Assembly: GCA_015680905.1 (NCBI GenBank)
Contig: CM027382.1
Coordinates: 9,273,501-9,337,500, forward strand
DNA from: Coptis chinensis
Taxonomy: Eukaryota > Streptophyta > Magnoliopsida > Ranunculales > Ranunculaceae
Length of the DNA stretch: 64,000 nt
Direction: 5' to 3'
Every line of letters starts with the position of its first letter. Position 1 is the stretch's first letter. A program made the translations under genes and the position numbers. Of this stretch, positions 1 through 64,000 are shown piece after piece. Below the pieces are notes generated by a model. It worked only from the letters and a program-made list of their open reading frames with translations. It did no database searches and was not told the DNA's origin.

Positions 1-855
1 ATATGCTTTGCAACTGTCTCATTGCAATAGTTAAGACATAAAAAAATATGTGCAATGGGAAATTAATACATGTAAGTTTGAGATAAAACTTAATCAAGCA
101 GATGATAGAGATTATGTTAGGTTGGACTTCGTTTGGCCACATGTCTGACCACACCACTTTTTGGAGGCAAATGGTTATACGTCGAAGGGGATGGGACTTA
201 TGCCCATATATAGGGTGACACTGACGGCAATCCTACCTATGTGATTGGAGATCCCATGAAGTAGGTTCAAAGGGAAAAACAAGTCACTTCGCCGTCCTGC
301 TGTACTATCGTCTTATTTATTTATGAGACGTCCCACCCTATGGCGAGATGGTACTATAGTATACTTTGTATAACTAGAATTGCAATGAGTAAGAATGAGT
401 TATTTTACTCTTATTGGAATCCATAGTCTATTTTATAATGAGATAGTGTATTTTAACTGCAATGTACACTTGATAGATATCTACCTACGTGAATGTAGAA
501 CTAGGTTGGTTCTTATGAGTATATCTGGGCAAGTACTCTAGAGTATTCATGGAACACGAGGCTGAGGGTAGGGCCAAAAAACGCAATAACCATGAAACAG
601 GGCATATAATAAAAGAGCAGTGTGGGTGCATGTGATCTATTTTACTACAAGGGAATGTTGGTTCAAAGATTTTTTAATCCACCACTTCTACGTATTATAA
701 AACATGTTACCCTATGACTGGTTTAAGCCCGTAAAGCACCAATATCTTATGCATTGTTTTTTCTATTCTCTCTGGCATTTAGTTAACCCATTTATTTTGT
801 AATATTCTATTCCAAAATAGTGGGGGACTATTAGTATTTTGAAATAGTGGAGGAT
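1..855 (+). mobile_element. Ty1/copia element, 3' internal tail
   Basis: This stretch runs directly into the LTR that starts at 856. A purine-rich tract (aaatagtggaggat) sits just before the LTR, as a polypurine tract should, so the element is on the plus strand and this is the end of its internal region. I see no pol domain here; the part in view looks like the non-coding tail. The element is incomplete because its left part lies outside the window. It is a fossil whose age cannot be estimated, since only one LTR is visible. Family assignment rests on the LTR form and is inference. Confidence 0.6.
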
Positions 856-1502
856 TGTTGGAATCTCTTATGTATTTCTAAATACTAGTGTGTGTGTGCA
901 AAGTGGAGGAGATGAACAAAGGGTGTTCTCTCCACTTTAGTGCATAGTAGATAGTCCCACATTGGTTATCCACCACATCGGGTAGGGTTCGGGCTTGAGT
1001 TTGGGCTTGGGCTTACTGTTGTAGGTAGTGGTTTGACCAATTGCCTAAACTTGTTTTGCTTTTTTCTTGAGCAACAAGTTTCGGTGTTCTATTAGGAGTT
1101 GGTCTCTCTTCCTTATCTATTTAGGAGACCGACCTAACCTTTATAAATAGGACTGTGAGTCCATAGAGGGAATGCACTTCAACATAACAAAACCCATCCA
1201 GAGAAACAGAACTCGCGACCTGCCCTATTCTTCTTCTTCTCTTCTTCCTGTAGCCGCCAGAGAGAGTTATATTGCTGTTCTAGAGAGTAGTTTGTTTTAG
1301 TGCAAAGTCAAGCTACTGTAAACCATTGAATCCTGTGAGGAAGACGCCACTGTTGTCTTTCTGCACCACTGGAATGGGCAAAATCTTTCTTTAAATTAAA
1401 GACAGCCTAATATGCGCCTTGGTTGTTCCTTGTTACTACTGTCATTCTCTACTGTTCTTTATGTTCTACTCTAGTTGCTGTGTTCATACAACTATTCTAA
1501 CA
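856..1502 (+). repeat. 3' LTR of a copia-type element
   Basis: The LTR begins TGTTGGAAT and ends ATTCTAACA, an almost perfect terminal inverted repeat of the kind found in copia LTRs. It holds a TATA box (TATAAATA, 1142-1149) followed by a pyrimidine-rich stretch near 1225-1250. The five bases on its left are internal element sequence, so no target duplication can be checked. It lies downstream of the F-box gene's stop codon, on the opposite strand. Confidence 0.7.
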
Positions 1503-1885
1503 GTTTCTCCCTTCTAAGCTAAGGGGCTATTTGGCACCTTAATCCAGGAAGCAGAGTTCTAGTTTGCTTTCTCCTAGTTTTATGCTTTCTGGCTTTGGTT
1601 CCGAAAGGGCCCCTAAATGTGTTACATCATTTATACTGAGTATAAGCAGTTACATATAGTTTAAATGGTCTATAGAGAAAAGCTAAGTCCTCTTAGTTTC
1701 CCAAAACACTGTGAATGGCTGGATGCAGTAGACTACACTGTACTATTTAAATTTTAAAAGGACTGAAGATGTTGTGCATCTGCACTACAAATACTCAAAA
1801 ACATTGTACTGTTGAAAATTGCGTACCTTAACAAGCCAAATTGGCATCGTTAGCTTTCGTCACATTCTAGATCCCTGTCAAAATG
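1503..1885. other. 3' flank of the F-box gene, no gene seen
   Basis: AT-rich sequence between the copia LTR and the stop codon of the minus-strand F-box gene. It probably contains that gene's 3' UTR. I see no coding region, RNA gene or repeat structure in it. Confidence 0.4.
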
Positions 1886-2746
1886 TTAGAAATATATCGA
1901 GCATCCAATTGTATATTCTTCACATTCTGATTCCTCATATAAAGCTCTGATGAATACCGCCGCAAGGTTCCCTAGATTATACTCCCCATAAAGATCGGTA
2001 TAAATGAAGGACTTGAGCTTCGGGGTACATAAGTTCAGCTTAATAGGCTTATTCCGAGGGTCAAATAGATGTACCACCTCTAACATCTCAAGTAAAGGAG
2101 TAGATACACTTAAAACATTGAGATACCTCCAAAAGCAACTACCTATGATCTGGTTTTTCAAAACTGCGAATCTAATAAGAACAACATCCCCATTAGAATC
2201 TCCATCAGGATGTATAACTCTTCTCATTTCCAAACTCGTGATCTCCGCAGTTGAACAAAATGTACTAGGCAATACAAATTGAAAATTCACACTTGGCTCT
2301 AATTTCATTACCTTAATATCTGAAGTAAAAAGATTACTAGGTAATTCAAAGTAGTCTTCATTAGACTCCAATTCAAGACTAAGTTCTTGTACATTTCTTC
2401 TTATCGCGGCGATCAGCCATGTATGTATACCACATGGCCTTAGTACAATTTCACATTGTAGACTAAACTTGTGTATATTAGTGTCTTCACGAATATATAA
2501 AAACCGATCAACAAAATTAACAAAGCGGGCACGTGCTATTTTCTTGCCTTTTTTGCATGTTTCAAGATGGAATCGGAAGTTGATATAAGGAGTAGACATG
2601 CATAAGTACCTCCAACGTTTTGCAAGTATACTTGTTTGAATCACCTTTTTCATGTCCATGGATGAAAAGATGGTATGAATGACATCATCTGGTAATGCAC
2701 TGATTCTGTCTCTTGTAGTATTGCTCTTGTTTTTCTTCATGTTCAC
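1886..2746 (-). CDS. F-box/LRR-type protein, copy A
   Basis: The product has 286 residues. Residues about 17-58 form an F-box (ALPDDVIHTIFSSM, then SILAKRWRYLC), the part that binds the SKP1 adaptor of SCF ubiquitin ligases. The rest has the leucine-rich pattern of the plant F-box/LRR/FBD family, for example LNVLSVSTPLLEMLEVVHL and LNLCTPKLKSFIY, which would select the substrate. The start is the Met before MKKNK; the F-box begins at the usual distance from it. Many family members are over 400 residues and end in an FBD domain, which is not seen here, so this copy may be short or have a further exon. Its upstream region and about two thirds of its coding sequence recur at 41332-42412. Substrate and pathway cannot be inferred. 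Confidence 0.8.
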   Translation of the reverse strand: MNMKKNKSNTTRDRISALPDDVIHTIFSSMDMKKVIQTSILAKRWRYLCMSTPYINFRFHLETCKKGKKIARARFVNFVDRFLYIREDTNIHKFSLQCEIVLRPCGIHTWLIAAIRRNVQELSLELESNEDYFELPSNLFTSDIKVMKLEPSVNFQFVLPSTFCSTAEITSLEMRRVIHPDGDSNGDVVLIRFAVLKNQIIGSCFWRYLNVLSVSTPLLEMLEVVHLFDPRNKPIKLNLCTPKLKSFIYTDLYGEYNLGNLAAVFIRALYEESECEEYTIGCSIYF

Positions 2747-2859
2747 AGTTCACCTTTCTTTTTTTCTTCTGTGTTTCAATCTTTAACTGCTAAGACAGAA
2801 AACTAAACGACCATTACACCTAAGTGAAGAGGGGAAAAAAAATAAAAAAATCACGGTAT

Positions 2860-2947
2860 GGGGACGCGAGGAGTCGAACCCCTCGTAAATCTGGCAATGC
2901 GGACCCTAGGACACTGCAAGAAACCATTTTGTCTGAGGTACATCCCC
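2860..2947 (-). other. tRNA-like segment upstream of F-box copy A
   Basis: On the minus strand an 88-base segment starts GGGGATG and ends CGTCCCC, which pair as a 7-bp acceptor-like stem with one G-U pair. Near its 3' end is a T-arm-like hairpin (CGAGG, GGTTCGACT, CCTCG). A central stem GCAGTG/CATTGC also forms, but its loop is 12 bases, too long for an anticodon loop, and the D-arm region does not match the A box well. The length would fit a type II tRNA (Leu/Ser). I take it as a degenerate or tRNA-derived sequence, not a working tRNA gene. The paired positions are kept in the copy at 42046-42128. Confidence 0.3.
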
Positions 2948-2984
2948 GTTAAGGGCTAAATAATTAAAATATAAATAGGCATAC

Positions 2985-3160
2985 CTGAAATATCTACTTC
3001 TCTCAATTGCGCCAAATTTTCAGATTGAAACATGTACTTTACACTTGTAATTTTGTAAAAAATCTTAGATTTCATGTACTCTATGGTCCCGTGTGGGTAC
3101 TTCTTGCACATGTTAAAATTGAATAGTGGCCGTTACTCTTTACTTAATAAAGTTCATGGC
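2985..3160 (-). other. exon-like segment upstream of F-box copy A
   Basis: On the minus strand this matches the open segment at 42176-42340 and ends in a plausible splice donor (TTTCAG before GTATGCC). The peptide read from the other copy includes FNFNMCKKYPHGTIEYM. I do not recognise the family. It may be an upstream exon of the F-box locus or a relic of another gene. Support is limited to the open frame, the donor and its presence in both duplicate units. Confidence 0.25.
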
Positions 3161-3230
3161 CTAAAAATCTAGTAGTCCAAGATGATGTATGGAGCGGATA
3201 CTACATTTTCTTCATTGACTTTAGGGGAGA

Positions 3231-3840
3231 TTGAAAGTGTCTGAATCAAAAGGTATCAAATAACTTGACAGATATGGCTCTAGTCCACGAATGAACATTT
3301 GGTTCTTCTTTACTTGGGTATCCACTATATAAGGAACATACCTCGATAGTTTATTGAACTTAGTCACGTACTCTGTAACAATTTTCCTTCCTTGGGTCAA
3401 ATTAAAAAATTGTTCAATTAATTGCTCCTTAACAACATTAGGAACAAACTTTCCCTCAAATCTTACCTTGAAATCCTCCCAAGTCATAGCTCCTACATCC
3501 ACACTATCCTTGATAGACCTCCACCAAAATAAAGTGTACCTCTCCAACTGGTGAGAAGCCAACTCTTGTTTTAGCACCTCACTGAGTTGCATCTTAGCAA
3601 ACACAGACTCACACTTAGTGACTCATTTCTCAGCATCAATGACCCATTTCTCTCTATTGAACTTCTGGCCACCTAAAGTTGCAAAATCCTTGTTTCTCCT
3701 AGCAAAAGGATCCCCTAGATTAGCATGTTGACCACTATGAACAGTTTGCACTAACTCAGTTAATATTGCTCCCAAATCAACAGATATGGTATTACTTCCA
3801 GTACCAGTAATGTCATTGTCATCTCTAGTGATCGCCTTAA
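3231..3840 (-). pseudogene. gag fragment of gypsy element G
   Basis: The minus-strand peptide has the retrotransposon gag signature, including YTLFWWRSIKD, TWEDFKVRFEGKFVPN and a following run with LTQGRKIVTEYVTKFNKLS. This is the capsid part of a Ty3/gypsy Gag, which in a living element assembles the virus-like particle. Sequence upstream to about 3840 continues the protein less clearly, and the primer-binding site follows at the expected distance. It is a broken fossil with a few interruptions and no pol attached. Confidence 0.75.
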
Positions 3841-4249
3841 AACAAAACAGACTTCTATTATAACTCCAAACATTTTAAACTCAAACACACACAATCACTA
3901 CATTCCGAGAATCACATAGACCTTCTTATTCTAGGCTAATAACCACTGGGCTCTGATACCAAACTGTCACACCCCAAATTTTGAGTAATCAGATGTTCAA
4001 TAAAAAATTCACATTTCCGACTAATATCTAATCACTCAAGACCTAGGGTGTGAACTGGGAACGACACATATGTGTCCACGTCTGGATAAACAGAATTAAA
4101 ACATTTAAAACTACAAATGTAATCTCATAACCAACTCAATCATGTAAACTTCAAATAAATAAACAACCAATGCAACTTCCAATAAATATCCATTAAAGCT
4201 CCACCTCCATTATCCAAATAGTCAATTACATAATTTTGACCAACGTAAA

Positions 4250-5955
4250 TGATAAGCACCTAAAACTGTAATATTAAACCCCGAGAGACATAGCATTTTG
4301 GTCGATTATGTGTTTAATAATCATGTAATAATTATATTTTTGTACTTTTGCAGGTTTCCGCAATTAAAATAAATATAGTGATAAAACATGCATCGAGAAG
4401 CACGGAATACGGGGAATATTTGAAGTTTCCCACTCAACCACCCGGAAGCCCAACAAAGCGACTAGAGCGAAGTTTCCAAAAGAACAAAACCGGTCGCGAG
4501 CGGGTTCACATATAAAGAAGACAAACTTCCGAGCTCAAATCGGATAAATCTAGATGCCGACGTTGGCTAGTGAAGCTGCCATAGCGACTTCGGCTTAATT
4601 TAACTCTGTAGCAAAGGACAAAAGTCGTAAAAACGCCAAAATCGGCGCCGCCACTAGACACACTAAGTGGACCCACTCTGCGGGCCCAGAAGGCATGACG
4701 AGTCAGCATAGGCATGTGGCAAAGGATGGTTTCAATTTGGTACCACCTGGCAAGAGAGAAGACACGTACCAATTCAAACCAGGTGGTTTGAATTGAAATG
4801 AGCTACAAAACAAAAACTTAAAAAGCAAAAAGACAAAAAGTTAAAACAAAACTTTGATTTTCAAAGTTTTGAACCATTCAATTAGCATAAGGCCAAATCT
4901 TAATTAAATCATTCACGGATAGCCTTCCTATATCAGCCTATATATATGAGGGGGTGGCCTTCGTATATCTTCCTTCAGCATTTTCATGCTTAAGCTTCCG
5001 CCTAGTTAGTTTATTTCTTCAGTACTTACATTCTGTCATTTCCATTCCAGCAGCTTAAATACTGTAAGTTATTTTACCCTTAATAACAGTCATTTCTTTT
5101 CTAGTTTAATTCCTGTCCTTCATTTATTTACTTAATGTATACAGCAAGTTTTATTATTCCTTCTATGACCATGAGCTAATCCCCCCCCCCCTCAGGGGGA
5201 GGGTTATGTTGCTCGTGTAAAAATCCAGATTGACTCTTTAATATTCTAGAGTCACTACTTAGGAATTAGGCTTAGATTTGACATCCAGTCCCAAAATGAC
5301 TGAGACTGTGCAAAGTTGGACTGCTGATGCTCCAGAATAGTCTCGCGCGCGACTCTCTGGTGTCAGACAGCTCTCTAATTCGTCCAGCTAATGTGAAATC
5401 GAGCCAGGAGCTGAAATAATATACCAGAGATGAGATATTATTGAAACTCCTTATGCTAGTGAAATGCGACCTAGAGATGTGGGCATGCACTAGGGATCAA
5501 TACTCGACGTCGTCTCCGAAAACGAGATGAATTAGAGATGTAGTGATGTGGTAATATAAACTGTTGAAAAATGATTCTCGCATGAGTATGACTAACTCTC
5601 TCCCTGTTTCTCTATTTTTGTTTACCTACATATAATCGCCGTAGTAATTTACATTATTTGCATTACCGTTAATTTAATTAAAACTAACTAAAAAGAAACC
5701 TAAAAATCCTACTCACCAAAAGTTGTAATTCCAGTTGTGAATCTATCCGAGCCCTAAGGTTTGGACGATCCCTTACTTGACCTATTCTACCAAACCCACG
5801 TGAGTAAAGTAACTTGACTAAAATGTACGACTATACGGACGTTGGACTTTGGACTTTGGACTTAGGTCTTTGGACTTCGGACTTTGGACTGTGGACCTCG
5901 GACTTAAGAAAATAAGTAACTGAAATCAATAAACGTGTAAAGAGCGTTTTTATCA
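4250..5955 (+). mobile_element. S1: solo LTR, Athila/Tat-like
   Basis: A complete LTR with no internal region. It starts TGATAAGCACC, ends TTTTATCA and is flanked by a perfect 5-bp target duplication, gtaaa (4245-4249 and 5956-5960). The start and the paragraph near 4260-4370 match S2 and, more distantly, the LTRs of Z and V (TGATAAG start, aaccccg, intron-like gtttccg segment). Solo LTRs arise by recombination between the two LTRs of one element. It is inserted in the LTR of G. It contains a poly-C/poly-G inverted tract near 5180-5207 and a heptamer array. It holds short chance ORFs only. Confidence 0.85.
5842..5905. repeat. Heptamer tandem array (TTGGACT-like)
   Basis: About nine imperfect copies of a 7-bp unit (ggacttt / ggacttg variants) lie near the 3' end of solo LTR S1. 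It looks like a short minisatellite formed inside the LTR. No function is suggested. Confidence 0.8.
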
Positions 5956-7734
5956 GTAAACTAGTATTCTAAATTACAATCCTTCCAAAGGTAATAGTAA
6001 AGAAAAACTAAAAATAAATATAACTCCAAGGCTTAGCAAATCCAAGTCCAATATCTCACTTCACTGCTCTCCACCAACTACGCTCCCAAGAACGCATCCC
6101 CGTTGCAAAACAAAAGGAAACATGGGGTTAGCAAATTGAATTTACTGGTGTGGGTGTCCTAAATGCAATGCTCATGATAGTTCATAACAATATAACACAC
6201 ATTATCACCATGAAGATACGTATACCATGTCCATATCATTTGGCTATGATAGAGACAACGATCCCTTGTCACCAACTAACAAGAGAAATTTAGTTTCTCT
6301 TAACGTGCAATCTTTGTAATACATAACAATATATTACAGAAATTAATATAATATTGTAACCAATTATCTAAATAATAAATAAAATAAATATATACAATAC
6401 TTTAGCTCTTTGCTGCCTAGAGTGAGCTTCATCCCTGTAATAAGGATTAGATAGCCCACCCTCCTACAAAAACATGGTTAATTCAATAATAACAATAAAT
6501 ATACCAATATCACATGAATCCACATAACCAAGGTTTACGTCACATCTCTTAGTGAGGCAAAGGACATTTAGTTCCTCCCTTAAAAGATGGAACCTAGCCA
6601 TAAATTCTAATCCCATATTTACATCATATCTCTTAGAGATGAAATATGTTATCATCATGAGTATATGAAATGTCCATCTTAGTCTAGTAAAGTCATAGTT
6701 ATTCTAATGATTTCACATCCATATAATATATTAATTACAACAAACAAAATAAATTTCCAAGATCAAAAGTGTTCCCGTGCAATATTTCTTATTTCACTCC
6801 AAAAAGCTACGTGTTTCAAAAACTAACTCAATTGTCATGCCAACATACCAATATTATCAAAATCACACTTGAGATAGATTTGTAACAAATTCCAGGTTGT
6901 ATAAAATCATGAACAATAGCTGAAAACAAAAATAAACTCATAAAATAAAGCATTTTCCATTTACTACTTAACCAATACCAAGAGACTCGTCTTTCCATGC
7001 CTCGACTGACATCCCACCGTCAGATATGCCTGATATCTTACTGGGTATGAGTGTATGACTATTATGTGTGTTGAATATACAAATCAAATTTGAAGAAAAT
7101 CCATGACTAGGTCATCCTTCATCTACGTCTAAACTTATCACTGTACAGTGCAATTTTCTGAAGTAGTTTATACTACGACTAGTCACGCTTATGTGCCTCA
7201 ATAGAACTCCAACCGTTAGATCTACCTATAATTTTAGTATGTCATACTATAGTGTTTTGGGAAGCTATAGGTCATATCAAATTGGAGATAATTAGGAGTT
7301 TGGGAACTCTATCCAAGCAGTACTAAGAGACTGCGATGTGCAAATTTTAAGTGTATTATCACTGTTTATCTTCCTCATATAAACCCATACATTCTAATAT
7401 GGCTTCTTACTTCTACATTCATATAAACAATAAATATAAGATAAATATATCATGTTTCTATGAAATACCAAAAGTCTAACTCACCTTGTTGAAGAAATAC
7501 GAAACAAAGACAATAAAAATAATATTTTATCTCCCTTCTTCTTTCTTCATTCTTGGTTTCTTCTTTTTCTTCTTCTTCCTCTTTTTCTTGTTCTTGGAGG
7601 CTAGGGTTTTCAACTTTTTGAAAAAAATAATAATAAAATATATTTACGAATTTAATTAAAACCTAAATATTAAAACACCTGTTCTTGTCATTATGGACTT
7701 CCAAATGGTTCAAAAATGACCTAAGAGCATCTCT
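5956..7734 (-). repeat. Middle block of the LTR of gypsy element G
   Basis: After the S1 target duplication, LTR sequence of G resumes and runs to MITE M1. It is AT-rich and non-coding, with a pyrimidine-rich tract near 7530-7600. The orientation follows from the primer-binding site at 3950-3961. Assignment to the same LTR as 3965-4249 and 41195-41331 is inferred from the continuous nesting and the matching inverted ends, not from comparison with a second copy. Confidence 0.6.
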
Positions 7735-8103
7735 AGGTGGTGGTAGTACCACCTGCATGTTTGAAGTCGAAATTTGAGGAAAGTATCCTCAAAATTTGAC
7801 CAACTCTAGGTGGAGGCAAATAACAGTCGTAAATTTTGAATAGGAAACCTTACGCGACATTGATATTGTTGCACGACATTACCACTGTCGCCCCAGGTTG
7901 AAAAAAGTGGAAAAAAAATCCCACGCGACATTCCCACTGTCGCGCCAAATTGAAAAAGTCAAAAAAAGAACCCACGCGACATTCAAAGCGGCACACAATA
8001 TTACCACTGTCGTGCAACATTCCCATCCGAAATCACAAATTTGCATCCAAGGATAGGGCTAGATAGGTGATAACTCCACATTTGCCTCCACCTAGAGATG
8101 CTC
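7735..8103. mobile_element. M1: MITE with 16-bp perfect terminal inverted repeats
   Basis: The ends GAGCATCTCTAGGTGG (7735-7750) and CCACCTAGAGATGCTC (8088-8103) are perfect inverted repeats around a 369-bp non-coding body. The body has two to three copies of a motif built on cgcgacattnccactgtcg. Size, perfect ends and lack of coding make it a non-autonomous DNA transposon. The bases on its left read taa, which would suit a PIF/Harbinger target duplication, but element X starts immediately on the right, so the other copy cannot be verified. Confidence 0.8.
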
Positions 8104-8753
8104 TGTGTGTACATATTTTAACAAATAGATATGTGACGTGTGGCAACATCTTCTTAAGGCTCGGATATGGTCTTGGTGTGGGTAGGAAATATCATAACAC
8201 ACTTTAAGTCCAAATCCTGACTAACTTACTTCCTAGGTTTGAAAGTAAAATAAGAAAAGAAGGCTCGAAATTGGTTGGAGTAGTAAGCTCGAAGAACTGG
8301 GGGTTCGGAACTGGTTGGAGTAGTAGGCTCGGAGAACCAACTCCTGACTATGAACACCAAATTTAGAACTACTAAGTTTAGAACTCCAACTCCCAATCCG
8401 AACCTAAACATGTTTCCTTGTTGTTCAAGTCAATAAAGAAGACTTATTGACTTGGGAAACATGAGCTTCTAGAAGAGTCTAGATAAAACTTAACGAGAGA
8501 TTGTTTCCTAGTTAAACACTAATTATTTAATTCACAAGTAGTTATAGGAAACCTAATCTATTTTTATAAATAGAATAGTTGAACTACGCTTTGAGTTTGA
8601 TTCCTCTTCACAGGATACGTAGGCAGCCATTAAAAAACGTGGTTTAATTCATCATCTTCTAAATCTCATCTTCTTCTTGATTCAATACTTTTTATTGTTC
8701 TTTGATCATCAACAAAATACTTGTGTTTCTAGATTAGGAAAAATCATCATACA
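8104..8753 (+). repeat. 5' LTR of X
   Basis: It starts TGTGTGTACATA and ends TCATACA, with a TATA box (TATAAATA, 8565-8572). Downstream of it lies the block GAACTACG, TTTGATTCC, GGATACGTAGGCAG (8581-8626), which is shared with the LTRs of Y and W. A unit of about 45 bp built on ttcggaactggttggagtag occurs about twice here and about four times in the 3' LTR, so it varies in copy number. Confidence 0.85.
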
Positions 8754-8899
8754 ATTGGCGCCGTTTGTGGGGAACCATATAGAATTGATTTGATTTCTTG
8801 GTCAAATTTTTTTCGATTCTAGTTTCTCTTACTCACCAATTTTTCTTGGGTTTTTTGTCCTTAAAAAAAATCTTCTTTTCTTCACTTTGATTCAAAGTC

Positions 8900-10250
8900 A
8901 TGGTTACTACAAGAGCCAACACAAATCAAGATAATGAGGGGAATAATGAGATCAATAACCCACATGTTACTGATCAAAGACAATTTGGACGTAGAAGAAT
9001 TGTCGTTTTGGACAGGGGTGTGAAGAAGATGAGCCTAACAACGATACCCCCTAATTGGCCATAACCAACCAAGCCATCATGGATGTTGTGATGGCCGAAC
9101 GTGGTTGCATTTTTTTCCAAGACTACTACCACACGAAGGAAGGTTGCTGCCTACTGATGGAAACTCGAGGGGGCAATTCCGTCCACCAAGTCTCGACCAT
9201 GGTGAAGGTTACATCCCTATGCCCTATATCCTTTTCTTCATTGGGTACTATAGTGACCAACTAGATTCAGATTATAATCCAGAATTGGATCCAACCTGAC
9301 ACTCCAGTTCACACGAAACTGACTTCCCTTGGTATTCAAGTTCTCAAGGTACTGAGGATGGACGTCTGAATGTGTTTGCCCAGAATCCACAACTCTCAAT
9401 GTCACCCTCAGTACGAAGAAGACTTTCAGTTCCAAGGGAACCTTCATTACCTCGGCATCTCCCAGTTCCCCAATCTAGTTTTGAAAACTCATCCACTCAA
9501 TCGTGGGAACCAAAACCACGTTATCATCGAGATTAGAACTACGAGAGTCCAGGTCCGAGGTATAACAACGAGAGAACTCCAACTCATGAACCGACTACTA
9601 TTGCACAGCTCCAGGCGTAAATACTAGAGAAACTGCGAGGTTCGAAACCAACCAAGATAGATGAGTTAGTCGTTCAATCAGTAATCGAGGGAGACATTGG
9701 AACTCTTTTTTCAAGACATGTTATGAGCGGATATATCCCCCATGATTATAAACAACCAAAGTTCTCTAAATTTAATGGCAAAGGAGATTCGGTCTCTCAT
9801 GTGCTCGGTTATCGTCAAGCAATGGTGGGTCTTTCTAAGGAAGATCATTATTTGTGTCAATATTTTGCTTCAAGTTTTCTAGACTCGGCACTCATCTGGT
9901 ACACGAAGCTTCCCCAGGGGCTTTCACGAGTTTAAGGAGTTATCTATCAATTTCTTTGTGAAATTCAGTTGCAATCGACCCTACATTAAGACCGTTGATG
10001 CACTGTTTGACATGAAAATTCAGAAGGACGAGCGTATTAGGGATTTCACCAAAAGATTCAACAAGGTTCAATTAGAAAAGGATTAGATGTTTATGAGAGA
10101 TCCTCCAGTGGTGCATCCTGATGCTAACATGTACTATTTCCAAGTAATGTTACACTACTCTTAGCCTCTAAGAGACAAAATTTTCACAAATTTGGATCTG
10201 CTTCCACAACACTGGGGGCATGATCTATGCCAATCAATTTTCAATAAAAG
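8900..10250 (+). pseudogene. gag of element X
   Basis: The reading starts with MVTTRANTNQDNEGNN at 8900. Later blocks carry the retrotransposon gag signature: FSKFNGKGDSVSHVLGYRQA, DSALIWYTKLPQG, then FKELSINFFVKFSCN further on. In an active relative this would form the particle capsid. It is a fossil with several interruptions, about five or more. No protease, reverse transcriptase or integrase follows it. Confidence 0.65.
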
Positions 10251-10751
10251 TTATATTTCTCTTTTCAGAGCATTGTTTCTTTTTTAATTTTCTGCTGGGA
10301 TACTTTTTGGAAGTTGGGTGAGAGATCTCATATGTTGGCCAAAGTTGTATCAGAACCTTTAGAAAGCTTTCTTGGGATGATGAGTGAAAGATCTCATGTG
10401 TTATTCCCCGTGTGATGGAGAAATTAGTTTAACTTAGCTTGGATTTTATCCTCCTAAGAGCAGTTCTAATGCCTTATGTTTATAAGTGTTGGTTTATGCA
10501 TTAGATACCAAATCATTTAAGGACTTTACAGGAAATAATACAGGGGCACACCTTACGTTCCTACAACGCCTTATTTCTTAACAAAACTAAAGGTATTTAC
10601 AAAAATTGACATAGGGGCAAACCCTATTTTCTTACAAAACCTTGTTTTTCTAAGATTTGCAATACAAATTTGTATAAAATATAATTTGACACTTCTGTCA
10701 TTTTCCCTCGACGGTCAAATGTGCGACTATCGGATAGAAAATATGGGCATA
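10251..10751. other. Internal non-coding sequence of X
   Basis: AT-rich sequence after gag. I see no gene, no RNA gene and no clear repeat in it. Confidence 0.4.
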
Positions 10752-11506
10752 TGTGTATACATATTTATGCAAATAGGAAGTAGACACATGACAAAACTAT
10801 TTATGCAAATATGGAGTAGACATATGACAACACTTCTGTAGTAATTGGATAACGTGTAAGTATGGGTAAGAAGTACCAGAACATACTTTGAGCTCACTTC
10901 CAGATCAACACATTTCCTATGGAATGGAAGTGGAACTACAAGAGGAGTTGCTAGATCTTCGGAACTGACTAGTATTGCAGGATAGAAACTCCACTTCCTA
11001 GTCAGGAACTCCAAGTTTGGAAATACACGTTCGGAACTTGTCCAAGTTTGGAACTCCACTACTTCCTAGCTAGTCAAGAACTCCACGTTCGGAACTTGTC
11101 CAAGTTCGGAACTCCACGTTCAAAACTTGTCTAAGTTTCTTTGCTAGTTTGGAACTTGTCCAAACTCGGAACTTCATGTTCGGAACTCCACTTCCTAGCT
11201 AGTCATGAACTCAACGTTAGAATCTTGTCTAAGTTTTCTCGGAACTCTAGTTCGGAACTTTTCCAAGTTCGGAATTCCACTTCCTAGCTAGTCAGGAACT
11301 CCAAGCTCGGAACTCGACTTCCTCTATGAGAAGTTCAAGTTCAGAACTCCACTTCTTAGCTAGTAAGGAACTTAACTTTCTCTATGGAAAGTTCAAGTTC
11401 GGAACTCCACTTCCTAGCTAGTCAGGAACTCCACGTTTGAAACCTAGTCAGCAGGAACCCCACGTTTGGAACTTGTCCAAGTTTAGAACTCCACGTTCGT
11501 AACTTG
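10752..11506 (+). repeat. Diverged LTR-like segment with short tandem repeats, inside X
   Basis: It starts TGTGTATACATATTTATGC, preceded by atgggcata, and continues with aagtatgggtaagaagtacc. Both resemble the first 130 bases of the X LTR, but they are clearly diverged. From about 10900 it becomes an array of units such as ggaactccacttcctagctag and ggaacttgtccaag, about 30-60 bp each. The CACTA element has inserted in the array. It may be a degenerate LTR of a relative of X, or an internal region derived from the LTR. Confidence 0.55.
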
Positions 11507-11586
11507 CACTACTAAAAAAAAGACATATTATGATGCATGTTTTTTTATCTATCTTGACGGTTTTGTTGAAAAACGTCAAGATAGGT

Positions 11587-11850
11587 GTCTTGGTGATATT
11601 TTTATGACGGATATTGCAACAATATGTCGTGTATGACACAGGCATCAAGAAAATATTGTAATTTCATGACGGCTATTCCAACATTATGTCGTGTAAGACA
11701 CAGGCATCAAGAAAATATGATAATTTCATGACGACTATTCCAATATTATGTCATGTAAGACACAAGCGTCAAGAAAATATAATAATTTCATGACGGCTAT
11801 TCCAACATTATGTCGTGTAAGACACAAGCGTCAAGAAAATATGATAAATT
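11587..11850. repeat. Subterminal direct repeats of the CACTA element
   Basis: Four copies of a unit of about 62 bp, containing catgacggctattccaac and caagaaaatat, lie near the left end. The right end has shorter dispersed ATGACGGTTTT motifs (about 14575-14880). Subterminal repeats are the known binding sites of the CACTA transposase (TnpA in En/Spm). Confidence 0.85.
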
Positions 11851-12177
11851 TATGACATGTTTCCTAAAACAGTTAGGTTAGCAATATAATAAACCGTCAA
11901 CACACCAATTTTTTGGGTTGCATTGTTTGACCATTTTGGCGTTCAATTGAACCGTCAATAACAAATAAAATAAGCATCAGTAAATTGCTAAGAAACAGTG
12001 AACTGTCAATAAATATTTCCTTCATGACTAAGCCTAAACAAGCACACATTCACTCTGCGTCTTGAGTTCGAGGTCTATCCATTAGAAAATAAATCTTTGT
12101 TTTTCCGATTAAAACGAAAAAATTATTTCCTTTCCTTTCCAGTTAAAATTTAACAAACACAGTAAAAAAAATTGAGT

Positions 12178-12510
12178 AACAATGGAGGAAATCACAGTCA
12201 CGCCACTATTGGTAAAACTTCTCTTCCATCTCCTCTGTGCATAGAGAAAAAGGTGCCTCCTTTACTTTCTCCCAAATTTGATTTTTCTTCGGTTTTGCCA
12301 GATTCAAGTGGAAAGCGTAGGTTCACCAATCTGAATTCTTATTCAAATCTAACTCATATTTGATGAACCTTCTCTAACATCTCTGAATGGAGAAAAAAGT
12401 ACCTCATTTTCTCCTAAATTTTGATTTTTATCTATTCGAATCTTTGAATTTTCGTTTTGGTTTTCTCTGATTTAAATGGAAGCCTTAGAATTGGATCGAT
12501 CAAGGTATGC
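12178..12510 (+). other. Possible captured 5' exon sequence in the CACTA element
   Basis: Low-complexity plant-like coding sequence with two small open stretches (one reading SNNGGNHSHATIGKTSLPSP; one starting MEALELDRSR at 12476). The second runs into a good splice donor, GTATGC, near 12506. The intron to the next exon (12615) ends in a normal acceptor. I do not recognise the source gene, and the sequence could simply be promoter and 5' UTR of the captured locus. Confidence 0.3.
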
Positions 12511-12614
12511 ATCTTTGTCTCAATTTCTTCATAAACTTATGTTTCATTTGAACTACAGCCGTAATCTCTTGTACCTTTTCCTTTCTTTTCTTTGGTTGAT
12601 TGTATTTGCTACAG

Positions 12615-12799
12615 GGTGCACTGAAGAGTATAAGGACTTACATGGGACCTGTCCATATCAAAGATATTGCCCTTGCTCAAATTCTGTTATATGAGAATTC
12701 AGCGGCATCAGGTCGGCACCTGTGTGTTGAAGCCATACACCATTTTAGTGACTTCGCAGCTAGAGTTGTAAAACTTTACCCTGAATACAAGGTGCCCAG
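12615..12799 (+). pseudogene. Captured exon of a cinnamoyl-CoA-reductase-like gene
   Basis: The peptide contains GPVHIKDIALAQILLYEN, then SGRHLCVEAIHHFSDFAARV and YPEYKVPR. This is the region late in cinnamoyl-CoA reductase and related short-chain dehydrogenase/reductases (VHVKDVALAHILLYEN...GRHLCVE). The full enzyme reduces hydroxycinnamoyl-CoA esters in lignin synthesis. The exon keeps an acceptor (CTACAG) and a donor (CCCAG before GTAGTG), so it was copied as genomic DNA. The NADP-binding N-terminus and catalytic site are absent. Only about 62 residues remain, so it is a fragment, carried inside the CACTA element. Confidence 0.8.
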
Positions 12800-13057
12800 G
12801 TAGTGAACTTTACCCTGAATTCACTTGTTTTATAACTAGAAGCAGGAGCATAGTTTTTCTGGTTACCACACATATTATCAAGGGATTTCTACATAAGCTT
12901 CTATTTTGTGCACAAGATTTTTGATAAAACATTCAGATGGGAGCATTCTGTTTCATTTTGTTTACTCATGTTCCAATCCACAGTTCTACTTAACGTTATA
13001 TTCAGTTTAGAAACATGTATTTGACGTAAAATTTGCATTCTTGTTCCACATCCCACT

Positions 13058-13392
13058 TCCAGAATATACTAGCCTTGATTCAACAAACTTCACAGGTGTG
13101 AAACAGGAAGTTGGGGCATTGTTCGGCTTCCATCAACTCGAGCTTCTTTGCATCATTGTTAGAAGCAGGCGATGTTAAAGCCGTTTTCACTGGCCATGAT
13201 CATCTAAACGACTTCTGTGGCGAGTTAAATGGTATACAAGGTGGGATAGAAGGGCTAGAGTGGTCATCATGACACTAGAAAAGACAGATAAGAAAGGTTG
13301 GGGAGCAATGAAGTCGATCAAAACATGGAAGCGCCTTGATGATCAAAACCTCACTACAATTGATCCTCAACTCTGGCTCAAAAGCTTTGTTG
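13058..13392 (+). pseudogene. Captured exon of a purple acid phosphatase 29-like gene
   Basis: Segments in this stretch read PEYTSLDSTNFTGVKQE, LLEAGDVKAVFTGHDHLND, FCGELNGIQ, then RRARVVIMTLEKTDKKGWG and MKSIKTWKRLDDQNLTTID. This matches the C-terminal part of the plant probable inactive purple acid phosphatase 29 group, including the GHDH metallophosphatase motif. The frame shifts near 13100 and again near 13245, and the stretch normally found between GIQ and RRARV (about 15-20 residues) is missing. A donor GTAAGC follows at 13393. It is a broken host-gene fragment carried by the CACTA element, in the same orientation as the reductase exon. Confidence 0.8.
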
Positions 13393-14901
13393 GTAAGCGT
13401 ATCTGTACCAATAAAATATCGAAAATGACTAAAATTTATAGATTTATTGACTACGTGAGTGTAGGGTTGGCGTATAGCATAAGCATGTAGACAACTAATA
13501 TGATTTATTGAACTGTATGGCTAGATGTAATTCTTATATAGTACCCATTAAAAGCTTGATCTGCCAACTTGAGAACATAAAACTAGGCACAATTTTTCTT
13601 CCATGCATATAGCATGGTACCACGTTAAAGTTTTTCGCTTATCTTTGAATTGTATGGACTGACCATTATTGCCAAGCCTAAGTATAGGATTTACATGACT
13701 ATATGAGGGTGGATTGCTATGGATCCTTTCTCAGCAGCTCATAGATGACACTAGCACCTCCATTTGCTCATCCTAGATATCACCAGCACCTCCTTAGTTT
13801 CTTCAAGAAACTAGCAGATAGGAATTTCAAATTATTTTTTTAGCACACCCTCTTATTTTGTAATACTCATAGAACTTCTAAAGTGATTAAACTTCATTTT
13901 TGATGGTCTATGTGAATTTGTTGTGTATAGTTGGTATTGTTTCTTCTAAGTAAAGTAAATGTTTTGTGTTCCAACTTCAAATAATTGTTGAATCAACTGT
14001 GCACACAGCCCACAACTTGGTATTTTTTCACAAGAACTTATATGATAAGATAAATATATATTTATTAGTTAGTTGCTTACTTGCTGCCCCATAAGGTGAT
14101 CCAAGTAGTGGTTGGAAATACTCTTTAGCACTCTAGTCTTGTTGTTGCAATTGTTTAGCAATTCCATTGAGTTTGTGTTATTACTTTCGTCTTGTCAGAA
14201 GTACCGTTTTTTTTTTTTCCTTACATTGTTTTCTTTGAATGATAGACTCTTCTTATTTTCTTTTTGGATTTCGATCTTTTGCAGGTGAAGTTTGGACAAG
14301 GTTCGATGAATGAAACTCAAATCATGCAAACCGTTCTTTTTGAGACATATTTTGTGGATATTTTTGGTTAAATGTATGTAATTTTTTGAAATGGTGGAAT
14401 GTAATGGATTCTATTTTGTGAATAGATCACGAACTGGCTAGTTTGTTACATTTGTGATCATGTTAAGTTGTTTGCAGTGGAGTTTGCTTGTATGCTATAT
14501 GATTTAATTTATTCAATTTTCTGGGTATAAAATATTTTTTAATAAATATTTTTTTCTAGAAAATGTATATTTTTATGACGGCTTTGCCAAAGCCATCACA
14601 AATTGAACAGGTTTCTTGATGGTTTTTGCTGAAAATTATGACAGTTGTACTAAAATTAATGACGGTTACTGTGTAACACTCAATATTTCATTGCCCATTA
14701 TGACGGTTTTAGCCTTATTTTTGACATAAAATCTTTGAAGTACATAACGGTTTTTGTAAAACTGTCATAAATTTAATGACGGTTTTGGTAAACTTTTATG
14801 ACGGGCTCTATAATGACGGCTGTTATTTTAATGAAAACACGTCATTAAACCCGTTTCATGATGGCTTTTAGCCGTCATTATAAGTCTTTTTTTTAGTAGT
14901 G
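13393..14901. other. Rest of the CACTA element, no gene seen
   Basis: Mostly AT-rich sequence that behaves like an intron after the PAP29-like exon. An acceptor (TTTTGCAG) lies at 14284, followed by a short open end (GEVWTRFDE). The last 330 bases hold the subterminal repeats and the terminal inverted repeat. No transposase domain is visible on either strand. Confidence 0.5.
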
Positions 14902-14904
14902 TTG

Positions 14905-15188
14905 TTCAAGTCTGGATTATCACAAGGCATGGCAGGTCCAGATTTCATCAAGTTCCTAATATACAAAGTTCGGCCTAATATGCAAGGTTCAAGGCATGGT
15001 TATGGCAGGTCCGGATTTACAATTCCTTGCATTGAAGTAATGTGAAATTTTGCCGATAAATTTCAAAAATAAAAGAGAGCACATTGCACTATTTTTTACG
15101 TAGCTTCATATGGCGACGTGCACCTACACTTTTACCCTTTTTCCTCAAGGGTTTGAGTTACAACCCATGAAGAAAAAATAGGGGCATA
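14905..15188. other. Internal sequence of X after the CACTA element
   Basis: Non-coding sequence with two copies of a motif containing caaggcatgg and ggcaggtccggattt. It ends in the purine-rich tract just before the 3' LTR of X. Confidence 0.4.
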
Positions 15189-15719
15189 TGTGTGTACATA
15201 TTTTTACAAATAGATATGTCACATGTGGCAACATCTTGTTAAGGCTCGGATATGGTCTTGGTGTGGGTAGGAAGTACCAAAACACACTTTAAGTCCAAAT
15301 CATGACTAACTTACTTCCTAGGTTCGAAAGTAAAATAAAAAAAAGAAGGCTCGGAATTGATTAGAGTAGTAGGCTCGGAGAACTGGAGGTTCGGAACTAG
15401 TTGGAGTAGTAGGCTCGAAGAACTGGAGGTTCGGAACTGGTTGAAGTAATAGGCTCGAAGAATTGGAGGTTCGAAACTAGTTAGGGTACATAGTAGGCTT
15501 GGAGAACTAACTCCTGACTATGAACACCAAATTCGGAAGTACTAAGCTCAGAACTCCAACTCCAACTCCTAATCCGAACCTGAACATGTTTCCTTGTTGT
15601 TCAAGTCAATAAAGGAGACTTATTGATTTGGGAAATATGAGCTTCTAGAAGAGTTTGGATAAGACTTAACAAGAGATTGTTTCCTAGGTAAACACTAATT
15701 ACTTAATTCACAAGTAATT
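15189..15719 (+). repeat. 3' LTR of X, left part
   Basis: Aligns to the 5' LTR of X from its first base, with extra copies of the roughly 45-bp ttcggaactggttggagtag unit. It is interrupted by element Y after the target site taatt (15715-15719) and resumes at 40636. Confidence 0.85.
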
Positions 15720-16218
15720 TGTGGGGGACATATATTGTCATCAATATATTCGCGACATGTGTCATTGCCATTGATCATATCTTGATACTAACTTATTAGA
15801 TCATTACAATTGGTCATCTCAAGAGTCATGAGTTACCAAATGGTTACAAAATGAACATGAATACATGCATAGAGCAATAATAGCTATCAATGCAATATTA
15901 AATATCATCAATGAATAGAGCACCAAAAGTGGATCTCATTCAATTCATGGAGTACCAAAAGGGGGAGGGAATTCTATATATTTCCTCTCCACTCTCTAAA
16001 CAAAAGAGGAGAATTATATGCTTCTTCTCTACTCTCCATCTTCTCCATTCGCAATTGATCATTCGATCATAGAATCCAGACAATGAACTACGTTCGACTT
16101 GATTCCAGGTCGTCAGTGAACTGGATACGTAGGCAGTTCAATCCTTCGAACTCAGTCACAACATCATCCTCCCCAAAATTCCTACACACGTAAGGTTTGC
16201 CCAAAAAGAACTTTTATA
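15720..16218 (+). repeat. 5' LTR of Y
   Basis: Starts TGTGGGGGACATATATTG and has a TATATATT promoter-like site near 15976. It carries the shared block GAACTACG, CTTGATTCC, GGATACGTAGGCAG (ending at 16136). It matches 40131-40635 along its whole length. Confidence 0.9.
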
Positions 16219-16588
16219 TTGGTGCCGTCTGTGGATCGAATTACTTGGGAATTTATCTACTCAATCAAAGTTCTATTGCTACAATCAATATTTTTATTAC
16301 TTTCAATTTCCAAGCCCACGAAGCATGGTGATGGTTATTCCAAAGAGATCAATCAAAAACCTCGCTTGCCTAAGGAGTAAACCAATACAGGGAAGATAAG
16401 TTTTCTATACCAACTTTCTGATTCATTTGGCTTTGTTTCGATCTGATCAAATATAAATTCCAGTCTAGTCATGAGTCGTTACAATTGCTGCCTATTCAAT
16501 ATTGCTTCAGTCACATGAATAACACTTTAAACATCATCTGCATATTAAATTGAAATAGTCTAAAGATACTCAATTTATTTGTTGTCAA
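16219..16588 (+). other. Internal leader of Y
   Basis: Primer-binding site (ttggtgccgtctgtgg) followed by a short leader. An ATG at 16325 opens a short peptide (MVMVIPKRSIKNLACLRSK) of no known family. I see no gene. Confidence 0.5.
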
Positions 16589-17864
16589 TGATAAGTACCC
16601 AAAATTGTGTTTTAAACCCCGCAGAGACATTATATTTGGGTCAATTATGTGTTTAATAAATGTAAATTAATTATATTTTCATGTTTTCATAGGTTTCGAC
16701 AGTCAGTGATAAAATACACACAGAACCTGCGTTTTAGCATGAAATACAGCCGAATAAAGCTTGGACATGAAATCTTCAGTATCAGCTCATTTAAAGCTCC
16801 AATCTGCCAGCAAAGCTCATGGACTCAGAGAACCATGAAACAAGTTGAAGAATCCAAACTTGAGTTCCTGAGCTAGGCCAAAGGAGTCATGTTTGGGTCA
16901 AGACTTGGTCAAACTGACTTGTAACAGTCCGAAAATCAGGAGAAAGTTCAAATGGTGACATCTTCCGTCTCCTAACTCCGATTGAAGCATATGACCTGTC
17001 AAAATGATCAGTGCAGAAAACTCTACACAACGGTATATTGCTTTTATAAAATGGACGTATGGTTTGAAATCAGAGATAAAACCAAGCACATAACTATTCA
17101 TCGAAGACGACGTAGATATTTTAGATTTTTTATTATTTAATTTTTTGTAAAGTCAAAAGATGAATAGTTCCAAATAGTGTCAAATAATGTTGAATAGTGT
17201 CAAATAGTGATTACTATTCCTTAAAGTCAAAAAGTTGAATAGTAATAAAATCTCAGTCGTTGGATCAGATTTCTGAGATTCGATCACGACCGTCCATTCA
17301 ACTATAAATAGAAGGGTCTAGTTTTAGTTTTTCTGATGGAATCATACTGATATTCCATCAGTAGGAGTAGAGTAGTTTACTGCTTTCCTAGTGTAATGAA
17401 GAATTTAATTTCCAATTTTTAATTAAAATGTTTTTAATTAAGTTTTATTTTCTGTTAATTAGAATAAAACTTTAGTTATGTGATAGCGGAGCAGAAACTC
17501 TGCCCGAGTGAGGATTATATCCGTTAGGGAGGGTGTTTCGATAAATATAACGATTAGGAACCAAGTAAGTTCACCGAGAGATGGGGTTCTGAAACTCGCT
17601 AATAACGCTTGTTCAGAGATGAAGAGTCGTTATTAGGGATCAAAAATCGAGACTAACTTTTTTAACGGAGATATGATTTGCTCAAACGGATTTTCTATCT
17701 CTGAAATCAAAATCTATTTTATTTTATTTTTATCATTTTCTCACCTAAATCCATTTTCACAAATTCACGTGATCAGATTAGTTTTTGTTTATAAATAAAC
17801 TTTTGCAATTTTATTGAAATGCGAACGAAATGACAAACCCGACTGCTGTTTTACAGACAGATCA
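16589..17864 (+). mobile_element. S2: solo LTR, Athila/Tat-like
   Basis: Starts TGATAAGTACCC, ends AGATCA and is flanked by a perfect target duplication, gtcaa (16584-16588 and 17865-17869). It has a TATA box (TATAAATA, 17303-17310). Its first 120 bases resemble S1 (4250-5955), so both come from one group of elements. There is no internal region. It is inserted in Y. The short run near 17160-17230 repeats caaatagtg. Confidence 0.85.
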
Positions 17865-17869
17865 GTCAA

Positions 17870-18508
17870 CATCTCTAAATCCACACACAATTGGATAAGT
17901 ACATAGAGAGCAATCAGACTTCCTCTAGTTTACATCTTACGTGATTGGTGGTTCAAGCACCCGAAAGACAGAAGTAATTTAATGTCAACAGTTTCATTAT
18001 TTATTAGTCTTGCTTGGCATGGAGTACTTCTTCATATGAGGTTATCATGACGTACTTCTATAACTCGTCACATTCTGAAACTCCACTTCTACCCACAATA
18101 ATATAGCAAACTTATGAATCAGATATATTGCTTTTTGACTTACCATGACTTTAGTGTTCTTACACCATGGCAATGAAGCTTGTCCCAAAAAGGACGAAAA
18201 TACTGTTCTGAACAATTCTTACAATTTGCAAGATGAAATCATATCACACAAAGAGTTTGTCTAGGGCTTAAAGACTTAAAGTCACTATCCTTGCAAATGG
18301 ATGTTAATATTTCAACAGGGATAGGTTTAGTCATTTTGAAGTTTCTTTCCGATTTCTCATCGCAGGTCGTTAAAGACCCCTAATTTAAGAGCATGCATAT
18401 TTAAAGGATAGAATAACCTGCAGAGTCCATTGGTTCACATCTTTTATAAAGTTATTGCAGAGTTTTACCTCAAATTCTTAGTGCCTAGCAATAACATGAG
18501 CAGGCTAC
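17870..18508. other. Internal sequence of Y, no gene seen
   Basis: Continuation of the Y internal region between S2 and copia element C. No open frame or repeat of note. It ends with the target site gctac of C. Confidence 0.5.
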
Positions 18509-19173
18509 TGTTGGGGTTTATACCAATACCAATCGATTCCCCCACTACACAAATAACTTGTATTTGAACACAATTCAACTCCAGACAAATTCTAAATATC
18601 AACTACAACCTATACTAATATGCCCAACTCGTTAAACAACTATTAACAACAGATAATAATGTAAAGTAGAATTAAATGCATACCACAACACAAAGATATA
18701 CTGTAGTTCGGCTAATGATGCCTACTTCCACAAGAGCTAGTCCTTTTATAAAGTGGGAAGGAAAATTACAATCTCTCCTTTCAGTCTCTCACCTTACTTG
18801 ATCACTCTTATCTCTTTACAGGGTTGTCTCTCTATAAAAGTTATCTCTCAATCTTGATAGCTTTCAAGATTGGGTTTTCTCTGACTTTTGTGCTGCCTCT
18901 CGTGTGTTTTCTGGGTTGTTAGGTTTTGCCAAAAACTCTAACTCTTATTGCAAACTCGCGGTCCACAATTTCTTCTGAAAATAGACTTGGGCGCGGGTTG
19001 CGCCTCAGGCAAGACCAAGTCGAGCGCGGGTCGTGCTGAAGGTACTGGAAGTCTTCCACGGCATGGGTGCGGGTCACGCCTTGGTTAAGGCCAATCTGAG
19101 CGCGGGTCAAGCTCAAACATTTCCACGCAATAATGAACTTCGTTCTCTCCTCATGTGAGGGATAATTCCAACA
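18509..19173 (-). repeat. 3' LTR of copia element C
   Basis: In plus-strand view it starts TGTTGGGGTTTATACC and ends AATTCCAACA. It contains four degenerate copies of a GC-rich near-palindrome (gagcgcgggtcgcgctc-like, about 18970-19112) that also occurs in Z and V. Confidence 0.9.
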
Positions 19174-19439
19174 ATTTCCCCCTCAATAACAGTGAGGGGG
19201 GATACCTCCATGCAATTTCTAAATCAACAGGAGGAGTGTGCTGCCATTCCGGCAATAGCACAACAAACATCAAACTTACCTTTCAGTAAGACTTTGGTCA
19301 TCATATCTGACCCGTTCTTTTCGGTATGGATCTTTTTGATACACAAATGCTTGTCTTTGAGTACTTCTCTAATCCAATGATAACGCACGTGTATGTGCTT
19401 GGATCTAGAATGAAAACTTAGATTCTTACTCAAATGGAT

Positions 19440-22400
19440 GGCGCTCTGACTGTCACATATAACTACAAACTATTTCTGCTTTAGCCCTAGTTCATTGAAG
19501 AACCTCTTCATCCATAGTAACTCTTTGCAACACTCAATGGCTGCAATATACTCGGCTTCTGTAGTTGAGAGGGCAACACACTTTTGCAACTTTGATTGCC
19601 AAGAAACTGCTCTCCCTACAAAAGTAACCAGATAATTAGAGGTGGACTTCATCGAGTCAACATCACCTGCCATGTCTGCATCAGTGTAGCCTTCAAGTAA
19701 GGGCTTACTTCCACCAAAGCACAAGCACAATTTGGAAGTGCCCTTAAGATATCTCAATATCCATTTAACACCTTCCCAATGCTCTTTACCCAGATTTGAC
19801 AGAAATCGGCTTACAACAGCAACGGCGAAAGCAATATTCGGTCTTGTACACACCATTATGTACATCAAGCTACCCACTGCAGATGCATAAGGAATCTTTT
19901 CCATCTGACTCTGCTCATGCTCACCCTTTGGACACATATCTTTGGTCATGCGGAACTGGCTACCAAGCGAACAACTGACTGGCTTCGCTTGATCCATGTT
20001 GAATCTCTTCAACACTTTCTCAATGTAGCTTTCTTGGGAAAGCCACAACTTCCCACTCTTTCTATTATGAGTGATCTGCATCCTAAGTATCTGCTTTGCT
20101 TGATCTAAATCTTTCATCTCAAAGGACTTACTCAAGTCTTTTTTCAGTTTGGATATCTTGTTGATGTTTGGGCCAACTATCAACATATCATCCACATACA
20201 GCAATAACACTATGAAATCCCCATCTGGAAATCTCTGAACAAACACACAATGATTAGAAGCAAACTTCTTGTATTCTTGCTTCGCCATAAAGGAATCAAA
20301 CTTTATGTACCACTATCTCGGGGCTTGCTTCAACCCATACAAGCTCTTTATCAGCTTGCATACTAGGTGCTCCTTGCCTTTGACCTCAAACCCCTCTGGC
20401 TGGTCCATGTAGACATCTTCTTCAAGGTCTCCATGAAGAAAAGTTGTCTTAACATCTAGCTGCTCAACCTCTAGGTTCATACTTGCGGCCATACCCAATA
20501 CCACCCGGATAGAAGTCATCTTCACTACAGGAGAGAAAATCTCATCAAAGTCAATCCCTTTTCTTTGATTGAATCCCTTCATAACAAGGCGAGCTTTGTG
20601 CCTTGGGTGAGGATTGTTCTCCTCATGCTTGACTTTGTATATCCACTTATTCTTGAGAATTTTTCATCCTTGCGGTTTCTCAACTAACTCATAAGTGTGA
20701 TTCTTATACAAAGAATCCATCTAGTCATGTATGGCCTTCAACCACTTTTCTTTGTCTGTACCTTCAAGTGCCTCTTGATAGTATATAGGTTCTCCACCAT
20801 CCGATAGTAGCACGTACGTATATGGTGGATACCTGGTTAAAGCTAGTCTCTCTCTGTTTGACCTCCTTACCCCATCTGTTGGTGCCTCAGTAGGATGCAC
20901 TTCTGCTTGCTCTAGTGGTGGTTCATGCATCTCATCTGCATCTTCTATACTAATAAGTTATATCCCATCATGAGCAATATGATTCTCATCATGAGGTTTA
21001 AACTCATGGTTCTCTGCATTTTCAATGCTTTCTACACGTTCCATAGTAGGAACTTCTGGTTCTGAATCAACAAGATCATTGGTGAAAGCCTGTAGCTTCT
21101 CACCCTCCTCAAAGTCTGCTATGGTTTGGTCTTCCAGGAACACAACATCTCAAGTTCGGATTACCTTCTTGTTAATCGAATCATAGAGTTTGTAACCAAA
21201 CTTTTCATCTCCATAACCCAGAAAAATGCACTGCTTGGCATTGTCATCAAGCTTGCATCTCTCATCCTTCAGAATATGCACAAATGCCCTACACCCAAAT
21301 ACCCTCAAGTATCCATAATCAACATCTCTGCCTGACCATACTCTCTCTGGATAGTCACTATTCAGAGGTTTCGACGGCGATAGGTTGATCACATGCACGA
21401 CTGTATGCATTGCTTCTACCCAGTGGGTTCTAAGTAGCTTAGAGTGAGATAGCATGCATCTCATCCTCTCTAAAATGGTATGGTTCATTCTCTCTGCTAT
21501 TCTATTATGTTATGGTGTCTTGGGAATAGTCTGCTCATGACGAATCCCATGACTCTGGCAATATTCTTCAAACGGCCCAATGTACTCACCCCCATTATCT
21601 GAGCGAATACACTTCAACAACTTTCCAATCTCTCTTTCCACCATGCTGTGGAATTTCTCAAACATGCCAAGTACGTACTTTATTCTTGGTCTTCAGACTA
21701 TAAGCCCATATCTTTCTTGACGTATCATCAATGAAGGTCACGAAGTACGAAGCTCCCCCGTGGGACTTCACTTTAATAGGACCACATAAGTTTGTGTGCA
21801 CTAGTTTAAGGACATTGTCCTTTCTGTGAGACGGAATCTTTGGAAAGACACCCTGTGTTGCTTTCCTACCAAACAGTGAGTACATGTACTTAAATGTGTA
21901 CCTTTGATGTCTGGCAAGGCCTTTTACTTAGCAAGAACTTCCATCCCTTTTATGCCCATATGACACAGTTTCTTGTGCCACAGTTCGGAGGAAGCTTCTT
22001 CTTCTGCCACATTCACTTCTGCTTTACACAAACTATCCTATGTTTTGAAAAGAGAGCAAGTTTTCTTCCCTCTGGCTGCTACAATGGAACCTCTGCTCAG
22101 TTTTCATATCCCGTTACCAAACGAGTTTACAAAGCCATCGTCATCTAACTTCCCAGCCGAAATTTAGTTTAGCCGAATGTCAGGGACATGTCTTACATCC
22201 TTGAGTGTCAAGGTGTAGCCGACATTGGTTTCTACATGAACATCACCAATGCCTATAATCTTCGAGATGCCATTGTTACCCATCTTCACTTCACCATATT
22301 CAACACAGCTGTAGGTAGTGAATAATTCCTTGTGTAGTGTGACGTGATAGGATGCTCCTGTATCTATCACCCACTATGTATCCTGACATGAGGTACTAAG

Positions 22401-23290
22401 ACAACACACACCACAATCTAACACAATTCCTACTAGGTCGTTGACTAGTGCAGTAGTATCTCTGCCTGTGTTTCCGTTCCTCTGCACCATGTCTTCATGT
22501 ACACAGTTATTCTTCTCATCCCTCTTCAGTGTTCCGCACTCATATCTGAAGTGGCCCTTGGTGGCATAATAGTAACATTGCTTCTCTGCCTTAGGAGTTC
22601 TAGCTTTACCCCTAGATTTACTTCTATCATCACCTCTAAAACGAGATGGTTTTCTGTATCTACCTCTCCCCCGTTTATCTGTGACAAGGATCTCTGAGCG
22701 AGAGGAGTTGCTTTTTGAACTCCTTCTAGTCTCCTCATTCAACAAAGACGCGGTAGCCATCTCCATGGTAACAATTCCATCTTTGGCTGCTCCGTGTAGA
22801 GAGACTGCTAATGTTTCCCAACTTTCGGGTAAAGAGCATAATAGAAACAAAGCCTCAACTTCGACTCCCAAATTAATCTTCATCAAATGCATCTGATTGA
22901 TGATATTCTGTACTTCGTTAAGATGCTCATACATTGAAGAACCTTCTTGGTACTTCGTGTCGGCAAACTTCTTAACGACCATCACTTTGTTTCCGCCAGA
23001 CTTTCTCTCATAAAGGTCTTCGAGTTTCTTCCACAAGCCAAAAGATGTTGTCTCTTAGGATACATGGTGAAAGACATTGTCGTCAATCCACTGTCGAATG
23101 TACCCAATTGCTTTTATGTCAAGCTTGTTCCACTCAGTCTCAGCAGCCACTTCTGGTTTTTCTCCTCCATTCTCAATGGGTTGTGCCAAGTCCTTGCAAC
23201 AAAGCAAGTCTTCCATCTTGGCTTTCCAAATGGTGTAGTTCTTCCTATTCAGACTCGTCATGCAAGTGTTCATGGAATGGTCCATCTCTA
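19440..23290 (-). pseudogene. gag-pol of copia element C
   Basis: Parts in order on the minus strand. Gag (about 23285-22450) has the KNYTIWKAKMEDLL start, a UBN2-type core and a zinc knuckle of CX2CX4HX4C form with aromatic fillers. Protease carries MIDTGASYHVT (22370). Integrase is about 21885-21490. Reverse transcriptase is about 20930-20130, with [20 protein letters not shown] and LLYVDDMLI. RNase H, about 19710-19470, has the ALSTTEAEYIA motif. Copia order (integrase before reverse transcriptase) is clear. In a living element the polyprotein copies RNA into DNA and inserts it. This copy is broken in about eight places. Confidence 0.9.
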
Positions 23291-23395
23291 CAAGTTATTT
23301 AAACTCAAATATTCTCTCAGGAGTTTTGTCAAACACCTTCCAACCAAGATTTGGATAACACCCTAGGCTAATCTAACTAAGGCTCTGATACCACT

Positions 23396-24057
23396 TGTTG
23401 GGGTTTATACCAATACCAATCGATTCCCCCACTACACAAATAACTTGTATTTGAACACAATTCAACTCTAGACAAATTCTAAATATCAACTACAACCTAT
23501 ACTAACATGCCCAACTCGCTAAACAACTATTAACAACAGATAATAGTGTAAAGCAGAATTAAATGCATACCACAACACAAAGATACCATGGTTCGGCCAA
23601 TGATGCCTACTTCCACAAGAGCTAGTCCTTTTATAAAGTGGGAAGGAAGATTACAATCTTTCCTTTCAGTCTCTCACCTTACTAGATCACTCTTATCTCT
23701 TTACAGGGTTGTCTCTTTGTAAAGGTTATCTCTCAATCTTGATAGCTTTCAAGATTGGGTTTTCTCTGACTTTTGTACTGCCTCTCGTGTGTTTTCTGGG
23801 TTGTTAGGTTTTGCCAAAAACTCTAACTCTTATTGCAAACTCGCAGTCCACAATTTCTTCTGAAAATAGACTTGGGCATGAGTCGCGCCTCGGGCAAGAC
23901 CAAGTCAAGCGCGGGTCGCGCTGAAGGTACTGGAAGTCTTCCATGGCATTGGCGTGAGTCACGCCTTGGTCAAGGCCAATTTGAGCGCGGGTCGCGCTCA
24001 AACATTTCCACACATAATGAACTTCGTTCTCTCCTCATGTGAGGGATAATTCCAACA
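23396..24057 (-). repeat. 5' LTR of copia element C
   Basis: Pairs with 18509-19173 along its full length. The primer-binding site lies immediately inside (23383-23394). It carries the same four copies of the GC-rich near-palindrome, here at about 23870-24002. Confidence 0.9.
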
Positions 24058-24062
24058 GCTAC

Positions 24063-24941
24063 ATCAGTTCGACTCAATTTCATTATGGTTGATCAGTCGA
24101 TCAAACAAAAATTCAGCTCGCTCATGTAATTGGCAAGCTCTACGCTTTTAGTAGCCATTACATACCAACTCACCATTAGTTCAGGCGTACGACATGTTGA
24201 TTACAAGTGACTCACACTAGCTAGTTGGGAGTCTACCATTTTTGTGTTTAGGAATGAGTATTCTAGTTCGTAATTGCTACGGCTTTACTAACTCAATTCA
24301 TGTGGCAACTAAGTTTACACGCAATCAAGAAAGGCATTAATCATTTTAATCCTTACACATTGCGAGCACACAATACTTGACATCTACTGTTACTTTATGG
24401 TGTAGCTGAATCTGTCGCAGGTTGTTTTGTTCTCTACTTTCACAGTTGCAAATGATAGACCTGCGTAATTTATTATAGTCAAACTTGATTGACCAAAAAT
24501 TGTTGCCATCAAGTGCGTATACCGGTTACTCAAGTCACAATCCAAGCTGGGGGCTACAACAGTTGTGACAACCATGCTTCCGGGCATACTCAACACATCT
24601 ATGATTTGAGCACAATGCCTCAAATGCTAGAACTATATTCTACTAATTCCTTTTTGATAATATGCCAATTTATAGCAGACCATCAGCTCACTGGAGCTTG
24701 AACAGACACTGTTACTCCACCTCAACCTACTGCAGGTTGATCAAGCTCCAACTTGGGGGCTAGCCAAAACCATTTACGAGCTAGGACTAGTTATTGTCAT
24801 CTAATCATGTTCAATTTAGTTATTATTTGAGCTCAATGCTCTATGCATCTCCAGAATTACTATCGTTAGTTCGTACTAACTCTTTCGTGCCAGCTCGCAT
24901 TTTACAGGTAAATTAAACTTTAAAAATAAACTGGGGCTAGC
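24063..24941. other. Internal sequence of Y, no gene seen
   Basis: Non-coding sequence with phrases such as tgggggcta and caagctccaa repeated loosely. It ends at the target site ctagc of element Z (24937-24941). I find no coding region. Confidence 0.5.
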
Positions 24942-26412
24942 TGATAAGAGCCCAAAATTGTAGTTTTAACCCTGTAACAGTCATACTTTTAGACCAATTA
25001 TGTGAGCAATAATTAAAAGTTAACACTGATTACGTGTTTTTATGCATTACAGGTTTCAAAGTCCATTATGTGCAGAAATGTGCCACTTTAGTGAGATAAA
25101 GGAGCAAAGGTCGGTTACTAAGGAGTTCCGTGATTAAAGGCCAAGATTCAAGAAGACAAAGCCTTTCTAAAGCCCGGTCAAAAGCTGAAAAGTCGGACGC
25201 GTAAAAAAAAGACACAAGTCGTGAGAACTTCTGAAGGCCGTATCTTTGGACTCAGACCTCGGAATGGGGCCTACCTTATGTCAAAATGACCGGCTCGGAA
25301 AGAGCTTTCCAATGGTCTAAGCCTTGATCCAATCAGAGGAGCAGAAGTGGACAAAAAGTCTGTTGAAGCCAACTGCAGCTGAAGAGGCCTTTTTAGACTG
25401 AAAGTATTGGGTTTTGGGCCTGATTCTCTGGCCCAAAACATGGCTCCAAGCCCATGCACGATTTTTGGATCTGAAAGTATAAAAACCAAAGCTTCACTCT
25501 TTGTTAATGGTAGCTAGTTAGACCTAAAACTATATAGAATTCTAGATCTAGTTTTCAGTAGAGTAATTAAGTTTAAGTTCCATTTCCAATTCTTGTTTTA
25601 GATTAAGTCTTTGAATCATTGTTCTTGATTGATTAGATAAATAAAATGGTTATTTTTGTCAATTTTGATTTTTGTTATGTCAATTTATAGATCTAGTTTT
25701 AATTCTTGTTGATTATCATTTCATAGTTTAAGTAGATTGAAACATTGTTAGTTAAATTAGTTAAGTTAGAATTTTAATATGATGTGTAGTTATAATTCAA
25801 TGGGAAATGATGGGTTGATGACTCAAGGCTAAAACCTCCATTAGAGGGGTTGATGAAGCTTTGATGAAAACTTAATGGTATAGTGTAGAAGCATTGTAGA
25901 ATCTATTCCACTCTAGAAGGTCGTGATTCGCCATGAGAATGGGTGGACGACCTCACATGCTAGTTAGTAGTTGGTAGAAATGCCATGAACACTAGGGATT
26001 AGAACTCGAAATTCTTGCCGTAAGAACGTAAGAATCGAGATACAAGAATCTATGCTAGGTTATCAAGTTGGATTCGAGGTGGATTCAATTCCATTCTAAT
26101 CCTTTATCTAGATTCAAAAACAATCATATTTCCATAGCATTCGTAGTTTAAATTCAAATAATAAATTTCATATTGTATCGTAGTATAACACCCTTCGTAA
26201 AGCTCTCATTAGACTTCAGACCGATTAATTAGACTAGAAAACATTTCATGCTAGAGAACTAGGAGTGGAACGAATTTGTTACTCCACTCTATGTCGATAG
26301 AATTGAGAGTAGAAACTTTGATAAATATAGACACATAAATAGTTTTAGTTTACTTACGTTTTGAGTTCATCGTTCATTTCGTAGGTAAACTATATCATTT
26401 TATCGTTTATCA
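24942..26412 (+). repeat. 5' LTR of Z
   Basis: Starts TGATAAGAGCCC and ends GTTTATCA, with a TATA box (TATAAAAA, 25478-25485). It matches 38254-39728 closely. The first 380 bases differ at about 20 places, the other 1,090 at about 20. Confidence 0.95.
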
Positions 26413-27082
26413 AATGGCGCCGCTGCCATCTTAGTTTCACTTTAGCATTGTTTTCATAGTATAATTAGTCATTTTTAAATCCCATTAAACCCACCCACCC
26501 TTGTTTGATTCATATACCGTGGTTGTCCGCTTTTGGTGTTGAAAAGTTCCAAAATATACACGGATGGAATGACCCGCTTCTAACCGAGCGCCTTTTTGCA
26601 CTCCAAAAGATCGGAACCTTTGAGCCGACCACCCTCATCTTGAGCGCGACCCACCCTAAAACACTGGAATTTCAAGTTACTTTCGAGGCGATCGGCGCTT
26701 CTATGTGTGACCCGAGCGCCTAAGCTAAATTTTCCGGATTTCTACGGGTTTGTTTGAACTTCGATTTTTTAAGTTTTTCAGGTGTTCTAACTTGTTATTT
26801 ACAACGAACACGCGTAAACAAGACGCTATTCATAAGCGAAGCAAGGACGCTTTATCAGGTATTCCTTTCTTCCATACCTCGTGATCTCCGGTTAGAGGTT
26901 TATACTAAAATATCAAGATTGTTTGGAGTGTTGTCGTGTTTAGACTTAGACTTGCATGAGATTAAGGTCCGGTGGGAGAAAAACACCGAACGTAATTAAC
27001 CGTCGGCGTCAACAAACAAATCTATCGAAGTATACCAATCACTACACCTCTAGCTACTATTCCACCAACCACACCGGACATA

Positions 27083-28300
27083 ATGGCTGAAGAAAGAGAT
27101 ACTCCTCTCTCCGAGCTTTTACAAAGCCTTGGCGATAGCCCTAAATCTTGCATCGTTCTAGCGGACCGATTGGGGATTTTTCAATTCCCCAAACATATTT
27201 AATTTGTTACCGTTTTTCCATGGTTTAGACCATGAAAACCTTATCAACACATCGCATTAGGATTGAACAAGTCCTTACAACATTCCATCATCCCTACGGT
27301 TGGTGCGGAACAAATTAAACCGAGGGTATTTCCCCTTCACCTTAGGCTGATAAAGGCGTCTTGGTTAACTGCCCAAGCGCCTAACTCTGTGGACTCGTGG
27401 GCTAAACTTGTTTAGCTGTTTATGGAACATTTTTACCCACCCCTAAAGACGGATGAGATGCTTTCCAAGATTCATTTTTTCCGACAACATCCTCATGAAT
27501 CATTTTCTGAGGCTTGGAATCGTTTCACCGATCTGCTTATTGAGTGTCCACACCATAACTTAGCAAAAGACACGTTAGTTCATGCCTTTTTCAAAGGACT
27601 TCAACATCACCATAAAGAAGTCCTTGACATAATGAATGGGGGTAGTTTCCTCGGAGGCTTACAAATTTTTAGAAGATCAAACTAAACGTAATAACAATTG
27701 GGGGGTAGTGATGATATCCCCGCTGCTGTTAGTTCTTCTTCAACAGTTAAGGCCGCCGGTATGTTTGAGATGAAACCCGATCTAGAACTAAAAATTTAAT
27801 CGAATCTCTAACTAAAAAGGTTGAGGCTATTTCGTGAAACAAAAGCCTATCCCCATCATGAATGTTAACTCCAACCCATGTAATTTGTCTGTTTGTCCCG
27901 AAAGCACCACGAATCCTATTGTCCTCTCGCCTATGAACAACAACAATTAGAGCAAGACAATGTTTGCTCCATTAATAGCTATCCTATTCCTAATGCCCCA
28001 TGGAGACAACATCCCAACTTTAGTTGGCGAAACAATCAACAAGTTTCACCTCCAGGGTTTAATAACCAAAATGTTAGGCAAGCAAACAACTATAATCAAG
28101 CTCCACCTAGGCAAGGACAGGGACAAAGTCAGGGAAATTATAATAATTATAACAACCAAGCGCAACCACGACAAGGTTTAGCACAAGGTCAGGGTAATTA
28201 TAATAGTTATAATACCAATAGAGGTATCGTTAGGTTAACAATAGTAACTATCACATGCCACCCATAAATAATCAACGTGAGATAGTTCGGTCGCACCACC
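27083..28300 (+). pseudogene. gag of Athila element Z
   Basis: The start MAEERDTPLSELLQSLGDSP matches the start of gag in element V (MAKEQETPLSDFYKALNDGP at 62626), which supports this start codon. Further blocks are the gag core (FYPPLKTDEMLSKIHFFRQH, then SEAWNRFTDLLIECPHH) and a Q/N-rich C-terminal region with repeated YNNYNNQ. It would form the capsid. It is broken in several places. Confidence 0.8.
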
Positions 28301-28799
28301 ACTGTGACTACTACACCATCACATCGGATCGTTATAGCGCCTTTATACAAGTTACCCAACAACTTTTCCAATCAATGACTCAATCAAACCAATAGATCTT
28401 ACAATCCATACATCGGGGCATACAACAGTTAGGGCCAAGAGAAAGCCCAACCAAAAGGCGTGTTTCCAAGACAAAGCGATACCAAACCCTAAAACAAAAA
28501 CACAGACCTTTGAGGTAAAGCGGTAATACTAGGTCTTGAAACTACAATCGAGGGTGACCTTAATTCCATCACCACTCTCCGCCCGGAAGAGTGGTTGATA
28601 ACAAAGTAACTATGCCTATAGTTACCCCATCAGTACTCCCTACCCCGGATATCGAACTAGATACCGCAGTAGAAACTGAAGAGCCTACCACTGTAGAGGT
28701 ACCAGTTAAACAACAAACTAAGAAATAGAAAGCCAAGGTAACACATCAAGTCGAGCCATACGCTAAATATAGAGCGAAACCAGCATTCCCTCAGAAGTT

Positions 28800-31700
28800 A
28801 GCCATGCTAACCAGGGATACAAACTTTGAGGAGATTAGGAATGTTTTCAAGAATCTAACGATAAACCTTCTTTTTCTCGAAGCTATTAAAAAGCTACCTA
28901 ACCACGCTAAGTTTCTTAAAGAGTTGTGCACTACTAGGCGTAAGACCAACATACCTAAAGACGCCTTTCTAACTGAACAGTTCCCAACTTTATTCGAAAA
29001 TAATAGAATTGTTAAGTACAAGGACCCTGGTCGTCCTACTGTAAAATGCACCTTAGGAGATTCCCACACGACGACCGCTTTATTAGACCTGGGGGCGAGT
29101 GTTAACTTACTCCCGTATTACTTGTATAAACAAATAGGTCTACAGGAAATGCAACCTACAAAAATAACGTTGCAATTAGCGGATAGGTCAATTAAGTATC
29201 CTAAGGGTGTAGTGGAAAACGTGCTTGTTAAGGTTTAGGATTTTTACTATCCTGCTGATTTTGTTATCCTCGATACGTAAGTATTAACGACTCAGACTGC
29301 CGATCATCTTAGAAGCCCCTTCTTGGCAACCGCCAACGACTTATAAATTCTTTGCGACGGTAAGATGTCCTTATCTTTTGGCCATCTTACGGTTGAGGTA
29401 AATGTTTTAAAATGATGAAACAGTTACGGATTCGTCTATAGATGGGGAGGTTAGCATGATCGAGAGTTTAGCTCAAGATTATTTTAACAACACGTTTCCC
29501 GAAAACAATATGTACAAATTCCTTTCTTTTGGAACTTCAGATTTTGTAAATGACTCCTACTTAGAGGAAGTCAACACCATCCTTGAGTCCACACCAATTG
29601 TAGACCCTTCGGTTGCTCCATATACTGAGTATGAAGACTTGCTACCTAAGCAAGTATTCATTATGCAAAATGAGGACCCCGATAAAACATCTATTGATTT
29701 TCCATCCACCCCAGTGCTTAAACCTCTTCCCCCGGAGTTAAAATATATTCAACTTGATCCGGATGGTAGTCATCCAGTAATTATATCTTCTCTATTATCT
29801 AGGAATGAAGAGACACATTTAATCCGGGTGATTAGGGAACATCGGTCGGCGATTGGTTGGTCCCTAGCTGACATTAAGGAATTTGACCTAATGTTTGCAC
29901 TCATCATTATCCATTTGGAAGATAACGCCAAGACTTCGCGAACCTTAGCGTTGCTTGAACCCTGCCATGAAAGAGGTGGTTAGGGAAGAAGTCTTACGAT
30001 TACTCGATGCGGGTATTATATACCCAATCTCTGATAGCGAATGGGTAAGCCCCATTCATGTAGTTCCTGTGAAATCGGGAGTTACCATGGTACGTAATGG
30101 GAAGGGTGACTATGTTGTCACACAAGGTCCTATGAAATGGAGGATCTGTATTGATTACAGACATTTAAATGCTATGACACGAAAGGATCACTTTCCTTTA
30201 CCTTTTATAGATCAAATTCTCAAACGCCTAGTTGGTCATGCTTTTTATTGTTTTCTGGATGGCTACTCAGGCTATTTTCAGATTATTATTGATATTGATG
30301 ACCAAGAAAAGACTACCTTCGAACGTATGCCTATAAATGAATGCCTTTTGGCCTTTGTAATGCTCCTGGTACCTTCCAGCGGTGTATGCTTCATATATTT
30401 AGTGACATGATAGAGTGCTTTATGGAAGTTTTCATGGATGATTTTTCTATCTATGGAGACTCCTTCACAGACTGTTTGTCTAACCTGTCTAAGGTTTTGA
30501 CACGGTGTGAAGAAAAGAGCCTCGTTTTAAACATGGGAAAAGTGTCATTTCATGGTGAAAAAGGGCATAATACTAGGTCACATCGTATCTAGTGATGGCA
30601 TCGAAGTAGATAAAGCCAAACTAGATAAGATAGCGACCCTACCTAAACCACGGACTGTCCGTGATATTAGAGCCTTTCTAGGCCATGCAGGTTTTTATAG
30701 GCGGTTTATTAAAGACTTCGAAAAATAGCTAGGCCTTTAACTAATCTGCTTTTGAAAGATGCAATCTTTGATTTTAATTTTAACTATACGCAGGCTTTTG
30801 AAACTTTAAAAGCCGCCCTAACCTCTGCACCAATTATACAGCCTCCCGATTGGTCTAAACCTTTCGAACTCATGTGTGATGCTAGTGACTATGCAGTTGG
30901 TGCAGTCTTGGGACAAAAACTAGATAATAAGTCCACTGTTATTTATTATGCTAGTAAAACCTTAAACGATGCTCAACGGAATTATTCAACTACTGAAAAA
31001 GAATTTTTAGCTGTCATTTATGCTTTAGATAAGTTTCGTCCTTATTTGGTTGGTTCTAAAACTTTAGTTTACATGGACCATGCAGCCCTTAAGTACCTTC
31101 TTGCAAAGAAGGATGCTAAGCAGAGATTAATCCGTTGGATCCTTCTCCTGCAAGAGTTCACATTAGAAATAAAGGACAAAAGAGGGGTCAAAAACGTAGT
31201 TGCCGACCACTTATCTAGACTCACAAACGACGATCAAAGTGATTCTGAGTCCATACCGGACTCTTTTCCTGATGAGCATCTGTATGCGATTTTTTCAACA
31301 CCATGGTATGCTGACATTGTAAATTATTTAGCGGCTGATGTTATGCCTTATAATTGGTCAAGAAATGAACGTAAGAAGTTCTTAGCGAGTTAAGTTATAC
31401 TCTTTGGGATGAGCCATACCTTTTAAGTATTGTGCGGATCAGATTATTCGTCGTTGTATTCCCCAGTGGGAATATAATGAAGTTTTATCGTTCTGCCATG
31501 ACAAGGAGTGTGGTGGCCATTTTAGTGGGATGAAAACAGCCGCTAAAGTGCTTCAATATGGATTTTATTGGCCTACCCTTTTTAAGGATGCCCAAGTGCA
31601 TTGCAAGACGTGTATTCGTTGCCAACAACTTGGGCGAATCACGAAGCGTAATATGATGCCATTAAATCCAATCTTGATAGTAGAAATTTTTGACGTTTGG

Positions 31701-32480
31701 GGCATTGATTTCATGGGTCCTTTCCCAGTTTCCCACGGTTTCATTTATATTCTAGTTGCCGTGGACTACGTGTCTAAATGGATAGAGGCCCTAGCTTGCC
31801 ATAACAATGACCATAAGACCGTTGTATTTTTTATTAAAGAATATATTTTTCGCCGGGTTTGGCATTCCTAAAGCCATCATTAGTATGGTGGAACACATTT
31901 TTGCAACAGAGTTGTTGCATCCCTAGTGAAAAAGTATGGAGTTACACACAAAGTAGCAACTCCTTATCATCCACAAACTAGCGGACAAGTAGAAGTTTCT
32001 AATAGGAAATCAAAAAAGATTTTAGAAACAACTGTAAAACCCCGATAGGAAAACCGGTCGAAGCGTCTATCAGATGCCTTATGGGCGTATAGAACTGCTT
32101 TCAAAACTCATATAGGTATGTCTCCCTTTAGACTTGTATTTGGGAAACCATGTCATTTGCCCGTTGAATTAGAGCACCGTGCTCTGTGGGCTATAAAAAG
32201 CCTTAACTTAAATGTTGATGAGGCAGGTGTCAAACGCAAGTTGCAATTGAATGAGCTTGAAGAAATCCGTAGCGATTCTTACGATCTCGCGAAGGATTAT
32301 AAAGCTAACATGAAACGTGTTCATGATAAGCAAATCTTGCGCAAAGAGTGTGGTCGGTCAAAAGGTCTTGCTTTACAACTCCCGTCTACATATTTTCCCA
32401 GGGAAACTAAAAACCCGTTGGTGCGGCCCTTTTCGTTCTTGGAAGTAACCCCTTACGGGCAATCACCTTGGTAAATCCCA
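28800..32480 (+). pseudogene. pol of Athila element Z
   Basis: Domains in gypsy order. The aspartic protease region shows TALLDLGASVNLLPY (about 29080). Reverse transcriptase (about 29955-30600) has KWRICIDYRHLNAMT, FLDGYSGYFQI and the active-site stretch VFMDDFSIYGDS. RNase H (about 30790-31230) has [13 protein letters not shown] and [20 protein letters not shown]. Integrase (about 31500-32120) has the zinc-binding part, CKTCIRCQQLGRI, and DVWGIDFMGPFPVSHGFIYI. The C-terminal stretch has [21 protein letters not shown] broken fossil. Confidence 0.88.
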
Positions 32481-35400
32481 TGGACAAACAAGTACCTTTC
32501 AAGTTAATGGTCACCGATTTAAAACATTTTCACTAACTTCGGCCCCTCGATGTAGAGGAAGTCCTTTTACAGGACCCTGTCTATGAGGATTGACCTTTGT
32601 CATTTGGTGTACTTCCTTTCACTTCCATATAGTGGTAAGTGCACCATTCAGGTAACCGGACCCTCCCTATGGAGTGTGTGGCTGTAAGTACCGGATCCTA
32701 AGTCCACGGTTAACATAATTCACGTTTTCCACTTTTGCATGTTTTCTCGGTTTTTGAGTCATGTTCCTCTATGGGGTGAATTATGTATTTATTGTTTTTC
32801 GTTTTTCTTATAATAAACTAATAAAAAAAATAATAAATAAATAAATAAATAATAATAAAAATATTCTTAATCATAGAAATAGCAATCCAACAAGTCTTGG
32901 GAATCTGACTTTAAACGACCCGCATTAGAACAAATTTTGTGTTTAAAAATTTGTTTGGGGGTGGGCAATCGGTCTTTCCATCTGGATTGCTCGAACTTTC
33001 CATTTGTGTTGCTTAGGCCCATTACTTGTAGTTCAATTGGGTTGACGTAATCTAAACTTAGATTTCCTTCGTTCGTATAACTTACGTCACACACGCACTT
33101 TGAGGCGTTTTTCCACCCTTTTATATGTCACCCATGGTTGGAATTGAGTGTTTTATAGATCATTGGATTGGAAATTCTCTACTGATCATTTCCATAACTC
33201 ATTCGCCAAAATCGGGCCAGTAACGAAGCGGCAAATTGAATTTGAAATTACGCGAAAAATCAGAAAATTTCGGAATTCAAATTGGGCTTGGGCCCAAACC
33301 GCACACACGACTGTGCGTCTCCTTCCTTCCCAAAAACGCACAGTTCTTTCCCTTTCAATCCCGCCGGTTACCAAGTTTAATCAAACCTTGAACACCAAAA
33401 TAAAAAAAAAAAAAAAAAAAATAGAGAGAGAGAGAAGAAAACCTAACTACACCCACACCAAGAAAATCAAATCCAACTAAAATCTTCTCTAAACCATTAC
33501 CACCACCACCCCAACTCCGAAAAACAGCCATCAATTCAAGTAACCACCGCCACCACCGTTGTTTTTAGTTGTTTTTCTTCAAACTCGCCTCCCCCACAGT
33601 CTACAAAATCATTAGTTGTCTCAGAAACTTCAATGGGGCTACGACGAAGAATTTTGCCGGAGCACGCGTTTGCTTCCGACAGCTTCGCGCCATTTTACGA
33701 CGCGAGATGATTAGGAGGGATTGGAACGGACTGTGGTACTCGACTGAGGAGTTCTATCACTATGATTTGGTAGAACAGTTTTATAAGAAGCGAGAATTGA
33801 GGGGATAGGATTTTCATAAAGGTAGCGAGGAACGAGGAGGAAAGTAACGAGACGGTTGTTGGTGAACTGTTAGGAATTACGCTTTTGAAAGTAATCAGTA
33901 GCGATAATTCAGGAATCCCAAAGATACCGGAGTTCCCGCTTTGATGAAGGATACCGTCGTGGAGGATGAATACAATCCGACATCTCATTCGTTCGCCGAT
34001 CGACCTAAGAACCAATCAACCGGCTTTCGGTGGATTGGTAGGAACGCCCCGGGAAAGACAAAGTCGGTGATATCGGCCCGCAATGTCCGCGACGTTCTCG
34101 GATTTTGCAAACAAATAAGTATAATTTCTGCATCCTCGATTTAATGTTTAATGTGATTCGAGGGAGGGGAAAAGTTGCGCCTCTTCCCATATTGATCACT
34201 AAGATCATGCTCTCCTTTTAGCCGCCGCAAGATCTGCTCCTATTAAGATCAAATTGCATTATAATGCAAGTATCTATACGGATTGCATCCAAAAGACTTG
34301 GCCGTTGTCTGAAGAAAAAATGGTTGAGTCGGAGGATGAAAGGGAGGATATGACATGTCTGGATGACGATGCATTAGATAATTGTAGTTCTAATTTAGAA
34401 CGCATGCAAGTGTTGCAAACTGCCTTGCGTTGCGTTTATGGTATTTGTGAAAATATCCGAGATAGACAGATTGTAGTTCGAAAGAAGCAAACGAACCTTC
34501 AGACGAGACTTGAAATGCTCGAAGGGGTTCAGGACTGAGATGGAAGCACAACGCTTGTTCCAAATAGAGATGCTACGACGCATGCCACCCGTGGAGGACT
34601 CTGTTTCAGCCGAGTCCGACAGGCATGAGCGTCGTCGCCAAAGGACAGATGGTTCAAGCCAATCTCCATCTCAGGGTCCATCTTCATCACATAACTAGGT
34701 GTTCACCGTCAGTTTGTGTTTGCTGTTATTTCATGATTTTGTTTTATTAGTTGGATTTTAATTCAGTTGTTAAATTTAAATATTAAGGTGTTTGTTTTAT
34801 GTTGTTTGGTTTTAAATTTTAGTTTTAATATAATTCGTTATATGATCATCTGTTGTAAAGTTGTTTTGGAGGAAAGGTTGAGAATTTGGCCGATATCGGC
34901 ATATCTATGATTTGTGTGGTGGTAGCATGAAATGTAGGAGAGTTAGAAGTTACTATTCTAAATCCAGTATGAAAGATACCAGGATTTTTAGAAAATCACG
35001 AAAATGGTTTGTTTCCGTTTTCGGGTTTGGAATTTTTCTATTTCCGGAAATTGCCTTAAAACAATTTGGGAACTTGCCGATTCATTTTGGAAGCTAAGAA
35101 CCTATTTAAACTCCCTTCATTCTACACTAACAAACCACACTACACCCCACCATCATCCCGCACCTTTCACTCCAAGCTTTTCCTTCTTTTCCCTCTGAAC
35201 TCCTGTTTTAGCACTTACGACGGCTGCGCCTCGTCAGAGCGCGCCTGCGCCCTGTACAATTTCACAAAGTTTAGTCAGAGTGCGACCCGCGCCCTCCTTG
35301 AGTGCGACCCGCGCCCAAACTCTGTAATTCTAAAAACTCAGTGCGCGACTCGCGCCCTCCTTGAGCGCAACTCGCGCCCAAACACTAAAATTTTAAAAAC

Positions 35401-38253
35401 CCACGAGCGCGACCCGCGCTCAAAGCGAGCGCACCCGCGCCCTGCCATCTGTGAACACGGAAATTCTAATTTTTTTAGGGTCATTCCAGGATTTTTGGAA
35501 CTGTTCAAAGAGTCGTTGAGATGACATCTCCTATAGTCATACCTGAATAGTCTTTCGAAGACGTGTTGAGAACCGAGACCTATGGACATTGGTTCCGGAT
35601 CCCGCTGATTAGGATGGCGCCATCTATCGGTAAGTGATGACGATTCATATTCACCCGACTTCTTCGCTTATTTCTACGACCACGTTAAATTCTATTGTAA
35701 TCGGGATGGAGAACAAGAATTCTCCGTCGTAGTCGATGACACGACACATCAATTCAATAAAAATGTGGTCGCTTTAGTTTCAGGATTACTAATACCTGAT
35801 CCTGTTCACACATGGGCATATATGACCGATAATACATACCTTTATGATTATACATATTTCCATGAGTATTATGGGGAGGGGTATTTCGAGTAATGGACCA
35901 GGGGGCGATATAGCATTGCCCTTGGTAGCCTTTCCCTAAACGTAGGCACCACCATGTTATTCATCCTGATGAATATTTTGGGGAATGGCGTTCATTTCGC
36001 AAAAACGATCTGCGGGTGACATTTTCCTCGCTTTAGGCGAGGGGCGTCGCCGATATGACATTCCCCGAAGTTTTAGTCGCTAGTCTTAAGAGAGCCCAAA
36101 GCATGAGGCGTAAGTATCTTCTTATGCCTGTTTTTTTAGTAAGCCACATCATGCGTAGTTGTTTATCTCGTGATACGTGAAAAATTCACAGATTGGAAAA
36201 GGGTTGAAGTCATGAGACCCACCAATTGGGTGGTTCGCTCATTGCGAATAATGACTTGGCGGGATGGCGGTGCGACCTCAATTGGTCGCCCGTACATCCC
36301 ATCGGACATAATAACACTTAACAAGGTTAACATTAGTAGATGATAAATGGCGACAAGCTTGGCAAGTTATAATGGGTGGCGGGGATGCGAAGGAACCTCA
36401 TCTCTTTACTGAGGAGGAGGATGTTTAAGCGGGAGATAAGGTAAGTTTTTAGTTTTGTTATTGTCTGCTTATGTCCTAAGCAAATTAATTCTGTTAGCCC
36501 CATAATGGGTGGAACTCTTATAGAGTTGCGTATTTTTATTTTCCCTATATTATTATGTTCTAACCTTGTTTTGCAGATGTTCTCGAATTTCACGCGTTTC
36601 CATGGTATTTTTTCTACCCTTTTTATTTAAATGCTTTGAGGACAAAGCATGCTTCTTGTTTGGGGGGGGGGGGCATAGAAACACGTGTAATTAAGGCATC
36701 TGCTAGGATACAGATATGTATAACATGCATTTGTTTTCAAGTTAAAATTTAAAAAAAATATAAATAAATAAGTTTATGCTATACACTTAGGAATATTGGT
36801 ATTGTTTTCTTTCTCTATGCTCTTAACAATCTAGAAGTCTCACGTAGCTTTGACATCAGAATAATTGTTAGAAACTTAGGTTAATATGTAGGTAATAATC
36901 TTTGCATCTATCTATAAATATATTACATGAGTATCTATGATTGTTAGCTTGATAAGTTTTGAAATCTAGGCTAGAGTACTTATTCTACAAATCTGTGAGA
37001 ATATAGCCTAAAGCCTTATATGAGCCGAAACATTTGAGAAATGACACAAGGGAGAAGTAAAATCGGATAGAGAAATCACACGCCCACTTGCTTGATCACT
37101 ATGTCATATCCTAAGCGAGAATTTAGGCCCTTTTTGGATCGATATAGCCAGAAATTCAAACCTATGAATTATTTTCCACTAGTCGCCCCTCTGAGCCCTT
37201 CTTTAGCCTTTCATAACCCACAAATCCTTTACCCTGTTACAAAAACAAAACAAAATATAAAAAAATAAATAAATAAATCAACCTACCCAATCTAGAATAA
37301 GTCTGAGAATAGAATGAGGAAGAATGAAGAAGAGAAAAACCGGTGTAAACAAAAGTTAGTTAATTGCTTCAGAAAATAAAGAAAAGAAGTTTCCATCCAA
37401 AGAAAAGAAAAATAAAAATAAAAATAAAATAAAAACTCCGAAAAAAATAGAATAAAAGGAGTTAAAAGGCAAAGAAAAAAAAATATGGCTAAGGATGGAA
37501 ACAAAGTGTAGAAGCAAAAGTAAATAACAAGGTTTTCTCTAAGTTACATAATATGAAGACTCTACTATCTCAGACTTGTCCTTTTGAATATCCATTTCCT
37601 TCCTTCTTAAACCATCTTTTAATCCCCGTAACACCTAATAAAGACCTCTAGCTCAATTAGGAATAGGTTAGTGTGATAGTAAGTGGCAGATGTGTTTGAT
37701 CGACTCCGGCTTCCTTGTTGTCATTGAGATTGTAAGGTAAAGTGTGCCCTTTGCATTAACCGGAGTAATAAACTTGAGCGGAAAAATCAGAGTGGTTTTC
37801 GTCTTGACATTTATGTGAGGACCTACTTAAGGACGCTATTCCGAGTTTTCATAAACGAACCTACTAGGCATTTCATAGTATTACTCATAGTATTTATATT
37901 TGTATCATAGATGATTGATTATTATGCATATATTAGCTTAGGTTTTTGACTTGGTTATTCTTATTCATTTGCTAGTGAGATGTATAGATAGTTGGGACAT
38001 GAATGAGGAAACAATTGTTTTATTTCTTAGTCGTTGTAGTATAGTTGAAGTTTGTGAGTACCTTTACTGGAAAACTCTCACGAGACTATAACTCGTCCAC
38101 TAGGAAATTCCTAGTGGTTTAAGGCCTTGTTGCATATGGTCAATGCAATCGCACTCAACAAAACGAGAGTAGTTAGAACTCCATTTTTTTTGTCACTTAT
38201 TCTAATTTCTCATCTTTGGTTGAGGACAAGCAAAATGCTGTTTGGGTTTGGTT
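32481..38253 (+). other. Post-pol region of Z (Athila 3' ORF region and 3' UTR)
   Basis: No retroviral-type enzyme lies here. Scattered peptide fragments, for example WRSFRKNDLRVTFSSL and MTFPEVLVASLKRAQSMRR near 35985-36110, resemble the poorly defined ORF that Athila elements carry between pol and the 3' LTR, once called env-like. I see no convincing envelope signature. The region also holds (AATA)n at 32820-32870, an A-run at 33397-33421, a GC-rich array (35215-35455) and a run of 12 G (36662-36673). It ends in a tract tttgggtttggt just before the LTR. Confidence 0.55.
35215..35455. repeat. GC-rich near-palindrome array in Z
   Basis: About seven copies of a 13-17 base unit around GCGCGACCCGCGC, separated by 10-30 bases. 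The same unit and similar spacer words (ctgtaattct, aacact) occur at 62036-62360 in V, and the unit occurs in the LTRs of copia element C. Confidence 0.85.
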
Positions 38254-39728
38254 TGATAAGAGCTCAAAACTGTAGTTTTAACCCCGTAACAGTCATACTT
38301 TTAGACCAATTACGTGAGCAATAATTAAGAGTTAACACTGATTACGTGTTTTTATGCATTTCAGGTTTCAAAGTCCATTATGTGCAGAAATGTGCCACTT
38401 TAGCGAGATAAAGAAGCAAAGGTCGGTTACTAAGGAGTTCCGTGATTAAAGGCCAAGATTCAAGAAGACAAAACCTTTCTAAAGCCCGATCAAAAGCTGA
38501 AAAGTCGACGGCGTAAAAAACAAAGACACAAGTCGCCAGAACTTCCGAAGGGTCGTATCTTTGGACTCGGACCACCGGAATGGGGCCTACCTTATGTCAA
38601 AACGACCGTCTCGAAAAGAGATTTCCAATGGTCTAAGCCTTGATCCAATCAGAGGAGCAGAAGTGGACGAAAAGTCTGTTGAAGCCAACTGCAGCTGAAG
38701 AGGCCTTTTTGGACTGAAAGTATTGGGTTTTGGGCCTGATTCTCTGGCCCAAAACATGGCTCCAAGCCCATGCACGATTTTTGGATCTGAAAGTATAAAA
38801 ACCAAAGCTTCACTCTTTGTTAATGGTAGCTAGTTAGACCTAAAACTATATAGAATTCTAAATCTAGTTTTCAGTAGAGTAATTAAGTTTAAGTTCCATT
38901 TCCAATTCTTGTTTTAGATTAAGTCTTTGAATCATTGTTCTTAATTGATTAGATAAATAAAATGGTTATTTTTGTCAATTTCGATTTTTGTTATGTCAAT
39001 TTATAGATCTAGTTTTAATTCTTGTTGATTATCATTTCGTAGTTTAAGTATATTGAAGCATTGTTAGTTAAATTAGTTAAGTTAGAATTTTAATATGATG
39101 TGTAGTTATAATTCAATGGGAAATGATGGGTTGATGACTCAAGGCTAAAACCTCCATTAGAGGGGTTGATGAAGCTTTGATAAAAACTTAGTGGTATAGT
39201 GTAGAAGCATTGTAGAATCTATTCCACTCTAGAAGGTCGTGATTCGCCATGAAAATGGGTGGACGACCTCACATGCTAGTTATTAGTTGGTAGAAATGTC
39301 ATGAACACTAGGGATTAGAACTCGAAATTCTTGCTGTAAGAACGTAAGAATCGAGATACAAGAATCTATGCTAGGTTATCAAGTTGGATTCGAGGTGGAT
39401 TCAATTCCCCTCTAATCCTTTATCTAGATTCAAAAACAATCATATTTCCATAGCATTCGTAGTTTAAATTCAAATAATAAATTTCATATTGTATCGTAGT
39501 ATAACACCCTTCGTAAATCTCTCATTAGACTTCAGACCGATTAATTAGACTAGAAAACATTCCATGCTAGAGAACTAGGAGTGGAATGAATTTGTTACTC
39601 CACTCTATTTCGATAGAATTGAGAGTAGAAACTTTGATAAATATAGACACATAAATAGTTTTAGTTTACTTACGTTTTGAGTTCATCGTTCATTTCGTCG
39701 GTAAACTATATCATTTTATCGTTTATCA
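38254..39728 (+). repeat. 3' LTR of Z
   Basis: Starts TGATAAGAGCTC and ends GTTTATCA. It is the partner of 24942-26412 and is followed by the target duplication ctagc. Confidence 0.95.
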
Positions 39729-39733
39729 CTAGC

Positions 39734-40130
39734 TATAGTCACGCCAATTCAAGGCTAGCTATCAACTACGATCTCCAAATCAGGATGTTCACTAGAGCCA
39801 CCCGCTCACTAGAGCAGGCAGACTCACTCGAGTCACGATGCCCACCTGGCTAGAACGCTCACTCGAGCTCAAACGCTACATAACATCACCACTTCTCACT
39901 AGTTGAGGACCTACAACTTCTAGGATCAACCTAGTGCAGAACGCTTCCATAAGCGCTAAAAGGTCCCTTGACCTAGACTCACTGGAGCAGGATGCTTACA
40001 TAAGCGCTAAAGGGTCCTAGACCTATGTTCACACGAGCTCCAATATGCTCACTGTTCCACTTGACACGTGTCAAATTATTTCTCTCGACAAATCGTTCTT
40101 AAGAAAGCACGACCTAACGAGAGAGTGCTG
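39734..40130 (+). other. 3' internal end of Y, with short repeats
   Basis: Contains two copies of a unit of about 80 bp (cataagcgctaaa, ggtcc, gacctag) and phrases such as aggacctacaacttctagg that match the tandem repeats in the 3' region of W (58480-59000). This supports kinship between Y and the Tat element W. It abuts the 3' LTR of Y. Confidence 0.6.
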
Positions 40131-40635
40131 TGTGGGGGATATATATTGTCATCAATATATTCGCAACACGTGTCATTGTCATTGATCATATCTTGATACT
40201 AACTTATTGGATCATTATAATTGGTCATCTCAAGAGTCATGAGTTACCAAATGGTTACAAAATAAACATGAATACATGCAAAGAGCAATAATATATAGCT
40301 ATCAATGCAATATTAAATATCATTAATGAATAAAGCGCTAAAAGTGGATCTCATTCAATTCATGGAGCACCAAAGGGGGGAGGGAATTCTATATATTTCC
40401 TCTCCACTCTCTAAACAAGAGAGGAGAATTTTATGCTTCTTCTCCACTCTCCATCTTCTCCGTTCGCCATCGATCATTCAATCATAGAAAATCTAAACAA
40501 TGAACTACGTTCGACTTGATTCCAGGTCGTCAGCGAACTAGATACGTAGGCAGTTCAATCCTTCAAGCTCAGTCGCAACATCATTCTCCCCAAAATTCTT
40601 ACACACGTAAGGTTCGCCCAAAAAGAACATTTACA
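40131..40635 (+). repeat. 3' LTR of Y
   Basis: Partner of 15720-16218. It starts TGTGGGGGATATATATTG, ends CATTTACA and is followed by the target duplication taatt. Confidence 0.9.
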
Positions 40636-41194
40636 TAATTGAACTACGCTTTGAGTTTGATTCCTCTGCATAGGATACGTAGGCAGCCATTAAAGAACGT
40701 GGTTCAACTCATCATCTTATAAGAGCAAGTTCAATGTAGAGCTCGCTGCTAAATTGGGCTACTAAAAGGTGTCACATAGGCTTTTTAGCTTGCCTAACCA
40801 AATTTGGCACCCCAAAATCAAAAAACCAATCCAATCGTGTTTTCTGTTTTGAAGTGTTAAATGATACAAACGACATAGTTTTTGCCGTCCGTCCATTATT
40901 TTGTAACTTAAGTTGAGAAACTATGTCGTCTGTCTCCCGAACTTATTATAGCAGCTGCTAGTGAAGGTCTTAACTTTGGATGAGTTTTTTACTCTTTCCA
41001 AATTTAAGACTCTTTTAGCAGCCCCATTAGAATGACATTTTTGTGGTTGGGGTACTATATTTGCCTTTAGCAGCCCATATAGCCCCCATTGGACTTGCTC
41101 TAAATCTCATATTCTTCTTGATTCAATACTTCTCATTGTTCTTTGATCATCAACAAAATAGTTGTGTTTCTAGATTATGAAAAATCATCACACA
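40636..41194 (+). repeat. 3' LTR of X, right part (interrupted by M2)
   Basis: Resumes the X LTR after Y: GAACTACGCTTTGAGTTTGA, then GGATACGTAGGCAG (40673-40686), and after MITE M2 the end AATCATCACACA. It is followed by a return to the LTR of G at 41195. Confidence 0.85.
40723..41100. mobile_element. M2: Tourist/PIF-Harbinger-like MITE
   Basis: The ends GAGCAAGTTCAATG (40723-40736) and CATTGGACTTGCTC (41087-41100) are inverted repeats with one mismatch, around a 378-bp non-coding body. The 3-bp target duplication taa (40720-40722 and 41101-41103) fits PIF/Harbinger. The uninterrupted 5' LTR of X shows the empty site (cttctaaatctc, near 8657), which confirms both the insertion and its boundaries. 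Confidence 0.9.
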
Positions 41195-41331
41195 TACTGT
41201 AAGGTCCATATATACCAACATTGTTTGGGTTTTCTCACTAATATGGGCTAAAATTATTAGTTTTTAATATATTACAATAATATATATTTTATTTAAACAA
41301 TTATATCAATATGAAAAATGCGGGTGTTACA
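41195..41331 (-). repeat. Outer end of the LTR of gypsy element G
   Basis: AT-rich block ending in GCGGGTGTTACA, the inverted counterpart of TGTCACACCCC at 3965. On the minus strand this is the start of the LTR. Immediately right of it, F-box copy B begins with tttttcaaaac, the same string that is uninterrupted in copy A at 2154. Confidence 0.75.
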
Positions 41332-41933
41332 TTTTTCAAAACCGCGAATCTAAGAACGACATCCCCATTAGAATCTCCATCAGGAAGTATAACTCTTCTC
41401 ATTTCCAATTCAAACTCGTGATCACCGCAGTTGAACAAAATGTACTAGGCAATACAAATTGAAAATTCACACTTGGCTCTAATTTCATTACCTTAATATC
41501 TGAAGTAAAAAGATTACTAGGTAATTCAAAGTAGTCTTCATTAGACTCCAATTCAAGACTAAGTTCTTGTACATTTCTTCTTATCGCGGCGATCTGCCAT
41601 GTATGTATACGACATGGTCTTAGTACAATTTCATATTGTAGACTAAACTTGTGTATATTAGTATCTTCACGCGCGAATATATAAAAACCGATCAACAAAT
41701 TTAACAAGGCGGGTACGTGCTATTTTCTTGGATGGCTTTTTTTGCATGTGTCAAGATGGAAGTTGATATAAGGAGTAGGCATGCATGCATAAGTGCCTCC
41801 AACGTTTTGCAAGTATACTTGTTTGAATCACCTTTTTCATGTCCATGGATGAAAAGATGGTATGAATGACATCATCTGGTAATGCACTGATTCTGTCTCT
41901 TGTAGTATTCCTCTTGTTTTTCTTCATGTTCAC
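41332..41933 (-). pseudogene. F-box/LRR gene, copy B, truncated
   Basis: Close copy of the first two thirds of F-box copy A. The N-terminus (RISALPDDVIHTIFSSMDMK) is nearly identical, and the LRR part (NVQELSLELESNEDYFELPS) is retained. The frame is lost after about 55 residues, where a catg duplication near 41780 shifts it. Further small indels follow (near 41750 and 41675), and the coding sequence stops where it meets the LTR of G. The equivalent of the last 90 or so residues of copy A is missing. A host-gene relic of the tandem duplication, clearly non-functional. Confidence 0.88.
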
Positions 41934-42045
41934 AGTTCACCTTTCTTTTTTTCTACTGTATTTCAATCTTTAACTCCTAAGACAGAAAACTAAACGACCG
42001 TTACACCTAAAATGAAGAGGGAAAAAAAATAAAAATTCAAGGTAT

Positions 42046-42128
42046 GGGGACGCGAGGAGTCGAACCCCTCGTAAATCTCACAATGCGGAGCCTAGGACAC
42101 TGCCAGAAAACATTTTGTTAACATCCCC
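42046..42128 (-). other. tRNA-like segment upstream of F-box copy B
   Basis: An 83-base counterpart of 2860-2947. The acceptor-like ends GGGGATG and CGTCCCC and the T-arm-like GGTTCGACT hairpin are unchanged, while the D-arm region is 5 bases shorter. Paired positions kept and loops changed is suggestive, but two copies are too few to prove selection. Not called as a tRNA gene. Confidence 0.3.
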
Positions 42129-42175
42129 GTTAACAATTAAATAATTAAAATATAAATAGGCATACCTGAAATATC

Positions 42176-42340
42176 TACTTCTCTCAATTGCGCCAAATTT
42201 TCAGATTGAAACATGTACTTTACACTTGTAATTTTGTAAACAATCTTAGATTTCATGTACTCTATGGTCCCGTGTGGGTACTTCTTGCACATGTTAAAAT
42301 TGAATAGTGGCTTCGTTACTCCTTTACAAATAAAGTTCAT
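42176..42340 (-). other. exon-like segment upstream of F-box copy B
   Basis: Open from an ATG at 42340 to a donor-like GTATGCC after 42176, with peptide segments such as MNFICKGVTKPLFNFNMCKK and SENLAQLREVDIS. Family not recognised. Its copy at 2985-3160 is less clean at the start. It could be a small exon of a longer F-box transcript or a leftover from another gene. Confidence 0.3.
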
Positions 42341-42412
42341 GGCCTAAAAATCTAGTAGTACAAGATGATGAATGGAACGTGATACTACATTTTCGTCATT
42401 GACTTTAGAGGA

Positions 42413-43187
42413 CGGTTGGAAAATAAAGCTTTAAATAATAACCCTACATACACGTGTATGGTGAAAGTCAAATTAAGGTGCATCACTAGTTTCCCCCTTC
42501 TCCATAGTCCTTCGAGTTGCCACATTCCCCCTGGTATGTATCTTTTTTTTTCCTGCTCTCTATCCTTTCACCGTTTTTAATGTCTTAAGTATTAACCTTT
42601 TTATCAAGTATTATTTGTCTTATAGATATATTAATTTATTTATAAGTGGTTTGTCTTTTTGAAACTTTTGTTACTTACTACAAATTGATGGTTCAAGTGA
42701 AAGATTACTAAATATAGATTCTGTTAACTATTTGGAGTCCAGAATTGCACTTTCTTGTTTTGCTTAAAAATAGACATATTAACTTTTCTTTACTTTAGTA
42801 TTGAAATGGGAGGAACTTAAGGGGGTGTTAGAAATGTTACAAACTTGAGGTATAACTTTTATTGTTTTCTTTTGTCACTTTAGAATGCTAGTTTGTCAAA
42901 TGGTGTACATAGTGACAGCGAACAATGTAGTTAATGTTAATATTGTATTGTATGTTTTTTTCTTGAAACGTTTCTGTCAATATATGGATTCTGGAATCAT
43001 GTGATTGTTGGTGTAACATGGTATGATCATTTTTTTTTTTTTATCTTACAAATATTTGTTGTTACGAGTGCCCAAATAGTTAATAAGCGCATTTGGCATC
43101 ATTCTTAGTGTAATTTATCTATGTAACTTAGTTCTGCTTTCTGAATCATTAGTTTTCATTGTTCCTTCAGTTTTCTTTCCGAGTAGA
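42413..43187 (+). promoter_or_regulatory. Upstream region and probable 5' UTR intron of the FEX gene
   Basis: No coding sequence here. A pyrimidine-rich stretch (tttcccccttctcc, 42490-42503) resembles a plant 5' UTR. A donor (CCCTG before GTATGT, 42534) and an acceptor (TTCCTTCAG, ending 43170) would frame a 637-bp leader intron, leaving 17 bases of UTR before the ATG at 43188. Leader introns are common in plant genes. No TATA box is clear. The leader structure is inference; cDNA would settle it. Confidence 0.4.
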
Positions 43188-46100
43188 ATGGAGTTTACTG
43201 GCAGGAATGATATTCCCAGAAACCAATCTGAAAGAGCTACAATAAGTATCAGTCAAGATTCCCTTCCAAGCATTTTAAATGAGAGAAGTAATTCTCATCT
43301 AAGTCTTAGTAGAAATAACAGCGAGCACAGCACTGTCATTGGAGGACATGGTGGTGTGTCTTTTGATCGTACGAGTAGTGTGGGTGCTTCTTCTTGGAGA
43401 AGGCCTTCACAAACTTCCTCAAATCAGGTGGCTCCTGAACTCTCTGATGATGACATTGAGAGTGAGGTTATTTCTCAAGCAGGAGATACAGGGGAAGTAA
43501 ATAGTAAGCTGTATAGTGGGAGTGGTACTCCCCGTTCTTCGATGGATAACTTTATGTCTGTTGAGGATGGAATTGTACCGATTACTGAGGATCCATACGT
43601 GCAAACATTTGGGGCTTGGTCCCGTGGTACCAATGCATTTAGTACAGTATCTGTTGTGTCTCCACTTCCATCGGAGATTGTATCTTCATTTTCTACAGAG
43701 CCAGCTCTTCATCCAAGGAACAAAAACCTGAGTACATCAGCAGAAATGTCAATCCCACATGTTAAGGTCTGTTCTAATTTACTATTTGCATATGAACTTT
43801 TTGCTGTACTATGTTAAATCATTGTTGAGAAAGCATCTTGTGCTTGAAATAGAATAGATTGAGTGCATGCTTTAATCTGCAGTCGTGTTGGGCTATCACC
43901 CTTAACTTGAATATATATTATAGTAAAGAATGTGAAAAAACATAAATTCACATGGTGTTGGATTAGGAGGTTAATGAATATATGATGGAATTGTTTGCAG
44001 GAGAGCAAGAAAGAACTGCCCTGTTTACTGGAGTACATATCAGCTCTTACTCACCTTGCAGTTTTTGGAATTCTTGGGGTAATATTCTCTCTCTCTCTTT
44101 TACTTCGTTGTATACTGTAAGACACAACATTGCAAGTGTAATTTCGAGATTCTGCAGTGTTACCTATCGCTGTAGTATTTGAAGAGCTCTGTATCCTTCT
44201 TATAATAATGATTATAAACATATTTGTTGAACCTCATGAGTGATCGCTACACTTTTGACTAAGATCACATTGCTATTTTTCTGATTTTGAGCTCTTCAAG
44301 TTGAAAGGAACCTAGGCAACTCTATTGTTGATATTTAAGTATTTAACAATTCACTTGATCTAAATTTAACTGTTCAGTATGGAGTCTGACAATTCGAATT
44401 CAATAAAAAACTACTAGTGTTCAGACTCTTCGCGCTAAATGGACAGTTTGAAAGACCTTAAGTACATACTAACCGACAGTTTAGCCATAATGATTCTAAC
44501 TTTGTTAGAGAAGATATATAACTGTTTACGTGAAAGACATTGGATGCTGATCTCTATCAACAGACGAGAAATATATCGGAGTACCTAGAGAACAGATAAA
44601 AAATGGAGGTTACTTATTAAAGTTTTTTACTCATCTCTTACCTAGCCATCCAGTTAAATAAACTTATCAAACGAGAGAAGAATGTGTCTTTACTGGTTCA
44701 TCTCTTATCTACTCATCTCTTTACTGGTTCATTCCTTCATCTTTTGATTATGCATAATGCATAGATATGCAATGGACCTAACTTTTTATATGCACTACAA
44801 TCAGGTGTTTACACGTTATTTACTCCAAAAGTTGTTTGGCCCCGAAGTTGCTGGTATAACAAGCGATCAAACCTTTGTGTACATCGATTTGCCTTCTAAC
44901 CTGGTAACTCTCTCTCTCTCTCTAACTTACACACCTAGATTAGAGAAGGTATAATGTTTTCTATTAATGACTGTTATTCTTTTGTAACACTTACATAACT
45001 GTAAAAGTAACTTAAAATTTCTTTCCAAAAGAAATTCTGAAGGTTAGAGCTAATTCCTATTCCATGATTGGTGACTGGCTGAGATGTCATTTAACATTCT
45101 TTATGGTGAAACTCTTGAATACGATGATTTATTTTCTTTCAGGTAGGTTCTTTCTTGATGGGCTGGTTAGGCGTCGTGTTTAAAGGGGACATATCTCGTG
45201 TGTCTGATCTTCTAGCAGTTGGGTTGACAACAGGGTACTTGGGAAGCCTCACAACTTTCAGTGCTTGGAATCAGAAGATGCTCGACCTCAGTGTTAACGA
45301 TCAATGGTTACAGGCGATCGTGGGCATTTTACTAGGTATGGATGCGAATTATACTCTCATAGTAGAGCTGTAAGTGTATATTGCTTTCACTTGTCAACAT
45401 GGACCGTTTCTAATGCTGTGCAACTAAACACAAAACAATTGATTTGTGGTCACAATGTTTCTATTCACAAGCTAATGAGCACCACACAACCAGTCCACCA
45501 CTCATACACAAGTAGAAGTGGGCAATGGGCTTCGGAATGCATTATATTGCATTTGAGACCCAGGTAAAGCACAATGTCAAAACAACTGATAAGTTTAAAC
45601 TTTTAACCCTAAGCACTTGTATCCAGAGCATAGAGTAGCACTTTTTGATTTAAAAATACCCTTGTGTGATCTCACAATTTCACTTTCAAATTTTAATTAT
45701 GTTTATGGAGTTATCCTAATAGTTTGCCTATGTAGTTCCTGGGATTGAATCTGTTGTTTAAACTCAGTCCAATTTCATCACAACTTGTATAACATCTTTT
45801 GTGCTACTCTTTTACATCTATAAGAATAGAACATTGTTTCATTACTTTTCCACCTTGCATTGCTCCCACAATTATTGCTGTGTTTTCATACACCGAGTTT
45901 ACATCTTCCTTTGCTACAAGAAAACTACTTTATTTTGACACTCGTTTGCTTACAAATGGTAGGGGTGTTTTATATAGAAGTTATGAGGATTTAGTTACTC
46001 GAAAATCTGTGGTGTCAACATTTTCATTGTCAACTCCATTGTTTCGCATTTTCCCCTATAGGTTCCAAGACCGTGGATATACCATTCCTAATCAAAGTCT

Positions 46101-49074
46101 ATTACCTTATATATGTCTAAGACAAAAGTGTGGGTAAAATATTAGATGAAGCCAGGTTCTTCAGTTTGGGAACTTCTATCTGTTAGGAATTTAAGCTTTG
46201 GGAAATGATGAACTCTGAAAGCTTCAGATCCAACTTTTAAAGTGGAGTCAAAGTTTTGAAAAGATGTTGTACTAACCCATGGTCATTCTTAGACATGCTA
46301 ATATGCTATGGGACGGATGAATGATCAAATTTTAGACAATCTTTGGTTCAATTAGATAACCATTTGGGTGGTCAGAGCTCCAATTAGGTAACCGTTTGGG
46401 TGATCAGAGCCGTTGAACATTTTTACATTATTGCAAGAAGTTTACTGTCTTAATCTAATTTGTTGTATCTAGTTAGTTTTAAATCTCTTTATTATATTAC
46501 ATTTTTGTTTTGATACAGCAATTTTATGTATGAAGGTTGTTGCTTACAATCCAAGCCTATGTGCTAAATAGCACTAGGTGGGGGCTATGCGGGTTTTATT
46601 CCTAATAAATATATATATCATAATAACAGAGCGACCGAGAGAGAGAGAGAGAATGCGATCTATTTTGAGAGGCCTGAAGTAAAACACGTACTATTCTTTT
46701 TCTTCTAACTGTATTGGTCTTCAGTCTCTTAAACCTGTGCTCAAATCTCAAGCCTTCTCAGGCCTTTTCTTTTGGACAAGTTCCTCAATTTTCAACAGTT
46801 TTTTTTTGAGCCCGACTACACCACCTAGAGGCCAATTAGTCTCCCTAGCCCAACTAATCGACCCACCATTTTTTTAACTGATATTAGCCCTTGGCAAGTC
46901 GGCTGGGCACCGCCTAGACACTGCCTAGGCCGATTTTTAGAACACTGACCCAAGCAAATAGGTTTAAAAGAAACCACCAGTTGTTGCCACTCAACCTAAG
47001 CTTCCATGTTAGTGTCCACCAGGGCCAAAGGTACCACCCCTGAAGGCTAATCGACAATGGAGGCTGGAGCTGTAACCCCAACTCTTGATAAACTTGACCA
47101 GAAGACAATCATAGCTAGTCCTAAAGGGATTCATTAGTTACAGGAACAAAAGCTCCGCAGGCGACACCATTGAGTTTTGAACCGGCAGCCTCCCTAATGA
47201 GGGGAGTGCACACTGCACAGCCAACTGAGCCACAAGCTCAAGTGTAACCGTCGTAATTTATAGTGGTAAATCCAAAATTATGCGTAATCATGCAAGCTAG
47301 GAGTTGCTTCACAGCTTCCTAGTTTTCTCATCAGCTTCAATTTACACTGAACAAATGCACATCAACTTTTGACTTACCTACAGTAGACAACTCATATTAT
47401 AAGATATAACTCATGCGTATGTAGTTAAACCACTGAATCAATGTTTCTTTCCCTTTTAATGTGTAACAGGACTTTGGATGGCAGATGGATCCATCCATGT
47501 GGGCATTGAAACAGCTAAAGGTTTCAGGTGGCTAGTTAACAGATCTTCCACAGGTTCAAGAGGTGATGCATCAAGTTCAGGAAGCAAATTTAAATTTAGG
47601 ATAGGAAGCTTGAGACAGCATACAGCAGTACTGGTTTTCTTGATGTTAATCCTTGCCTTATTATGGGGTCTTAGCGCGGCATTACTTAGAAGGTGGCTAG
47701 ATGGTGGCAACACCAATGGTCAACTGTGGTTGGCGTGCATTGTTGCACCCCCTGGTGTGTGGGCTAGGTGGTTCCTGGCTCGGCTCAATGGACGAGGGCT
47801 AGGAAGAAATGGCTCGTTCAAGTGGATTCCTTTTGGAACTTTAATTGCCAATGTTTCAGCAGCTTGTGTGATGGCAGCACTTGCAACAGTGAAGAGAGTG
47901 GTAAGTTTCTTTAATAAGTTGTTTATACGAGCGTGATACAATCTATCATAATATCATTGTGTGTTATAGCAGAGAAACACCAAAATACTGGAACAATAAA
48001 CATCCATAACTGTTACTTTTTAAGTAGGAAGTGTCATTAGCATCTGCAAGAAAAGAGGAACTCTGTGGAGTGACTCTCAAAAGAATCTCTAGAAATGCTG
48101 CCAGGGTCGAGGTGAGGCGCACTGCTTCCCAACTGCTGCCTTCGGGTGCCTTTGACAACAATCCACGACAGTTTTACTTAAAATTGGCACCTTGGGCATG
48201 AACGCCTTGGTGGCACTGGCACCTTGGTAGTACCTTTGACAACATAGTACAAACAAACCGTTTTACGAGGACATGACTTATTCACTTCTTGAAGTTTATA
48301 ATCTGAATGCATTTGTCTTTCAACAACTCGTTTAAGAGTTGCTCTTTCATCCTTTTTTAAGAAACCATATGAAAGATTGAACCATATTGGAATCCATCTA
48401 AATCTTCCTATGTCGACATTTAAGTATAGTCCAGATTCTTGGATTCAACCAAACATAAAAGAGTAATATCTGAAAATCATCTAAAATTTTGTGTTATGAC
48501 AAAACATGATGTAGACATTGGCTTCTATGAAAGTCAAAACTTTCTCATGCTTTGGAAACTTATCAGTTGAGTGTGACTGTTTCTTGCTTAAGACCTTCAT
48601 TTGGTAGACTAACGAAAAATTGTACGGTTCTGTACTTAATTATTGAATTCCAATGTCTACGGTGCATATTAATGTGAAATCTGATGTTGTAGTCTTACAG
48701 AACGAGTTCTTTTTCATTAATATGTTCTTGTGATCATTCAAACTTCGCTAACAGACATGTATGTTTCCATAGTAGATGAAAGGAATTTAGGTTACTGAGC
48801 CATGCACATTATTATGGTTACTGGGTTTCTAAAGATTATATTCTGTTTGGTTCAGGTGAACAGCGATAAGTCTGAGACAATTGCAACAGGCATTCAATTT
48901 GGGTTGTTAGGATGTCTGAGTACTGTTTCTACGTTCATTGCTGAGTTCCATGCTATGCGTGAGAGCAAGCACCCTTGGAGAGCTTATCTATATGCCTCGA
49001 TTACTATACTTCCCTCCTTTATCTTGGGTACTTTTATATATTCCGTACCGGTGTGGACGAAGGCATACCAGTGA
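43188..49074 (+). CDS. FEX: Fluoride export protein, two-domain CrcB/Fluc family (plant FEX)
   Basis: A six-exon gene: 43188-43766, 44001-44078, 44805-44903, 45143-45335, 47470-47900, 48856-49074. All junctions are GT-AG and the frame closes through to 532 residues. Plant FEX exports fluoride across the plasma membrane; the eukaryotic form fuses two CrcB domains, where bacteria use a dimer. Residues 1-193 form a Ser-rich hydrophilic N-terminus. Domain 1 (about 215-335) has GVFTR across the exon 2/3 junction, LPSNLVGSFLMGW and the pore motif GSLTTFSAW. Domain 2 (about 375-530) has GVWARWFLARLNG, PFGTLIANVSAACVMA and GCLSTVSTFIAEF. Each has about four membrane spans. The gene looks intact. Intron 4 is long (2,134 bp) and holds a SINE-like insert. 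A diverged second copy of exon 5 lies downstream at 51625. Confidence 0.92.
46799..47240 (-). mobile_element. tRNA-derived SINE-like insert in FEX intron 4
   Basis: On the minus strand the head, near 47240, reads GAGCTTGTGGCTCAGTTGG, a box A match (47221-47232). About 40 bases on comes GGTTCAAAACT, a box B match (47173-47183). Together they make an internal RNA polymerase III promoter like that of a tRNA. The sequence continues leftward through ggcctaggc-type repeats to a T-run (46799-46807), which is an A-tail on the minus strand. At about 440 bp it is long for a plant SINE, so the left part may be a second element. Target duplications are not clear. Confidence 0.6.
47901..48855 (+). other. 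FEX intron 5
   Basis: A 955-bp intron with donor GTAAGT and acceptor GGTTCAG. Around 48100-48250 it holds a loose repeat of words such as gtgcctttgacaac and ggcaccttgg that may come from an old transposable element. No gene seen. Confidence 0.6.
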
Positions 49075-49674
49075 CAGTTTCCAAGTTGGGGTTCATTCAT
49101 AATTTGTCAAAAGTATGGATTCATAGACATCAGTACAAATTCACCTGTAGTACTGGAATTGATAATTAAAGTCTGGCAGTCCCATCCATGTGGTTTTTAA
49201 AGTGAATCCTTGGATGCTGAAATCCAAAAGTGCTTGAATTGTTGCGAGGATGTGACTCCCACCATGCCTTGCTTGGAGCCGAGATCAGTGGGGAGTGGGG
49301 GATGGTTTTATTCATCTATAACTGCAACTGCATGCTGCCACTATGATGCGGGCATGGCAACTAATGTGCATTGGGAAAGTAGGTTAAGCATCCATGTACT
49401 TCGTGTAAGCCCTATTCATCCAATTTTGTTTATGTAATTTTGTATTTTTTTTTTTCTGTGGCCAACTCTTCTCAAGAGCAGTCTGTAGCACTAATTATCA
49501 GAAGATGTGTTTTGACATACATGTAAATGCCTGTATAGTTAGGATGTAAAACACTTCTGTAGAAGCTCTTTTCTGATAATAATATTTTGAAAGCGTTGGG
49601 AAGTTTTAATGGATTGCGAGATATTCATATTCTGAGCTTACTAAAATTTCTGATCCAGTCAGCTAGTAGATTAT
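49075..49674 (+). other. 3' UTR and downstream flank of FEX
   Basis: No gene. The first 500 bases probably include the FEX 3' UTR; an aataat-rich stretch (ctgataataatattttg, near 49573) could serve as a polyadenylation region. Past about 49650 the sequence leads into gypsy element H. The exact end of the transcript is not visible. Confidence 0.45.
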
Positions 49675-51509
49675 ATGTGGTTTACCAATTCATTAACCTT
49701 GATCTTATATTTCACTTTAGTGAGAGTCAATACAGATAATCAAGCATTGAAGTTCTTAAATACGTCAGCTAAGGTCAATCGGCTGCATGATCGTTGGTTG
49801 TCAACCATCCACAAGTATACCTTTTTAGTAAAGCATAAGAGTGGGAAGTTGAATCAAGTTGCCGATGCTTTAAGTAGGCGTGCTCATCTCCTTGTGACTA
49901 TTCGAAATGAAAGTGTGGCTTTTGATTATCTCAAAGATCTTTATGGTGAGGATGAGGACTTCAAGACAATGTGGGAAAAGTGTCGATCTCGTGCTCATGG
50001 TACGGATGACTTTCTCATTCAAGATGGTTTTCTCTTTAAAGGTAATCGTCTTTGCATTCCTCAAGGTTCTTTACGTCTTCATCTTATTCGTGAATTACAT
50101 GGAGGCAGACTTAGTGGACACTTTTGTCGTGACAAGACCATTGTTCTAGTGGAAGGAAGATATTATTGGCCTTCTTTGAAGCGTGATGTTCAGAAGTGTA
50201 TGGTTTGTCAGAGGTCTAAAGGCACTATTCAAAATACGGGTCTCTATACTCCCTTACCAGTCCCGGATGCTCCTTGGGTTGATGTTAGTATGGATTTTAT
50301 CCTGGGATTACCTCGTACTCAGAAAGGTAATGATTCTGTCATGGTGGTTGTTGATCGCTACTCCAAGATGGCTCATTTTGTTGCTTGCAAAAAGACTACA
50401 GATGCTTCTAATGTGGCTACTCTTTTCTTTAAAGAAGTAGTTCGTATACATGGGGTGGGTTCCAAAATCGATTACTTCTGATCGGGATACTAAGTTTTTA
50501 AGATACTTTTGGAAGTCCACTGCAGTTTAGCACTACTTCTCATCCCCAAACGGATGGACAAACGGAAGTTGTCAACCGTTCTTTGGGAAATTTGATTCGA
50601 GCAAAGTGTATTGACAATGAACGACAGTGGGATAATCTTCTTCCTCATATGGAGTTTGCTTTCAACACTTTGGTGAATCGCTCTACGGGTAAGACTCCTT
50701 TTGAGATTGTGTACTCTAAGGTGCCTAATCATGTTCTTGATTTAGTGGTGCTTCCAAAGTTTCGAGGGTCTAATGTAAAGGCAGATAATCTGGTGGACAA
50801 AGCTTCAATTCTACTGTTCATTATGAAGTCAAGGCAAAGCTTCAAGAGTCTAATACTAATTATTAGAAAGCTGCGGATAAGCGTAGGCGTTTTAAAACAT
50901 TTCACGAAGGCGAGTTGGTGATGATTCATCTTCGCAAAGAACGTTTTCCAGTTGGTACTTACAACAAGACAAAAATGAAGAAATATGGTCCTTTCAAGGT
51001 GTTGAAGAAGATAAGTGACAATGCTTATGCAATCGATCTTCCTCCCGAATGGAGCATCTCCAACATCTTCAATATGCAGGAAATCTTCACTTTTCATGGC
51101 GATAATGATCAGATCATGTTATTTGACGACAACTCGAGGGCGAGTTTTTCTCAAGAAGGCGGGATTGATGCAGGATGCTGCCTTGTTCCTGAATAATAGG
51201 AAGTTGTATTCAACTTCCTTATTATTTGGAACTCGGTTTACATGTATGAAGTTGGGTTATTTTAGAAGTCTGGTTTCCACGTACGGTTATAGTTAGGAAT
51301 TCTATTTTCTTTGTTATTTTGCTAGTATAAATAGAGAGATAGGCAAAACATGTAGGATCTTTTGCCGAAACAATTGAATATATAAACTTTCTCTCCAAGT
51401 TTTATTTTTATTCTTCAAATACATTATTTTCGTCTAAATCGCATCTCTTTCTTCACTTCGCATCTCAACGATCTCCGCATCGTGTTCTTCCACAACAAGT
51501 ACTACATCA
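49675..51509 (+). mobile_element. H: 3' part of a Ty3/gypsy element
   Basis: Fossil. The parts present are the end of RNase H ([31 protein letters not shown], about 49720-49880), integrase (about 50050-50920, with [40 protein letters not shown]), its C-terminal tail to 51196, and the 3' LTR. Gag, protease and most of reverse transcriptase are absent. Only a few breaks. No chromodomain is evident in the tail, so the lineage within gypsy is left open. It lies between the FEX gene and the second exon-5 copy. No age can be given from one LTR. Confidence 0.8.
51166..51509 (+). repeat. 3' LTR of gypsy element H
   Basis: Starts TGATGCAGGATGC and ends CTACATCA, so the terminal five bases form an inverted repeat. 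A TATA box (TATAAATA) lies at 51326-51333, and a purine-rich tract (aagaaggcgggat) sits just before the LTR. At 344 bp it is short. Confidence 0.75.
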
Positions 51510-51952
51510 ATTAGGCAATCTTTGGTCCACTTAGATTACCTTTTGTCATATGGCTTATATTATAACTGTATCATATATGTAATTAGACTTTGTAACGTAT
51601 TTTTTCCCTTCTGATGTGCGACAGGACTATTGATAGCGGCAGGTTCCATCCGATTCGGGATTTTTACAGCTAAAGGTTTCAGATGTGTTCTTAACAGGTT
51701 TCCCACGAGTTCAAGAAACAAATTTAGGATGGAAAGCTTGAAGCAGCATATCACAGTTCTGCTTGTCTTGGTGTCAATCCTAGCCTTATCGTGGGGTCTT
51801 AGTGGGTCATTACTTAGAAAGTGGCTCGATGGTGGCGACACCAATGGCCAACTATGGTTGGCATGCATTGTTACACCACCTGGTGTGTGGGCTAGGTGGT
51901 TCCTATCCCGGCTCAATGGACGAGGATTAGGAAGGAAAGGCTCGATGAAGTG
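51510..51952 (+). pseudogene. FEX paralogue fragment: end of intron 4 and exon 5, cut by element W
   Basis: 51625-51952 matches FEX exon 5 (47470-47900), with the acceptor (GCGACAG) at the same place and the same phase. The upstream 110 bases resemble FEX intron 4 (gacaatctttggttca in copy 1, ggcaatctttggtcca here). The 109 residues stay open and keep TAKGF, WLDGGDTNGQLWLACIV and PPGVWARWFLSRLNGRG. Identity is about 70% by eye, with a nine-residue gap in the loop, so this is an old duplicate and not a recent copy. It ends after AAGTG where the LTR of W starts. Exons 1-4 are not between here and FEX; exon 6 may lie beyond W, outside the window. Confidence 0.88.
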
Positions 51953-52576
51953 TGTAGGGGAGTAATATCCTCATTAAGGAATATCACACACGCGTGAAAC
52001 ATAAGCGAACTCAGGACATCGACCTCCAAGACCGATCTGTGAGCAGCTCTCTTGTGAAGACATACGTGCACAGCATAGGTGAACCCAAAACATCGACCTC
52101 CAAGACCGATTTATGAGCAGCTCCTTTCATGTAGGTGGTACGAACAAGGATGTCTCAAGATTTAACAAAACGCCGTGAGAGGCACGCCTTCGATAAAGTC
52201 ACCACCAGGGGTAATCATTACCAAAATCTTACTTGTACTTCCCACCACCGGGAAATAGGGACTACCGCGCCAACTCCCAATCAGCACACGACTTATACTA
52301 AAAACCGCCCAACACTCATTCACAATCTCCACCTCACACGTGTGCAAGAGACTCACATGTGTGCAAGAGACACACGTGTCTCTAGGATAGACACTTCCAC
52401 AAGCCTATAAATACCACCTACTTGAACTACGTGCGACCTGATTCCTCTCTCCCCTGAAAAACCAAGAGAGGATACGTAGGCAGCTCGCTCATCAGCGAAC
52501 TTGGTCTCTCCAGAAAACCTCAACCCATTCCCCTCTCTTCACTACCTCTAAAGGAAAATCAAAACACCCCTTTACA
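51953..52576 (+). repeat. 5' LTR of W
   Basis: Starts TGTAGGGGAGTAATATCC and ends CCTTTACA, with a TATA box (TATAAATA, 52406-52413). It contains two copies of a unit of about 70 bp with catcgacctccaagaccgat (near 52018 and 52091) and the shared block GAACTACG, CTGATTCC, GGATACGTAGGCAG (52470-52483). The TATA box lies about 20 bases upstream of GAACTACG. Confidence 0.85.
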
Positions 52577-52657
52577 TTGGCGCCGTTTGTGGTTTCGATT
52601 ACTTGAGAAATCACCTTAACCCAACTCAAAAACCTACAATTCTCAAGCCCACGAAGC

Positions 52658-54750
52658 ATGGTCAGCCTCGAAGCTCAAGTTCAAAACCTCGTAGACCAGC
52701 TGGGTTTAACCAACAAGAGCATTTCCTTGCTCAGGCAAGAAAATGCTGCTTTACGAGCGCAAGTAGACGCTTACCAACAGCACCCAGTCGGTAACGTTGC
52801 TGAGAACGGCATCAACGAGGTTAATCAACAGATTAACGAATTATCACACAGGATAGGCCAGAGTGCAGTTAGAAAGGATGCGACCCAGATTGTTCAAAAG
52901 ATGCTCAAAACATACCGCGCGTCTCCGTTCAGTGCTGAGGTTCTCAATAAACCCTCTCCTCAAGATTTTATCCAGCCACACTTCCCAATGTATGATGGCA
53001 GCACATGCCCCGGTCAGCATGTGGCTCGATACATTCAAAGTCTAGCCCTCTACAGTTCTCCTAAGTTTGATCATCTTCATTGTCAACTATTTCCAGCCAG
53101 TCTCAAGGATGGCGCACTTGATTGGTTCTTCTCTCTTGAACCTGATTCTATTAAAACTTTTGAACAGCTTACTGATCTGTTTTGCTAGCTAATACATGCA
53201 CAACAGACGAAAGAAGGCGGATCTTGATTCGCTGTTCCAGCTCTCATTCAGGGAAGATGAAACCATTCGCCAATTCTTAGGACGGTTCAAGGCTGAACTG
53301 TTGTGTATGGAAAGCGGACTGAAAGAGTCTTTTGCCACACTGGCATTTTCTAACGCTTGTCGAGTGCGTAATACCGACCTCTCCAGATCACTGATGAAAG
53401 AGCGCCCCGAAACGCTATCCGAATTGTATGCCCGGGTCGACAAGTATATCAAGTTACAAGAAAGTTTGAAGTCCAGTGGTTTAGCCGAGGTCTAGGAGGT
53501 GGCAGCGATCTCTGATCATACCCCGCGTGCCAAAAAGCGATCCAGGTCGCTGGCACCAAAGGCTCACCCGGCAGGATAATAACAGAGAGTTCGCTGTCTT
53601 GACACGCTCCCCTAGTTACATACTGGACAAGATCCAGCGAGCCTCATACTTCCGACCAGATGTGAGGCAGCCAATAGATCGACCTGACAAGCCCTACTGC
53701 GCATTCCACAAAGCAAAATGCCATGAAACCAATGCGTGCTGGGGGCTTAAGCACTATCTCCAGGACCTCGTCGAAGCTGGTCATATTAAATAGTACACCA
53801 ACATTCCTGACGGTGATTTGCGCCATAAACTCATGGCTCGCCGAGTACGCAGTCGATCTCCACCTTGCCGTCACCACCAAGAGTTTCAAGCTCAGCCCCC
53901 ACAGCAGAGGACGTCCCAGAGACCGTTCTCGCCATGAGCGAAGACAACACTCCTCAGATCGTGACAATGCTAGAACCATTCACATGATTACCTTCCCCGA
54001 TGATTCCGTCACCTCATCCAGAGAGAAAAGACGTCGTGTCGGCGCTCTTCAGGAAGTGTATCATTTTACTTCCCAGGCAGCACACGCTCCATGTAGCTCA
54101 GGTTGCAATTCAGGAGATATCATTTTCACAGAGGCCGACCTCAACAAGGTCTGCCTTCCTCACAACGACGCACTGGTCGTCCACGTCAAGATTAGCGACT
54201 GGACAGTAAAGTGCATCCTGATCGACCCGGAGAGTTCGTGCGAAATTTTATTCTGTCACACCGTCCAAGAAATGAGTTTACCCAAGTCAGTTCTTATAGA
54301 TCCGATTGCTCCCCTTTATGGGTTCAATGGCTCCAGGGCCGACCCTATCGGTGACATCATCCTTCCAGTATCAGTAGGGTCTAAAGAGGACAAAGTCAGC
54401 TGCAATACACGCTTCAACGTTCTGGACATCAAGTCGTCCTATAATGCCATACTAGGACGATGGTGGATCCACCAAATGCAAGTTATACCGTCAACATTAC
54501 ATCAAGTTCTCCGTTTCCCAGGCCCTAGAGAAATTATGGAGCTGAGAAGCAATCAACTGGAAGCATATCATTGTAACCAAATCTTGTCAGCAAGTAGGAT
54601 CGACAGTGGACCAATCCACACAAGCAACGAGCCCACCAGTTATACCATGGCCAAAGACCTGATTGCCGAGGTCAGAGCCAACGCATCAAAACAAAGACGC
54701 GATGGGGGCTCCAAAGAAGAAGATGCGTCGCCCTGTTTTCCGAATTAAGT
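52658..54750 (+). pseudogene. gag and protease region of Tat element W
   Basis: Gag starts MVSLEAQVQNLVDQLGL with a coiled-coil-like heptad pattern over the first 60 residues. It continues into the capsid core: FIQPHFPMYDGSTCPGQHVA, LKDGALDWFFSLEPDSIKTF, then FREDETIRQFLGRFKAELL. A short cysteine/histidine stretch (YCAFHKAKCHETNACWGLK, about 53700) looks like the nucleic-acid-binding end. The protease region (about 54150-54480) has VKISDWTVKCILIDPESSCE and YNAILGRWWIHQMQ. Several breaks; fossil. Confidence 0.82.
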
Positions 54751-54929
54751 CAGCCCAACCATTGTCGATCCATCAGGACGGATCCCAGACGTCGTGTCAG
54801 TTGTTGTCAACACAGCAGTCCAGAGGTCACCTCCAATGTTGTTGCCCCACCAGTTAGCATCCCAACAGCCTCACCGCATGTGTCGCACAACAAATCTCAA
54901 TTCCGGCAGTCACTCCAGCCCCTGCTGTC

Positions 54930-57900
54930 ATGATTACAGAGGCCATTCCAACCCCTGTTCTCATCACCAAAGACACCGATCCAGCTCGGGCGACTACTTT
55001 CACTCTCCCTCAGATCGCTAAAGTATCACCATATGAAGAAGCGTCACCGCCCAAGACAAAACCTCAACAGGTCGACAGAGAGAGAGTGAACTTAGGAACT
55101 GATGATGATCCCAAGTTTGTATATGTAGGGGCTAACCTTGACCCTACACTCAAGGCCCAACTTGTAAACTTTTTGGCCATGAATAAAGATGTTTTCGCTT
55201 GGTCATATATCGATGTACCCGGAATAGATCCCAACGTAGCATGTCATAGATTAAATGTAAACCCCAATGCTAGACCAGTTCGCCAACGACCTCGCCGCTT
55301 ATCCCTGCAGTTTCAAAAAGCCATTAACGACGAGGTCAACAAACTCAAGCAGGTCAGTTTCATCAGAAAGGTCGACTATCCAGACTAGATCGTGAACAGT
55401 GTCGCGGTCCCCAAAAAGAATGGAACAGTTCACCTATGTGTCAATTTCACGAATGTCAATCACGAAACCCCAAAAGATAGTTTTCCCTTACCTCATACTG
55501 ACCGACTTGTCGACCAGACCTGTGGGCATGAACTTCTCTCCTTCATGGACGCGTACAACGGATACAACCAAATCCCACTCGTTGAGGAAGATCAAGAGAA
55601 GACCTCGTTTATTGCTACAACGTCCTCCCGTTTGGCCTTAAGAATGCCGGAGCGACATATCAGCGTCTGGTAACTGACATGTTCCAGGACATGTTAGGTG
55701 AGACCATGGAGGTTTACATCGACGACATGGTCATCAAAAGCAAGAAAGCAGGCAACCACATCACTCACCTTGAGCAAGCGTTCTCCAGGTTGCGCCGCAC
55801 TCGAATGAAGTGGAACCCAGAGAAATGCCTTTTTGGAGCGTCCTCTGGTAAGTTTCTAGGATATCAGGTGTCATAGCGAGGGATCGAAGCAAATTCAGAC
55901 CAAATCCGGGCGTTCTTAGACATGCCTGATCCACAAACAAAGAAACAGATACAGAAGTTGTTAGGCATGGTCGCTGCACTCAACCGATTCATATCCAGGG
56001 CGTCAGACAAGTGTCGCCCATTCCTACAACTCCTCAAAAAAGGCGAACCGTTCTCATGGAATGCTCAATGCCACCAAGCATTCGCCACTCTCAAAGAATA
56101 CCTCACCACGCCTCCCGTCTTAGCCAAACCAATAGATGGCGAGACACTGGGGCTATATCTGGCAATATCAGACTTCACCATCAGCTCAGTTCTCTTCAAA
56201 GAGGAGAACAACTCAAAAAAGCCGATCTACTTTACAAGTAAGACGCTCACGCCAGCTGAAAGGAATTATTCTTTCCTTGAAAGAGCCGTACTTGCTTTAT
56301 TGTATTCGGCCAGAAAATTCAGGCCGTACTTTCAAGCACATCCGATCAAAGTACTGACCGACCTCCCCTTGAAGAAGATCTTCCACAAAGAAAACAAGAC
56401 TACTCATATGGCAGTATGGGCCGAAGAGCTCGGCGAACACCACATGGAGTTTGTACCTCGCACTTCTCAGAAAGGTCAAGTCGTCGCCGATTTCCTAGCA
56501 GATTTCCCTGTTGAGGACCCACATTGGGAACCAGAAATGGAGCTCGCAGACACAACAGAACGTGTCAAATCAATCTGGTCTCTCTTTGTAGATGGCTCTA
56601 GCAACCCTAGAGGGAGTGGCATCGGGGTCGTCTTAGTGTCACCCGATGGAACTATGATCGAAAAGTCCGTTCGACTCGACTTCGCATCTTCCAACAACGA
56701 AGCGGAGTACGAAGCGTTAATCATGGGACTTCGTATGGCGCTACAGCTCGATGTGCAAGAACTTCAAGTCTTTAGTGACTCGCAACTGGTCATTCGCCAG
56801 ATTGCAAAAGAGTACACTACCCATGAAGGTAACCTTTCAAAATATCTTCAGGTCGTTCATCATTTATTGCCTTCTTTTAAGAAAGCTACCATACATCATT
56901 TTTTGCTTGATGAGAACCGTCATGCAGACAGTTTAGCTTATTTAGCCACTCAAACACCGAGTTGCGTTCTAAGACAACTCCTCATTGAAGTGGTCGACCG
57001 ACCTGCGTACCAGGTCGAGCATGCCCTAGTTATAACCGATCTGTTCCCTCTCTCTGAAAATCAGTTGAGCCAGACCTGGATGCAACCCATCATGAACTAC
57101 ATCCACCATGGCGCGCTCCCTGCAGAACGTGCCAAAGCCAAACAAATCCCATATCAAGCACGTCGTTATTGCTTATTGCATAATAAGTTATTCAGGAAAT
57201 CTGCTAGTGGACCACACTTGCGATGCATTACTCCAGAGCAGAGCCAATTGATATTTGCGGAAATCTATGAAGGAGAATACGGAAACCATACCAGAGGTTG
57301 CTCTTTAGCCCACAAGGAAATTTCCCAAGGATACTTTTGGCCCCGTATGCAGATCGATGCCAAAGCATACGTCCTCAAGTGCGTAAAATGTCAAACATTC
57401 GGCCACAACATCATCCAGCCCGCTCACGAGCTGATCAATATAGCGAGCCCATGGCCATTTCACATGTGGGGTATGGACATCATGGGACCTTTCGTCCCAC
57501 GTAAGATTAATCGGTTTTCGGTTTCGTCTTAGCTGCAATGCACTATTTCACTAAGTGGGTCGAGGCCATTCCTTTAGCACATGTCAAAGAATCACATGTC
57601 GAAACTTCATCGGACTCACATCATCACAGATTTGGTTTGCCACATACACTAGTGATGGACAATGGACCCCAATTCAAAGGCAGAACAGTTAAAGAATTTC
57701 TTGCCAAGTGGAAGATAGTTCATGCATTTTCTACTCCACAATACGCTCAGAGTAATGGTCAAGCAGAAGCCAGCAACAAGGACATCTTAGAAAATTTGAA
57801 GAAAAAGATTGAAAAGAACAAGAGCCAATGGCCAAATCAGTTGGAAAATATTTTGTGGGCTCATCGCACCACAGCTCGGTCAAGTACAGGCGAATCTCCA

Positions 57901-58250
57901 TTCTCCATGTGTTATGGTACGGAAGCCGTCATTCCCACCGAACTGACAGTCACTACGACTCCGTTCGAGCTCGTCGAGACGGGACACAATGATTCTGTTT
58001 TAGCACGAGAGGCCGATTTACTAGAAGAACGGCGTGACTTAGCCGCCATCAGAGTCGCATCTTATCAGCAAACTCTGAAGAACTCCTACAATAAATGAGT
58101 GCATCCTCGATCCTTCCAACCTGGCGATCTAGTGCTAAAAAAGACGCAAGACGACTCCAAATTAGCCCATACATGGGAAGGCCCATACATCGTAGAACGC
58201 ATTGTAGGCAACGGAGCATACTAGATAAAAACTCAAGAGGGGAAATTGTT
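54930..58250 (+). pseudogene. pol of Tat element W: RT, RNase H, second RNase H, integrase
   Basis: Reverse transcriptase spans about 55100-55880: VPKKNGTVHLCVNFTNVN, LSFMDAYNGYNQI, and the active-site stretch VYIDDMVIKSKK. RNase H spans about 56040-56500, with LYLAISDFTISSVLF and ERNYSFLERAVLALLYSARK. The archaeal-type second RNase H is about 56570-56960: WSLFVDGSSNPRGSGIGVVL, NNEAEYEALIMGLRMAL, VFSDSQLVIRQI, ENRHADSLAYLA, which carries the acidic residues D, E, D, D of the family. Integrase runs from about 57240 to 58100, with CVKCQTFGHN, MDNGPQFKG and SNGQAEASNK. Broken in a handful of places. Confidence 0.9.
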
Positions 58251-58479
58251 ACCTCGCCCTTGGAATACTTATCTGCTGAAAAGATTTTATCAATAAAAGC
58301 ATTGTGGTTGTATATTCCGTTTTTCAAGAACTGTAATTTCAAGGTTAAATTTCTTTTGTTACCTAGTACAAGGTATTCCATTTACTTGCATCAAAAAGTC
58401 ATACAGTTCGCATCAAAAGCACAACCAGTATACTTACCTAATCCAACACGCTCAGCGAGCCATACGCTTTCATAAACAT

Positions 58480-59000
58480 GAACATTCTCTGTGAGCAGAC
58501 AGCTCTCTGGAGCTTACAGGCTCCATAGCCTCTCCAATTCTTGTCACGTCGAGGACCTATATTTCTAGGATCGACCAAACGAGAACGCTCTCCATGAGCG
58601 AGGCGACTACGGAGCTTTATGGGCTCCATGACCTCTCCAATTTTTGTCACGTCGAGGACCTATATTCCTAGGATCGACCAAACGAGAACGCTCTCCATGA
58701 GCAGGCAGCTCTCTGGAGCTTACAGGCTCCATAGCCTCTCCAATTCTTGTCACGTCGAGGACCTATATTCCTAGGATCGACCAAACCAGAATGCTCTCCG
58801 TGAGCAGACAGCTCTCTGGAGCTTACAGGCTCCACAGCCTCTCTAATTCTTGTCACGTCGAGGACCTATATTTCTAGGATAGACCAAACGAGAACGCTCT
58901 CCGTGGGTAGACAGCTCTCTGGAACTTACAGGCTCTACAGCCTCCCGAACCTCGTTTGTCGACAAACATATATTCCTAGAGTCAACCATACGAGAACGTT
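58480..59000. repeat. 103-bp tandem repeats in the 3' region of W
   Basis: About five copies of a unit that includes gtcacgtcgaggacctat, ctaggatcgaccaaacgag and agctctctggagcttacag. Anchors at 58543, 58646, 58749 and 58852 give a period of 103 bases. The copies differ slightly, so the array is not brand new. Related words occur at the 3' end of Y (39734-40130). Confidence 0.9.
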
Positions 59001-59567
59001 CTCCATGAACGTCACGCTTCTATAAGCCCACACGCTCTACATGAACAGAGCATTCCTTCGAGTTTTACTCCTAAGCTCAGAGCAATGCACTTCGTGGAGA
59101 ACTCTTAATTCTAGACTCAGATTATCAAGCATACTCCTAACGTTTCTTCTCTTCTAACATGATAAACAAGGAAGAACACGTTAATCACATGCAAATCATG
59201 TTTATAATCGAAGTCTCAAGCTCCTCAGTTATTTCACGCCACATGCATAATAAGCAGGATGCCAGCTATCAACAATTAAGCAGAAACATGCATTCTGAGC
59301 ACAACCAGTAATAATACTTGACCACAGCCATAACACTTACATCCACCGATCTGCTGGGATTACCCAGAAAATCCAGATTAGTGTCTATTACAAAGTTAAC
59401 AAAGTATCGAACTGCCACTTCCGTGGAAACCAATTCTCTGTACCAAGATGGCGAACTGCTCAGGCAAGCCTGAAGACACAGCTCTATTGTTAACTCTCAT
59501 ATAAGAGAGGAGAACGTAAACAACACTTACAAATTTTCGCTGATATAGGCAAAGGTAGATCACATCA
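59001..59567. other. 3' non-coding region of W
   Basis: Sequence between the tandem repeats and the antisense ORF. No gene or clear repeat on either strand. Confidence 0.4.
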
Positions 59568-60053
59568 TCAAATATCAGTCAAGACATGCTTATCTTCTGG
59601 TGACGCGCTAGTAGAAGCAGTGTGCCGCGCAGATCTCAGCATCACGCGCATACCTTGTCCCTGTTCCTCGCTGCGATTAAACTTTCTTTGCATGCTATAC
59701 TTTTTCTCCAGAGCGGCATATGCGACACAAGCTTTGGTATACGCCTCCTGTGCTTTGCGCGCCACCTTTTGACATTTTTTAGCATAAGCAGTCACTTCAA
59801 CTAATTCCCTTTCTAGCTCAGTCATATCAGTCACTAATGCAGCATTCTCCACAGCAACATTCTAGTACTTGGTGGTCATCACTTCTAGCTTCCTCTTGTC
59901 AACCCCCCACGCATCTCGCATACACCCCAGCTCGACGTGAGGGTTATCATCAGTCTCGGTGTTTTGCACAACATCTTTCAATTTATGATACCCTGCAAGA
60001 AACTGCACGAACGAAGTTAAAGAACCAGACTGCCCTGGAAACAAACATAACAA
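59568..60053 (-). pseudogene. Antisense ORF in the 3' region of Tat element W
   Basis: On the strand opposite to gag-pol there is a largely open region with a strongly helical, coiled-coil-like composition, for example LERELVEVTAYAKKCQKVAR and TKACVAYAALEKKYSMQ. Codon-like structure and length go beyond chance for this AT-rich DNA. Some Tat-lineage elements (maize Grande, Retand and relatives) are known to carry an antisense ORF between integrase and the 3' LTR, and the position fits. Function unknown. It is treated as a fossil with about one break. A chance ORF cannot be excluded. Confidence 0.5.
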
Positions 60054-60086
60054 CTTAGCGTGTCATGAACTCCCCAAACAAGCGGC

Positions 60087-61198
60087 TGATAAGAGCCCAA
60101 AACTGTAGTTTTAACCCCTTAACAATCATACTTTTAGACCAATTATGTGAGTAATAATTAAGAGTTAATACTGATTACGTGTTTTTATGCATTTCAGGCT
60201 TCAAAGTCTATTATGTGCAGAAATGTGCCATTTTAGCGAGATAAAGGAGCAAGGGTCGGTTGCTAAGGAGTTCTGTGAATAAAGGCCAAGATTCAAGGAG
60301 ACAAAGCCTTTGTAAAGCCCGGTCAAAAGCTGAAAAGTCAACACGGGCAGAAATAGTGCACAAGTCAAGTCAGCAGAACTTCCGAAGGCCGTATCTTTGG
60401 ACTCAGACCTCGGAATTGGGAGTACCTTATGTCAAAACGACCGGCTCGGAAAGAGCTTTCCAATGGTCTAAGCCTTCGCCCAATCAGAGGAGCAGAAGTG
60501 CACAAAACATCTGTCAAAGCCAACTGCAGCTGAAGAGCCCATTTTGGACTAAAGAAATTGGGTTTTGGGCCCGATTTTCCAGCCTAAAACATGGCTCCAA
60601 GCCCATGCACGATTTTTGGATCTGAAAGTATAAAAACAAAAGCTTACCTCTTTGTTAAAGGCATTTAGGTTAGGAAGCTAATGTTAATGGAGTTTAGGGT
60701 TAGAAAAAGATAGATCTAAATTAGTTTTTTGATCTAGATCTAGTTTTTTTACATTCATTCAATTAGTTAGTTTAGAATCATATTTTAGTTTTTAGAATAA
60801 AGTATTAGTTCTTCATTTTAATTTAGATTATTGCTTAAATTCTTATTTAGATTTAGTTGTCTTAAATTCATAATTAGTTATTCACAATCTTAGTTCTAAA
60901 TTAGTTTTAATTTCAATTTAATTTAATTATGTCTTATTGTTATTATTGTTCTTGTGTTGGGAATGGTAGTATAGAAATTTCACATCAAATCATTACTCTC
61001 ACCATTGTTCCTTTTGGGTTTGATTAGTTGAATTCGATTTAAGTCTAGAGAGTTAAGAGTGGACAAATCCTTACTCATTATATTTCATGATTAGGTTTTG
61101 AGAGTAAGAAGAATTGATTTAAACGTAAGAACGGTAGGATTACGTATTAGTGTTGTTAACATTAATATTTAGGATTCTATTGTTTTTACGGGTTATCA
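60087..61198 (+). repeat. 5' LTR of V
   Basis: Starts TGATAAGAGCCC and ends GGTTATCA. At 1,112 bp it is about 360 bp shorter than the LTR of Z. A TATA box (TATAAAAA) lies near 60629. Similarity to Z is high up to about 60650 and low after that, apart from the last bases. Confidence 0.85.
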
Positions 61199-62625
61199 AA
61201 TGGTGCCGCTGTCATCTTAATCTCGTTCTAGACAAGAATTCAATTGCTTGAATCCAAGGGGCAATCCCCCATTCTCTACCCACCCACCCTTTTAATTTTT
61301 CATTATTATTTCTTGAATTTTCGGAACTGTTCATTGTTTTAGGCATAGGGGCTACAGATTCACAGAGAAAAACACTGCGGTGAAGGTATTTCTAAATTTT
61401 CAAAAACTCTGAAACTTTTCAGACATAATATATAATGTGTTGTTGATTTAATGGAATATTTTCAGATTTTTCAAAGTTGGTTTACCTTGTGAAAAATATA
61501 CGATCTTTACAGTGCTGCATTTCAGTTTTCACACCGTATGTTCTTGAAAAACAGATGAGTAAGGTTACATAGGGAGTTCTTAAAATTCTATAATTTTTAC
61601 AGGAGTATCTATCCTAAGTCAGGAGTTTGTTGTAAAAATTTGACGAGTTTTTGATTTGTTTTGACCTCCTAAATAGTAGAGTGTTTCCAGTGTGTTTCTG
61701 CAGTGTTGCAAACACTTAATATCTGGAACACTAGCCTATAAGGAGAGGCTGTAGAACTCCAATTGCTCTAAAATTTTTACAGGAACAATTAGGATCTGTC
61801 AGGAGTCTCCAGTAAATATTTGGAAATTTTTGGCTTTGTTTTGACGGGATAACCATTCGGTTGTTTGTATTGTGTCCGAAAACTGTTTCGCAAACGTTGC
61901 AGGGAAGTAGAGGGACTTTCATAGCTCCGATTGATCTGAAATTTTACAGGCTACTTTATAGACGTCTTAGCAAATTACTGTAAAAATTTCAAATTTTTTG
62001 GAGTAAGATAAAAGGCCTAAAACTCGAAAACCCTGAAGTGCGACCCGCGCCCAAACCGAGCGCGACCCGCGCTCAAACACTGGACATCTAAAATTCCTGA
62101 GCGCGACCCGCGCCCTAAGCAAGCGCACCTGCGCTCAAAACACTGGAAGCTGAGCGCGACCCGCGCTCAAACACTGGACATCTGAAATTCCTGAGCGTGA
62201 CCCGCGCCCTAAGCAAGCGCACCTGCGCTTAAAACACTGGAAGCCGACCAGCGACCCAGCTTCAAAACGAAAGCGACCAGCGCCAAACACGGACATTCAC
62301 AAAACCCTGAGGCTCACCTGCGCCCAAGGAGAGCGCACCCGCGCCCTCGAAGGAAAATTCAGCGTGAACAGCCCAATTTTCACAGGTTAGTTCAAATTTC
62401 TATTTCTTCAAGTTATTAAGTGTTTCTAACTTGTTAAATACATCGAGATTCAAGGTGATACAAGACGCTTATTCAAACGCGTAGCAAGGAGGCATTCAGG
62501 TACTCCTTCTTCCACTTCTCGCCTCTTCTGTCTAAGGAGTTTTAATTCTAGTATAATCAGGCTTGTTTTTCGTAGAAATAAATACAACATGCCTATCTAG
62601 AATTTCACACACTACACTTGCATCA
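61199..62625 (+). other. 5' leader of V
   Basis: Non-coding leader between the primer-binding site and gag. It contains three loose copies of a unit of about 130 bp with taaaatttttacagga and ggagt (61590-61960), and then the GC-rich array. Athila elements are known to have long leaders. No gene seen. Confidence 0.6.
62036..62360. repeat. GC-rich near-palindrome array in V leader
   Basis: About ten copies of the GCGCGACCCGCGC-type unit. They are organised in part as a longer direct repeat (caaacactggacatct, gagcgcgacccgcgccctaa, gcgcacctgcgct), copied once at 62070-62155 and again at 62155-62240. The same unit occurs at 35215-35455 in Z and in the LTRs of copia element C. Confidence 0.9.
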
Positions 62626-64000
62626 ATGGCTAAAGAACAAGAGACTCCTCTCTCTGACTTTTATAAAGCCCTAAACGATGGCCCTAAGTCGTGCATCGTT
62701 CTTGCAGACCTAGTGGGGGATTTTCGAATCCTCCCTAATATATTTAACTTGTTACCGGTTTTTCATGGTTTAGACCACGAGAAGCCTTACCAGCACATGC
62801 GTAGGATAGACAAAGTTCTCACTACATTCCATCATCCTAGCGTAAGTCCAGATCAAGTTAAACTTAGGGTGTTTCCTTTCACCCTAGCCGACAAGGCGGC
62901 GTCTTGGTTAACTGCCCAAACGCCAAACTCTGTGGACTCATGGGCTCAACTTGTTCAATTGTTCATAGAACAATTTTACCCACCACTAAAGACAGATGAA
63001 ATGCTTCACAAGATTCATTTCTTGGCCTTTAATCCTCATGAATCCTTTTTGAGGTGCGGAATCGTTTTCTCGATCTTCTCATTGAATGCCCAAGATCATA
63101 ATCTTGCGAAAAGACACGCTTTGTTCGTGCCTTCTTCAAGGGGCTTTTACATCGTCATAAGGAGGTTCTAGATATCATGACTGGGGGTAGTTTTCTTAGT
63201 AAAAGGAGCCTTGGAGGCTTATAAATTCTTAGAAGATCAATCTAAGAAGAACAACAATGGGGAGGTAACGATTCCTCCCGGCTCCTCTCCTTGTTCTCTT
63301 GAGGTTAAATATGATCCCGAAGTTTAAAACTCTTATCGATGCCCCTCACTAAAAGGTAGATGCCATCTACGTTCAACAACAACCTACTCCAAGTCATGAA
63401 CATTAACTCTACTTTCGTTGTAATGTGCATTTGTAGTCTTGAGCATTTCGACTTCTATTGTCCTCTTGTCTATGCACAAACACCACCACAACCATCACAC
63501 TTTAACCAGTTAACTCAACATCAAGGACAAGGGAACTTAGGTGACCAGAATAGAGGTTTAGTACCCATAACCCAGAACTATCAACATCAAGACATGAACG
63601 CTCAACAAAAGGTTTAGTACCCATACCCATAATAGAAACTGAAGACCCTACAACTATAGAAGTACCAGTTAAACCACAACCAAAAGGGCAAACATTACAA
63701 GACCCAATAATAGAAAGTGGAAGACCCTACACCTGTAGAGGTTCCAATATGGATACCTAGATGGAAAACGGATAGAGATAAAGCAAAGACTAATAATACT
63801 TTTATCCCTTCTGTTAAAAATAGCGATAAAGCACCATATCCCCAAAGACTAGTTGTGTTTAAAAAGGACGAGAATTTTGATGAGATTAGGGAAGTGTTTA
63901 AAAATTTGACTATAAACCTACCTTTTCTAGAAGCTATAAAAAGTCTACTGGACACGCTTAAGTTTCTAAAAGAGTTGTGCACCAAGAAGAGGAAAACCAA
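62626..64000 (+). pseudogene. gag of Athila-like element V
   Basis: Starts MAKEQETPLSDFYKALNDGP, aligned with the gag start of Z (27083). The capsid core reads FHGLDHEKPYQHMRRIDKVL, FTLADKAASWLTAQTPNSVD and QFYPPLKTDEMLHKIHF, and the downstream part enters a Q/N-rich stretch near 63480. Coding continues toward the protease region at the window edge. Broken in several places. Confidence 0.82.

Follow-up and report, generated by a model that had tools for sequence, protein, structure and literature searches.

A probable Pack-CACTA transposon carrying decayed pieces of two host genes in Coptis chinensis

Introduction

Transposons of the CACTA class that carry fragments of host genes have been described in several plants, and the review PMC13317346 treats Pack-CACTA elements as established. 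Among the closest comparable systems is Tgm-Express1, a soybean CACTA element in the F3H gene of the wp allele, which as summarised in PMC1947982 contains exon and intron sequence from several unrelated host genes with their splice sites kept. The Pack-CACTA and other Pack-TYPE elements of Arabidopsis, rice and maize are outlined in PMC8903248 as non-autonomous elements with terminal inverted repeats (TIRs), a target duplication and host coding DNA in their central part, sometimes derived from more than one locus. CACTA elements of Chenopodium, as presented in PMC8978399, have CACTA ends, subterminal repeats, a 3-bp duplication and captured host fragments.

Here we describe an element of 3395 bp (positions 11507-14901) in a window of Coptis chinensis DNA, the window being the whole stretch of 64,000 nucleotides that was analysed. 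It shares with each of these systems the features just listed, and Tgm-Express1 is the direct precedent for it. There are also differences. Tgm-Express1 is 5.7 kb long, holds five gene pieces and lies inside an intron, whereas the Coptis element is 3.4 kb long, holds two and lies in a tandem-repeat region; moreover, chimeric transcripts of the soybean element are reported as demonstrated (PMC1947982), whereas the Coptis element is known from its DNA sequence alone. For the CACTA elements of rice and maize, PMC8903248 gives target duplications of 5 nt rather than the 3 seen here, and the species and the captured genes are others. In the Chenopodium elements the captured fragments lie outside the coding sequence and the coding domains are kept (PMC8978399), whereas no transposase was recognised in the Coptis element.

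A preliminary description of this locus regarded its combination of captured genes as, to its author's knowledge, undescribed. Judging by titles and the beginnings of abstracts, none of the papers listed in PMC searches presents this element or its pairing of a reductase with a purple acid phosphatase (PAP). Capture of multiple genes by CACTA elements is well described, however, and so the combination of genes does not in itself make a new kind of element.

The element and its ends

The boundaries of the element are defined by a pair of TIRs, both recovered by a repeat search and by a scan for CACTA pairs, and by a short duplication read directly from the sequence on either side of them:

11504..11506, no strand: target site duplication, left copy, TTG
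11507..11524, plus strand: 5' terminal inverted repeat, CACTACTAAAAAAAAGAC
14884..14901, minus strand: 3' terminal inverted repeat
14902..14904, no strand: target site duplication, right copy, TTG

The two TIRs begin with CACTA, lie in opposite orientation and are identical at 18 of 18 bp, with 93% identity when 27 bp are considered. Allowing up to three mismatches, the 18-mer matches the whole window at only two places, both of which are the ends of the element; by chance a mean of 0.08 matches would be expected, and none of 100 shuffled sequences contained two. We also collected all CACTA...TAGTG pairs in the window that are 0.2-20 kb apart and agree at 12 or more of 18 positions. Among the 41 such pairs, only the one at the element ends exceeds 13, and it alone has a 3-bp duplication (TTG) on either side. 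The best pairs in 100 mononucleotide-shuffled sequences scored between 13 and 16 of 18, a score of 16 being attained in 3 of the 100. The duplication is 3 bp in length, as the two bases past TTG fall outside any longer duplication. The perfect 18-bp CACTA ends and the ttg target duplication claimed in the preliminary description are therefore both present, the former as a pair unique in the window and the latter on both sides of the element.

The sequence around the insertion is repetitive. To the left of the element lies an array with the unit TCCAAGTTTGGAACTCCACGTTCGGAACTTG (11010-11187, 5.9 copies at 63% matches), with related arrays continuing to 11431. Joining the two flanks with a single TTG gives AACTTGTTCAAGTCTGGA, which matches the unit of the left array at 16 of 18 positions. 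In addition, the 12-mer that follows the right duplication is within two mismatches of the left-flank repeat unit; such matches occur at 17 of 63,900 start positions on the plus strand, this 12-mer included, and 11 of the 17 lie at 11010-11476. A comparison of a 70-mer of the joined flanks with the flanks themselves gave four best matches at E values of 2.5e-8 to 3.9e-7; two of these reach 7 and 12 bases across the junction, one reaches a single base across and one does not cross it. The left flank by itself scores higher against the repeat than the joined flanks, and the match ends about 12 bases past the junction. The junction thus fits insertion of the element into a tandem repeat, which we regard as support for such an insertion and not as proof of it.

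Inside the TIRs, both ends of the element are dense in the hexamer TGACGG, as determined by motif counts and, for the tandem repeat, by a repeat search:

11555..11957, plus strand: 5' subterminal region, 6 of the 13 TGACGG motifs
11594..11856, plus strand: tandem repeat with a 62-bp unit in 4.2 copies, a motif like ATGACGGCTATT being present in each
14576..14877, plus strand: 3' subterminal region, 7 of the 13 TGACGG motifs

Counting both strands, TGACGG occurs 13 times in the element (10 on the plus strand, 3 on the minus strand) whereas the remaining 60.6 kb of the window have 10 copies. Every one of the 13 lies in the outer 500 bp of the ends, and some of those on the 5' side sit in the 62-bp tandem repeat. 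Under a Markov model of the element, 0.49 copies are expected on average, and the highest number reached in 500 simulated sequences was 3. The subterminal repeats that had been noted earlier are thus evident as direct and inverted copies of one motif confined to the ends.

The element had also been described as free of transposase. In agreement with this, no Pfam match above the cut-off was found in the 12 ORFs scanned out of 39 of at least 40 aa (the longest being 96 aa). Three matches to unrelated families fell below the threshold in these 12 ORFs (best E 0.0025), and we took them as chance. A blastn search at E up to 0.01 revealed no other copy of the element in the window. The GC content is 0.43-0.44 in the two captured pieces described below, compared with 0.28-0.34 in the seven other segments of the element.

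Taken together, the sequence points to a Pack-CACTA element, a CACTA (En/Spm-type) DNA transposon that is non-autonomous and carries two decayed pieces of host genes; to this reading we assign a probability of about 0.88. Two points temper our confidence: the PAP piece does not begin at a kept splice site, and the domain scan covered 12 of the 39 ORFs. Most Pack-CACTA elements have been described in plants outside the Ranunculales, and this one would add a cleanly bounded two-gene example from that order.

Captured gene pieces

The central part of the element contains two stretches with homology to unrelated metabolic genes, the first located by protein search and translation and the second by protein search and tblastn:

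12615..12799, plus strand: cinnamoyl-CoA-reductase-like exon, with flanking AG and GT
13041..13392, plus strand: purple-acid-phosphatase-29-like (PAP29-like) near-terminal coding stretch, followed by a GTAAGC donor-like site

Both pieces matched in the protein search, at best E values of 5e-25 for the reductase exon and 9.6e-15 for the PAP29-like piece. The bare captured fragments themselves gave no Pfam match (0 of 3).

For the reductase exon, 27 of 29 candidates were matched at E <=0.001, and 26 of these 27 have reductase-type domains in a precomputed list, the remaining one (P0029) having no domain listed. A comparison with solved structures recovered 10 sequences, with a best E of 7e-11. 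The closest relative, judged at the protein level only, is the Coptis protein IFM89_012895, with which the exon shares 50 of 54 residues; a second Coptis reductase is IFM89_012896. The contig of IFM89_012895 measures 97.2 Mb, as does that given for IFM89_012896, and judging by this length it differs from the contig of the window, since a protein identical to an exon in the window, IFM89_011382, lies on one of 100.4 Mb. The exon can be read in one frame as CTEEYKDL and then in another as YMGPVH...YPEYKVP, and comparison with KDFYMGPVH of IFM89_012895 indicates, by hand count, that about 2 nt are missing near 12638, shifting the frame. The claimed cinnamoyl-CoA-reductase-like exon at 12615-12799 is thus confirmed as to homology, though its frame is broken.

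P0029 corresponds to IFM89_001392, a hypothetical Coptis chinensis protein of 232 aa encoded outside the window, on a contig whose length is again different, which contains a piece of the same reductase exon. This piece is 77% identical to the window copy over 43 aa and appears by eye to be nearer to IFM89_012896. It is cut at the identical boundary (VPR) and joined there to unrelated sequence, presumably subtilase-like. By eye, the start of the protein also resembles the same reductase exon in a shifted frame, and a Pfam search with the protein gave no match. IFM89_001392 may represent another captured or decayed copy of the exon. That this exon of the Coptis reductase gene pair is a recurrent target of capture, and that RNA from the captures could regulate the parent genes, we consider highly improbable.

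The PAP29-like piece matched 13 of 16 candidates at E <=0.001. According to the precomputed list, a Metallophos domain (PF00149) is present in all 13; four bear the name PAP29 and the others carry hypothetical or generic names. No Coptis protein that might indicate a parent gene was among these 13 matches. By tblastn with 13 relatives, the homology runs from 13041 or 13044 to 13376-13400, at an identity of just 41-45% because a single frame is read and the frames of the piece shift. When the frames are read in turn, identity to four relatives rises to 72-75%. By hand count, the piece has a net gain of 4 nt after 13109 and lacks 46 nt after 13239, the latter gap taking away the residues that correspond to LCYAGGFGYHAYGKA. 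The piece is not open throughout in any one frame. The composite translation had no match among solved structures at E up to 0.1.

The two borders of this piece differ in kind. Two relatives, P0031 (Rosa) and P0032 (Argentina), part ways directly behind the shared residues SSAG. The GTAAGC site lies at this point, and for this reason the sequence suggests that the 3' end is a kept exon border. At the 5' border there is no recognisable splice site, and the AG at 13061-13062 falls within homologous coding sequence. Accordingly, the PAP29-like exon previously placed at 13058-13392 stands as regards its homology but not as regards its start: the similarity begins at 13041-13044, and 13058 is internal to it.

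Splice sites and coding potential

The pieces have the same direction, as had been claimed, both lying on the plus strand. Read from the sequence, two further segments could flank them in a transcript:

12150..12504 (start arbitrary), plus strand: possible 5' leader with the donor-like end AAG|GTATGC
14285..14560 (end arbitrary), plus strand: possible 3' terminal exon after TTTTGCAG

The possible leader includes an imperfect direct duplication (73%) at bases 703-780 and 854-923 of the element. With regard to the splice sites proposed earlier, a donor-like GT is present where a 5' donor near 12506 had been claimed, its position being corrected to 12505-12506. Introns had been said to be kept; the reductase exon has sites resembling splice sites at both of its borders, and the PAP piece has one at its 3' border but none that is recognisable at its 5' border. 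Agreement with the donor consensus at 6 of 8 positions is seen for 9 of the 196 GT sites in the element, two of these being 12505 and 13393, and agreement at 5 or more for 41, with 12800 scoring 5. Since many GT sites in the element score equally well, these donors are unexceptional.

Donor- and acceptor-like sites bordering the pieces on one strand, together with the splicing of captured fragments into chimeric transcripts by Tgm-Express1 (PMC1947982), lend some appeal to the notion that the element yields a spliced chimeric messenger encoding a functional fused peptide. We modelled six splice forms from the reductase exon, the two donors (12505 and 13393), the acceptor at 14284 and, at 13062, a possible cryptic acceptor, and checked every ATG-initiated ORF in them. 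The longest, of 73 codons, consists of part of the PAP piece and retained intron. The longest ORF with reductase residues has 55 codons and extends two codons into the PAP exon, off the PAP frame, while reading from the ATG at 12476 across a splice between the 12505 donor and the reductase exon gives 12 codons and then a stop. No ORF in the six forms joins reductase residues to phosphatase residues, and we reject a chimeric reductase-phosphatase protein on these grounds. The 'chimeric gene' reading, appealing as it is, thus loses force after the frame check, and with three indels disrupting the captured frames and donors that are ordinary, we hold a functional fused peptide to be extremely improbable. 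A chimeric RNA from the element, as judged from these sites, is possible; if the element were transcribed, it would be expected to give a spliced or unspliced chimeric RNA lacking a long coding frame.

Origin of the element

CACTA transposase is described in PMC8978399 as binding the TIRs and leaving a 3-bp duplication. We propose that the Coptis element was moved by cut and paste, with the transposase coming in trans from an autonomous relative, and that this helper would bind the TGACGG-bearing ends, the dense motif serving as a subterminal binding region. The element would have acquired its reductase and PAP29-like DNA in one or two earlier events, and the captured pieces would have drifted thereafter. 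For Pack-TYPE elements, capture by fusion of neighbouring elements is the route favoured in PMC8903248. Remnants of internal ends were not found in the Coptis element, there being no TGACGG in the inner 2395 bp and no TIR-like site with up to five mismatches starting at 11520-14869. The absence of remnants does not exclude fusion of two elements, as internal ends may be lost, and it does not favour gap repair either.

Another history would have only one fragment, or none, aboard when the element moved, with the missing piece or pieces entering later, for example through a Helitron or break repair. The 5' border of the PAP piece, which has no recognisable splice site, counts in favour of such an entry. 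Against this, both pieces are central, lie on the same strand and are free of terminal motifs, as in the Pack elements outlined in PMC8903248, and we therefore consider later entry unlikely. As to what the element might do at present, captured gene fragments can seed small RNAs. RNA from the element might give rise to small RNAs acting to dampen the two genes, reductase and phosphatase, from which the pieces came, and the nearness of the reductase piece to a Coptis gene at the protein level is consistent with this; nonetheless, we regard such a role as very unlikely. With the element read as a Pack-CACTA transposon, its ends and the TGACGG end motif could be used to find its relatives, or its helper, in the Coptis genome.

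Other features of the window

The tandem arrays on the two sides of the element, at 11010-11431 and 15364-15482, share the word GTTCGGAACT, which occurs at six places in 11029-11397, at two in 15389-15429 and at one further place, 8303. An F-box gene or gene fragment (PF00646) lies at 1886-2749 on the minus strand. Pieces of LTR retrotransposons are found at 19470-20312 (minus strand) and, on the plus strand, at 30713-31871, 49654-50481, 55877-57532 and 62557-63171; these assignments are based on the domains that Pfam recognised in the tested ORFs, namely RVT_2, RT_RNaseH, integrase zinc-binding, rve or gag, and the ORFs adjoining these pieces look similar. A tandem repeat of 103 bp with 5 copies (58492-59008) lies a short way beyond a retrotransposon-like ORF whose end is at 58098. 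Finally, a host gene region lies at 43080-47936 on the plus strand. The exon of it that was tested, at about 43.2 kb, comes from a gene with a CrcB domain (fluoride exporter type). Among 380 candidates it had a single match at E <=0.001, Coptis chinensis IFM89_011382, with 100% identity covering 98% of the query.
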